A stretch of DNA of 64,000 nt from Fragilaria crotonensis (taxonomy: Eukaryota; Bacillariophyta; Fragilariophyceae; Fragilariales; Fragilariaceae). Each line of letters opens with the position of its first letter. Within the stretch, counting starts at the first letter, position 1. This document shows, one piece after another, positions 1 to 64,000 of this stretch. Where the stretch lies: contig JAKSYS010000026.1 of NCBI GenBank assembly GCA_022925895.1, positions 1-64,000 of the forward strand. Direction: 5' to 3'. A program made the translations under genes and the position numbers. The notes under the pieces are model-generated. The model ran no database searches. It was not told the DNA's origin and was given only the letters and a program-made list of their open reading frames with translations.

Positions 1-268
1 ACGAGAAACATCCAGCCCTTCAACCTATATCGGCTCAGAGGCACGGAGGATAGACCATATGTTCGGATGCTCAATTCTACAGGCGATGACGCGCTCCGTT
101 CCTTGTCATATCTGGACGGTCCACAATCCGATCACAGGCCTGTTTGTAGACATAGATCCCAACACGATACTGGCCAACCCCTGACAAAGCAGAATATCGA
201 ATCTCCACGATCGCGATCACTTAAGTCCGAAACCCAGAACTGTAGCATATCATGCGGCAATGAAACAG
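1..268 (+). pseudogene. LINE-A ORF2, left piece (end of endonuclease domain)
   Basis: This is part of a degenerate non-LTR retrotransposon ORF2 that runs off the left window edge. Reading from base 17 gives PSTYIGS followed by RRIDHMFG, the R-x-D block of an APE-type endonuclease. The catalytic SDHR motif lies near 127-138 but in another frame (SYLDGPQSDHR), so there is at least one frameshift in between. A third frame from about 205 to 268 gives PKPRTVAYHAAMKQ, which matches the linker after the endonuclease in the intact copies at 12.7-18.5 kb and 29-32 kb. The reading is cut at 268 by Copia-1 and resumes at 6779 (YYKEHKMVERM). It is an old, non-coding copy; the family assignment is secure. 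Confidence 0.85.
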
Positions 269-486
269 TGTTAATCCTACAAGTAGATCATCCTTGCAGG
301 AAAGCATGTCTTGATTCAGTTATGAATTATCTAAAACATAGAAAAGTGAGCATTACCTTGTTCGGAGTCATCCTTCAATCCCGAGTCGTACTGTGCAGAT
401 GTAGTACCGTATAATGGTACTTGATACTTGATACATGATTCATAGCATCCTGAATGATACAGTACCGGTAGCTTGTAATATCAACA
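269..486 (-). repeat. Copia-1 3' LTR
   Basis: A 218-bp LTR with TGTT...AACA ends. It matches 6561-6778 with no difference noticed by eye. It is the downstream LTR for the minus-strand element. The adjoining inner sequence (gtccccgcgact, a purine tract on the minus strand) fits a polypurine tract and is shared with Copia-2. Confidence 0.93.
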
Positions 487-725
487 GTCCCCGCGACTCT
501 GAATTAAGTTCCTGAATCAGAGGCGAATCACACTTCCTGAACCGATCGACAGAGGCCCCGGCTACGTCGTTAACATATATAACCCTGCGACGGTCACCTA
601 CTGTTTTCGATGGACAGTTACCATTATATCGCGACTACCCAATTCGTGTCCCCGGGTGTTGGTCGTCGATTACCAGAGTATGTTATGCAACAACTCCTTC
701 ATCTTCGGTCCTGGCATTAACTTTG

Positions 726-3700
726 TCAAGATATCTGCCAAGTTCGTCTGTGTGTTTTCTTTTGCCACCCTGATGGTCCGGCAGCAATCGCTTCGCGTAC
801 GCGGTGAAAGTTAATTGCAGCGTGCTTCTTCTTGAGTGTCGATTCAGGTCGGGAATTAGTCACAACTGCCGAATTATCACAAAACACGGAGCATTCCTCG
901 GTTAGCGGAACACCCATCATCCGCAGTTTGTAACGTAGTCCCTCTATCATCTCAATCGATAGTCGCATTGCAAGTAACTCTGAACCATACGTAGACGCCT
1001 CGACCGTATTCTGCCTCTTGGAAACCAAAGTATCGGCGCTCGATTAACGAATATTAAGATCCCTGAATGTGACCTCCTTGTCTCTCTACACCCTGCGTGG
1101 TCAGCATCCACGAAACATGACATTGTGACATCCTTTCCACGTGGCGTCGGCATGTTTTCGGGTATTGCTTCGGCTGCGTCGGGGTAGAACTCGACCAGTC
1201 ACATTTGACGAATCGCTCACCTCGGAATGTCGGGATCGTATCGTCGAACACCATTGTCGATCTCGGATGATGCTTTAAGTATGCAAAATATGGAAGACTT
1301 GTTCTAAATGTCCTTGTCGTGCCGATACCAAGTACCGCGACATTAACGACACCGGCATCAAAACATCAATCCTCCCAATTTCGCAAATCCATCTGAGGAC
1401 GCCAATCAAACCTTGATAGTAGTTCAATTGTTTGCTCCCCAACTCCGCTGAAAGGTCTAACTCAGGCCGGTATCCACTTGCCAGCGGAGTCTTTGCATTT
1501 GGCAACAGTCTGAGATCGGCATCTTCAAGTTCCTTTTCCAGGTCGGCGATCGCCTTCTTCACGTATGAAGTTGACTCGAACGCCCACCGCACCTTATCGG
1601 GCTCGTCAGAATCTGGGATACGGAATTTCTTTATGTCAACGCCCAAATAAGTATCTGGTTCTTTAATGCTCCCGGGCTTCAAGGTAAAACGCTGTCCCAG
1701 GGCATCCATAAAGCCCTCCGGATCTATTCCTTGAAAAATCAAGTCGTCCACGTACGATATGACGTACTCGTAGACTTTGTCCCCGTTCGGTTTGACCGCC
1801 GCTTTCATCCACAGATCAGGGTCAGCTGACGACGCGAAGCCCAGTTCCCTTAAATTCTTAGCCAAGTAGTCGCGAAACGATCTTCCGCTCGATCTTAAGC
1901 CATAGAGAGCTTTCGCGATTATAGCTCTTTACCATTGTACTCAGGTCCTAATTGATCAGTAAACTTAGTCCACACCTTTTCCTTATTCGGTGCCGCCAGG
2001 TAAGCATTTTGAATATCACACGACAAGAGGTCTAAATCGTTGAGAGCGGCCAAGAGGAAGAAGAGTCTCACCGTATCTCTGCTCACGACAGACGCAAACG
2101 TTTGTTCCTTCGTTGCCTCGGTCATATTGCCTCGCGCTACCAATCTGGCCTTTCTAGTAAGGTCCATTTTGATGTCGAAGACAAAATATGTATCAACGAA
2201 CTCGTACCCAGGTGGAACTTTGTGTCGTCGTCTTCGATAAACTCGAATGCAGGGAAACGTTCCGAATCTCTTTTCGATCGCCTTCGTCCAGAAATCCGTT
2301 CCCGTTCTCTTGTCGATCGCTAACGCATGGGCGACACTTTTCGGGAGTTCTAATCCGTATTTGTGTGAAACCGACCAATATTTCGACTTGACCTTTTAGA
2401 ATCCTTTCTCGTTTCTTGAGTACAAATGGAACCCACCATCGGAACGCTGGTTCGTTTGACAGGTTGTTTGTAACGGCGTAGTCGGCAACTTGAACTGGGT
2501 AAGAGTCCTTTAAATCTGCCAGCGGTACCCAAGTACTGGAACCGTCTTTCCATTCGACTAATAGGCGCCAGCCCTTTGTCGTTCTCTTTGGTTTCGGTCC
2601 AGTCTTGGTAGAGTAGTACGCCTCGTCCTCTCGTAGCGCACTATGACTTTTCGTGGTCAACGATCTCCTGCATCACTTGCAAGCGTCGACCATCGTCATC
2701 TATTTGCGAGTATAAACACTCAGCAATTAGATTCGCAGTGTATGTCTCCTCCGTCCCGTCCTCGAAACACACAAGGTATTCGCGGGAATCCAATAAAGGA
2801 TTTGGGTTTGACGATCCAATTGGCTTTCCGTCATGATCTCTTTTTCGGCTTTTCACGGTGCCGCGAAGGATATCTCCGCCGCGGTCGGTTACTATCTCAG
2901 CAGTTAAGTACTGATCAAAAGCCTCCGGGGTATAATCATCAGCGTCGGAGCGTCGGAATTCTCCTCCGTCCTCCGTTGCGTCATTCAAGTCCCCGAAGAT
3001 GTCAACCAGGGAAACTGATTTTCACCAAGCTCTTCCGCCACCTCCTCGTTTGTCCGCTTATCCCCTATCTTCTCTTCTATCGATTCCAACAATTCCGCGA
3101 TCTCCTCCCTTCGATCTGCACGTTCATCAGGTGTTAGGGCCCAGAACGTGCTCCTCACGATTGGCTTTGCCGACTTCGGTAACAGGAACGCTGCGTCCCC
3201 GCCACCATAATCTTCTGCTGGCCCTAACCAGCATGCCAACTTCCGCTCGTTGTCATTGTCGAGGTAAGAAATAACTTCGTACCAACCATGCATAACGTAG
3301 AGCGAAATATCTGGTGTCCACCCATGGACCTGTTCGAAGGCAGAGCGTCCTTGTAGATCCGGATGTGTCCCGCAACGAAGGATCTGATCCTTGCGCAAAG
3401 GTTGACGAGATAATTCCAGAGTCTTCTTGGTGATCGCGTCTTGTCTTGGAATCTTCGGATCATCCTCTTCAACTCTCTGATGTCCAATTCAGCCTTGTTC
3501 TGAAACGGTGAATAGGGTTCCGTGTACTTCGGATCAATTGAATACTTCCGATCCTCTTCTTCCACTCGCCCCATCCTTCCATTGTGGCGTCGTTATCGCA
3601 CAACAATACTTCTGGAATTCCCACTTTCTTGACAAAATCATCTAGCGCATAGATTGACTCGTTCTTACGCTCCATCGGGTAAGCCTTCGTGTATCCCCGG

Positions 3701-4759
3701 CCATTCCCAATAATGTGAGCATATCGTTGCGAATCAATTGATTTGATCTTCGGTTCCATTATGTCGGCGTAAAACATCCCCTCAACCTTGATAGCGCAGA
3801 TGTGCCATCTGAGTTTTAAAACGTCGCGTCGCTGGATTCGGTATCGACCGGATTCCTTGTTGTGGTCACCTTCAAGGAGTTCTTTGCCGTCTCTAATCCA
3901 ACCATCCAGCGTCGTGCCACATTTTCTGGGGTTACATCGGAAGTCACATCTCCAGTTCGTATCGCCGCAATGCCAATCTCCTCCGAGCTCGCATCCGCTG
4001 TCGTCAAGTGCTGCGACCCTTCGCAGTATCGGGTCGGTCTGATTCAGCAGATTTACTTCGTTTGCGATTTGCATTTCGAAGGGGAACTGGCTCGCTGCAA
4101 GAACCTGCATGCAACTCTTGATCTTCTGTTTCGTTGCCTTGTGTAGGACCTTCAAGCGCCTTGCTCGCAAGTTCGTAATCTCCTCTTCGTCTTCGGAGTC
4201 CAACACATCCTCCTCCGCGAGCGAGAGCGCGAAGGTGTGGGAATCCACTCAACGTCGGAGGTGAGTTCGACATGCAGGGCAGTATTATCAAGCTCGTCTT
4301 GGGTTGGGGTCTCGAATCAAAGCCGGCAACAACTCCTTCGAGGGTAAAAGGGATTCGTAGGGGTTCGGACGGAACGAGAATACCGAATATCGAGTCAGGT
4401 GCATGTTGCCTGTGTCGTTCGTCGACGTGGACATCGTTGTCCCGGAGCTGGTTAGGGGAAAGTAACGAAAATGGTAAGGAGTCTCCGAAGTAAAGAGCTT
4501 CGTTAATGATTATCACATACGTGGCCCCGGAAGTCGGACAATCGTAGGCCGTTGCAACCGTTGCGATAGGAATCTGCTTCGACGGGTAATCAGGCGAATA
4601 AGCCTCGACCTCAGCTGATCTCCCGGTATACTCGAGAACCACGCAATTACTTCCTGCCACGCATGTGTCGGCGTGAGAGTCCATCTCGCACCGACCCGAA
4701 CGATGACACTCTCCGTGTATTGCATTGTAATCCACTGAGTATACCTCCCGCGAAACCAT
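726..4759 (-). pseudogene. Copia-1 pol-like region (protease, integrase, RT, RNase H), broken
   Basis: This is the pol part of Copia-1. In order along the minus strand I recognise the protease start (MDSHADTCVAG), the integrase region (DPKYTEPYSPFQNKAELDI), the copia reverse transcriptase with its YVDD block, and a copia RNase H ending near 726. It is a fossil spread over several frames. The closest relative in the window is the better preserved pol of Copia-2. Confidence 0.85.
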
Positions 4760-4777
4760 CGCAACGGTTCTGCATTG

Positions 4778-6147
4778 TCAGGCCTTATCCAGCTTCTGCT
4801 TCTTGTGAGCGCCGCGACCGAATTCCTTCCCGGCCGCTTCATCTGCGCTTGACTCATGGTCATCATCGCCATCATTGTCGTTTCCTTTGCCAGTTTCTTC
4901 ATCTCGTTCTTCAACTCCTCCTTGATTTGTTTCTTTAAAGCGGCCACGGATCTCTTGCCTTTCTTGTCTCCCCACTCCTTAAGCTGGTCTTTTGCTCCTG
5001 GCTCAGAAGTCGGAAGATCTTTGGCGGGTAATATTTATTCTCTAACTTAAAACCCTTTGGCAACTTCCCTGCCTTCGCCGTCTTATCCGTCTTCTCACCG
5101 CTCTTCACGCCCGAAATGTTCCTTTCCTTACTTCTCTCGAGGGTTGCCCTGTTTTCCACGGTCGTCGACAGGTATTGCTGACATGCCTGAAATTGTTCAG
5201 CAGCTTGGGATCGCCAAGCACCACTGAGACGGCAGATTCCAATTTCGGATCGGTAATCCCTTGAGAAAATCAGCAACTTTCTTGGATTCGGGACGGCCTC
5301 GGTTGGATCACAATCAAGGATTTCATTGTGAGCGGTCTGGTGGACATTGATAAAATCTTGGAATTTATACTGGCGACGCGACCCACTGTAGGACGCGTTC
5401 GCGATCGACGCGTAGGCTTTGTTCTTACGTGTGATCTTGGACGCGGTGCCTTCACACTGCGTCTTCAATGCCAAGTACGCCTTCCGACCGTCCTGCGACC
5501 TCTCGAATTTCTTGATGTATGACCACCCTTCTCCGTTTACGACAAATGTCTTCAATTCCCGATAGAATCGAGGGTTATCCAATTCGTAATGTCGTCCCTC
5601 GAGTACCGTCGCTTCAATAAGGTACTCCATTGGACTTCCAAAGTCCGCTGGATCAAGAACATTCTCTGGCGCTTCCTTTCGTCCCTGGTGAGGTAAACGA
5701 GTGGGATCTTCGCAGCACTAAGGATTTGACGAAGGTAATTCTGGAAGGACTCATTCCACAATGCCCAGTTGACCAACTTCTTAAGACTGTCAGGCTTGGA
5801 TGCATCTTCGTCTTTGCTGCCTCCTTCTGTTCCTGGTATTCTTGGCACTTGGCCGTGAACTCAGGAACCTTGTCAGCTGTGAAACTTTCGGGGTTCGCTT
5901 CGAACCCGGTCCGCTTGCGCTCATCCGCCCAGAAACGGAAGCCTTTCAAGTTCTTCACTGCGATGAATGGCATCGTAACGTTGCCTGCTCCTCGCGGTGC
6001 AGATCTAGCAACACTCCTGGCAATCGAGTCGAGATCCGACTCAGTTGCGAGCATCAAGTCATTCGGGGTTGCAAATCCCTGAGCAATCAACCACGTGACA
6101 GTCGGGGCGTTAAAGCCGCATCGTTGGAGGGCAGCGTTCATGGTCGA
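4778..6147 (-). pseudogene. Copia-1 gag-like region, broken
   Basis: This is the capsid-like region of Copia-1 (minus strand), recognised by side-by-side reading with the gag of Copia-2: both start with a short M-x-x-A-L-x-x-C-G-F-N-A block and end with a charged stretch AAGKEFGRGAH. It is broken in several places and lies between the 5' leader and the protease start. Confidence 0.75.
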
Positions 6148-6544
6148 GATATCGGTTCGGTGTGGTCTTGTGTGAAAATTCCTAAAGAAACAAGCAAGGG
6201 TATACAAGGGTGAAAACCGGGAATACCAACGCCTTCAGAGTGCCAACATTTATGCCGATCGGATAATGACTTGCCTTAATCACATTTAGGAGATTTGTTG
6301 CGAATCGGTCTTTGAGAGACTGATTCGTTCCGTGCCACGGTCATTTACTTATCCGTATGGCACGTCTATCGTAGTATTGCGGTCTTTCGGGTATGAGAAC
6401 ACTCCCTACGCAATTTCTCATCAATTCCCGACGTAATCTGCTCAACATCGTTTCATCACATGCGGCCATTCTTAGCCATGATGAAATGATCAACCGGTGA
6501 TCTCCATACTACCGATCGGATGGCGCCATTCATGTCATTGAGCC

Positions 6545-6560
6545 GTTGGGTCTGATAAAC
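6545..6560 (-). promoter_or_regulatory. Copia-1 putative primer-binding site
   Basis: The 16 bases next to the 5' LTR (plus strand gttgggtctgataaac) are the same as the equivalent site in Copia-2 (22750-22765, reverse complement). Read as a tRNA, they resemble one half of an anticodon arm: stem TGGGT, loop CTGATAA, then AC. This fits the half-tRNA priming known for copia elements, but the tRNA identity is uncertain. Confidence 0.5.
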
Positions 6561-6778
6561 TGTTAATCCTACAAGTAGATCATCCTTGCAGGAAAGCATG
6601 TCTTGATTCAGTTATGAATTATCTAAAACATAGAAAAGTGAGCATTACCTTGTTCGGAGTCATCCTTCAATCCCGAGTCGTACTGTGCAGATGTAGTACC
6701 GTATAATGGTACTTGATACTTGATACATGATTCATAGCATCCTGAATGATACAGTACCGGTAGCTTGTAATATCAACA
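6561..6778 (-). repeat. Copia-1 5' LTR
   Basis: The upstream 218-bp LTR of the minus-strand Copia-1. It looks identical to 269-486 and is followed on the outer side by acag, the target duplication. Confidence 0.93.
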
Positions 6779-9700
6779 ACAGTATTACAAGGAACATAAG
6801 ATGGTGGAACGAATGCAGCAACTCTTCAGTACGCACACCACATTATCCAGATCCAAGCTTAAAAAGAAACTTGAACAATGGGATCAAGACCAAGGGCGAG
6901 CAATGGCAAACGCGGAACGCATCATAACAAAGCCCAGGAAACCATACGCATGGTCTCCGATACTCCGCGACGCCGGTCTTTTATACCGATACTGGAGACT
7001 GAGATATAGAGAAGAGAAACACGACGAGGACTACGCCACCACCTTCGACCGTATCGAACAATTGGCTCAACAATCCAACACGAAGTTCGTACTGCCTCTC
7101 CGATCAGTCGCACTCACTCTGGACCAAGTAACAACGAACCTCAACAGTGCCGCAACACACTTAAGGAAATGCCAGAAGAACTCGATCGACATTCGATTTA
7201 GCAGCTACATTGACCTCCTCGCCAAATACGAGACAGACACCAACTCCGAAACCATGAAGCAATCGAAACACAAGGCGGGAATAGTCAGAAACACAATCCG
7301 GTCAGAACAGTGCAGAACCATGTACAGCAACATCCGACAGGTCGTCAAACCAAATCTGAACAGCGGCCTTGATAAACTCATGCTTCCAAGACACAAACAC
7401 AGCACAGAATATCCACACAACTTTCAGCACTTCCTTTCGTCAACGGATCCAGAGGATATCATATGGGACACAATACTCGACAAAGATACCATAGAAAGTA
7501 ACCTTCTTCGATATAATCGGAATTCTTTTCGGGCAGCTGCAGCATCTCCATGCGGACATGGAATCATTCACAGCGGGTTATCCTTCAACAGCCTCTCGAA
7601 AGACTCGGCGGCACTTCTGTATGGAACAATACCACCACACTGGCACGGACAAGACGACATACTACGCGAATTTTTGACCTCCTTCGCACTACCGGATGTT
7701 GTGAAGGAAAATAAGGCGATATCGATAAACATAAATGAAGATGACGTAAGCTACGGTTTTAAGAAGTGGAAAGAGACGACATCTACCTCACCGTCTGGGC
7801 GACACCTCGGACACTACAAAGCCCTAATCCGCGACCCGATCCTGCTCAAGTGCTTTACTCAGTTCATGCACATCACCGTCAACGGTGGTCTGACACTAAG
7901 ACGATGGTGCAACGCAGTCAACATCCTAATCGAGAAGGACCCAGGGCAACCAAAATCACACGCCTACGCATCATCCACCTCTTCGAGGCAGATTTCAACT
8001 TCTTCCTAAAGCTAATTTGGGGATCGCGCCTCGTAAAACGAGCGGTATCTATGAAACTCCTCAATGACGGGCAACACGGATCCATACCACAACGGAAGGC
8101 AACCGACCCGATCATGTTGACGCAACTAACCACCGATCTCTGTCGAGTTCTCAAACACAACCTAGCCAGATTCGATAACGACGCAAGCGCGTGCTACGAT
8201 AGGATCATCGTTGCCCTTGGGAATGCTCGCGGCCCGCAGGTGCGGTATGCCAGAAACAGCAGTACAAACACATGCCGACTGTCTGAAACTCATGAAGTAC
8301 ACAATCAAAACTGTGCACGGCGTCTCCGCAAGCAACTACCACGGTACAACCTTTGAACCTCTATTTGGCACAGGACAAGGAAGCGGCGCATCTCCATCAG
8401 TGTGGCTCACTCTCGTTGTTGTCCTGATGAACACCCTCGATAGAATTATACCAGAACGTATGAGCTTCCAGTCCCCGAACTCACCAGAACAACACGATCG
8501 GCTCATCGACGCGTTTGTCGATGACACCTCCCTTGGGTTTACTGACCCAGGAATGATTACTCTCGAGACAATGATAGCCAAATTGAACCATATCGCACAG
8601 ACCTGGGAGAAGATACTGTTCTACTCCGGCGGCGCACTCAATCTCTCAAAATGTTCCTGGTACACGATGTACTGGGATTGGAAGAAAGGAAGACCACAGC
8701 TACGAATGATTCACCACGACGACCCCACTCTGATGATGGCAACTCAAGGACAAACGACAGAACCTTCCACCATCCGGAGGATGGAAACTAGTGACGCCAG
8801 CAGAATACTCGGGAGTATACCTTGCTCCAGATGGAAACTTCTCTGATCAACTCCGAGTTCTCAAAACAAAAGCCGACGGATTCGCCATCAGACTACGTTC
8901 CCCAAAGTTAACGCCACGCGACATCCAAACCTTCCATAAAACAATGTACTCCCCCGCGATGCGCTACGTTCTGCCATGCCTCGCCATCGACGAAGAAGAA
9001 CTTGGCCCAGTACAGACACAGGTGATAACGGCGATGCTGCAAAAACTCGGCTACTCGTCCAAACTTCCAACTGCAATACGTTACGGCCCCGCGGAACTCG
9101 GAGGACTCGATCTGCTGGACCTTCGAACTGAGTTAGGAATCTCAACTCTGAAATACATGAGAAACGAGATCTACTCAAACACAGAGGCGGGAAAACTCAT
9201 GTTGCTCAACGTCAAATACTCCCAAATCGAGTCCGGCATGTCGGAGCCCATCCTTGAGTATCCAGGGATCCAAATATCCTACCTGACCCCAACATGGATC
9301 ACATCCATTCGCCAGTTTATATTCCAACACAACCTTACAATTCTCTCACTGACACATTCACGGTACTTCTCAGGGGCCTAAAGATAAATGTCTTATGAAC
9401 AGGGATGCACTGACTCGGTACTCAACCCAACAAAAACACGATATCAACCTGGTCCGCTTGTACCTTCAGATTATCACGCTCTCTGACATGTCGCAACCAG
9501 ACGGAATCTCCGCATGTTGCTACCACCTCAATGGAGAACGGCGACCGACACAAGTGATCCGCATCAAAACATGGCCACGACAGGAACCACCAACAGCTCC
9601 ACAAATTCGACTCTGACACGATACATCTCAGAAAACTTTCTGCGATACTCAAATAAATGGAAAGATCCCTGGGAAAATCAGACAAGAAGATCCTCCACCA

Positions 9701-11493
9701 GACGATACAAGCACCCACCACTCATCAATGCAAAGTCATATTAACTCCCTACCACTCTGGCATCGTCGACTCCTATTCGAATACAAACAAATAGCAAACG
9801 ATGTTGAGGTATGGAGAGCTTTTCGATCAAGGCAACGACTAACCATCGCCTCCGATGGAAGTCTCAGGGAAGAAGCAGGCACTTTTGGCTGGAAGCTGAC
9901 AACGAGAAACCACCACGTTCTCTTTCAAGGGTATGGGCCAGTCGACGGACCGATCGAAATTGGGAGCTCCACTCGGAGCGAACTAGGGGGCTTTACGGCG
10001 CCACTCCTATTGGTAACCGTACTGGCGAGACACTGGGGATTGCGACATAGGTGCAAGTTTCGATGGTTGGCGGATAGCGAGGTGGCCATTAACAGAGTAA
10101 CGTTCGTCACCCGGAAAGACTACTCACCAACAAAACAGCCGGACAATAGTGACTACCTGACAACCATAACAGAACTTTTCCGAGAACTCCGTCGCCCCAT
10201 GCTCACCAAGTGGATCAAAAGTCACCAGGATGGAAAAATATCATACGACAAACTGACACCCGACGCCCGCTTGAACGTTGACGTGGACGAACTGGCCACA
10301 AATGTCACCAAAACAAAAAAGCGAAACCACGGCGAGAGACGAATCATATCCCGACAATGCAGATGAGCATATCGATCCTCAACACACGGTTTTTCGGCAA
10401 TTTAGACGAACACATACGGTACCATGTAAATGGGGGATATCTTCGTGAATACACACAATCTCGTCACAAATGGCCAGATCACGTCTGGGACATGATCGAC
10501 ATGACAGCATTTGGAAAGAACTTTAAGGCAATTCCGCTAAAACATCAACCGTCGCATGTCAAATTCATCCACAATCAACTGCCACTGGGAGACAAAAAGT
10601 ACCAACGATCAGACGTAAAGGATGAGAAATTGAAACTATGTCCCACATGCTTACTTCAGGAGGAAAACATCCATCACTTTCTGCACTGTTCCCAAAACCC
10701 AGCTCGAGGCAAAAGCATCTCAGCCATGCTTCGACCATCCTGAAAGACGATCATCCCAGTCGACCAGCCTTTGCATCTTGCGTTGAACAATATTTAACAC
10801 ACCCAGGGCAACGCGTCCACTTTCACAATGACAAACTCTCCAGCCGCCTCGACGACATCCTACAAACGGCAATCGAAGAACAGAACCTCATCGGATGGCA
10901 CCAACTACTTCTCGGATACTTATCCAAGAAGTGGCTCCTGCTTGCAGCCATGGACACTCCCAACCCCGGGAAACTGAATCTATCAGCAGGACGAAGTCGC
11001 ACACACACGGCCCTCAAAGCGATTACCCTTATGGTACGAGAAATCTGGCTTGGACGAAATGAAGTCTTACATCAACATCGAGATGAGACTGACCAAGAGA
11101 TCTACTCGATGGAATCCGCAGAGCTTCGCCACTACCACTCGAATCCAACCCTTATTCAGACCTCCGATCAACACTATTGCCGCAACATCAGCCACGTTAA
11201 CCAAACTTCTACACAGCAGACCCTCCGTTCGACGACGATGGCTTCGACGAGTTAAAACAGCGCGAGCAGCCCACTTGAAAGATGGAAAAACACAAAGACA
11301 AGTAACCCAGTACATGATCGCTATCCCGCCGACACGCGACGTCTCCACAAGACTGGCAACCCTTCCACCGGAAAACATTCCAAACAGAACACGTACCTCA
11401 AACACTACCCAGCAACGCATGACAGCCTTCTTCCCTGGACGACCCCCCGACTACCATACCAACATCCAAAATCCTTCGCCCTCTCAAAGATAG
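6779..11493 (+). pseudogene. LINE-A ORF2, right piece (RT, RNase H, zinc knuckle), frameshifted
   Basis: This continues LINE-A ORF2 after the Copia-1 insertion. Domains in order: linker (YYKEHKMVERM, 6780-7700); reverse transcriptase with FDNDASACYDR (about 8170-8200), GTGQGSGASP (about 8370-8400) and FVDDTSLGF (about 8515-8540); RNase H starting ASDGSL (about 9850) with later NVDVDELA (about 10275); and a zinc knuckle C-x2-C-x8-H-x3-C (10640-10690). The final domain ends with VRRRWLRR-like residues and a stop at 11491-11493. The frame changes about eight or nine times (near 7950, 8215, 8810, 9350, 9620, 9730, 10370, 10700, 11070), so it cannot be expressed as one protein. It is more divergent than LINE-B or LINE-C and is probably the oldest LINE here. 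Confidence 0.88.
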
Positions 11494-11578
11494 AGAGATG
11501 CCTAGGTTGGGTACCGTGTGCGTCCTTGGCAAAAGTTCCTACTAGAGGTAAACCTATATAATTCGTTTTACATTTTTT
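11494..11578 (+). other. LINE-A 3' UTR and tail
   Basis: This short 3' UTR shows, in degenerate form, the same layout as the other LINE tails: GGGTAC, a small hairpin CTT-GGCAA-AAG (11525-11535), a GAGGT block, then AAACCTATATAATTC and a T-rich end. It abuts the truncated 5' end of LINE-B with no spacer that I can see; the exact joint is ambiguous within about 11571-11579. Confidence 0.65.
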
Positions 11579-12735
11579 GTCTACGAATCAATCCAATCAG
11601 TCGTCGGGAAACTCGTTTTCGGGATAGTTTGCCTGGATTACCCGCGGTTATTCAAATCGACACCTCGACTCAACAAAATCTTGATTTATTGGAGTCCATG
11701 TCCTCCAAGGAAGTGTGGATTCGAGCACCAGCATCCGTACGGGGAATGACGACAGCAGACACAAAAACCGATCTGTCAAGTACAAAGTCAGGAACGACTA
11801 GGACCGATACATCTTCTACCTACAACCACAACAGAGGTAGAAGAGGATTCGGTTCTAGCAGACAAAAGCAGCCCCCCCCGGAAGCACTACTACCGCATCA
11901 GCCCCAGGTGATGACATCGACGACCAAACGGCATTCACCCAGTCAGCAACCCAGTCAGTTGCGTCTCCATCAATGATGTCATCGGCAACATCCCGACGAT
12001 TGAACGAGCTCGAAGCTTTATTTCGGAGACAACAGCAGGAAACTTCGGAAAACGCTGTGCTCTCAACAAAAAATGCAAATAGCCTCATACAAATCGAGAC
12101 TAAACTTGGACGCCTAGATGACATGGACAATCTTCTTCAAGACAATCGGGAAAAGCTTGCTCTCACTATGGAAAGACAACAGGATTCTCATGTGCAGATC
12201 GTGGAGTTGAATATACGAGTGTCAAAACTGATGGATGTTATTGATAGAATGGCGACAAAAATTGAATCGATGACTTCGGCAATGATCACAGGCAATAGGC
12301 CAGACTCCGAACGACGCAATCAGGAAAATCTGACCGACTGCAACAGACGACGCACGCTGGAAGAAATGAAAGATACATCGACCAACTTCACTTCCTCCGC
12401 GGATGGTACACAATCGACTACGTCATCCCAAGATCGAACGATAGCACCGAATGCGACGACGCCTCACCCGAAGCAACCCACGGCGGCACACTCTTCCCCA
12501 TCTAAGAAGAAGTCTCGGCCACTTCCACGACGATATGGAAGAGATGTCGCTTGGCTCCAACGATTCTATGGAAACGCCAGTCGAAACGGAAATTCCTCCA
12601 TACCACGGTATACACGACATGTCACTTCCTGACTCATCTATCCTGGATGAATCGAACGATTTTTCTTACCAAACGCCCGATCCGGACACTCAATACAACA
12701 ACCATAGTGATTCGGAGGGAGGCGCCCCAAAATGA
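11579..12735 (+). pseudogene. LINE-B ORF1, C-terminal part, frameshifted
   Basis: This is the C-terminal third of the LINE ORF1 protein, presumably the RNA-binding partner of ORF2. It opens with RRETRFRDSLPGLP, the best conserved ORF1 block, followed by a coiled-coil-like segment (about 11990-12270: LNELEALFRRQQQ, ending in a heptad-rich run VELNIRVSKLMDVIDRM), a Ser/Thr-rich tail, and the end D-S-E-G-G-A-P-K. Frameshifts lie near 11875 (at a run of eight C) and near 12510. The stop codon tga (12733-12735) overlaps the ATG of ORF2 as ATGA. I cannot assign a known ORF1 fold. Confidence 0.75.
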
Positions 12736-15700
12736 TACATCACCAAGATGCATCATCCCAGCCAACGACGATGGAGAGCAATGACAATGTGAACATGGCA
12801 GACCAGCAGCACCCGACCACCAATGAGGCGACCGCAGATCACGACGCTCACCGCCGACCAACCACAGTTCGAAAAGGAAGATATATGTCGCGAGGGGAGG
12901 ATCGACATCCACCCATCTACACGTCTCAGATTCTTCTTTTTCCATCGACCAGACCGGGGAGGATGATTCGGAGGAAGACCAGCGACACTCAGGCAAATGT
13001 TACTTTCGGTGATGCGATTATCTACAAAGCAAAAGGTTCTACCCGAGTTATGTTTCAGAACGTTAAAGGACTGACCTTCAATCAAACAGGCGATGACTAC
13101 AACTACTATATGTCATCCATGGGATCATACTCGATTGACATCTTCGGTATGGCGGAGACCAATTCCGGCTGGCAACACCCACACGTGCAGGCAAAGTTCA
13201 AGTATTGTCTACGCAAACAATTAAAACTCGGAAAAGCAGTGTTTGATCGCCGACTCAAGAGATAGATCAGCTTGCAGACAACGAAACCTTCAAGCTGGCG
13301 GATCAACACAGGTTGTAAGCGGCAATGTGACAACGACGGTGTTTGGGCCACCCATTACGGATTCAACTGGACTGGGACGATGGTGCGGCTTTACTCTAAT
13401 CGGCAAGAAGGAACTTAAATTGAGTATTCTCACAGGTTATAGGACTTGCAGTGGTTCCATTGCGTCATCACCACTAGGAAGCACCTTTCACCGAGAGTAT
13501 ACTTATTTTAAGGAGCAACAGGAGAAAAACCCGCAACCGAGACGACGTTTTCTCCGCGATCTTGGCAATCAGGTTCGGGATTTACAGCACCAAGGACATG
13601 CGATTCTCGTTATGATGGATGCCAACTCAGTATTGGAAAATGATCACCACCTCCAAGAATTCCTCGAGACCCATGATCTTAGGGACTTACATAACAACAA
13701 TCCAGCTCCCTCGACCTACATTGGATCTACCGACCGCAGGATTGATTACATGTTTGGATGTCCCAGAACCGCAGCAGCAACATGTCGTCAGGGCACACTC
13801 TCGTATTTTGAAGGACCTCAATCCGACCACAGGGCTTTGTATGTCGACCTCTTCCTTTCCCAACTGATCGGCATTGAAGCAACAGAACCAGTAATGTCGG
13901 ACGCACCCAGGAGATGGCTTCAGAGCGGTAATATGGAATCAGTTGATCTCTATCGGGAAAAAATGAAAGAGTACTATGTCAGGCACAACATGAAACAGCG
14001 GATAGATACCCTTTTCAAAACACATCATACACTTTCCCGAAAGCAAGTCCGACGTCTTTTGACAGCATGGGATGAAGACCAAGGGAGAGCGATGAGAGCG
14101 GCGGAAGAAGCGCTGGCAATAAAACCAAAGAAGTATGCGTGGTCTCCTCGACTTCGGAACGATGGCGTGATAATGAGGTACTGGAAGCTTCGGATGGTGC
14201 GGGAAGTCACTCACTCAGAAGACTACTCGACTACATTCGATCGATGGGAAAGACAAATCCAGGGTTTTGACGGCACGTTCCACCTCCCGGATCGCAACAA
14301 TATGTTGACTGTCACCGAAGTGAGACAGCGCTTGAATCAAGCTACAAAAGCACTTCGACAGACTCAGAAACGCGCGACGACGAGTAGAGTAAGAAGCTAT
14401 GAGGAACTACTTGCAACTTACGAGACCGACAAAAATCCCACTACCAAACACGAATCCCAACGACGCGCCAAGATCATGTATCGAACTATAAAAGCGGAAG
14501 CGAGCAAACGACTTTTTGGCAAACTTCGTCAGACTCTTCATCCGTCGGAACACACAAGCCTGACTCAAATACAAGTACCACGTCCAGTCGATACAAGCCA
14601 AAGAACGGAACCAGGCCAAGTCCACAACATCCTGCAACACTACGACACAGACCAGCTAGTGTGGGACACGATCATTACAAGGGAAGACATTGAAGCTCAT
14701 ATACTGAGCTTCAATCGAAGCATTTCGGGCAGCAGAATCACCATGTGGGAGCGGTATCATACACGACGCGCTAACTTTTACAAGTCTGTCAGACGAGGCT
14801 GAACAAGTTCTCCGAGGATCTATCCCAAAGGAGTGGTATGGAGATAGAACGCTCCTTCGAGAGTTCCTAGCATCATTCCAGATTCCCGACTCGGTCTTGG
14901 AAGGTAAACCAATAAACCTGGAAATCTCAAACGACGACATCGTCAAAGGTTTCACGTCATGGAAGGAGACAACAACAACATCCCCATCAGGGAGACACCT
15001 CGGGCATTACAAAGCTATGATCAAGGACCCAGCATTGTTAAACTGCTTCCGGAAATTCTTAAACATAGCGATCACACGCGGCATTGCTCCACCGAGATGG
15101 TGCAAAGCGGTGAACATCATGATTGAAAAGGACAAGGGACGGCCAAAAATAAATCGACTTCGAATAATACATCTGTTTGAAGCAGATTATAATTTTTTCC
15201 TCAAGATTATGTGGGGATCACGTTTGGTACGACGATCTGTTCAAATGAACTTGCTCAACGAAGGCCAGCATGGATCAGTGCCTGGGCGAACAACCATGGA
15301 TCCAGTGATGTTAAATCAACTAACAACCGATCTCAGTCGGGTCCTCAAAGTCAACTACGTAAGGTTTGATAATGACGCATCGGCTTGTTTCGATCGGATA
15401 ATAGTTGCCCTCGGCATGATGGCGGCTCGGAGATGCGGGATGCCAAAGGAGGCCGTACGAACGCACGCAACGGCATTACAACTGATGCAATATATGGTGA
15501 AAACGATACACGGAGTTTCATCCGACTCATACAGCGGTACTATGATGGCACCATTATTTGGAACTGGGCAAGGAAGCGGTGCATCACCGGCGGTGTGGTT
15601 ATCACTGGTGGTCATCCTCTTAAACACTTTGGAACGAGTGGTCCCGAACAGGATACGGTTCAAATCGGCAGACGGGAATATAGTACATGAACGGTTGGTT

Positions 15701-18536
15701 GATGCATTCGTCGACGATACTGCTATAGGCTTAACGGACAACGGGGACTTATCCTTGACGGCGCTTGTTCAAGCATTGGAAAAAGTGGCGCAAACATGGG
15801 AGCAACTACTACACTTCTCGGGCGGAGCATTAAATCTTTCCAAATGCTCGTGGTATGTCATGTTCTGGAACTGGCGTCAGGGTAGACCTGTACTTCAAGA
15901 GATTGACGCTGCCGATCCAGCAATCCAACTCTTTCAAGGTTCCAATCACCGGAGACCAGTGACCATACGTCGTCAATCACTCACAGCAGCCTCACGTATC
16001 TTGGGGATCTATCAGACACCACTTGGCGATTTTTCCGAGCATATCCGAGTTCTCAAAAAGAAGGCTGATCAATATGCAGGATACATCAGATCACCGACGT
16101 TGACAACGACAGACATTCGCGTTTTCCACCGGTCAATTTATTCTCCTGCGATGCGTTACTCCCTTCCTGCCATCGCAGCCGACGAGGAGGAACTGGAAAG
16201 TATCCAATCAAAGATCATTCCCACCATCGTACAGCGTTTGGGCTTCTCGTCAAAAATGTCGACAGCTATTCGTCATGGACCAGTATCTATGGGAGGTTTA
16301 AATCTTTTCGACATCAGAACGGAATGTGGGATTGAAATGATCAAATACTTCCGACACGAAGTTTATGGTAATACAAAGGTTGGCCAACTGTTACTCCTCC
16401 AATTGCAGGCATCTCAAATAGAATCTGGACTTCCGATACAACTCCTCAAGGATCCCTCCATTCAGATTGGATATTTGACACCGACCTGGATATTATCGAT
16501 GCGACAATTCCTGTCCAATCACAATATACGCATCACTTTGACGGACACATTTCAGATCGCATTGCAAGGAAAAGATGATCAATACATTATGGATCTCAAA
16601 CGACTGCAGGGATATACCACTCGACAACAGAAAGATTTGAATCTCGTTCGGTTATATCTCCAAGTGACAACTCTAGCTGAATTAGTTGACACGTCTGAGA
16701 ATGGCAAGATAGCGACATGGGCGTTTGAAGGGACCCGTCCGACAAGCTTCATGGACAACAAAGCCTGGCCGAGACAAGAAAGGCTTACTCACCAGCAACA
16801 ACGTCTGTGGAAAAGGTATATCTCGGCGCATTATTTGCGGTACGATAGATTCTGGCGGACACCACCGAGACCAACGCTACGAGATGTGAAAGAAATCATC
16901 GCCACAACGACAGCGACGGGACCAAAGGACGTTAAAGAAAAAATAAGGTCACTACCCAGAGGAAGGCGTCGTCTGCTTACACACACACGACAACACGTTT
17001 CCGATGATGTCTTGTGGGAGGAATGCCAAACAAAACAAACATTGACCATTGCAACGGACGGCGGTCTCAAAGGAAGGAAAGGGACTTTTGTTGGCTAGTC
17101 AGCACTCGAATGAAACCATTTTAGCGGAAGGTGCAGGACCAGTGGATGGGCCATTCGACGCAGCTAACTCAACACGGTGCGAGTTAGGCGGATACGCGGC
17201 ATCATTGTTATTTATCTCACTTCTTCACCATCTATGGGGCAAAAAACATAAATGCGACTTTCGATGGGTAACCGACAGCAAAGCAGCCATATCGAAGGTT
17301 GAACACCAGACGACAAAGTCACATAAGAAAATGCGACAACCGAGCAACGCGGATTATCTGGGCATCATAAAAGCTGAGACGTCGTCGATCCGAAGACGCA
17401 TTCGTCCAGTTTGGGTTAAAGGTCACCAACAGACATCTCGCAACGGTGCTCAAAACAAGGACATCATCAGGAACAATCATGTTGACCAACTGGCGACGTG
17501 GTATCGCAATCACAAATTCTACCGGCAATCAGTAGAGCACACTGATCATACCCCGGAAGCAAAGGTGACAATCTCCGTCAATGGTATACGCGTCGTTGGA
17601 CAAGAAGAAGCGACTCTGCGGTATCATATCAATGGCTACCACCTCCGACAGTATATACAATCGCGACAGAAGTGGACCAACAGAATATGGAATACAGTCG
17701 ATATAGAGTTGTTTGGACTGTTCTACCGAAAGCTTCCATCGAGAGATCAAGTGGCACACACACGGTTCATATTCGACCAGTGGCATACCGGAGAACACCG
17801 CCAACGGATCAATACCACACAAAATACGAACGTGGACAAGTGCCCATGCTGTCTACAACCGAATGAAAACACCACCCATGTACTACGATGTACGGCAAAT
17901 CCTGAGCACGCAAGTACACTATCGGCCTTCCGCAAACGGATGTCCCCTACCGACTATCATTCGGTTTTTTCGCTGTTGAAGGAAGGAGTACTATCATGGC
18001 TCGACGGGACGCCATTCTCGCCGGATCTAACGGTACATCCACGGAAATTTCATGATCGCATTCAGCAAGCTATTCAAGAGCAAGAACAGATTGGTTGGGG
18101 CAACGCCATCAAAGGGTACCTGAGCGTAGAGTGGAGATTTTTAGCTGACGAAAGCCAATACGACAACGGTCCAGATATACAGGACGGGCATGGCTTCCAA
18201 AGACTCAAAACTATATTGACGCACCTTCACAATGTGGCCATTAGCTTATGGAAGGCGAGGAATCAAGTACTACATAAATCTGGGGACCAAGAACTACAAC
18301 ACATTCGAGATCTGGAAATAGCTGAGATAAAGGAAATGCATGCACATCCGGAAAGATTACAGGCAGGAGACCGACATTACTGTGAACGATCGCTGGAGTC
18401 GATCCTTGCGAAGGGCCCGGCAACAAGACGCAGGTGGCTGAGGTACACTAAATTATCGCGAGACCGCATGAAAAAAGACGGGAAACGACAAATGTTGATG
18501 ACACACTTCTACCGTCCGTCAGATACTGTCACATAG
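12732..18536 (+). pseudogene. LINE-B ORF2 (endonuclease, RT, RNase H, zinc knuckle), frameshifted
   Basis: This is a multidomain retrotransposon enzyme. The APE-type endonuclease shows MAETNS (about 13150), MMDANS (about 13612), RRIDYMFG (13736-13760) and GPQSDHR (13814-13835). The reverse transcriptase shows FDNDASACFDR (15364-15396), GTGQGSGASP (about 15560-15590) and FVDDTAIGL (15706-15733). RNase H starts IATDGGL (17045-17070) with SELGG-like and VTDSKAA motifs, and the zinc knuckle CPCCLQPNENTTHVLRC lies near 17840-17890. Frameshifts near 13245, 13292, 14717 and 17088 split it into four long open stretches. The start is the ATG overlapping the ORF1 stop. The stop at 18534-18536 is followed by the conserved tail. 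Confidence 0.88.
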
Positions 18537-18689
18537 AGGGTACAGCACCGTTCAACTTTGGGGGATTAGGGTTAGGATTAGATGTAACCATCGCCCTCTT
18601 GAAATATGGAGTGGCCGTGGTGGGGTACACACTATGGTCTTGTCAAAAGATCGTAGACGGTGACAACCCGATAATTAGGTTATATATAT
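18537..18689 (+). other. LINE-B 3' UTR with conserved hairpin and tail
   Basis: This 3' UTR carries GGGGTACAC (about 18622-18630), a hairpin GGTCTT-GTCAA-AAGATC (18636-18652, one G-T wobble), GACGGTGACAACCC, and ATAATTAGGTT followed by TATATATAT. The same order is seen in LINE-C and LINE-D. This is the expected site for binding by the element's own reverse transcriptase. The TTAGGG-like run at 18565-18580 is too short to be telomeric. Confidence 0.7.
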
Positions 18690-19910
18690 GAGATGTTGGG
18701 TGCTGCCATTGGCATGGATTGGGTTCTTATGGACCTGTGGCCCTTCAGTTTGCAATCATTCACCACATCTGCAGATGCAAGTGATACAACGATGTTCTCG
18801 ACGTAACGATGAGCCGCTTGTTTTGTGAAGGAAATGGCACGTTTCTGTGTGTTACGTGATGTCATCTTTGCGAGGGGAATGTGGGCCAACTCAGCAAATG
18901 CACTATTCACGTTGTCGGGAACACCATGGTCGAGGATGTCTTCGCAAAGATGCAAGACCAAGTGTTTTTTGATTGTATTGTTTGTCATTCCAGTGGTGCG
19001 AGGTGCAACCGTGGCCACTAGGCGCATCAGCCACTGCACTGCAACATGTGAAGCCTTCACCTGCTTCTTTGCGATGGTGGGTTGCTTCATCCATTGGTGC
19101 CATGTTAAGAGGGACAAGATGACCAGGATCCAATCTGAAACATGGGCTTCATTCCTCAGCCTTTGCTCTTCAGGAGGTGCAGCTGCTTTACGTTTGTTCC
19201 CAACAGAGAAGATACTGTGGAAATACGTTGTATGTAGTGCAAATAACTTAACCAGGAGACACCCCGCCATCTCATGTCCCTTCAGATTTGAGCCGGAGGA
19301 GAATCCCTTTGGGAAGTTTGTGCGTGGGATGTCGCGGTCACTCTGTCTTGACAATCTACTGCCCAATGTTGCACAGAGCCGATCGTACTGTTTCAACGCC
19401 ACAGAATTGGTACCACCGGCTTGGGACGAGAAGGCCTCGAGGCAGTACTTGAACCAGCCAAGGGAAATCAGGTGCAGCATTTCACCCGGACAGGCTCCAA
19501 AAATACCTCGCTGATTGTGTTGACCAAATCGGACTTCATCAAAACCATTCTTGAGATAGTTTTGTGACAGCATCTTGAGCTGCATGGTGTTGCCATTCCT
19601 TACAAGTTTGTTGATACCTTTTGGCATACGATGGGGAAACTTTGACTTTGAGTAACCGGTCAAGTATGTTGGACATTCACAGATGCGACAAAGTTGTTGT
19701 ATCTTTGAGAAGCGTGCGGTGTAGTGCCCACAAAGACGGTCGTGACCCTCTGTGTCCCCTATGATGAAGGGCACGTACAGACAGAACACAACGGGATGGA
19801 TTGTTCTATTGTAGTGTAGATTCCATCGGAATCCCTTCCTCTGTAATCGCAAAAAACCAGATTCCTCAAGAATAAACTGGATCTGTATGTGGAGCTCATT
19901 CAGGAGATAT
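18690..19910 (-). pseudogene. Plavaka/CACTA-like transposase, C-terminal half (split gene)
   Basis: This is the second half of a DNA-transposon transposase whose first half lies at 42448-43659. Across the LINE-C insertion the reading is continuous: TWPTYLLNE then LHIQIQFILEESGF. Visible blocks are FIIGDTEGHDRLCG with a following C-x2-C (LCRICECP), GIFGACPGEMLHLISLGWFK, and a histidine-rich region KKHLVLHLCEDIL. The last block reads NTQKRAISFTKQAAHRYVENI and is matched by the copy at 59450-60727, which continues for over 200 residues more. Here the protein is cut by the LINE-B tail at 18689, so the missing end should lie left of the window. The superfamily is tentative: the D-T-E-G-H-D block resembles Plavaka/CACTA-type proteins. 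Confidence 0.72.
19895..19910. repeat. LINE-C target-site duplication, left copy
   Basis: ctcattcaggagatat, 16 bp, is repeated exactly at 42448-42463. Keeping one copy restores the transposase reading frame, so these are the insertion scars of LINE-C. Confidence 0.95.
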
Positions 19911-20057
19911 AAATAAATAGAACCTAATTATTGGGTTTTGCACCGCCGCCAAACTTTTGTCAAGTTCGGCGTGTGTACCCTGTTGCGGCCAATCCATATT
20001 GCAGGATCGCGACAACTTATCTAAGCTAGTGTACATGATGTCGCCTGGTGTCGTTTT
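19911..20057 (-). other. LINE-C 3' UTR with conserved hairpin and tail
   Basis: In the sense (minus) direction it reads GGGTACACACG, then a 7-bp hairpin CGAACTT-GACAA-AAGTTTG (plus 19950-19968), GGCGGTGCAAAACCC, AATAATTAGGTT (plus 19921-19932) and the tail CTATTTATTT. Stem bases differ from LINE-B and LINE-D while pairing is kept, which suggests selection on the structure. Confidence 0.75.
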
Positions 20058-22558
20058 TTACTCCGTGGTACCTCTGAAGAAAGACGTTATCAGCGTTTGT
20101 CTTTGTCCGTCTCTTTTTAGTCGTGCCCTCGCCAGTCGCATAAATCTTAGCCATCGTCTGCGTGATGTTGCCGATCTCCCCAATATGATGCTTAAAGACT
20201 GTTCACAGTAATGACGATCCGATGCCGGTATCAGCTCTGGGTGTTGGTACATGTCTCTGATCTCCGCATCTTCTGCGTTTCGAATGGCCTGCATATCTTT
20301 TTCGTTGGACCCATGTAAAACTTGGTTGCGAGCCTTCCATAGGGAATTAGCCAGTTCACTGAACGCCTTCAAAATTGACTTGAACCGCTTTAATCCCACT
20401 CTCGCAGGCTCCGTCTCATTATCGCCAATTCCGTAAGTCAAAAGATGCCTCCATTCTACGCTCAAAAAGCCTTTGAGTGCTTGTTCCCAACCCATGTCGT
20501 CTTGGTCTTGAAGTGCCTTCTTCAAACCTACCCGAAATTTGGATGGGAATTCCGCTATATCAATCGAAGCAGGGGTCTCCTTTTTTATCCACGCCGTAAT
20601 ACGAGACGTAATGATCTGATGAACTGGGTGATGTGTCAAAGCCGCCATTGCTGCCCGAAATGTTTTTAAACTTTTGTCATGCGATGGATTTGCCTCGCAT
20701 TGAAGTACATGCGTTGTCGTTTCCTTTCCGCCTTTGCAACATGGACACTGAAGTTGGGAGGAATCTTTCACCGCCGATACTTTATACCGTTTATCACCAG
20801 TGTGCCACTGGTCGAACATAAACTTTGTGTGTGCAATTTGGTCGGCTGGTGATAATTTCGATCGATAAGCTCCAAGGCCTTCGATGTCGACAGTGTTCCA
20901 CGTCGTGTTGCTCCACTTGTTCCTCGCCTGAGTGTACTGTCTTATGTGGTAGCCATCGATATGGTAACGAATGCATGAATCCAGTTGGCTTACGAGGCGA
21001 ATGCCGTTTATGGAGATCGATATATGTGCGCCGTCCTCATGATCAGTTCGCTCGCGGGACTGTCGCTTTCCCGATTGATCGCGGTACCATGTCGCGAGGT
21101 GGTCTGCTCGATTGTTACCGATTACGTCCTGTTGTTGACGATTGGAAATTCGTGCAATCGCCGACCCGGATTGATGTCCTTTCACCCACACTGATGTTAT
21201 TTTACTTCGGGTGCTCTTGGTGCCCTCCTTTATGAGTGCCAGTAGATCCGCATTGTCTGGTTGGTTCTGTCGTCGATGAGGGTCGTATTGTAGCTTTTTT
21301 GCCACTTTAGCGATGGCTGATTTACTGTCTGTAACCCATCTTATCCTGCATTTGTGTCTACATCCCCACATCTGCTGTAACAGAGATAAAAATAGGAACG
21401 CTGCAGCGCAGCCACCCAGTTCGCACCGTGTCGAGTTCGCGACGTCAAAAGGTCCATCAATCGGCCCTGCGCCTTCAGCTAGTACGTCATTTGACGAGGA
21501 TCTTACTTGCCAACCAAACGTACCCTGCTTTCCTTTAAGACCTCCATCAGTCGCTACTGTGATTGGACTTTTCTGGCTTAAAACCCTCCATACATTGTCA
21601 TTATCCGACACTTGTTGCAAGTGAGACAAAAGTCGTCGTTTTCCGATCGGAAGTCGCTTTATCAGAGTCGACATATCGTCAATAGGGTTCATCTCCGATG
21701 TATCTCTTATCTTTTCGTCATGTAGTTCCTTTAGTGTAACTCTCGGTGGTCGTTTCCAGAACCGACCATATCGCAGGAATCTAGATGTTATAAATCGGCG
21801 CCAAAGCCGTCGCTGTGACGCACTCGGATCAGATTGTCGCGGCCATGATGGATTGTTTATGAAACCGTCTGGTCTCGTGGCCTGTAATGCCCACTGGGTG
21901 ATTGTATTCAAGCTCGATGGATCCGTCATATCCGCTAGTGTCGTGACTTGTAGATACATGCGAACTAAATTGATATCCTTCTGCTGAGTGGACGTGTACG
22001 CGTCGATCCCCGCTGGTGCCATTATAAAAACGTCACGAGGACTGTGAAGCGACATAGATAACGTGTTAGTAAGTGTAATGGTGATATTGTGATTCGACAT
22101 AAATTGTCTCATGGATAACACCCAAGTAGGAGTGAGGTACGGTATATGGATATGGGGTTCCTCAAGTAGTGGATTTGGAATACCGGCCTCCAGTTGAGAT
22201 GCTTGCACCTGCATGAGAAGAAGTTTCCCCACTTCTGTTTGACTGTAAATGGCGTTACGGAACATCCGGATCATCTCGATGCCGTATTCCGTTCTTAAGT
22301 CGATAATTCCGAGTCCCCCCATTGATATCGGACCGTGTCGTATGGCTGTTGGTAGTTTACTGCTGAGACCGAGACGTTGTACAATTGTTGGTATAATCTT
22401 GGTCTGTATTTTCTCCAGTTCCTCCTCATCGACCGCTAAGGCAGGTAGGGAATATTTCATAGCCGGTGCGTATACTGTCTTGTGAAAAACCCGTATGTCC
22501 GATGGTTGTAATCTTGGCGATTTCAAATATCTTGAGAATTGGTCGGCTTTTGCTTTAA
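20058..22558 (-). CDS. LINE-C ORF2, C-terminal part (RT thumb, RNase H, zinc knuckle)
   Basis: This is the last 830 or so residues of LINE-C ORF2, downstream of Copia-2. It resumes with KAKADQFSRYLKSPRL, the region after the reverse transcriptase palm. RNase H begins ATDGGLKGKQGTFGW (near 21560), with the acidic residues in ATDGG, CELGG, TDSKSA and NRADHLA. The zinc knuckle CPCCKGGKETTTHVLQC (about 20700-20750) has spacing C-x2-C-x8-H-x3-C, the same in all four LINE copies. It ends with the R-R-R-W-L-R-F block and the stop at 20058. The frame is fully open. RNase H would remove the RNA template strand; the knuckle probably binds nucleic acid. Confidence 0.9.
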
Positions 22559-22749
22559 TGTTGATATTACGTGGTTGTCATGTACTACAGTACTACTGTT
22601 CCACAGTCAGTTGGCTAGTACCACAGTACGACGGTACCACGTACATGATAAAAACGGGTACTCCCACTCTTTCAGTGTTTGATCAAGTTACAAGCTATAA
22701 CTATCTTTGACATGCTTAATTAACGATTGGTCTTCACGTAGAATTAACA
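22559..22749 (+). repeat. Copia-2 5' LTR
   Basis: A 191-bp LTR matching 28881-29071. It contains repeated gtac/tac-rich motifs (tactacagtactactg, gtaccacagtacgacggtac) that may act in its promoter; that role is inferred. Confidence 0.94.
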
Positions 22750-22765
22750 GTTTATCAGACCCAAC
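22750..22765 (+). promoter_or_regulatory. Copia-2 putative primer-binding site
   Basis: gtttatcagacccaac directly follows the 5' LTR. Its complement looks like an anticodon half-arm (stem TGGGT, loop CTGATAA, then AC) rather than a tRNA 3' end, matching half-tRNA priming known for copia. The same site exists in Copia-1. Confidence 0.5.
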
Positions 22766-23167
22766 AGCTCAATGATACGAATGGCGCCATCCGATCGTCT
22801 GTAATAGAAGAACGACGACCGATCGGTTCATCATGGTACACAATATGACGAATCCGATGTTGAGCAGATATGTTGAGAATTGATTCATTCGAGTCAATAG
22901 ACTTAACGTACCCGATCGCCGATGCTCCGTTGATTTCGGGCATAAAGAATCTATGCGACATATATCAGGGTACGAAAAGCCAGCCAATAAGATAAGCGGC
23001 TTGAGACGAATCTTCTAAATACAAAACTTGGCAAGTCACTCGCATTTTTGTGAATTACCGTTGCATCAAGATCGTTGTCCAATGGTTTGATACGCCCGTT
23101 GACTCACTTTTACCCATCGTCTTGCACAATCGCCCTTCTTCGAGTTTTTGACGCCCGATCAACCACC

Positions 23168-24560
23168 ATGGAGAACGCCCTAAACCTCTGCGGTTTTAAC
23201 GCCCAGACCATCCGGTATCTCATCACCCAAGGGTTCGCCACACCAAGTGATTTGTTGCTCGCGACTGAAACGGAGCTTAACTCGATGGCAATGGCAGTTG
23301 CGAGAAACCCACCAAGAAACATGCCCCAAGTGAATATTCCATTCATGGCATTGAAGAACTTGAAGGGCCTCCGTTTTTGGGCAGATGAGATGAAGAGAAC
23401 CGGTTTCGAAGCAAACGCAGAGAACTTCACCGAAGATGATGTCACTACGTTCACGGCAAAATGCCAGGAATATAACGAGCTTAAGGACGCTGCGAAAGAC
23501 GAAGATGCTTCGAAGCCGGAAGCCTTAAAGAAGCTGACTGGATGGGCCCTCTGGAACGAGTCGTTCCAGAACTACCTCCGTCAGATCTTGAGCGCTGCCA
23601 AGATCCCTCTCATATACCTGACTAGGAATGAGAGGGAGAATCCGGAGGAGATGCTTGACCGCGCAAACTTTGGAACTCCAACTGAATACCTCATCGAAGC
23701 AACCATTTTCCGAGGACGCCATTATGACATTGACAACCCTCGGTTCTACCGCGAATTAAAATCGTTCACGGTGAACGGCGAGGGGTGGTCCTACATCAAG
23801 AAGTACGAAAGGTCTCAGGATGGGCGAAACGCGTATTTGGCATTGAAAACTCAGTGTGAAGGGACGGCATCGAAGATAACGCGAAAGAACAGAGCGTACG
23901 CTTCCATTGCAAATGCCGTATACACAGGTTCGCGACGCCAATACAAGTTCCAAGACTTCATTAACACCCATCAGACTGCTCACAACGAAATACTCGACTG
24001 TGATCCGTCGGAGGCCGTACCAGAGTCCAAGAAGGTTGCAGACTTTTTAAAGGGTATCACAGATCCAAAGCTGGAGTCTGCTGTCTCGGTCGTGCTGGGA
24101 GATGTGAAGTTGCTGAACGACTTCCAACTCTGCCAGCAGTACTTGTCCACGACAGTCGAAAACCGTGCAACCCTTGAAAAAAGTAAGGAGCGAAATGTTT
24201 CTGGAGTGAAGAGCGGAAGCGATAAGTCAGATCAGAAGGCGAAAGGCGGGAAGCTTCCAAAGAACTTTAAATTAGAGAACAAGTGGTACCCCCCAAGGAT
24301 TTACCGACTCCTCAGCCAAGAGCAGCAAGAGCAGCTCCGGACATGGAACAAGGACAAGGATAACAAGAAGTCCAAAGGGAAGAGATCGGTGTCGGCTCTG
24401 AAGCAACAGATCAAAGACGTGCTTAAAGACGAGTTGAAGCGGAAGAAAGGTGATCGGAACGAGAGCGAAGAGGAAGAAGATGATTCGAGTGCTGACGACG
24501 CCGCCGGTAAAGAGTTTGGCCGCGGTGCACATACCAAAAAAAGCAGAAGAAGGACAGTGC
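23168..24560 (+). pseudogene. Copia-2 gag-like region
   Basis: This is the capsid-like gag region of Copia-2, starting MENALNLCGFNAQ and ending in a lysine/glutamate-rich stretch with AAGKEFGRGAH. Most of it is one long open frame. The pol reading follows in a different frame with an overlap, an arrangement some LTR elements express by programmed frameshifting; whether that applies here cannot be told. Confidence 0.8.
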
Positions 24561-24582
24561 CTGACGCAACCCTACTGTTGCG

Positions 24583-27500
24583 ATGGTATCCACGGCTGTA
24601 TATTCCGTCAATTACGATACGATTAACAAAGGCGATCACCGGATGGGAAGGTGCGAGATGGATTCTCACGCCGACACATGCGTGGCCGGGGGAAATTGTG
24701 TTGTTTTGGAATATACAGGGAGGCATGCTACGGTTGAAGCATATTCACCAGATTACCCATCAAAAAGGATACCCATCGCAACAGTGGCGACGGCATACGA
24801 CTGTCCCTCTTCAAGCGCCACATTTGTTTTGATAATAAATGAGGCGCTTTACTTTGGCGAGTCACTAACCTTCTCCCTCCTCTCACCGAACCAACTTAGA
24901 GATAACGATGTGCACGTCGACGAACGTCACCGACAGCACGCTCCTGAATCCATCTTTGAGATTCACATTCCTACCCAACCTTTGACCATACCATTTGATC
25001 TCGACGGTGTTATCGCGGGTTTCGACACGCGACCGCCGACCCAAGCAGAACTCGACGACGTTGCGATACACATCGAGTTGACCTCAGACGTTGAATGGAT
25101 CCCGCACTCCTTTGCGCTCTCGCTCGTGGAGGAGCAGGACGATCCGCGGAAGAACGCGAAGATTTCAACATTACAAGCTCGGCGCTTAGAAGTCCTAAAA
25201 TCCAAGTCCAATAAACATAGAATTAAGAGTTACATGAGAACACTCGAGGCTACACAATCCCTATTTGCGGTCGAGACTGCTAACGAAGTCAGCACGCTGG
25301 ATGAATCCGATCCGATACTAAGGAGGGTCGCAGCCTTGTCGACGATCGGCGGCGAGTCCTCAACCGGCAAATCGAGTGCATACGCCATTCGAATGGGTGA
25401 TGTAACTACGGATGTGACCCCCGAGAATGTCGCTAAACGCTGGATGGTTGGAGTCGAGACAGCAAAGAAAACCCTAAACGTTACAACGCAGCGGGGTGTT
25501 CGCTCCATACCGAATCCAGCAACAAGACGTTTCAAGACTCAGATGGCGCACTTGCGCTATCCCAGGATGCGAGGGATGTTCTATGCTGACATATTGGAAC
25601 CGAAGGTGCTATCTCTGGAATCTCATCGGTACGCCCACGTGATCGGAAACGGCCGCGGTTTCGTGAAAGTCTACCCAATGGAGAGGAAGAACGAGACAGT
25701 TTATGCGCTTGACGACTTCGTGAAAAAGGTTGGAATCCCCGAAACGTTACTCTGTGACAACGACACGACGATGGAGGGATGGAGCGAGTGGAAGAAACGG
25801 ATCCGAAAATACGCTATCGATCCGAAGTACACCGAACCATACTCGCCATTCCAGAACAAGGCCGAATTGGACATTCGAGAGTTAAAGAGGATGGTTCGAC
25901 GGTTTCAGGACAGGTCAAAATCCCCAAGGCGACTTTGGAACTATTTGGTCCACCTATGCGCGAGGATAAGATCCTTCGTTGCCGGTTCTCATCCAGACCT
26001 TCACGGGCGGAGTGCTTTCGAACAAGTGCATGGCTGGACACCGGACGTATCCCTTTATGTCATGCACGGCTGGTATGAGGTCGTCGCTTTCCTTGATAAT
26101 GACAATGAACGGAAATTGGCATGTTGGCTGGGACCTGCAGAAGACTACGGCGGAGGAGACGCCGTGTTCCTACTCCCCAAGTCAGCTAAGCCTATTGTTC
26201 GCAGTACAGTTTGGTCATTGACAGTGGAGGAGAAAGCCGACAAGCGTGAAGAGATCATGGAGCTGCTGAAGTCGATAGATGAAAAGATCGGAAACGACCG
26301 AACAAATGAAGAAGTGTTCGCTGAGCTTGGCCATGACGTGCTACCACATGTCGATTTATTTGGGGATGCGGATGACGCGGACGAAGGCGAGGCTGTACAG
26401 CTTCGGGCCGACGCTGACGAGTATACCCCAGAAGCTTTCGACAGATACCTGAGTGCACAGATTGTCACCGATAGAGGAGGTGAGATGCTCCGCGGCACGG
26501 TCAAAAGTCGGAAACGCGATAGCGACGGAAAGCCGATTGGATCCTCTAATCCAAATCCGATCCTTGATACAAGGGAATATCTTGTATGCTTCGAGGATGG
26601 GACTGAAGACACATACACGGCGAATTTGATTGCCGAGTGCATTTATTCTCAGATCAATGAGAACGGTCGACAACTCTTGTTAATGCGAGAGATCATTGAC
26701 CACAAGAAGGCATCGGACGCAATATCCGAAGAAGATGCCTATTATTCAACCAAGTCTGGGCCAAAACCGAAGCGAACAACTCGCGGTTGGCAATTGCTAG
26801 TTGAATGGAAGGACGGCACGAGTTCCTGGGTGTCCCTCGCTGATATTAAGGACTCATACCCGGTACAAGTGGCGGATTATGCGGTAGCGAATGGGCTGAC
26901 ACACGAGCCTGCCTTTCGATGGTGGGTACCATTCGTTTTAAAAAAGAGAACGGATTCTGAAGAAGGTGAAAACCAAATATTGGTCGGTAACCCACAAGTA
27001 TGGACTTGAGCTTCCAAAAAGTGTTTCCCAAGCCTTAGCGATTGACAGGAGAACGGGGACTGACTTCTGGAAAAAAGCGATAGAGAAGGAAATCCGGAAC
27101 GTCTTCCCTGCCTTCGAATTCCTTGCGAACGACGACGAAAAAGTACCCCCAGGCTATCAATTCGTCGAAACCTACTTCGTCTTTGACATCAAGATGGACT
27201 TGACGAGGAAGGCGAGATTAGTCGCGAGGGGAAGTATGACAGAGGCGACAAAGGAGGACACTTTCGCATCCGTCGTGAGCAGAGACACCGTCAGGTTATT
27301 CTTTCTCCTGGCAGCGCTTAACGACTTGGACGTCCTATCTTGTGACATACAGAACGCATACTTGGCCGCACCCAACAAAGAAAAGGTGTGGACGAAGTTC
27401 TCGGACCAACTCGGTCCCGAATATGATGGTAAGAAAGCGATCATCGCGAAGGCCTTGTATGGCCTGAGATCTAGTGGACGCTCGTTCCGTGACTACCTTG

Positions 27501-28699
27501 CAATGAATTTGAGAGAGCTAGGGTTTAACTCATCGAAGGCCGACCCCGATCTATGGATGAGAAGTGCAAAGAAGCCAAACGGCGACCGTATCTACGAATA
27601 CGTTATATCGTATGTAGATGACCTTGTCTTCCAAGGGGTCGATCCAACTGGTTTCATGAGTGCGCTCGGGGAACGCTTTACGTTGAAGCCCGGCAGTATA
27701 AAGGAGCCCGATACTTATCTGGGAGCGAATGTGAAGAAGTATCGCATTCCGAATAGCGACGACCCAGATAAAGTACGATGGGCCTTTGAATCTTCGTCAT
27801 ATGTAAAAAAGGCGATTGGAGACGTCGAGCGTGAGCTCGCAGAGGCCGACATGAAACTTATGCCAAACGCGAAGACCCCGTTGGCAAGTGGGTATCGGCC
27901 GGAGCTTGATCTATCCCCCGAACTGGGGAGCAAACAGTTGAACTATTTCCAAGGGTTAATCGGGATCTTGCGGTGGATCTGTGAGCTCGGGAGGATTGAT
28001 ATCCTAATGCCTGTTTCAATATTGTCTCGGTACCTTGTATCCGCACGACAAGGGCATCTCGAGCAGACCTTCCATATCTTCGCATACCTGAAGACACACT
28101 CGCGTTCAACGATGGTTTTTGATGATACGGTGCCAACGTATAAGAGTAAGCGATTTGTTAAGTGCGATTGGTCCGAGTTCTACCCCGATGCTGCTGAAGC
28201 GATACCGACTAACATGCCTCAACCACGAGGTAAGGAGGTCTGCATGTCGTGCTTCGTTGACGCGGATCACGCTGGATGCAGGGAGACTCGTCGATCACAC
28301 TCAGGGATCATTATCTTCGTCAATCGCGCACCGATACTATGGTTTTCAAAGAGGCAAAACACCGTTGAAGCCTCGACGTACGGATCGGAATTATTGGCGA
28401 TGCGGATAGCGATCGAAATGATCGAAGGGTTAAGATATAAATTGCGGATGATGGGAGTGTCCATTCCTGATGAATGCGCAGTATTCTGTGATAACTCAGC
28501 CGTGGTCACGAATTCGCGACCAGAATCCACCCTGAAAAAGAAGCACGCCGCAATCAATTTCCATAGGGTCCGAGAGGCGATAGCTGCGGGGACCATCAAG
28601 GTTGCTAAGGAAGATACAAAATCAAATCTGGCGGACATCTTGACAAAGTTGATGCCCGGGTCCAAGATGAAGGAATTGTTAGAGAACATCCTATGGTAA
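24583..28699 (+). pseudogene. Copia-2 pol-like region (protease, integrase, RT, RNase H)
   Basis: This is pol of Copia-2 in copia order. The protease starts MDSHADTCVAGGN (about 24658). The integrase region contains DPKYTEPYSPFQNKAELDI (about 25820), the copia reverse transcriptase has SYVDDLVFQG (about 27610), and the RNase H has DADHAGCRETRRSHSG (about 28260) and ASTYGSELLA. It is largely open, with about one break in this part. The family call rests on the order integrase before RT and on the DSHADTC protease block. Confidence 0.88.
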
Positions 28700-28880
28700 T
28701 CGCAGCACGGGGACATTTACTGCGGGGACGCGACTCGGATACTGTCCAGAAACAGTAGATCAGTGCTGGGTTTATGGTTAAAGCAACTGGTCGAAGCCTC
28801 TGTCTCGGAGCCCTCATAGCTAGCTTGCGCACTGGGATGCTACGCCTTCGAGTAACGATGTTTCTCGAAGTCGCGGGGAC

Positions 28881-29071
28881 TGTTGATATTACGTGGTTGT
28901 CATGTACTACAGTACTACTGTTCCACAGTCAGTTGGCTAGTACCACAGTACGACGGTACCACGTACATGATAAAAACGGGTACTCCCACTCTTTCAGTGT
29001 TTGATCAAGTTACAAGCTATAACTATCTTTGACATGCTTAATTAACGATTGGTCTTCACGTAGAATTAACA
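28881..29071 (+). repeat. Copia-2 3' LTR
   Basis: A 191-bp LTR matching 22559-22749, preceded by the purine-rich tract tcgcggggac and followed by the ttaa duplication. Confidence 0.94.
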
Positions 29072-32000
29072 TTAAGAACTGATACGTGATCGTGAAAGTC
29101 TCCTATCGGATTTTGATGGACCCCAAGAATCCTCGTTGATTGTGTGAGATCCTGCCGCTTGATAGTAACTGGTGTTGCGCTTGACCCTTGTGTCAGATGT
29201 ACCTCCGGATCAGATGATGATATATCTCGTAAGTGCGGTCTGCCATTCTTCCAATCCCATATCATCGCATACCACGAACATTTGCTCAAATTTAATGCTC
29301 CGCCAGAAAAATGAAGCAGCTTTTCCCACGTTTGGGCAATTGTTTCAAGGGAGGACACAAGTTGATCTATGGATCTCGATCCATCGTCGGTGAAACCAAG
29401 AGCTGTATCGTCCACGAATGCATCTACTAACCTATTATGGACCAGCGTTCCATCCGGCGATCGAAAACTGATGCGATCTGGAATGATTCGATCAAGAGTG
29501 TTCAATAAAATAACCACGAGAGTAAGCCACACGGCGGGAGATGCACCGCTGCCCTGGCCTGTTCCAAACAAGGGTTCGAATGGAGTTCCACTGTATGATG
29601 TTTCTGAAATTCCATATACCGTTTTCACAGTATATCGCATGAGCTCCAACGACTTAGCATGTGATCGGACCGCGTTCTTTGGCATACCACACCTACGCGC
29701 TGCCAACATCCCTAAGGCAACAATAATTCTGTCAAAGCACGCCGAGGCATCGTTGTCGAATCTTGCGTAGTTGATCTTGAAAACTCTGCACATATCTGTT
29801 GTCAATTGATTTAGCATGATGGGATCCATGGTAGTCCGCCCAGGTACCGAACCATGTTGACCTGGATTCAATAAATCCATATGAACCGCTCTTTGAACCA
29901 GTCTCGACCCCCACATAATCTTTAAAAAGAGATTGTAATCAGCCTCAAATAAGTGGATGATCCGAAGTCGATTGATTCGAGGTTGTCCGTGATCTTTTTC
30001 AATAAGGACGTTTACAGCCTGGCACCATCGTGGAATTGAGATACCTCGTGATATGGCAATGTTGAGAAACTTGCACATACAGGTTAGAAGTAGAGGGTCT
30101 TGGATTAGCGCCTTGTAATGTCCAAGATGACGCCCTGATGGAGACGTTGTCGTAGACTCTTTCCATGATTTAAATCCTTTCTTTATGTCATCCTCTGAGA
30201 GTGAGGCGGAGATGCTATCGATTGATAACACTGTCTCTGGGATTCTGAACGATGCCAGAAATTCTCTTAGCAGAATATTGTCACCGTACCACTCGGTTGG
30301 TACTTCGCCGTATAAGAGTGTCTCCGCTTCCGGTGATAGGCTCGTGAATGTCAACGCATCATGAATGAGACCATGGCCACAAGGAGAATCAGCTGCTGCT
30401 CGAAAGGCTTCCTTATTAAATCGGACAAGATGTTCCTCAATTTGCTTTCGCGTGATTACAGTGTCCCAAATGATGTTCTCCGGAGCTGTGTTGAGTGTTT
30501 CGTGTACTTCTCCTGGTTTGGTCTCTTGAACAGAATTTATATTGCGCGGTATTTGTATCCGAGACAGAGCTGTGAATTCCGATGGTTTGACTACTGACCG
30601 AATTTTGCTATGAAGCGCTTTTATTTCTTCTGACTGAATTGTTCGCTTGACAATCTGGTATTTCCTTTTGGACTCGTATTTGGTGAATTCGTTACTGTCG
30701 TCTGCATACTTTGCTAACAACTCATAGTAGCATGTAGACCGAGTGACTGTTGCTGACTTCTGTGTTGCTCTAAGATCCCGAGTAGCCTGGTTTAGACGTT
30801 GCCGAACGGTTTCGATGGGAATATATTGTTCTTTCTCTGGAAGTCGAAACGATCGATCCTTCGCCTGTATTTGTCGTTCCCATCTATCGAAGGTCGCTTG
30901 ATAATTTTCTTGATATTTTAGTTCGCGAAGTCGCAGTTTCCAATATCTCATGATAACTGCACTGTTTCGAAGGCGAGGCGACCATTGATATTTCTTCGGC
31001 CTGATTGCCAAAGAGTCTTCTGCCGTCTTCATAGCCCGTCCTTGATCATTGTCCCACGACATCAATATTGTTCGTACCTGTGATCTCGTCATGGTTTTCT
31101 GTGTATTGTACAGCCGGTCTATCCTCTCTTTCATGTTGTGTTGCTCATAATACTTTCGCATGGATGCCAGATATCTTTGCACCGTTTCCGGATTGCCACC
31201 CTTGAGCTGTCGTCTGCTTGCGTTGGTCATAGGAAGGTCATCGACTGAAATCCCGAATAATTCATTGAGATCAATGTCGACATATAGTCCACGATGATCT
31301 GATTGTGGTCCTTCGAAATATGACAACGTTCCTTGTCTGCTTACAGCCTCTTTCGTTCTTGTACAACCTAATATGTAATCTAGTCGACGGTTCTTGGCTC
31401 CTATGAATGTCGATGGTGCTGGATCTAAATGATGTAGGTCGTGTAAATCATTAGAGTCCACGAACTCCTTGAAGGAGTTATCCGATTCCAGTGTGGAATT
31501 TGCATCAATCATAATCATGACGGAATGGTCGTTTCGTTGCAGTTGTCGTATTACACATGAGAGATCGTCAAAGAACCGTTTCCTTGGATTTGGGCGCACA
31601 TCACCTTCATTTCTGAAATGTGCATATTCTCGATGAAACGTGCTTCCTAGCGCAGCCGTGTGTATAGATCCCGGGCATGATCGATAGCATGTCACAACGC
31701 TGAATTTCTGCTCTCTTTTCCCCATTAGGCTAAAACCAATCCATCTACCGAGGCCTGATGGATCTGTGATTGCCTTACCGTGAACTGATGTTGTAATATT
31801 GCCTTGTACGACTTGAACCGTTCCTCCAGCCTGAAAAGTTTCCGCTTCTGATAAAGGATCAATTACCTCGCTCGGGTATCCAAAGACTGTTTTGCCATAT
31901 TGAAATTGTCGCTTTACACATGCCTGGAAATCCGATTGTAGATGCTTATGTTGCCATCCAGTATTCGTCTCTGCCATCCCGAAAATGTCGACCGAATACG

Positions 32001-32268
32001 ATGCCATTGCCGATAAGAAGTATTTGTAGTCTTCCTTTGAACTTGAATGCGTCAATCCTTTAACGTTTTGGAAGAAGAATCGAGAAGTTCCCGGAGCTTT
32101 GAAGATGATAGAGTCGCCGAATGTCTTGTCGGCGCAAATATCGTTGCCTTGGCGGTGTGTCTTTCTTCCTGGTCGTTGTGTTGGAAAAAGCAATACCTGT
32201 GAAATCATTATATTGGGATGTCTGTCCTGTCCTCTTGAACTGTATCTTCCGCGGAAACTGTTTGACAT
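29072..32268 (-). CDS. LINE-C ORF2, N-terminal part (APE endonuclease and reverse transcriptase)
   Basis: This is the first 1,065 residues of LINE-C ORF2. The start ATG (32266-32268) overlaps the ORF1 stop as TAATG. The APE-type endonuclease spans about residues 55-350, with MAETNTGW, MIDANS, NRRLDYILG and GPQSDHRGLYVD. A basic linker follows. The reverse transcriptase spans about 720-1060: motif A FDNDASACFDR (about 837), motif B GTGQGSGASP (about 902) and the catalytic FVDD (about 951). Thus both activities needed for target-primed reverse transcription are here: nicking the target and copying RNA from the nick. The frame is open with all key residues present. It is interrupted by Copia-2 after VSVL; the rest lies at 20058-22558. 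Confidence 0.93.
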
Positions 32269-32516
32269 TAACGGATGTCGCCTCCCTCTGGATCCCGTGA
32301 AAAGTTGTATTGAGGGTCCAGATCGGGCATATCGTCCGTGGATGTTGATGAAAAATCGTCCGATGCGTCGTCGAGTAATGACATTCCAGCTTGTACTGTG
32401 TCTTCTGTAATAGTTGGCTGTTGGTTCCTTTCTGTGCGCTCACTGCAAATTGATTGTTCGTGTTCGTCCGATCCTAACGACATCTCTTCAAGGTTCGAAT
32501 GGAGATTGTGACTGGA
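32268..32516 (-). CDS. LINE-C ORF1, C-terminal end
   Basis: This is the last 82 residues of LINE-C ORF1, downstream of Copia-3, reading SSHNLHSNLEEMSLGSDEHEQ and ending D-P-E-G-G-D-I-R. The stop TAA shares its last A with the ORF2 start (TAATG). The tail is acidic and Ser/Asp-rich, as in LINE-B and LINE-D. Removing Copia-3 joins it in frame to 39753-42352. Confidence 0.88.
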   Translation of the reverse strand, partial: SSHNLHSNLEEMSLGSDEHEQSICSERTERNQQPTITEDTVQAGMSLLDDASDDFSSTSTDDMPDLDPQYNFSRDPEGGDIR

Positions 32517-32928
32517 TGTGAGACCCTCTCTAGTACGGCAGCTTCACATACGTTGGCTCGCTTGGGAGTCGAGTTAGTGCGAGACCGTCAGAAACAGAAG
32601 AGGGAGAACACGACAGCACAATGAACGGAAGAGCGGCGATATCCGACGAGGTACGCAGTGGCGAGGGTGTCGGTGATAGTGATGTCGTGAGTTATAGATG
32701 GGGACGAAGCAACAACTGTACCTCTTCACCCTTACGATCGTAGACCGGCAAGAATGCAGTGGAGGTAATAGTTTTAGGCTAAGTTAAAGTTGTGAGCCGA
32801 TGGAGTACATCGGCCTTAAGCTAAACTAGTCGGAGTTGCACATGCGTCATGCATGTCAACGACTGTAGATAGTAGACTGTGCGCGATTAGACGATTGCAC
32901 AGTAGCAAGAATGAAATATGCACTGACA
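32517..32928 (-). repeat. Copia-3 3' LTR
   Basis: A 412-bp LTR matching 39341-39752. It is bordered on the inside by a purine-rich tract on the minus strand (aatgggggagtg). Confidence 0.93.
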
Positions 32929-33082
32929 CACTCCCCCATTGTAAGCCATAGCATGCAATGAGCAACAGAAGTGTATCTTGAAGGATAAGAACTTCAGGGG
33001 GCCGGGGGTATCCACGGGGCACCATAGTGACCCATGAGGCGGCGAACATGACGATGATGAAGCGTGGGCCCAAGCGATTTCG

Positions 33083-36000
33083 TCAGGAATCCGCGGAGTT
33101 GACGACACCAGGAATGTGAGAAAGAACAATCTCATTCGCTGCCTTCCATTCTTGGAGGGCAAAATGCTGGATGTCGATATGACGAGCGCGCGGCGTGGGA
33201 CGACTCGCATTAACCATCAAGATGGCGGCAGCGTTGTCTTCGAACAACGTAGTTGGGCCGAGTTGTGCGTACCCAAGTTCTGAAAGGATCGATCGGAGGT
33301 ACTTGGCAATCTTGGCGGCATGGACAGCTGCAAGGAACTCTGCTTCGGTGGAGCTTGTGGAAACGGTCGATTGAATCTTTGACTTGTAAGCCAGAGGGCC
33401 ACCGCAGAACATGAAGACGAGCCCGGTAATAGAACGACGCGTGACAAGGTCCGTTGCATGGGCTGCGTCGACGTAACCAGCAAGTTCGGTCGAGGATTGA
33501 ACTTGCGGGAAATCAGGAGGACGAGTCCGGAATGAGAATCTTGAAGTCGCCAGGCGGAAGTGATGAGAGAAGCACGTTTCTCCAATAGAACAAACCCCAA
33601 TTTTTCGTCATTCGTAGGTACCGTGCGACACGACGTAATGCGTCGTAGTGCACCTTTGCCGGGTGATCGGAGAAACGGGCAAGTGTCGTGACCGCGTATC
33701 CGATGTCGGTCGAGCAACCACATAGGCGTAAATCAACGCTCCCAAGACACTTCGATACGAAAACCCAGCAGCCGTTTCAAGATCATAATATTCTGCGGTT
33801 CCGTCACGAGGTGCATTAGCGTAGTCGTCAAACATTTGTTGTGTTGTCGATGCGGCAAGTGGCTCGATGGGTTTCTCGTCCGTCTCTCGTGATCCGGATG
33901 ACGACCAACCATAGTGCGCCAGCAATTTATCAATGTATGTTTCACACGTGATCTTGATGTATCGGTCGCGTTGGTCGACGTCGACACCATTGAACGAATT
34001 CAGGATACCTTCGTCGCGGAGATCGATGCCGTCTTCGGCGCAAATGACACGAACAAGGTCTTTGATGGCGTCAACGTTCACACATCCGATGGCCATATCG
34101 TCAACTTGGCGACATATAAGCATTCGGTGTCCCTTGTAAGTTCCTTGATAGAGACTGCGCTCGTGGGTGGTCGAAGTGAAACCGTGACGAGCGATGACAG
34201 AGTTCACGAACTTTTCCCAAAGCGCTCCGGATTCTGGATGGCCTTGGAGAGCATGTTGAACAGGGAGCACCATTTCTCGAGAGACGACCGTACCGTGACG
34301 AGCGAGATACCAGTCGGCGTATTGATCATCGATGACCACGAACGTGGGCTGATTTGGTGGCGGCGAGTTCGCATACGCGTTCGTCGCGTCCACTTTCAGA
34401 CTGACATAACCCTCATGAGCACACAGAGCAAAGAAAAGGCGCATACAAGGTTGTTCGATGCAGCTAGAATAGGTGTTAGCCAACTTGAGCTGTGGAGCTG
34501 CGCGAGGGGATCCATCGCAGCAGTTTCTTGCTTTCCGAGAACCGTCGCCTTTGATGGCGTAGTTCCAATGTTGCCGGAGCACAATAGCATCTCTGGGAGC
34601 AGGAACAGGGGCGCCATACATTTCTTGTTTGGCCATCGAATCAAGCTGCTTGAATTCGGCGTCTTGCCATTCTTTCCAGTTTGGGAGGCGTCGGAGCTTA
34701 CGTCGAGTGAAGCTCCCGAGGCTTTGTTCTTCCGGAGTCCCATGCGTCGTTGTATTCAGGGAGCGAAGGAGCAACTGAACATGGTCATCATCGATGGTGC
34801 TGTCTTCGTTGCATGCGATACCGCCGTCAGGCAGGTTCGGTTGCGGGGAGGAGGACCGGATGGCAGAGACTGTACGCAATTGTTCCACAGATAGATGAAT
34901 CGGCTGGTCAAGATGCCGATCGACAACTGGGATATATCGGTCCGGTGCGAAAACAATCTTGAACGTTTGCTCGTCCGATGCGGCCACAACACGAAGTGCG
35001 TCCAAGATAGATGCCGCAGTGAACACGGCGACGTCATTAATGGATACAACGAAGGCGCCGATGTATTTACGGCGAACATTTCGGATCCGCGAGGCCGTGG
35101 TATTTGCAACAACACCGGAAACATACCCTCGTCTCCGAATGTGACACTCCATGATTTCGAAACCGAGGCAGGGATGCTCACAGGTGATGGACGGGGACAG
35201 TTCGTCAAGGCGTTCGAATGGGTCATCAGAGACTTCCAGGTTGAAGGCTGGGAGATCCAGACGGTCCGGACCGACGACGCCGTCATCGGCAAGGTTCCGG
35301 AGGAGCTTCACATTAGGAGGCGGTTCATCTAGATCGTTCATGCCCTCGTCGAAACGCGCATGGGTGGCGGTTTTGACGGTCGAGCTGCCAAGGTCGAGTA
35401 ATACATGACCTTCAGGGAGCGCGAGTACCCGAGAAAAATACCGAGGCGGGAGTTCGGAACGACGCGACCGTATCGAGCAGTCGTTGGACGAACGTGGATC
35501 CGACATCCAAAGGTCCGTAGCTTTGCCAGATTTGGGAGAGGGCACCACACATCTCGTATGGGCTTGTAGGTCGATCGCCGTGGGGACGAAGTTATACAAG
35601 CGAATGTAGTGGTAGAATGCATACGGCCAGAAGTTGGGCTGGAGATTCGCACCGGAAAGCATGGTGCGAAGAGCATCGCCGATCGTCTGATGTGGACGCT
35701 CTCCAGGTCCATTCTGATGCGACGAATCCGGACCGGTCAGTTCCACGGCATATCCAAAGTTTGCGAAGGTGCGATGGATGTCGCGGCACTTTCGAGCTCA
35801 CCACCTCCATCCATGCGAACATACTTGTCGGGACATTGCGGGAGTTGCTTGCAAGCCAGCTGTTGATCCAATCGATGGGAGGTGCTTTCGTTGCGAAGGC
35901 GCGACCGAAGATTCGACCACTGAAGTGATCAGTAAGAAGGACATAACAAGTCTCTCCGTTGAGGCCGACGAGGGTGTTGTGTCGAACTGAGTCCCGGCTC

Positions 36001-37259
36001 TTCTGGACCATGAAGCCAAAATCGATCGACAATCCTTGGTTACACGTTGTCGCTCTCATTGTGGTTTCGATTCCTTTGGTGCTTTGCGGAGTTTGGCAGC
36101 AAGACAGATGGGACATCCTTCAAGTTCGGTTGGAATCTGGAATTGCGGCATCCCTTTTACAAAACGATGCATCTCCGACAGACGACGAAAATTGATGTGC
36201 CCAAGCCGTTGGTGCCACAACATTCGCAGAGCCGTACGACTCAGGAGCGCACGGCATATGCATCCGTGCATAAAGGCGAAGAGAGTTCCGGGAAATGAAC
36301 GTCACCGTCCAGGATCGTTGGACGTTGAGCGAGGAGATCTTCTGAGCGATGGCCTTCGTGGCTTAAGCGGTCTGTGTCGATATTGACGGGGACAATGAAA
36401 TCGAGACCCGCCGGAGCCATTCCTTGTCCAAAACGTAAGGTCTTGCGTTGCCGTCGGGTGAAGCGGGCAGCACATTAGAATTCGGGGCAGGTGGAGAATG
36501 ACAGGCATCGCAGGTCATACCATCGATGGGATCAAGAATTGTTGCTGCGGTGACTGGTGCATGTTCGGTGCACAGTTTCCGAACGACTTGGTCCGATGGT
36601 AGCGGCGCTAAATGGGCCTCAGCTGTCAGGGCAATCAAGGCCTCAGTGAACGTCAAGCCGCCGCGGCTTGCCGTCGGTTGCAAGATGATGTGTATATCTT
36701 GCGAGCGACGAAGGCGGTGCGGAAAGTGAATGTGTCCGATGTTTTCAGAGAAGCTTGACATGTGGTAGCCATCGGTACCGAGCTGCTTTGAAATAGCTGC
36801 ATGGGAAATGATGATGCCTGGAATTGTGGGAGTGTAATATGTCCGAATGAATACGGACGATGGGCCTCCGGCATTTCCACGATTATCAACCGGCACGCAC
36901 AGGAAGCCGACACCGATAGGTTGATGCGCATGGTGACCGGCGTCAAAGAGGCGGACGTTGGTGCGACTGAGAGGGCGGTAGGCAAAGAGAAGCTTGCGAT
37001 CGTTGGCAGTGCATGCCATCGATCCGTTGTCGGCATGCGCGAACGAGTTGACGTTCGCGATCATACGTTTCAGCCAGTCGACGAAGTAGGATAGGTTCGG
37101 GAAGAACGTCGTCGATGTGAATTGTCTCTGACGCTGGAAGTGCAGGATTTGCATCAGCGACAGGGATGGTGATGGAGTTGGTGCTGGGGACGTCGAAACA
37201 TGCCTCAAAGTCGACTTCTTCAGCAGCGGTGACGCGGAGGGAATTTTGTTGGAAGCCAA
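33083..37259 (-). pseudogene. Copia-3 pol-like region (protease to RNase H), broken
   Basis: This is the pol part of Copia-3. Recognisable along the minus strand are a pre-integrase zinc-binding segment (MLWHQRLGHINFRRL, near 36230), integrase, a long reverse transcriptase stretch (LRLFFALCAHEGY-type copia RT, with CRQVDDMAIG near 34130) and RNase H (TSSTEAEFLAAVHAAKIAKY near 33350). It is a fossil in several frames. The order and RT type place it in Ty1/copia. Confidence 0.85.
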
Positions 37260-37394
37260 CTAATTCGTCTTCATCCTCGTCGTCGTCCTTGTCTTCGGTG
37301 GCAGGGACCTCAACGCCGGCCGGCTCATGTTCCAAGATGCGACGCATGGTCCGGTTGGTGGGAGGCGGTGGGCGACCACGGGTATTGGCCGAGT

Positions 37395-39181
37395 TCAGGC
37401 GGCTGCGAAACTGCTTGTGCGAGTTCGCGATCTGCGCCTTGAGCTGAGGATTGCGTTGTGCCAACCCTTCGGCGACAATGTAGTCAACGAAGCGATTGCA
37501 GTCCTCAATTTATGACCTGGCAAATGGCAACCAAGACAAACAGAAGATGCATCTTGGTTCTGGGAAATGGCGCGAACCATCAGGTTGATCTCCTCGTCGT
37601 CGAGGGTCGCTTCGGACATGGACGACGAGAAGTCAGGCGACGCGGTTTCAATGCGTCGGATGATGGACGTCGGCGTCCTTCCCGTTGACGACTGCTGCGA
37701 GGACGGTGGGTCGCGGCCGATTTCGGATGCATACTCGACGAACGTCGTTGCGAGTTGCGCCAACGAGAGTTTGAACGGAAGCGCACCATCGTGTCCAGTG
37801 CGCTTATCGCGTTCGACTAAACGTCGGATCTCGGGACGCCATTCGGACGTCAGATTGCGGACCGAAAGGTCGAGAGCCTCTGATTCGGTGTACGTGCGAG
37901 TGGCTTGACGCTCGCGCACCATGAAGTCTTGAAGCCGACGGATGTACAAACTGAATGGTTCGGTACGACGCTGGCGAGGGATTTCGCTAGCAGTTGAGAA
38001 CACTGAATGGAGAAGGGGATGATGTAGGCGGAACAATGAATACACCACGTGATATCCTGCTTGGGGAGGGCAGCCTTCAACGGCGCTCTGTTCTCGTGAA
38101 CCATTCGGGAAGGTTGATTCTTGAGTGAGGGCGGTGTAGATTAACCCCGACATGAATGAGTCCTTCTCGCGGACGGACGCAGGAAGCCAAAGCCACCATT
38201 TTCCATGAATCGAATCCTCTTGTGCCGATTCATATGGTGGGCACCACACTCCCCATTGAAGGCAAGTGGAGCAAAATAATTTGTACCAATGAACGAATGA
38301 ATCGTTTTTGGACGAATCGAATTTTGGAATGCTCGCTTTTCGGAAGTCTTTGAACTTTACCTCGCCACACATGAATTGGCACATGTAATCTTCAAAAGAT
38401 TCGGCACCGAAGGTCACTTCGGCTGAAAAAGGGTGCATGCGGTAGGCGTACGGATCAACGTTCCCGTACGATTTGTCGCTGCGGAATTGAATAACGGGCG
38501 AGGCGGGACCGCGTCGGGTGGACTCTGAAAGCGATCAGCGGCCATTGGTGGCCGTGGCCACCGGTGGGTCGGGTATCGACCGGTTGTCCTCGAAAGGTCG
38601 GGACGGTGATGACAGGATCGTCGCTAGTATCGACGTTGACACTTGGCGGGGGATGATCTTCTTCCGTGGTAGCGGGAACAGGTGGCGTGTCGACATGTAC
38701 GGATGTGTCGATTACCGATGGCGGCCCTCCTCGTCGGGAGTGCCGGGAACGGCTCTCGTGTACGCTATCGGAAGCAACCGAGGATCCTGGTGGTTTCGGA
38801 ATGTCGATCGCAGACATAAGAAAACGGATCAGGACAGGGACATGGACGAGGTCCGAAGGACGAGCGATCTTTGAGGCGCTGGTTGATCAAGCGCTGCAAT
38901 GCAGGCTTTCGCAACGAGATGATGTGATTGCGATCACGGGCGTGATACATGCCGAAACCAGAGTCCGTCAGCAAAGGTATCAAATCCTCCGAGAGCCAGG
39001 TGGTATCTTGGAGTTGTTGGAGGACCGAATCGCGGATCACGTCGTGGTAGTTGTCAAGAAGTGTCTTCGTAAGGACGTTGAAGACTTCTGTGAGTGGGAT
39101 TTCCGCCATTGGGCAGTCCACAATGTCGATGGTGACAACGAGACAGTCATCATCGTGCCGGAGCTCCCCTGCGTCTGACAT
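37395..39181 (-). pseudogene. Copia-3 gag-like region, broken
   Basis: This is the region between the 5' leader and pol of Copia-3. The longest stretch (near 37400-38440) reads as a copia gag core with a CLGCHLPGHKL segment that looks like a zinc-knuckle remnant. It is broken; the assignment is by position and the general look of copia gag. Confidence 0.65.
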
Positions 39182-39325
39182 GTTAATATCAGGTCTTCAG
39201 AAATATGCGGTCCTGGATGGATGATTCCGAATCGGAGTGGTAACGTGGTTCTTGGTATCGTACGACACAAAGAACACGAGAGAACGCAGACTTATTCGGA
39301 GTGGCGCAGAATTCAATCGTATACG

Positions 39326-39340
39326 TTTGGGCTCATAACC
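39326..39340 (-). promoter_or_regulatory. Copia-3 primer-binding site matching the initiator Met tRNA anticodon arm
   Basis: tttgggctcataacc lies directly beside the 5' LTR. It equals the anticodon arm of a eukaryotic initiator methionine tRNA (stem GGG, loop CTCATAA, then CC), not the tRNA 3' end. Drosophila copia is known to prime from a cleaved half of initiator tRNA-Met, and this site fits that mode: the primer would end at about tRNA position 40. Confidence 0.7.
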
Positions 39341-39752
39341 TGTGAGACCCTCTCTAGTACGGCAGCTTCACATACGTTGGCTCGCTTGGGAGTCGAGTTA
39401 GTGCGAGACCGTCAGAAACAGAAGAGGGAGAACACGACAGCACAATGAACGGAAGAGCGGCGATATCCGACGAGGTACGCAGTGGCGAGGGTGTCGGTGA
39501 TAGTGATGTCGTGAGTTATAGATGGGGACGAAGCAACAACTGTACCTCTTCACCCTTACGATCGTAGACCGGCAAGAATGCAGTGGAGGTAATAGTTTTA
39601 GGCTAAGTTAAAGTTGTGAGCCGATGGAGTACATCGGCCTTAAGCTAAACTAGTCGGAGTTGCACATGCGTCATGCATGTCAACGACTGTAGATAGTAGA
39701 CTGTGCGCGATTAGACGATTGCACAGTAGCAAGAATGAAATATGCACTGACA
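39341..39752 (-). repeat. Copia-3 5' LTR
   Basis: A 412-bp LTR matching 32517-32928, followed on the outer side by the duplicated ctgga (39753-39757; other copy 32512-32516). Confidence 0.93.
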
Positions 39753-42352
39753 CTGGAGAGTTCCTGGTGTTGTCTTGACTTCTTTTTGTTTGGCGACTGT
39801 ACTTTATCTGTGGTTGATGTTTTCCCAAAGTCGTGCGTGTGAGCGTCCCAACCTGTGCTTGACAGTTTCTCAGTCATACATTGTCCCAGTCCATTTTCCG
39901 AGGCCGCTTGATGGGACATTTCCTCAATGGATCGTCTTCTGGTTCCTTCAACGTGATTCTCGCTTGTCGCTTGTTGATTTTTATTGTTAACTGCAATTGT
40001 AGTTAAGGCTTCGATCTGAATCGCCATCCGGTCCAGAACATCTGTCAAGCGAGAGACTCGTGAACTTAGTTCGACTAGCTGTACATGAGTATCTTGTTGC
40101 CTTTCCATAGTGAGAACCAGTTTGTCGCTGTTTTCTTGAAGAGTGGTGATTGTTTGCTGGAGGGCTTGATCCATTTGCTTTCCCATCTGAGCATTTGCTT
40201 CAATAGCATTTTGTTGATTACGAAAAAGAGCCTCGAGTTCTTGCAGTCGACGCGTAGTAGTGTGAGATAGGATTGACGGCGTAACCAGAGACTGAGTTGC
40301 TGATTTTGTCGAGGTTGTCTGGTCGTCATTTCCTGGGACTTCGTATTGTGGTTCTTCTTGATCCTCGTCACGTTCTCCTAGAGAGGAAAGCCTCGGCGTG
40401 TTGTTGCGAGATTTCTTGTTGTTTAGTTTATACAATGAAGAAGCTGTTGCTCGTGACTGGTTTCCTTGTCCTTGTGAACTAAAATTGCTATGCCCGTCGT
40501 CTGGATTGTTGGGTGACGCTTTTCTTACCGCCGACGGTGCTCTTTCCCATATTTCGCTTGCTGAGATTTGGGCCAAAAAGTCCAAGTTGTGCTGTGTCGA
40601 CGTATCAATGTGAATCACTGTTGGAAGACCGGGAAGACTGTCTCGAAATCTGGCTTCCCTACGACCAATCGGATTGATCCTTAAACGATACTGACGTAGG
40701 TGTTCCTTTGCAACTTGAAATTGTGTCGTTGGCACGAGAAGGTAAGCCTTTTGATCAAATCCGCCATTCACAACTTCGCAGCGTGCACCTAAATCCGTTT
40801 TTCCCGAAAAAATGGTGTCGGCCCATTCTCTTGTGGACCGTTCCACCACAGTGCCGTCGTCATAATACTCTTTTCGAATCTTGTCGAGATTTGTCAATGT
40901 AGGAAATAGTGCCAACGACTTCAGCGATTTGGAGTACTTGTCCTGCATGTCAAAATATGAGCTAATTTGTGCCGACGACAGTTTGGCGAGTGCCAGACGA
41001 GGAAGATAGAGCGAGGAATTGTGACCCGACAGTAACTCAGACAGAGCTTTTGAAAGCGGTGAAACGTGATTTTCTCCACATTGCACAACTAAATGAGGGA
41101 TTTGTTGTTCCATCGGTGTGCGCTGAAATAGTAGGATATCAAAGAATGGGGTTTCTGATGGTAATTTCACTCGAAGACTCTGTAGAAATCTCGTACGATG
41201 AGTTGTTCTCGCCGCTTTCAACAGGATATAACCTGCCGTTACTATCCTTCCGCTCATAGTCGTAGAGTTTGAGATACTGATGGACACTTGATTATCCTTC
41301 AAGGCCATGCGGGTCCTTTCTTTGTTCTTCCATTGGCCTGGAGTTTTGCCAGCGAAACAAATACGTGCTCCAAAGATGATCTGTGACGTAGACGCAATGA
41401 ATGTGACTTTTGGAGACAAGAATTCCCGCAAGTCACCTGGTGAAAGCTCGGACATAACATTCGATAAAGAGAGGTCGGTGCTTTCCCATCGGTATAGAGA
41501 ACAATCTTCGTCGGTAAAGAGGTCTGACATCAAAGCATGGGCTTCCTTCAACCACGTCGATGACTGTTCGTTATAGTTCTGAAAATCGCCATGTGGTGTC
41601 CACTTGAACGTAAAGCGATATGTGCCATCGTTTGTTGGAACATTGGAATATGGTTGAAAAGCAGATTGTTTACCCTGTGACGAAACCTCCGATGTCGTAG
41701 TTTGATTGGATGAAAGATTTGGCTGATTGCGATTAGTAATGGTGTCCTCAGATCCTCCTTGATTCCTCGCCATTGGTTGCTCGCGTGGCACCATGGTAGG
41801 AGACTTGCTTCTCATTTCCTTTCCTTTTGATCCGACAGTCGTCCATTGGGCCGAGTCAATATCCATGACGTCATGTTCTCCGCGTACGTGATCCTTCCAC
41901 GAATGATCCATCGTGTTGATCACCAAAAATTCCGGTGCATAGCGCTGGAGATATGGCTGAGATACTTCCGTTGCCCAGGCGTGAAGAGGCTTTGAAATTT
42001 CGAAATTCCTGTCGACATGGTAGAGAAAGTTATACCAAACCATCCGGTGACATATAATTGGATCCGAGCTATACTTCATCCATAGGGCGTCGAATTTCGA
42101 GCAATCATCGTAGACAAAATAGCCAAGAGTCAAGTATCTTAACCAGTTTTGAGGTGTGCCATGCTGACGGTACGCATGGGCGTTGGCTTCACGACGATAA
42201 CGTTCTTCGTCGGAAAACCAGTCCTTTTCATTGTTTGCAGTCGGCTTGTCATGCCACTCCTCTGTATGGAAACCATACGTTGGGTGATGTGGATCATGGT
42301 AATCCGCTGGATCTGGAGGGGCCGGGAGCGCCGCTTGAGCGGTCATGGTCAT
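39753..42352 (-). CDS. LINE-C ORF1, main part
   Basis: This is about 866 residues of the LINE ORF1 protein. The start is the ATG at 42350-42352 in the context ACCACCATGACC, which is conserved at the LINE-D start; an in-frame upstream ATG (42394) lies in the 5' leader and is not conserved. The N-terminus has a tryptophan-rich block (NWLRYLTLGYFVYDDCSKF, YNFLYHVDRN) shared with LINE-D. A middle region carries RINPIGRREARFRDSLPGLP. A coiled-coil-like stretch near 40050-40250 (RRLQELEALFRNQQN, TMERQQDTHVQLVELSSRVSRL) may drive oligomerisation, as in other LINE ORF1 proteins. No zinc knuckle or RRM is evident to me. At this size it is far larger than typical LINE ORF1. Copia-3 cuts it after HQELSS. 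Confidence 0.85.
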
Positions 42353-42447
42353 GGTGGTGATGCTACGCAACAACTTCCTATTCGGGATACGCAATTACGA
42401 ACGACGGACAGAACGTACTCGCGAAAAACTGAACTAGAAAATTGTGT
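42353..42447 (-). promoter_or_regulatory. LINE-C 5' leader
   Basis: This 95-nt leader, sense acacaattttctag to the ORF1 ATG, is almost the same length as the 94-nt leader of LINE-D. It shares the start CACAATTT-CTA and the block TAGGAAGTTGT just before the ATG. It should hold any internal promoter of the element. The match of both ends indicates a true full-length 5' end. Confidence 0.75.
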
Positions 42448-42463
42448 CTCATTCAGGAGATAT
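42448..42463. repeat. LINE-C target-site duplication, right copy
   Basis: An exact 16-bp copy of 19895-19910 at the 5' junction of LINE-C. Confidence 0.95.
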
Positions 42464-43659
42464 GTCGGCCAAGTCACATCTTTGATGCGCCTGAGTGGGG
42501 CGTCACAAACCACAGTTCCATGTGGTAGGCCTGAAGGTGCATTGAAGTTGATATCCAATTCGGATATGGCGGGGAGGTGGGCAGGGGCGCTATGATTTAT
42601 GTACCCAAGGATGCGCATGGCAATTGGAAGGCGACGCACAGTGTGCTTCAAAAGACCGTGGGAGAGTGTTATTGGCTCCATCTGGAGCCGACCTGCCATA
42701 TCAATGTGGGTCTTATCCATAGCCATAATGCAAGGTAGAAGTATGTTGACACCAATATCCTTTACCAAGGCCTTGTATGTCTTTCTGTAACCACGACCTG
42801 TTTTGATGTCACCAACATGGGATGCTTTTCCCGATGGTGCAACAAATGGATCCTTTGCACTATCAAACAAAAAAATTTCATCTTGATTAAGTGTGGGACA
42901 TGAGAGTAGTGAAGCAAAAACTTCACTGGCATCGAAGTACACAACTGACACCGTCCTCTGTGAGTAAGGAAGGTACAATTGTTTCTCTTTCGGGATCAAT
43001 CCATTCATGTTGTACCTTTCATATAAATTTCTCATCACCTTCTCACGAGATGGTTGACAACCCTCCTTGAAGACATGACCACTCGCGTTTGACTTTGCGG
43101 CCCAGTTAAGAACTAAGGTGAACGCTTTGAGAGGAGCTTTCAGATCCCTTAGGAGTTGCAATAGTTCAATTTGGACCTTTTCCTCCAAAGAAAAACGCTC
43201 AAGACCAAGGGGGTTTGATCGCAGCTTAAAAAGTTTCTCATACAAATCAAAAACACTGTGATCAGCATGGCCTTCCTCTTCTTCACTAGGAACATCGGGA
43301 TGATTATCTTCAAATGAAGAATGGACAAAGTCATCGTCATCATCTACCACAAAATTGTCGTCGACTTTGTTCGCATTTCCGATATGAAGCTCGTTGTCTC
43401 CTTCAATCACACTCTCCCTGGTTGGAAGCAAAGCAGGACGGCGGGATGATGATCTTGAATTCAAACGAGTGTTAGCAACCTCTTGCTGAAAACTACTACC
43501 ACCATCATTTGTGATGGACGGATTTGTTGCGACTTTGTCACATGCTGTGCTGATATGACTACCATAATAATGAGCTGCACAAACTGCATTCTGAGCAAGG
43601 TGAGTGGAAAGCCGCTTGAAAGATTTTGTGCAACCAACACAACGCACAAACGACGACAT
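42448..43659 (-). pseudogene. Plavaka/CACTA-like transposase, N-terminal half (split gene)
   Basis: This is the first 400 or so residues of the transposase interrupted by LINE-C. I chose the start MSSFVRCVGCTKSFKRLSTH (43659) because it opens with a zinc-finger-like C-x2-C...H...C, common at transposase N-termini; the frame is open up to 43776. An acidic linker (VVDDDDDFVHSSFEDN) follows, then KAFTLVLNWAAKSNASGHVF, and a conserved core DIGVNILLPCIMAMDKTHID with LKHTVRRLPIAMRILGYINH. The reading stops at the 16-bp duplication (TYLLNE) and continues at 19894. The gene itself shows no frameshift in either half, so the LINE insertion is probably what killed this copy. Confidence 0.72.
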
Positions 43660-43799
43660 CTTGTCGTTAGCAACAAGAATAAGAGTGACAACAAAACAAC
43701 ACAGTTGTGTGAAAAGTGCCAAAGAATAGTCACGAAAAAAGAACAGATGTCTTTTAACGACGATGATGTTGGCCAACTACACAAAACAATGTTGAAGAA

Positions 43800-44191
43800 C
43801 AAACACAGATTAGTATACTAACGGGCGAGGAAAAAACAAAACGTTCTGTACTTTTGCGTTTAAAGTGACAAACAATATTACAAAAACATCGTAAATTGGG
43901 GAACAAATGACAAAATATGTTTCTAATCAACTGAAAAAAGCTACAATTGTTACGTAGAAACAAGTAAAAAATTGTGGTTGGTATGCAAATAACATAATTT
44001 GTTGACAGATAGTTATAGTAAAAACGTAATGTTTCTTCCAGTAACCAAATAATAAATTGCACTAAACAACAATTGTAGCATCAAGCAATATTTGTTTAAG
44101 TAATCACAAAGTTACGTTCCATATGTACTATTTGTACATGTTTTTTAAACAAATATGTTTACTTCATAACAAAATTAATAACAATTTATGA
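43800..44191. other. AT-rich spacer with inverted repeats
   Basis: This is a clearly AT-richer block between the transposase start and the integrase fossil, with no coding signal. It holds an inverted 12-mer (gctacaattgtt at 43940-43951, aacaattgtagc at 44068-44079) and recurring motifs (aatatgttt, ttacgt, caaata). It is most likely the promoter and terminal/subterminal region of the DNA transposon, but no terminal inverted repeat was identified. Confidence 0.45.
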
Positions 44192-47100
44192 CTATATGAC
44201 CATAACGCACCTTCTGATGTATCCTTGGGCCAGGCGGCCGATTTCGTCGGCGTTCGAACCTTGCCAGAGGGCGCCCTCGCTGCACTGGCTGAGCTCGCAG
44301 TACTCAGCGAGCTTGCCGGTGTCGGGGTTAAAAGCGTTGCCGTGGAGTGCGAAATGGGCAGCCGCGATGTGTTCATGGCGCGCTGCAGCGAGAATGACGT
44401 TGCGTGAGGCGGCAGAGACGTGGCGCAATTGCGCAGCCAGTCGCAGACGAGAGTCAAGGCGGGTACCGTGGGGGTGGCGTGTTGGGGACTTGGGCGCCAC
44501 GACGGGGGGCGAGACACTGGCGGGACGGGCTGGACGTTGCTGGGCGTTGGGATGGAGCGTTTTGGCGGTACTGAGCAGGGCGGGTGGAATGCAACCGCGG
44601 CGCCGTGCTTTGCGACGTTTCGTGCCTCGTAAGCCAGTTGAATTGCGGAAGGTGCCGCCGAGGATGTCGGACGGCAACGGGGCGAAGTGGACGGTTCGTT
44701 GGGGCGGGCCGACGGTGGTTAATGGGGAAACAGGAGTAGGTACCCTCAGAGATGGACTATGGGGTGGCGCCGGTACCAGTGGTGGAAGGGGCAGCACAAG
44801 GGTAGACGCGGCCACCCTCAGAGATGCACCTGGGGTGGACGTATCGCCTCCTGGCAAAGAAGGAGCTGGGGGGCTTGGGAGAGCAGCCAACGGAGTCGTG
44901 ACAGGGGGGTCGCTGATGGCTTGGAGGAGGGCGGTAAGACGGAGCAATGCGTCGTGATGCGTTGCCGGCAGTGGGGCCAACGGCGATGCCGGGGCCGGCT
45001 GCTGGAGGGCCTGCACGATGGTGTGAATACCGGCCAAGATGCGATCGTCGGACGATGCGACGGGCAGCGTGAGTTTGGTGGGGAGCCATGTTAGGGTGTC
45101 GCAGATTCGCAATACGCTCGATGCCCAAATCCATACCCTGTAACAACGGTAGGAGTCGAAGGCGGGACCCGTATACCATCCATCTTCGGCGTGAGGTGAC
45201 CACGACGTGCGATCCACGGGCTTGACGTGAACAAGGACGCGGATGCCGGGAGGAGCCATGGGAGTACGGTTGTAGTCAAAGTGGCCATGAAGCTGGGCGT
45301 ACGCGGACAATTTGGGATTGATGTGTGAGCCGCGCAAGAGGTTCAGGGTCGTTTCCGCTTGTGGTAATAAGTGATCCCATAAGTGCAGTGGAAAGTCTTT
45401 GTTGACGCTGCACAAGCCAGCAATGAAATGATTTTTGAACGTGCGAATGGCACATTCGGCGGCGTTGCGGCGATGCAAGCCGGGCGGGACGAGTTGAAAG
45501 TCGATGGCTTTGTCGCGGAGAAAGGTCTTCAGGGCAGCAGAACATTCGTTGTCGAGGCGCTGGAGGTGCGGGCGGAGGCCGGCGGCAACGAGGCGTGCGC
45601 GCAGAACTTTGAAGGCGCGGAGGATGCACGCGCCAGTGCGGTTTAGCATCGGCTCCACGAGGATGCTGTTGCTATCGTACTCATAGAGTACCAGGATGTA
45701 GTTGTTGCCGCTACTGGATGCAACAATAAACCGACCCGTGGGATTGGTGTGGATCTGGCCTGATGCCGGTTCGAACACGGCAGCGAAGCAGTGGTGGGTG
45801 CGGTCGTTGGTGGGGTCGCTGGGTGGGAAACTTGCTAGTAGGGTATCGTCGTCGCTAGCTTCCGGTGATGGCGGGACATCGCCTGGAATCGCGGGTTTTG
45901 TCGAGTGTTGGTTCGTACGCGATTGATCAAGATGGCCTTTGATCATTGGGATGGACACGGGTGGGTACTTGCAAAGGGTTTGTGCCGTGAGACCTGGAAA
46001 ATCTGATACGTAGCCGCGATCGAGGGCGAATTGTAGGGTGGATAATGCCGGTGAAAACAAAGCGGCGTGCGCAAAAGCAACAAGATCCGCCGGGGTGGCA
46101 GCGGCAACAGCGGCGAGGCTGATCTGCTCGGGATCGGGAGCGCTTGGTGGGTCGGGCAGAGGGGCGGAAACGAGGCCAAGATGCCATAAGCCGGTGGAGG
46201 CATCCCGTGGGCCGGTGAGAATGCAGAGTTGTTGTGATGCACCTGGACGCATGCGGCAGTGAAAAGGATTTCGCAGCCGGCGTCACACAACTGGCCCATG
46301 GAGAGGAGGGAGTGCGTTCGCAGGGCGGGCACGATGTGAACGCGACGGGCAGCCAGCGGCAGGCAGGGGAGGTCAAGGTCGGCCTCGTGAGTCGAATACA
46401 TGACAGTACCGTTGGGATTAGTAATTCCAATAGGCGCTGTAGTTACTCGTTTGTATACAACGTGTGCAGTGATTGTGCAAAAATGGGCGGTGCTGCCGCT
46501 ATCGGCGATGGTGGTGGCATCGAGAGGAAGGAGAATGGGGGGACCTACAGTAGGTGAAGCGAGACAAGATGTACAGCCAGCAATAGTGTTTAAAACGTTA
46601 ATGGAAGGTGGACACAGGGCTAACTTGGCACAAGGAGTAGGCACCCCACGCCGTCATTCGGAAGTACCGGTGGCAGGGAGGCGACGAGGACGACCGGTGG
46701 CGATTGTGTTGTTGCCGCCCTGCATACGAAAAGCGGTAGCATCGTCGCGGTGGCCAGTGGCTTTGTTGTGGCAAGTGGCGGACGTGTGGTTGCGATGCTG
46801 CGATAACCCATGCGTCCAGCAGTAGTAGAGCTTACCGCCTTCGACGGAAACGTGTTGAGCGGGCGTAGCGGGCGGGGCACGTGGAGGGGCGGCGGTGGCG
46901 GCGGCAGCAATGGGTGGGGGAGGCGTGATGACACTGGCGTGATGGGCGCCATGGAACCCGGCGTCACTAGCAGTGAGTCGACGAACACGTTCTTGATTGC
47001 CCAACTTGAATTCGGCTTTGAACAGGGCAAGGGTCCAATCGGCAGACGGACGGAGTCTGAATTTTTCGGTTGTGGAGGCCAACAACCCGGTTTTTTCAAT

Positions 47101-47746
47101 CATGGCCAACGTAAGGGTAATGACGGTGAGATCGGGAATGGGAACAGCACCTAGGGTTGCGACCCGTTGGATGTTCGAAATTTTTGACCATAGATCCTCA
47201 ATAGGATCATCAAAGTTCCAAGGCTCAGACAGGGCAGATCGGTTACGTTCTAATTCTTCCGGCGTCATGGTGCCGTATTCCGTGCGAAGGTGTTCCAACA
47301 AAGCGAGGGGAGTGACATCGCCAAATCCAAAATCGGGGTCTTCCAGGGCGCTGAGGAACGACGCGTTGATGGCAGTTAAAACCTACGTGCGGCATGTTGT
47401 TGTATAAGCTCACGTCGGTAAGGGCATCAGTGTAGGCACGAATGGCCACAGCTATGGCAGCTGCGGTGCCGACAGCGTCGGGGGGCGGGCCAGGGTGGAT
47501 CGGGACCTCAAAAGCGACTCCAACCCGAGCGATATAATCAGCGTCGGAGAGGAGGATGGCTAAATGGCCGTGCAAGCCACCGCCACGGGCGGAGGGGACG
47601 GAACGGGCGTTAGTGAAAAATTGACGTTGCTGTAGAAGCTGCAATGTCGTGTTGGTTGGTTTGCCAGAAATCGGAGTCAGGGACTCAAATGGGAAATTGA
47701 ATTTCGTGGACGATGCCATGATGGATTCGGTGGATAAAATTGACAC
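44192..47746 (-). mobile_element. Gag-to-integrase fossil of a copia-like LTR element
   Basis: This is a partial LTR-element fossil on the minus strand. Parts seen: a gag-like region (about 46650-47720, starting MASSTKFNFPFESLTP), a protease-like region (about 45950-46640, with DSGSTAHFC) and an integrase region (about 45000-45860, with GNNYILVLYEYDSNSILVEP, LDNECS and RRNAAECAIRTFKNHF). A proline-rich stretch follows, and the fossil ends near 44200 at SNADEIGRLAQGY, where the RT part would start in relatives. No RT, RNase H or LTR was recognised. It looks truncated, with about two breaks in the rest. It is richer in G+C than its neighbours. The family call (copia-like, as in other diatom elements) is moderate. 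Confidence 0.75.
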
Positions 47747-48301
47747 ACGAACAGTGGAAGCTAGTAGTATTGATGACTGACCCGAAAAGAAAAACGCGAC
47801 GAGATGCAGAGCGCCGTCGGTGAGGTGAAAGGTTTATGTAGCTCTGTTGAAGTGCTTGTCGTTCAAAACGGTGAGCTACATAAATTATGCGCTAGTAGAT
47901 ACTATTTGAGTGGCCCTGGACTCGGCCATAGTGACGCGTCTCGTGGCGCAGTCATAATGACCCTCCGGGTTCCCAGGGGATAACAACACCGAGGCTTTTC
48001 GAACGAATGTTACCGTCACATGTGGTGCTATGGTATTGTATGAGCTAGTGAAAGCATGTGTGTGACCATTCGTTTATGCTATGACATAGCACGTGCCGGA
48101 TACTTCGGTATCATCAAGCGAATACCGGTAAGACAGAAGTATACGGTATATATAGATAATCCTAACATGTGTCAACCACATGTTGGCTATAGCGATACAG
48201 TGTATGATCCACCAAACAGGTGGATCTCGCTCTTTTTTTGGTAATACGTTTTATGTAAGTTTAGTCTCAGTGACCATGATCACACCGATAACTCATGACT
48301 C
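47747..48301. other. Non-coding stretch crowded with hairpins
   Basis: No gene is seen here. It holds several perfect or near-perfect inverted repeats: 47833-47844/47873-47884 (12 bp), tgctatg-a-catagca (48077-48091), gatac-ttcg-gtatc (48099-48112, UUCG-type loop), ataccg/cggtat (48122-48127/48144-48149), aacatgtg-tcaac-cacatgtt (48164-48184) and gatccacc-aaaca-ggtggatc (48206-48226) followed by a run of seven T. It may be a transposon end or a structured RNA; nothing known was recognised. Confidence 0.6.
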
Positions 48302-48320
48302 ATGAGTTATCGGTGTGATC
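48278..48320. repeat. 43-bp perfect palindrome
   Basis: Two 21-bp arms (gatcacaccgataactcatg plus one more base, and its reverse complement) surround a single c. It lies immediately before a run of ggggtta units (48322-48340) and the start of the hAT-like reading frame. Confidence 0.95.
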
Positions 48321-48715
48321 AGGGGTTAGGGGTTAGGGGTCATGAGGGAAGAGATGAAGGAGAGGAGCACTATGTTGCTACAGTAGCATCGAAGGTGCAA
48401 TTCTACTCTTGCGTCAAAATGATTGCGAGTGGGCTTTCCTTTCGACAAGCATCGAAGGTCATGCAAGACATGAAGGAGACGCTTGGTCTTTCTGCACTTG
48501 GATCGATGACACCACAAAAAGTAAGCAGCTTTGCTCGAGTTGTTTGTGCTGCAAATTTGCAGACTATCTCCGCAATGCTTAAGCGGTCATGGGCTTTCTC
48601 CATTGCGCTTGATGGTGGAAACAACAGCGACACCTCGTATCTTGATATCAGGATTCGTATTGTTTCCGCGAATGGTATTTTGTCAAACCTGCACTTGCTT
48701 GCCATCCCAATGCGT
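48302..48715 (+). pseudogene. hAT-like transposase, N-terminal part (split gene)
   Basis: This is the first part of a DNA transposase interrupted by LINE-D. The frame is open from the ATG at 48302, but the first 15 codons lie in the palindrome and G-rich repeat, so the true start is uncertain and the usual BED zinc finger is not seen. Readable blocks are KMIASGLSFRQASKVMQDM and SWAFSIALDGGNNSDTSYLDIRIR, where the D of ALDGG fits the first catalytic aspartate of hAT enzymes. The reading reaches LHLLAIPMR at the 16-bp duplication and continues in frame at 57776. Confidence 0.7.
48700..48715. repeat. LINE-D target-site duplication, left copy
   Basis: tgccatcccaatgcgt, 16 bp, is repeated exactly at 57775-57790. 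With one copy removed the hAT-like reading is continuous (LAIPMRERHTGEHM). Confidence 0.96.
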
Positions 48716-48831
48716 ATATAAAACCTAATTATTGAGGGTTGTCACCGTCTGTGGACCGTTAGGTCCCCAGAGTGTACCCCGTTCCGGCGAGCGTGGGCTC
48801 GCGAGAACTTAGTTACTACTGTGCTCGCCGA
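48716..48831 (-). other. LINE-D 3' UTR with conserved hairpin and tail
   Basis: Sense strand: GGGGTACACTCT, hairpin GGACC-TAAC-GGTCC (plus 48753-48766), GACGGTGACAACCCT, AATAATTAGGTTTTATAT. It keeps the order and spacing of LINE-B and LINE-C with a different stem sequence. Confidence 0.75.
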
Positions 48832-51800
48832 TTACTGTATCGTTGGGAAAAAGCTTTGTATCGATGTCTGTCGTGTGCCGTCTTGGGTATGTGTTGTAGC
48901 GGAGGATTTGACGAGTCGGAGCCATCGTCTGCGAGTTGTGGAGGATCCAGTCATAAGCTGTTGAAGGTTGCGATCGCAGAGGTGACGATCGTCGAATCGG
49001 AGAAGTTGGGGTCTTTGGTGGTAGTAGCTGACTTCGATCTGTTCTGCTGTGCGAGCTATAGCCGTGGTTGTGGCTTCGGTGTCGGCGTGGAGAACTGCGT
49101 TCCTGGCGAGCCAGAGTTGGCGGGTGAAGGTGTGGATTGCAATGAGGCACTTGCGGATTCTGTTGGCTCCTGTTTTTGGCTCAGGTTTTGTGTTGGCGTG
49201 CATGTCAAGGCTTGCTAGTGTGATCCATCCTGAGCTGAGTAAGCCTGTCAGTAGGTGACGCCATCCGATGCGTGCTTGGGAATCAATGGCGGAACGGATG
49301 GGATCGTGAAGATGCGGTGGATACGAGTGTGTTGCTGGCTGGAAGGGTTGTTCCGGGTGGTCGATCCAATGTTGAATGCCTTCGACTATCAGGTAGCGGA
49401 GGGGGTGGGTGTCATCGGCTGTCATAATAGTTTTTCTGAGGGTGGCCATTGCGTCTTTTGCGTCCGGGTTCCTTGTGCACGTTAGTAGATGACGTTGATC
49501 CTCGGTCTGGTGTTTGCAGCATGGACACTGCTCTAGGGTGGGATCGGGGATGGGAGCGATTCGGTTGAGGCGTTTGCCCAGTGGTTGTTGGTCATGGACG
49601 TGTTTCATGTGAGAGGTTTGTTGAGATGAGGACAGGGACTTGAAATGGGCTCCGAAGGATTCGAAGTCAATTTCGTCCCATGTTGAGTTTGTCCATTTGT
49701 TCCTAGATTGCATGTATTGTCTCAGGTGGTATCCGTTGACGTGAAATCGTATACATGCGTCAACTTGACTTTGGATCCTGGTGCCATTTATGGAGATTGA
49801 CATCTGTTGTTCTGGATGGTGATCGGTTCTTTCTATGGGCTGCAATTTGCCGCGATGGCGGTGTCTGGTGGCGAGGAAATCAGCGTCGATATTGAGACGT
49901 GCTCGTAGAGGGAGGCGATCGTAGGATATGCTTTCATCTTGGTGTCCTTTGATCCATGAAATCTTTATGGGACGTTTGAGATCTCGAGTGTTGGAAGTGA
50001 TGATGGTCATAAGATCCGTGTCGTTGGGTTGCTTCCGTTGTGGACGGCCATGTCGTGTATGGCGGAGCACTCGTTGTATTGCTGCTTTGCTGTCAACGAT
50101 CCATCGGAATTTGCATCGGTGTCGTTTGTTCCATAGTTTGGATAATGTTGTTAGCAGAAGGAGTGCGGAGGCGTAGCCGCAGAGTTCGCTGCGTGTTGAG
50201 GAGGAAGTGTCTCTGGGTCCGTCGACGGGGCCCGAGCACTGGTAAAGGGTTTCAGTGGTGGTGGCGAGTACCCATCCGAAGGTGCCCGTTTTGTTGCTTA
50301 GCCCTCCGTCGGATGCGATGTTGAGGCGTTGTCTCGATCTAAAGGCGTTCCATATGGTCTCATCGGTAGCCACTTGAGTTAAGGACGCGAGGAGACGTCG
50401 CTTGCCCTTTGGGAGTTTAGTTATAAGTTCGAGGAGCCAAGTAGTTGGTGTTGGGTGGATTGCTGTTGGTGGAGGATTCAGTGTTCGTCTTGTCGATGTG
50501 GGAGGGTTTTTCCAGAACGGGATGTAGCGCAGATAGGAGGATGCAATGAAGCGTTTCCATAGGCGTCTCTGGGCGTTGCTGGGTTCCGGTTGTCTGGGCC
50601 AGAGCGGGCTACTTGGTGTGTTGGGTTTCCTTTTTCCGTCGAGCATGTGAAGTAGAATGGCGTTGGGTCTGGTGGGATCGGTGATGTCTGATAGAGATTG
50701 AACTTGGAGGTGGAGACGTACAAGATTTATGTCTCGTTGTTGTGACGGACTGTACCGTTGAAGGTGTTCGGCAGTCATGATGACAAGGTCGTCTTTTCCT
50801 TTTGGCTTGATGTCATAGGTGTCTGTCAGCGTGATGGTGAGATTGTGGCGGTGTAGGTACTGGCGTATAGATGTGATCCATGTGGGTGTCAAGTATGGGA
50901 GATGTATGTTTGGGTGTTCGAGTATGGGTTGAGTGATGCCGGATTCCAGTTGCGAGTGTTGGACGTTGATGAGAATGAGTTTCCCTGCTTCGGATTTCTG
51001 GTACACTGCGTCACGCATGTATTTGATGGCCTCTATGCCTGCCTCTGTTCTGACGTCATATAGGTCCATACCTCCCATCGTGATTGGGCCGTGTCGAATG
51101 GAGGTTGGAAGGTTCTTGTTGATGTGCAGCTTCTGTAGAATGGTTGGGATGATCTTTGATTGGATGGAGGAGAGGGCTTCTTCGTCAACTGCGAGTGCTG
51201 CGAGTGGGTATCGCATGGATGGAATATAAATGGACCGGTGGAAGATCCGTACGTCGGAGGCGTTGATTGTAGGTGATAGGAGTTTGGCTGCAAAGCCGTC
51301 TGCCTTGTTTTTGCATACTTTGATTTGCTGGGAGAAATCGCCCAGGGGAGAAAGGTGAACGCCGAGGATCCGTGGTGCTTTTGAAAGGTCCATTCTTTCC
51401 ACCTCTGTGTGAGGCTGGGGTTTGGAGCCTTGTTGGAGTGTTACGGTGGGATCGGTTGGTTGTGGTGCTCGGAGTACTGGTCGTCCGTTCTTCCAGTCCC
51501 AGTATAGGATGTACCAGCTGCATTTCTTGAGGTTGAGGGCACCGCCAGAAAGATGAAGAGTGTTCCCATGTTTGGGAAATCGTCTGAAGACGTTGAATCA
51601 TGTCTTCGTATGTGGAGTGTATGTCGGTGAATCCGAGGGATGTGTCGTCCACGAAGGCGTCAACTAGGCGGGAGCTTTGGATGCTGGCCTGGGAGTGGAG
51701 AAGTGTGTGCGTTCGGGAACTATTCGGTCGAGGGTGTTGAGTAGGATCACTACGAGTGTCAGCCAGACTGCTGGAGACGCGCCGCTGCCTTGGCCGGTGC

Positions 51801-54603
51801 CGAACAGGGGTTCGAAAGGGGTGCCTTGGTAGGTGTCTTCCGATATGCCGTGGATTGTTTTGACGGTATATTTCATAAACTGGAGTGCTTCTGCGTGTGT
51901 TCGGATGGCGTTGTCGGGCATGCCCAGTCTCCTTGCCGCGAGCATGCCAAGTGCAACTATGATACGATCGTAGCAGGCAGATGCGTCGTTGTCAAATCTG
52001 GCGAGATTTGTTTTGAGAAGTCTGCTCAGGTCGGTTGTGAGCTGGATGAGCATAATTGGGTCCATGGCAGTTCTTCCAGGACGTGATCCGTGTTGTCCTT
52101 CGTTTAGAAGGTTGAGCTTTTCTGCGTGTCGTACCAGTCTGTGACCCCATTGGAGTTTGAGGAAAAAGTTGAAATCGGCTTCGAATAAATGTATGATACG
52201 TAGGCGATGGATGTTTGGATTCCCTGGGTCTTTTTCGATGAGGATATTTGTTGCTTGGCTCCACCGTGGGATGGCGATGCCACGTTCGATGGCGATGTTG
52301 AGAAAGTCGTGGAGACATTGGAGGAGTACTGGATCCTGAATGATAGCTTTGTAGTGGCCGAGGTGTCTGCCTGAGGGGGAAGTTGTTGTCATTTCTTTCC
52401 AGCTTTTGAATCCTTTTGTTATGTCGTCGGGTGTGATGGTGGTGCTAATAGCGTCGCGTGGAGCAGTATTGTGTTGTTGGGGAATGCTAAATGAGGCCAA
52501 GAATTCCAAGATGAGGGGATCGTCGGAGTGCCAGTCAGGGGGAATGCTTCCTTGTAGGATCCGATCGGCTTCCGGAGAGAGACTAGAGAATGTGATTGCA
52601 TCGTGGATGATACCGTGTCCACATGGGGATTCGGCTGCGGCGCGAAATGCCTCGCGATTGTAGGTGAGAAGATGTGCTTCGATGTCTTGTTTGGTTATGA
52701 CGGTGTCCCACATGATGTCGGTCGGAGCTGTGTGCTTGAGAGTGTTGTGAACTTCAGTTGGTTGTGTGATGTTGGGACAGTCCCTGTGTCGGGGAATATT
52801 CAGTTTGGAGAGTCCTGCTGAGTGGTCTGAGGGTTTGATCACCGCGCCGATTTTTCTATAGACGCTTCGGCATTGTTCGTTGCGAATGGTGTTTTCGACG
52901 ATCTTGGATTTCTGTTTCGATTTTGATTGTGTCGCGGGGTTTCGATCTTCGTTGTAGGTGATTATCAGGTCGTGGTAGGACTGTAAGCGGTGATCGGTGG
53001 AGTGCCGTTGCGTTCGTCGGAGGGTCTTGTTGGCGGTGTTGAGGGCGATCCTGATCTGTTCGATGGAGAGAACCTCATTCAGGGAGGGTAGGGTGAACGT
53101 TGGATCGGCTACTTGTGTCTTTGCTTGCCATCGTTCGAACGTTTCAGAATAGTTGTGGTTTTTCTGGGCTTCTTTGAGTCGGAGTTTCCAGTACCGAAGA
53201 AGGATGCCTGCGTTTCGTAGTTGTGGGGACCACTGGTATGGTTTAGTTGGCGTGCGGAGGGAGAGTTCCGCAGATGTCATCGCTCGTCCTTGATCGAGAT
53301 CCCATTTGATGAGTGCCTCCCGAACTTCGTCACGGTTCATTTCCTTGTGGTTTTTGAAAAGGTGGGAGATACGGTGGACCATGTTATGCTCATGGTAGTA
53401 CTTGTTTACGGAGTTCAGGTAGGTTTCCACTGTTTCTGGGTTCCCATTGTGGAGAAGTCTTTTTGTGGATGTGGCAAGGGGAGGGATGGTGTGATCGAAG
53501 ATGGCTGGAAGCATGAGGTCGACGTAGAGACCCCTGTGGTCCGCCTGTGGTCCTTCGTTGTATGGGAGAGTGCCGGATCGTGTTACGTTTTGATCAACTT
53601 TTGTGCTGCCGAAAACGAAGTCGATTCTTCGGTTGGCGGATCCAATGTAGGTGGAGGTTGCGGGATGGTGTCGGTGGATGTCGTTCAGGTTGCAGCGTGT
53701 GAGAAGACTTTGGATGCCTGTGTCCGTTTCGAGCGTGCCGTTGGCGTCCATCATGAGGAGAATTTCGTGTCCCAGGTCTTGTTGGTGGAGGATAAGTCGA
53801 GTGAGGTCTTCGATGAAGTGTTTTCTCGGGTTTGGGTTGTTTTCCCCCCTGTCCTTGAAGAACGTGTATTCTCTGATGTAGGTGCTTCCCAGTGGAGATG
53901 CCTTGACCGACCCAGTACATGAGCGATATCCGGTGATTATTGTGAGTTGGGTTCCGAGTTTGCCTTGGAACGTGAGACCGCTCCATCGTCCTAGTCCAGT
54001 AGGATCAGTGATGGGTGAACCGTGTATTTGGGATACAGCGGCTCCTGTGGTGAGTGTGAGATTTCCGCCAGCTTGAAATGTTTCGCGTTCGGTGCAGGGG
54101 TCTATTAATCGAGTGGGGTGACCGAACGTGACTTTTGTTTGGCCAGGAAGTGATCTAAGAGAATTACGAAATGCTAGTTGGAGATGGGGGTGGCTCCAGC
54201 ATGTGTTGGTTTCGGCGAGGCCTGCGATATCCACTTGATAGGCTCTCAGACAAGATAAATAATATCGATAGTCTTCACCAGTGTTTGAATATGTAAGTCC
54301 TTTTACATTTTGAAAGAATATCCTCGTGCTATCGGGATGTTTTTGTGAAATAGCGTCACCGAATCTTTGCTCTGGATTTTGATCGATGGGTCGTTCTCTT
54401 AGAGTTCGTCTGGGTCGCTGCATGAGAAGGAGTGGACTGCGTGGAATGATCGGAGTGTTGTCGTGTGCTTGTATTCCCTGTGCAATGGATGCTCTGGTCG
54501 CTCGGTGATTGTTTCGGAGGATCTGATATGCTGGTAGTGTGGGATGCTGGTCTGTATCGGGCTCGTTCGAATGGGTGTTTGACGTTGTTTCTGCCGTAGT
54601 CAT
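48832..54603 (-). pseudogene. LINE-D ORF2 (endonuclease, RT, RNase H, zinc knuckle), two frameshifts
   Basis: The ATG (54601-54603) overlaps the ORF1 stop as ATGA. The APE-type endonuclease (about residues 90-370) has AETNTCW, MMDANG, NRRIDFVFG and GPQADHRGLYVD. The reverse transcriptase has FDNDASACYDR and GTGQGSGASP (about residue 935). The frame then shifts near 51685 so that FVDDTSLGFTD is read one frame over, and returns to the first frame near 51560 (SGGALNLKKCSWY). After that the frame stays open to the stop: RNase H (ASDGGLSNKTGTFGW, RSELCGY, VDSKAA, NIDADFLAT) and zinc knuckle CPCCKHQTEDQRHLLTC (about 49490-49540). The two shifts compensate, leaving about 130 bp out of frame exactly over the RT active site. 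Confidence 0.9.
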
Positions 54604-57600
54604 ATTGGAGCCGCCCCATCCGATCCACTGTTGCTGTTGTATTGAGTGTTCGGGGGAGCGTTTGTGTGCTGAGCGTTTCCTGATTTCGTTGCTTTGTTGA
54701 ATATCGCTGCGAGACTCTTTTGGGAGTCTTTTTGTGAAAAGAGACGTTTGTTGAGTTTCTCACATGCTTTTGATTTGTTGCTGGTGGTGGTAGTTATTGT
54801 TGAGTTGTCCTCGTCATCGCTGTAACTTAGGCATAATTGCATCTCTTGGCTTGCGGGCGGGATGCTGGTGTCGTCATCTGGTGATCTCATTTTCTTTTTC
54901 TGAGGTGAACTATAGCATGGATCTGTGTACGAGCCGCTCGAAGATGATTGGGATGCTTGTGTGTGTTCTGTGGTGAGTTGTTGTGATTGCATGTCCGGGT
55001 TTGGATCTGTTTGAGAACTGGCCGATAAGGGTTCGGGACGAGAACCATTGATTGTGGCTGTTTGTTGTGTTAAGGCGAGATCGAGACGCGAGGTAAGTTT
55101 TTCCATGAAGTCCGTGATTTTGTCCATTCTGTTTTCCAGTTCGATCATTGAGTTGGCCATGTTGCTTTGACTGGTTATCGAGTTTACCAAAGAGGCCCCC
55201 ATTTCTTTGAACTGTTCCTTTGTGTCCGTTTGTATGGATTTGAGTAACGAAGATTGTGTCTCGTAGCAGATAGTGACTTGGTCTAGTTGGGTGCCCATGC
55301 TGTTCAGCTTTGTGTCCATAGCGTCGAATCGTTTGAACTGCTTTGCGAGAGTTGACAGTTTGTCCGCATTGATTTGTGCCGAGGAATCAATAGCTTGTTG
55401 CTGTTTTCGTAGAGTTTCTTCGAGTTCTTGTAATTGGGCTTGGTTGCTGGTCGCATGCGATGCGCGTGTCATGGATTGTGTCGACCCTGTGCTTTGGTCT
55501 TCGGATACGTTGGAGAGGTTGCTACTTGATGCGTACGTTGTATTCTTGTTTGGATGTTGCCTGTCGGAGCGTTGTGTTGCCTGATGTCGTCGCGTCTTTT
55601 GAAGAGTGGGCCAGTGGGGACTGGCGAGATCGTTGTCGGTGCGTGTTGTTTGTGGCGGACTGTCCGAATTATTTGGGTTGGATGTGCTGGTTTGTTGCCA
55701 GGCGTTGGTTGTGGCGAGGTTGGATAGGAAGTCCAGGTTTGATTGAACGGTTTCTGTGATGTGGATTACTTCGGGGAGGTCTGTGATACTGGCTCTGTAG
55801 CGGGCTTCGCGTTGATGGGTTGGATTGAGGCTCGTTTTGTAGTTTTTGTATTGAATCTTGATGTGGTCGTAGTATGGGCTGGGTACTAGAAGGTTTGCTC
55901 TTTGGTCTGGACCCCCATTGACGACGTCACAGAGGGCAGGTGAGTTGTCGGGTGCCTTTAGTGTAGATGCCCATTCGCGAGTTGAACGTTCAATGGTTGT
56001 GCCATCGGGGAGGGTTTCGGTTCTTACTCGATCAAGATTGGAGACGTGGGGAAATAGGGAAAGTGCTCTGAGGGACTTGGTGTATTTTTCATGAACGTCG
56101 AATTGCTGTTGGATTTGTTCGTCCGGAAGCGAGCCTAGCACGTATCGTGGTATGAACAGTGCTGTTTGGTTTCCTGTGAGATACTGTGATAATGCTTGGC
56201 ACAGAGGGATGGTGTGGCTTTCTCCACATTGGACCACGAGATGGTTTATGTCTTGGTCCATTGGGGTTTTCCGAAATCTGAGTATGTCGAAGAAAGGAGT
56301 GTTGTCTGGTAGTTTGTTTGTCAGGTGTTGAAGATAGAAAAGAGTATTTGTTGTGTTGGGTGCTTTCAAGAGAATGTATCCAGCCGTGACCATGTTGCCG
56401 CTGTCGCATGTGGAGTTGGATATGGAGGCGTTGAAGTGATGGCTTTGCATGCATGTTTGGGTGTTCTTCTTAAACTTCCAGATGGATGGATTTGCGTTGA
56501 ATCCGAATCGAATGCCAAAGATGAGAAGGGACGTTGATTTGATGAAAGCGATGTTTGGAGAGATCAGCTGTTTTACTTCGTCGAGATGTAGTTTGGATGC
56601 TGGTGTTGTGTGTTGTGTGTCTTTGCTTTTCCATGGGTATAGAAGTCCGTCGTCGTCTTCAAACACGTGTGTGATGAGCTGGTGGATTTCGTGTAGAAGT
56701 TCGTCTTCGTTCTCCTCGAGTCTGGTAAGATAGTGTTTTTCCAATTTCCATTTGATTGTGATGCGGTGGGTGCCGTCGTTGATCTTTTTGTTTGGGTGAG
56801 GGGTGTATGTGCGGGAAGAGGAGTTGTTTGTTACGCTCGGCGCTGGTGGAGTTCCTGTGTTGCGTTGTGGAGTTGTGTTGAGGTTTTGTTCTGTTGTGTT
56901 GTTTGGAGCGGCCCATGTAGGTGGATTTCCGGTGGTGGTCCGATTGTGTAGCCAGGTCGAGAATTCATTGTTTGCGGTAGGAGTGGTGTTTGCGTCAGCG
57001 ATGCCGTTGTTGTTGTTCTTGTCCGCGGGTGTTGGTTTCGAGCTGGTTCGTGGGGTGTCATTTTCTGGGAGATTGAAGCCTGGGGCAATGTTTGTGGGGG
57101 GGTTTGGTTCTGCGGCTTTGCTAGTGAGGGAGGAGGCGCGTCGTTTGGTTGCCTTAGCCTTTCCGACCGAGATGACTTCTGTCCATTTGTCTTCTTCGAT
57201 GTCCATTGGGGTAGTAGTGAGTTGAGTCTGTTTCCACGAGGTTGTCAATGTGTCGATTGTCAATATCTGGGGGGCATGGTTGATGAGGTAGGGTTGTGAA
57301 ACTTGGGTGGCCCATGAGTTGAGTTTTGCTGGTATGTCCATGTCTCGGTCGATGTGGTACAAGTAGTTATACCAGATGATACTGTGCATCTTGGTTGGAC
57401 TCGCTTCTCGAGCGCTCCATTCGAGATCAAAGAAAGCACCATCGTCGATGGCGAAGTAACCTAGTGTGACGTACTTCTGCCACTTGGCTGGACTGCTGAT
57501 TTGCTGGTAGAGGGAGTCGTTGGCACGTCGACGGTAGATGGAGTCGCTCAAGGTTGGATCGATTGGTTTGAAGACTGGAGGATCCATCCAATCAGTTCGT

Positions 57601-57680
57601 TCGAACGTGAACATGGGTTTGGAGATGTCTGGGGGTTTGTTGGGATCGGGTAGAAACGTTGATGCCGTTCCTTCGGTCAT
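54600..57680 (-). CDS. LINE-D ORF1 (about 1,026 aa)
   Basis: This is a complete ORF1. I chose the start MTEGTASTFLPDP (57680) because ACCACCATGACC matches the LINE-C start; an in-frame ATG seven codons upstream is not conserved. It is N-terminally Trp/Tyr-rich (KWQKYVTLGYFAIDD, YNYLYHIDRDMDIP). A middle domain of about 400 residues matches LINE-C, with KVTF/NIAFI-S-T-S, KAPNTTN, VVQCGESH and NPTHQREARYRASITDLP. A coiled-coil-like segment near 55270-55480 (LQELEETLRKQQQAI...LDQVTI) is followed by an Asp/Ser-rich C-terminus ending G-A-A-P-I. It likely binds element RNA and oligomerises, by analogy with other LINE ORF1 proteins; the fold is not recognised. The frame is fully open. Confidence 0.85.
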   Translation of the reverse strand: MTEGTASTFLPDPNKPPDISKPMFTFERTDWMDPPVFKPIDPTLSDSIYRRRANDSLYQQISSPAKWQKYVTLGYFAIDDGAFFDLEWSAREASPTKMHSIIWYNYLYHIDRDMDIPAKLNSWATQVSQPYLINHAPQILTIDTLTTSWKQTQLTTTPMDIEEDKWTEVISVGKAKATKRRASSLTSKAAEPNPPTNIAPGFNLPENDTPRTSSKPTPADKNNNNGIADANTTPTANNEFSTWLHNRTTTGNPPTWAAPNNTTEQNLNTTPQRNTGTPPAPSVTNNSSSRTYTPHPNKKINDGTHRITIKWKLEKHYLTRLEENEDELLHEIHQLITHVFEDDDGLLYPWKSKDTQHTTPASKLHLDEVKQLISPNIAFIKSTSLLIFGIRFGFNANPSIWKFKKNTQTCMQSHHFNASISNSTCDSGNMVTAGYILLKAPNTTNTLFYLQHLTNKLPDNTPFFDILRFRKTPMDQDINHLVVQCGESHTIPLCQALSQYLTGNQTALFIPRYVLGSLPDEQIQQQFDVHEKYTKSLRALSLFPHVSNLDRVRTETLPDGTTIERSTREWASTLKAPDNSPALCDVVNGGPDQRANLLVPSPYYDHIKIQYKNYKTSLNPTHQREARYRASITDLPEVIHITETVQSNLDFLSNLATTNAWQQTSTSNPNNSDSPPQTTRTDNDLASPHWPTLQKTRRHQATQRSDRQHPNKNTTYASSSNLSNVSEDQSTGSTQSMTRASHATSNQAQLQELEETLRKQQQAIDSSAQINADKLSTLAKQFKRFDAMDTKLNSMGTQLDQVTICYETQSSLLKSIQTDTKEQFKEMGASLVNSITSQSNMANSMIELENRMDKITDFMEKLTSRLDLALTQQTATINGSRPEPLSASSQTDPNPDMQSQQLTTEHTQASQSSSSGSYTDPCYSSPQKKKMRSPDDDTSIPPASQEMQLCLSYSDDEDNSTITTTTSNKSKACEKLNKRLFSQKDSQKSLAAIFNKATKSGNAQHTNAPPNTQYNSNSGSDGAAPI

Positions 57681-57774
57681 GGTGGTGGTTGCACAGGACA
57701 ACTTCCTACTGAGTTACGTTGAAAACGGTCGACGGACAGACTGGTATGTACGTAGCTAGATTTTAGAAATTGTG
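57681..57774 (-). promoter_or_regulatory. LINE-D 5' leader
   Basis: This 94-nt leader starts cacaatttctaaaatc and ends CACCACC before the ATG, with TAGGAAGTTGT in common with LINE-C. The shared start and near-equal length support this as the native 5' end. Confidence 0.75.
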
Positions 57775-57790
57775 TGCCATCCCAATGCGT
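57775..57790. repeat. LINE-D target-site duplication, right copy
   Basis: An exact copy of 48700-48715 at the 5' junction of LINE-D. Confidence 0.96.
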
Positions 57791-59174
57791 GAGCGTCACA
57801 CCGGAGAACACATGTTTAACCTCACCTCAACTTTGCTTGACAATCTTGTGCCTGATTGGAGGAGTAGAATCATCTCTGTTACTACCGATGGAGCCTCAAG
57901 CATGACAGGGCAATATCGTGGAGTTGCTTCTCGGCTCAGCAATGTTGCATTGCCAGGCTTCTATCGAGTTTGGTGTGCATTACACCAGCTTGACCTTGTC
58001 TTGCAGCGATTGTATAATGCTTTGTGCGACGACTCTTTTGTTGGCACAGTAACTTCACTTACAGGCCATCTTCGCAGGCAATTCAATCTCATCGCAACAA
58101 TGGGATCCAAGTGTCCTCGATTTGTTAACACTCGCTGGATGTCAATGAGTAAGGTCGTCAAGTGGCTTGTAGCCAACCGAGTGGCTGTCAATGAACACCT
58201 GGCGACCAAAACTGTAAACTGGTTACCCACTGATGCATGGTGGATTCTTGTGTGTTGTTTGAACCGAGTCATGAAGATTGTTGATGTCGCGATCGTATCT
58301 CTTCAAGGACAGCAGCTCCAGGTTTCAACGCAGCGACAAATTCTTGATGGTCTGAAGTTTGACTTATCGAAGCTCAGTGGTTCGGTTTTGGGACCATTGA
58401 CAACCGACAAAATCGCTCGATTGAATGAAACACATCCGCCGACAGGAGTTCCATTGTTGATACCTACTCTGGAGGATGCGGCAACAATTCGAGAAAGTCA
58501 TGTTTTCAACGGTAAATTCGCTATGAGACTTGACGATGCTCACCATTTCATCGATAATTGTGGTTCCTTTGTCATGGAGCGACTTCAAGTTGTCAGCTCC
58601 TGAAGATGGTGGGAACCTATTGGAGTATGCACAAGTCTTGAAGAGTGTTGGTCGTATGTTTGTTGATTTGATCAATGGTGTGGACTCGATTCAAGCTGAA
58701 CGTGATTCATCAAACGCCTCCGCTGACTACTTAGTCCCTCCATCAACGCCTTCTCAACTGCAATTCATGAGCAATCGAGATTTCTCCATCTTGCTTCAAC
58801 AGCAGCGTGAGAGACTTCTTCATACTTGGCAAAGCACTGAGATTGATGCCCTTGAGGAGCAGTTTGACGACATGAAGCAGTTGCTTGCTCAGGATGCTCG
58901 TATCAAGGCAATCATTGAAAACGAAAAGGTGTTGACCTCCTTTGCTGAGGCTTGGGCTCCATTCAACAGCAAGCAATTTGAACCGCTCAAACTCTTCTTT
59001 GGTGGCCTTGCAACTATCTTTCCAGGTACTGCAACAGTGGAGTCTGACTTCTTGTTGATCAATTGGGAGAAGGATGACTATCGTTCTAGTCTCACCGACT
59101 TCTCCCTTGAGGGAATCCTACACAGCAAACAGTACTTTGAATTGCTCGGAATAGCCAGCAATCATATGAAGTAG
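57775..59174 (+). pseudogene. hAT-like transposase, C-terminal part (split gene)
   Basis: This continues the transposase from 48715. ISVTTDGASSMTGQYRG supplies the second catalytic aspartate block of hAT enzymes; VWCALHQLDLVLQRL and MGSKCPRFVNTRWMSM follow, as in the family. The frame breaks once near 58590 (the first frame stops after ERLQVVSS); the next frame carries SAPEDGGNLLEYAQVLKSV and the C-terminal dimerisation region, FFGGLATIFPGTATVESDF then LTDFSLEGILHSKQ. The break could be a frameshift or an unrecognised intron. With the LINE-D insertion the gene is dead. The hAT call rests on the two D blocks and the C-terminal motif. Confidence 0.75.
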
Positions 59175-59449
59175 TACTAGTCATGTAGTCATGATAAACA
59201 ATTAGATATTAGCATCATCACTTCGCGTCTACGATAGAAATCAGGCCCCCGATTGATGACCCCGGAATAAACCCCAGAACAAGACTCAAATTTACCCCAG
59301 AATAAGCTTATTCTGGGGTTTTTGGGGCATACCCCAGTTTAACACGGCCTGCACCCGATGCAAGTTTTCCCATATTGACTTCCCACCCGATGTATCAAGT
59401 AAAAAAATACATCCCCGAAGTTATTTTATATAGAAATCGGACCGCCCCC
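59175..59449. other. Spacer with ccccag repeats
   Basis: No gene is seen. It contains accccggaataa (about 59261), a perfect 26-bp palindrome (59294-59319), accccag (about 59350), and two partial copies of tagaaatc followed by a C-rich stretch (about 59235 and 59430). It is probably transposon-end debris of the hAT-like element or the transposase fragment to the right. Confidence 0.4.
59294..59319. repeat. 26-bp perfect palindrome
   Basis: accccagaataag is followed directly by its reverse complement, centred on a HindIII-like aagctt. Flanking copies of accccRgaataa suggest repeat-derived DNA. Confidence 0.9.
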
Positions 59450-60727
59450 TTAGAGGAATGGCCAGTCTTGTGGGGTTTCGAAGTCTGGTGTTGACTTGCA
59501 GTTGGACTTGATGTCGGAGACACAAACAGTTGGCGCCATGATGAACTTCACATGGATAAGATAAAGGATTGGTTTCCTACTGTGTGAAAGTCTTGAAAGA
59601 TGATAGTGCTTGATGATGCTGCGGTCAACCGTTGTGTTAGTGGGTTCCAGCATCGTGTTAGGAGCAATCACGTACGACTGGATGACAGCATGCAAGCCAG
59701 GATTGATTCTGAGTTCTTGTTGTGATTCAGGAAATGACACTGTGGTGGGAATTCGGATGTGGGAAAGGTCAACAAATGCTTTTATCCTAGCAGGGAAAAG
59801 AGCAGTGTATGTCGGCCACTTGATCCATGCGTGATCATACCATGGAAAATCTTGGTACTTTGGGTGGGCACGGTACAACTGGCCTTCGGAGTCAGTGTAC
59901 TCAGTTTGGCAAGGAATGATGCCTGACGGAAGGTGTGGTAAACAATATGTCACAAGATCATTAATGACCTGATTGTCGATGTTGACCCAAGACTCGGAAG
60001 GGTTTGTTTTCCTAGTTTTGCTTGAAGACTTCCAGCGGCAGTGTGTCATGCCATTGCTGTCATTCCAGATAGAATACATCTTCCCTTTGCCAGAATTGCC
60101 TGCAGGATTGTTGAGGTTGCTGCGCAATGTTTGCCCAGACTTGGTATTGATCATTCCATGTCCCCGGTGGATGGCAAGGTTTTCGACATACCGACAAGCC
60201 ATTTGAAGTGTGAAGGTCTTCGGGCGTTTTTGAGTGTTTTTTGTTGTCTCCTTTGATATGGGAATGTGCGCTGACTCTGCATACGCGCTGTTGACATTCT
60301 CGGGAACACCAAAATTGAGGATATCTTCGGTGGCCTCTACTGTACCCCAGGGTAGCGGTCATCCGTGTGAGTCGAGTTCCGTCGTCATCCGGAACAGCGG
60401 CAGCACGTAAAATAGATATTCGGTTTTTTTTTTGAGGATATCTTCTGCGATGTGCAACACCAGATGCATCTTGATTGTGTTGTTCAGCATCCCACCAGAG
60501 AGACGAGGTGCTACAAACTGCATATGCCTCATCAACCAAGAAACGGCCATGACTGATTTCTTTGCTGATGACCGCCGAATCTCTGTCTTCTTCAGCCAGG
60601 AGTGCCATTCTAAAAGGCATGTGACCAGACTCTTCCAGTCGAGGATAAAATCGTTGTTGCCAAACTTTTTTTCTTTTGCATGGCTGGGACCACGCCTCCC
60701 AAAGATTTCTGAAAAACGGGTGGTATG
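59450..60727 (-). pseudogene. Plavaka/CACTA-like transposase, C-terminal fragment, second copy
   Basis: This is a 5'-truncated copy related to the split transposase at 18690-43659. It starts near 60715 with FSEIFGRRGP, continues through DFILDWKSLVTCLLEWHSWL and MAVSWLMRHMQFVAPRLSGG (compare VAVQWLMRLVATVAP in the other copy), and after a small insert resumes with FGVPENVNSAYAESAHIPISK. It then runs to a natural-looking end with PKYQDFPWYDHAWIKWPTY and ARIKAFVDLSHIRIP; the stop is at 59450. Apart from the 103-bp insert at 60329-60431, which brings a stop, the frame is open. It preserves the C-terminal 210 or so residues that are missing from the first copy in this window. Confidence 0.72.
60329..60431 (+). 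mobile_element. SINE-like 103-bp insert with T-tail
   Basis: This is a short insert in the transposase fragment bounded by an exact 14-bp duplication, ttgaggatatcttc (60315-60328 and 60432-60445). It starts ggtggcctctactg and ends cgg followed by nine T at the right junction. Deleting it and one repeat restores AEDILNFGVPENV. The duplication length is close to the 16 bp made by the LINEs here, so target-primed insertion of a small transcript is likely. The T-run suggests a Pol III transcript end, as in T-tailed SINEs. ggtagcggtcatccg and gagtcgagttccg vaguely recall A and B boxes but are not convincing. Confidence 0.6.
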
Positions 60728-60920
60728 TTAGGGGTCATGAGGTTATACGGTAGACTTTCTACATTTTGGCGAGGACTTCAGTATTGGCGTTCTGTCGAAA
60801 AAAAACGCGAAGATGTGTGTCGAGGACCCAACGATCCGAGTGCACAATGCCCAGTGACAATAGTTGTTATTGTGTTTACGTTCAGCCGGTTGGCGTGCTA
60901 CTCTCGACGCATGCCTTGTT
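60728..60920. other. Downstream flank of the collagen-like gene
   Basis: Short non-coding stretch between the transposase fragment and the stop codon of the collagen-like gene; it should hold that gene's 3' UTR. No clear polyadenylation signal was seen. The left end carries gttaggggtcatgagg, also found at 48332-48347. Confidence 0.4.
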
Positions 60921-63203
60921 CTAGGCGTAAAAGAATCGGAACGTGTCTCTGGTTGTTGCAGTTTGAGGGCCGAACTCTGTTGCGAATTGGTAAGTGAGAT
61001 CAAAAACCACCTCGTAACGGGGAAAGGAATCCACGCTATCCGTCGCTTCCTTGTGGTCAAAGTTTCCGATGAAGAAGTTTCCAACAACGCTATCATAGGC
61101 TGCCTGTTCTTCAGGATTGCATTCGAAGCAGTGAGGGACAGTGCACGCTAGGGCTCCGCCTTGTTGATTTGTTACCGTCTCAAAGGCATTGACAAAGCAC
61201 CCACCAGGGATATCCGTCACTTGACTATTTGCTTCATCAATCGTCGAGACTCTCTTGACGACATTTTGGTGGAAATCTGGAAAGGGGCTTGACTGGCCAG
61301 CAATAGTAACCGTAGTGGCAGGTGGGGGGAGGGTTTTCAACCTGTATCGGATTGAAACGACCCCTTGATCAATTGGGAAAAATAAGTGGCCCGTACGATC
61401 TGTCACAGTCACCAAAGGGTCAGGGATGCGTCGCCAGTATTTTACCTTTTCTCCGTCAGGTGGGTAAACAAGAATTTGGAAAAAGTATTCAGGCTGCCTT
61501 TTTACAAAAAAGTCGAGGATCTTTTGGGCACGTTCTTGGTTGTCGGTGGTTCCCTTCAGAAGCTCGTCGATCTCAGTGTGATTTTGGACAATCCTGGGAG
61601 CAAAGTTGTTGAGATCGTTCACAGTGGCCGTTATTCGCAGGATAGCTTCATCCATGGCTTGCTGCATTTTCTGAACCCCACCCTTCCATTGTGTATCACT
61701 AGCGCGGTCGGCACACGATCCTTCAATTGGAGGGAGACACAGGGAATGAAGCGTCATCGCTTGCGACATACCGCGCAACAGGAAGAATGCGAAGGTATCG
61801 AAAAAATTCTTCCCACTAATGGGATTTCTCTCCTGGGCCTTGCTGAAAAAGTCTGCTCGTTTCTTGTTTCCAAATTCGCACTTGTCGCAAACATACCCAT
61901 AAAGATCATAGAAGAGATCCTCTGGAGTAAGAAATGGCGCGTGGCAGACTGCTCTCCATCTTGGCTCGTACAGCGATCTGGTTTCGTCAGTCGCGTTTAC
62001 ATAGGCATCGAACGCTCGTTGATGCGCCGACAAACGACTGCCAAGCTCATCCAGGGCCACATCGCCAATCAGAACAGCAAGCTCCAGTAACCCTGCTCTC
62101 AATTGAAATTGAATGGTGTTCAGGTGACTATTCATTTGTTCAAAACCTTTCGTGATTGCATCAAGCAAGATGTCGTCTTGGGACTTGAGCCCGAAAAGAG
62201 GCCCTAGAATAGCCACAGCAGAGCTTGCAATTTCCGCGATAGGTCCTAACGCAGCTGCAAATTTCGCAAACTTTCCTAATTTTTCAATTGTTCCGAAAGT
62301 ATCGGCGACGGTGGAAATGGCACCAAGAATATCACTGGCTTGGCCAAGACTATCTTGTGCATCTCCAAATGTAACTTCCCTTGATTCCACGATTTGAGTT
62401 GTAGGCGCAATGAAGCGGGGATCGTTTGACGGAATAAAGAACCCATTAGGATCAACCTTGCAGATTGGGATTTTAGAAGTGTTTGTAAACGAGATGATCT
62501 GGCCCTGAGGCGAGGGAGAACTACTTTGAGATGGAGCCGCCGGCGACCCTGTCGTTGGAAACGGAGAAGGAGTAGGATTCGGCAAAGGCGTCGCTCCTGT
62601 GCAGCACAAAAGGATATGCAATATGGAACGCAAGAGCCAAATGAATGTATGAGTTTCTTTGAGGTGCTGCGAAGCATAACCTTTTCAAGCATCGTCATTA
62701 GACGTACCGTCCGATCCAGGAGATCCTTGCAATCCCCTAGGTCCTGGGGGACCAGGCGGGCCAGGCGGACCAGGTGGACCAACAGGACCAATAGGCCCTC
62801 CCGGACCAATCGGTCCCGGAGGACCAGTCAAGCCAGACGGACCTGGAGGACCAGTCAAGCCAGACGGACCTGGAGGACCAGTCAAGCCAGACGGTCCTGC
62901 AGGACCAGTCAAGCCCGTCGGTCCTGGAGGACCAGTCAAGCCAGTCGGTCCTGGAGGACCAGTCAAGCCAGTCGGTCCTGGAGGACCAGTCAAGCCAGTC
63001 GGTCCTGGAGGACCAGTAATGCCAGTGTCTCCAGGTTCTTGGCTCTCGTCCTTGCCCTTTTCGGCGCTGTGTCTATCTTTGCCTTTACGGGGACCACCGG
63101 CCCCAGGATGGCCTGCAGGACTTGAGTCACCGTCGTGACCAGCCTTGCCTTTTTTGCCGCCTTTTTCGTTTTCACCCTTATTGGCGCTCTTCGCTTCTTT
63201 CAT
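60921..63203 (-). CDS. Collagen-like protein with large C-terminal helical domain (two exons)
   Basis: Predicted as two exons, 62708-63203 and 60921-62596, giving 723 aa; the spliced length is a multiple of three and the joint keeps the collagen end in frame (GSPGSDG then ATPLPNP). The N-terminus is Lys/Glu/Gly-rich with no signal peptide visible. Residues about 55-166 are some 37 unbroken Gly-X-Y triplets, mostly GPPGPTGLT units, which would form a collagen triple helix. A Pro/Ser linker follows, then about 500 residues: an Ala/Gly-rich hydrophobic stretch (about 274-301, [20 protein letters not shown]), long helices ([19 protein letters not shown]), scattered cysteines ([16 protein letters not shown]) and a beta-like end. 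The helical part loosely recalls membrane-active helical proteins, but no family is claimed. It is probably a host gene, perhaps structural or extracellular; an upstream exon with a signal peptide cannot be excluded. Confidence 0.75.
62597..62707 (-). other. Predicted 111-bp intron
   Basis: The 5' site is gacg|gtacgt (exon end 62708) and the 3' site tgcacag|gagcg (exon start 62596). The unspliced frame stops soon after the Gly-X-Y region (SNDDA stop), whereas splicing joins two long open frames in phase 1. Its size is typical for diatom introns. Confidence 0.75.
62815..63015 (-). repeat. 27-bp minisatellite coding GPPGPTGLT units
   Basis: About seven near-identical 27-bp units (ggaccagtcaagccagtcgg plus seven more bases) encode the collagen-like repeats. 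Left-hand units carry agacggacct and right-hand units agtcggtcct, giving two sequence subtypes (GPS and GPT). Confidence 0.9.
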
Positions 63204-64000
63204 TTTGATGCGACGGTTAACATCAATTCTTTCATTGCGTAGCTAACTTATAGTGTTAGAAAATATGTAAACAAATTCACACGATTGACATTGATTCCAT
63301 TGAGGAAGGCAGAGGCGTGCAGATAGCTACTTACCGGCTGCTCCAGCCCTCGAACTCGAACCGCGCCACTGTGCGCTGTCACCCAACATCCGATCAGCAA
63401 CAGATGAATACGAAGCATGTGCATCTTTATCAGCAGGATTTTTCGAAAGAGAAATGTGACCCTAAGAAATTCACTCAGAAGTGCGATCCTTCTTTGCGAT
63501 GTTTCGGTACGCTGGTTGAGTTATGCTAACGGCTCATGCATTTTTTCTCGCCAATCCACAAACACATAAATCTATGAACATATTCAGTCACAACCACACT
63601 ACGATGATGCCGGCTCGACATCGAAAAGTAGTACCAGGGTACTATGTAGTACCGGTACCAGTGTATAGATAGCCACACTAGTCGCTCGAACGTGACAATT
63701 GCTCTCCGCGACATTTGAAGCCCTCCTCTTTATCAATTATACACTAACTGAAATATAATAATGTAACGCACACGAACACCAGATAGTTCCAACGAAAACG
63801 AAAACGGTTATATATTCAAATCGAATGTTTCATATATGGATATATATATATATGGTAAGAGTTATATGTATATATGGTAAGAGTTATGAGTGATGATATG
63901 CACATGGCACATGCTGTATGCACATACACATATACGGACAGAAACGGGTTATGCTTCGTCAAATCAATCCAATCGGATGATCTATCTGTCCATCGACATA
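63204..64000. other. Intergenic region upstream of the collagen-like gene
   Basis: No convincing gene is seen. It should include the promoter and 5' UTR of the collagen-like gene (minus strand). It holds gtac-rich sequence near 63625-63660, cgaaaac tandem motifs near 63792-63806, and a simple (ta)n run at 63840-63852 followed by a duplicated tatatggtaagagttat (about 63849-63865 and 63871-63887). Confidence 0.5.

Follow-up and report, generated by a model that had tools for sequence, protein, structure and literature searches.

The window, a 64,000-nt stretch of contig JAKSYS010000026.1 of the diatom Fragilaria crotonensis, carries the LINE copies LINE-A, LINE-B, LINE-C and LINE-D and is one part of the 62.1-Mb eukaryote assembly (881 contigs) that was scanned. 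All copies analysed came from this one genome. Its diatom identity is supported by silicon transporters: of 19 matches, 18 exceeded the curated cut-off, the best having E 4.0e-193, and 14 control genomes yielded no match above it. A single open frame of 1456 aa with three silicon-transporter domains was found on contig C97 (29749-33762).

LINE-B lies on the forward strand and consists of an ORF piece with an endonuclease-like domain (13243-14802; matched by Exo_endo_phos_2 with E 0.053, which does not reach the curated cut-off), an RT ORF piece (14897-17098) whose translation contains what we take to be RT motifs, and the C-terminal part of ORF2 (17049-18536), which stops 86 nt before the downstream hairpin described below. 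As in other non-LTR retrotransposons an RT domain was detected in the group, with RVT_1 matched in two of nine family members (best E 4.6e-7). LINE-B itself gave no Pfam RT match even at E 5-10, an RT alignment compared with PDB profiles returned no RT and only chance matches (seed lectins, E 0.52-0.56), and the AlphaFold2 model of the LINE-B RT was unusable (mean pLDDT 35.7). LINE-C and LINE-D lie on the reverse strand. The RNase H and C-terminal part of LINE-C (20058-22526; RNase_H at E 5.1e-5) ends in QTLITSFF (20076-20099) plus five residues, and that of LINE-D (48832-51402; RNase_H at E 3.6e-4) ends in QTSIQSFF (48847-48870) plus four; neither RNase_H match reaches the curated cut-off. 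The RT part of LINE-C (29074-30213) has 72% identity to the LINE-B RT, the endonuclease and RT part of LINE-D (51664-54603) has 60%, and LINE-A has 56% and 53% in two matched stretches. The ORF1 protein of LINE-D gave a single match against PDB profiles (E 0.44).

The RT and 3' parts of LINE-C are separated by a nested LTR element (22559-29071) with identical 191-nt LTRs (22559-22749 and 28881-29071). Two further pairs of direct repeats, 99-100% identical, are probably the LTRs of other elements: one of 300 nt, approximately 6.8 kb apart (32517-39640), and one of 226 nt, approximately 6.3 kb apart (261-6778). The window also holds an ORF with a weak Plavaka transposase match (42349-43776, reverse strand; E 1.2e-5, just under the curated cut-off) and a tandem repeat with a spacing of 9 and 27 nt (62725-63025).

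The original prediction described one hairpin with unlike but still pairing stems near the 3' end of LINE-B, LINE-C and LINE-D, with the loops GTCAA, GACAA and TAAC, a degenerate form in LINE-A, and an AT-rich tail. Direct reading of the three copies bore out the stems, the loops and the tail after TAATTAG. The place of each hairpin was also right, although the quoted positions cover its inner part only, and the flanks GGGTACAC and GGTG-CAA-ACCC, which had been taken as merely fixed, pair too. The complete hairpin, here called HP2, is built of GGGU closing with ACCC, a 1x3 internal loop, CAC/GUG, a second small loop and an apical stem of approximately 9-10 bp under a terminal loop of mostly 4-5 nt; ACCC is followed by NN-UAAUUAG. 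HP2 together with NN-TAATTAG was read at 18623-18678 (forward) in LINE-B, 19980-19924 (reverse) in LINE-C and 48779-48725 (reverse) in LINE-D. In LINE-B the hairpin (18623-18669), with a 10-bp apical stem, is followed by the tail NN-TAATTAG-GTTATATATATG (18670-18690); in LINE-C the hairpin (19933-19980) is followed by TAATTAG and TTTA repeats (19910-19932); and in LINE-D the hairpin (48736-48779) is followed by TCAA-TAATTAG-GTTTTATATA (48715-48735). All three hairpins were matched by a covariance model, and those of LINE-B and LINE-D by a sequence pattern as well.

The signal does not consist of one hairpin. A second covarying hairpin, HP1, which had been missed earlier, lies directly upstream of HP2, in most copies with one spacer nucleotide between them, and a single covariance model covers both. 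HP1 is built of a 5-bp basal stem, a C.C or C.U mismatch, GC/GC and a variable apical stem; the mismatch was present in 40 of 47 parsed copies, two of the 40 (L039, L104) in another register. LINE-B HP1 (18587-18621) was placed by a model match at 18587-18679 (92.9 bits) and by the parse of its near twin L009, LINE-C HP1 (19982-20016) by a match at 19923-20016 (87.0 bits) and LINE-D HP1 (48781-48808) by a match at 48724-48808 (74.4 bits). Taken alone HP1 is weak, with z below -1.64 in 26 of 47 copies, and in 40 of 47 HP2 exceeds the HP1 region in stability. The degenerate form in LINE-A proved to be homologous but diverged: HP1, HP2 and tail together (11472-11566, forward) scored 33.6 bits (E 1.1e-5), with AATTAGGTT replaced by AATTCGTTT and with many pairs broken or non-standard.

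Across the genome the exact pattern GGGTACAY-N20-34-AACCY-N2-4-TAATTAG, which is blind to copies cut inside HP2, had 181 matches compared to none for a reversed-pattern control. Loops and apical stems vary between LINE families on a constant hairpin frame, and within the window the stems differ between LINEs whose RTs share 53-72% identity with LINE-B. By eye, the tails after TAATTAG consist in most loci of TA, TTA, TTTA, TTTTA or TTTTG units (2-5 nt) in varying number, not of poly(A). Of 20 places with the 3' strand and no exact 5' motif (from the first 100 of 160 tail matches, with C310, C335, C391 and C241:124117 left out), 17 retain a variant HP2 5' strand, most with HP1-like sequence upstream. 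No hairpin was detected in six of the first 100 loci (L013, L037, L053, L054, L070, L071), of which L070 nevertheless has a variant HP2. No Rfam family was found in the window at the gathering score, and an Rfam search of the LINE-B tail and 10 loci gave only unrelated weak matches (E up to 10). A viral contig set scanned with the HP2 pattern gave 13 matches of 47 nt each.

To measure covariation, 38 distinct 3' ends, drawn from 53 representatives of 96 loci, were aligned with MAFFT by sequence alone; six HP2-only copies, eight copies with HP1 parsed in another register and L114 were left out, a choice that favours the structure in HP1. In this set 95.0% of cells were paired compared to 74.6% after shuffling, double changes occupied 205 cells compared to 64.3, and versions of the structure slid along the alignment paired in just 37-47%. 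The model matched all nine of the dropped ends, L022 twice, and the ten matches, in an alignment fitted to the structure, were 92.9% paired (79.4% shuffled) with 29 double changes (9.4 shuffled). HP2 alone, on all 53 unselected representatives, was 95.0% paired compared to 79.3% shuffled. Later loci outside the model (67, being the 80 loci L124-L203 minus 12 near-identical copies and the truncated L194) were matched in all cases but one, L201; their fitted alignment, which contains seven HP2-only copies and near relatives of model rows, was 92.5% paired with 344 double changes compared to 112.2. Pairing was retained in most copies examined. Under a tree-aware null (60 simulations, with the tree built from the same short alignment) 3 of 4560 column pairs were significant and all three lay inside the structure (2-37 in HP1; 49-73 and 51-71 in HP2). 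If testing is confined to the 25 proposed pairs, 15 would pass at 0.05, the remaining ten being invariant, nearly invariant or variable on one side. Chimeras of 5' and 3' halves from different copies lost pairing: the HP1 score was 12.8 for real hairpins and 8.5 for chimeras, the best mean in 2000 permutations was 9.6, and 12.9% of chimeras for HP1 and 9.0% for HP2 reached the median of real hairpins. G-U cells exceeded A-C cells (88:18 and 175:30; 79:17 for HP2 on the unselected set), so that the structure belongs to the sense-strand RNA. The 3' end of these LINEs is a selected two-hairpin RNA structure. Significant covariation among genomic 3' ends, as the original prediction required, was found.

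The copies have the insertion hallmarks of non-LTR retrotransposons, namely 5' truncation and target site duplications. Duplications of 14-18 nt were identified in seven long copies other than HP2-only ones, with the upstream repeat 584-2846 nt before HP2; the survey covered 41 long loci (four of them HP2-only insertions and one a false hairpin), and in the rest none stood more than 1 above the shuffled maximum. A 10-nt repeat at L072 was rejected as a target duplication since it lies inside the element.

A second class of insertion consisted of HP2 and its tail alone. Among 157 hairpin loci with flanks (158 minus one false match, L011), 15 had a direct repeat before HP2 that recurred after the tail and ended 0-11 nt from HP2. 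Merging three twins (L177 with L121, L021 with L015, L056 with L055) left 12 independent events (L014, L015, the second hairpin of L038, L042, L055, L075, L121, L128, L133, L143, L174, L181), in each of which an exact repeat of 12-19 nt stops 0-8 nt short of HP2. These solo insertions are approximately 60-70 bp long and are spread over several hairpin families. L202, with the duplication TAGATGGCGA, is a probable thirteenth outside these counts; L201 and L194 appear truncated inside HP2, without a clear duplication. Within 110 nt upstream only two more duplicated insertions (at least 11 exact nt) were found, L107, which reaches to the 5' foot of HP1, and L052, with its end at 59 nt, so that 12 of 14 ends fall within 9 of 111 positions (chance 6e-12 under a flat distribution, a crude null). 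Agreement with the nearest LINE family extends over at least 2 nt before GGGT in 11 of the 12 solos, whereas 2000 control draws averaged 0.83 and never exceeded 4; in two of the 12 the match runs for 5 nt. The position of the duplications and this match indicate that the copied DNA takes in the whole of HP2 and ends close to the first HP1 pair; microhomology may contribute to this agreement, because in events with no gap the matching letters lie in duplicated target.

The solos look like extreme 5' truncations and not like a transcribed family. They resemble SINEs with a LINE-derived tail in their short non-coding body, LINE tail and target duplications, but start at HP2 itself: with the 5' duplication ending 0-8 nt from HP2 in 12 of 12, they have no space for an internal promoter or a head derived from tRNA, 7SL or 5S. 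A SINE origin was also considered for the group of L061 and rejected, as the LINE C-terminal motif QTAITEFF is present in seven of its eight copies, whose stop lies 57-60 nt before HP2; L069 alone has QTAITKVF instead. L122 and L123, longer upstream stretches of this group, were used only as database entries for the RT comparison.

Recognition by the element's own RT, as originally proposed, is probably the best explanation of the two-hairpin end, as in stringent-type LINEs, with which these copies share a conserved 3' stem-loop under structural selection and a short terminal repeat in place of poly(A). We give a probability of roughly 0.8 to the reading that in a large group of diatom LINEs this end is the module for 3' recognition and initiation, with a predicted grip by ORF2. 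In the sense RNA HP1 and HP2 are adjacent, mostly one nucleotide apart, and lead into NN-UAAUUAG and a short tail of AT-rich repeats. The element's own ORF2 protein would most likely grip HP2 and probably HP1 as well, binding that would select the RNA, and would set the tail on the nicked target, where target-primed reverse transcription would start. The solo insertions with target duplications are compatible with initiation at this 3' end. HP2-only insertions do not prove that HP2 suffices, because a longer RNA may be bound and copied in part.

Few LINEs, and to our knowledge mainly those of animals (fish L2, R2, human L1), have had their 3' recognition worked out in detail. R2 inserts in rDNA, and its RT reads a structured 3' UTR RNA for target-primed reverse transcription. 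A structured 3' RNA is thus common to R2 and the diatom LINEs, but the diatom copies lie in many unlike flanks, some with duplications of 12-19 nt, and not in a single fixed rDNA site, and their endonuclease looks APE-like in the weak match noted above. The fish stringent-type LINEs (UnaL2, ZfL2-1 and ZfL2-2, of the L2 clade) likewise have a 3' stem-loop beside a short terminal repeat, and in the excerpted text of one report the ZfL2 stem-loop is required for retrotransposition and is bound by ORF2 between EN and RT (PMC4176376). The same excerpt describes one recognised stem-loop per element (PMC4176376), whereas the diatom LINEs have two in tandem, and they differ further in their host, in an ORF2 with a weak RNase H match and in the UAAUUAG and AT-repeat tail. 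The tandem-hairpin tail is a variant of the stringent-type LINE tail, while the set of hairpin-only insertions was unexpected. In open-licence literature no matching report was found for covariation in LINE tails, nor, among the matches listed (titles and abstract starts), for diatom or protist LINE 3' ends or for truncation at hairpins. The more than 180 natural diatom copies, in which stems and loops vary freely within a constant frame, offer a panel for mapping the features the protein reads, and the hairpin-only insertions supply a precise in vivo cDNA end adjoining HP1.

Since the copied part of the solos ends at the foot of HP1, this hairpin is probably held by the protein and at times halts the enzyme; given its lower stability, structure by itself is unlikely to bring about the halt. 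The two hairpins may accordingly have separate jobs, a division that we put forward tentatively, at somewhat below even odds: HP2 and the tail would be the start site and HP1 a protein-held gate, which when closed would end the cDNA at the first HP1 pair and leave a hairpin-only insertion with target duplications. The solos, arising repeatedly across families, would then amount to a naturally made footprint of the enzyme on the RNA it copies, and would be the shortest target-duplicated LINE-type insertions known to us.

The solos could equally derive from a processing product, a short RNA cleaved between the two hairpins, with no stop of the enzyme at HP1, and to this origin we assign about the same chance as to the gate. 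Cutting would leave the solos with the same sharp end immediately before HP2, and the low stability of HP1 makes a simple structural stop odd. Against it, the end of L107 lies at the 5' foot of HP1, which is what a general stopping of the enzyme at hairpin borders would produce, and the 5-nt family match in two of 12 solos suggests that the end may vary, although microhomology could also explain this match.

Another alternative, which we regard as unlikely, is that the hairpins are signals of RNA processing or stability (3' end formation, export, protection from decay) that serve transcript health and not RT recognition. They do occupy the very 3' end, where other transcripts have poly(A), and structural selection alone leaves the binding partner unspecified. 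A host machine, however, would favour constant stems, whereas here the loops and apical stems differ between families and only the frame is kept; the copied part of the solos stops exactly at this module; and known LINEs with similar 3' hairpins use them for binding by ORF2, as far as the excerpted report describes (PMC4176376).

Shared ancestry alone, with the pairing a founder effect among young relatives, is very improbable. The copies do share a single genome and LINE group, and shuffling overstates significance among related sequences, but three pairs of the structure remain significant under the tree-aware null, the slid structures fall far below the real one and half-swapped chimeras lose pairing. 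A DNA-level palindrome or cruciform with no role in RNA is slightly less probable still: DNA-level processes can keep inverted repeats, but the approximately 5 to 1 excess of G-U over A-C in the sense reading and the conserved internal loops and C.C mismatch argue against it.

A further feature was identified at the C terminus of ORF2. A PIP-box-like motif of the form Qxx[ILM]xx[FY][FY], within 35 codons of the stop and 160 nt upstream of HP2, was present in 90 of 157 untruncated loci compared to 2 of 3140 shuffles and none of 157 reverse strands; some of the misses reflect flanks that were too short. In the window it is QQRMTAFF in LINE-A (11410-11433, forward; 19 aa before the stop), QMLMTHFY in LINE-B (18489-18512, forward) and the near-terminal QTLITSFF and QTSIQSFF of LINE-C and LINE-D. 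The PIP consensus is given as Qxx[I/L/M]xxF[F/Y] in the excerpted part of one source (PMC5371812), and an excerpt of another places the PIP box of human L1 ORF2p between EN and RT (PMC10830420). The consensus is common to human L1 and the diatom LINEs, in which the motif lies instead near the C terminus, and this resemblance in sequence suggests PCNA binding by the diatom ORF2. These LINEs may also reach PCNA, by way of a motif whose position differs from that in human L1; no matching report of a C-terminal PIP box in LINEs was found among the matches listed for open-licence literature (titles and abstract starts). Between this motif and HP1, in the 3' UTR of LINE-B, lies a telomere-like TTAGGGTTAGG (18566-18576, forward) that occupies the same place in related loci, and telomere-like motifs were present upstream of HP1 in 36 of 142 loci compared to 20 of 2840 shuffles.
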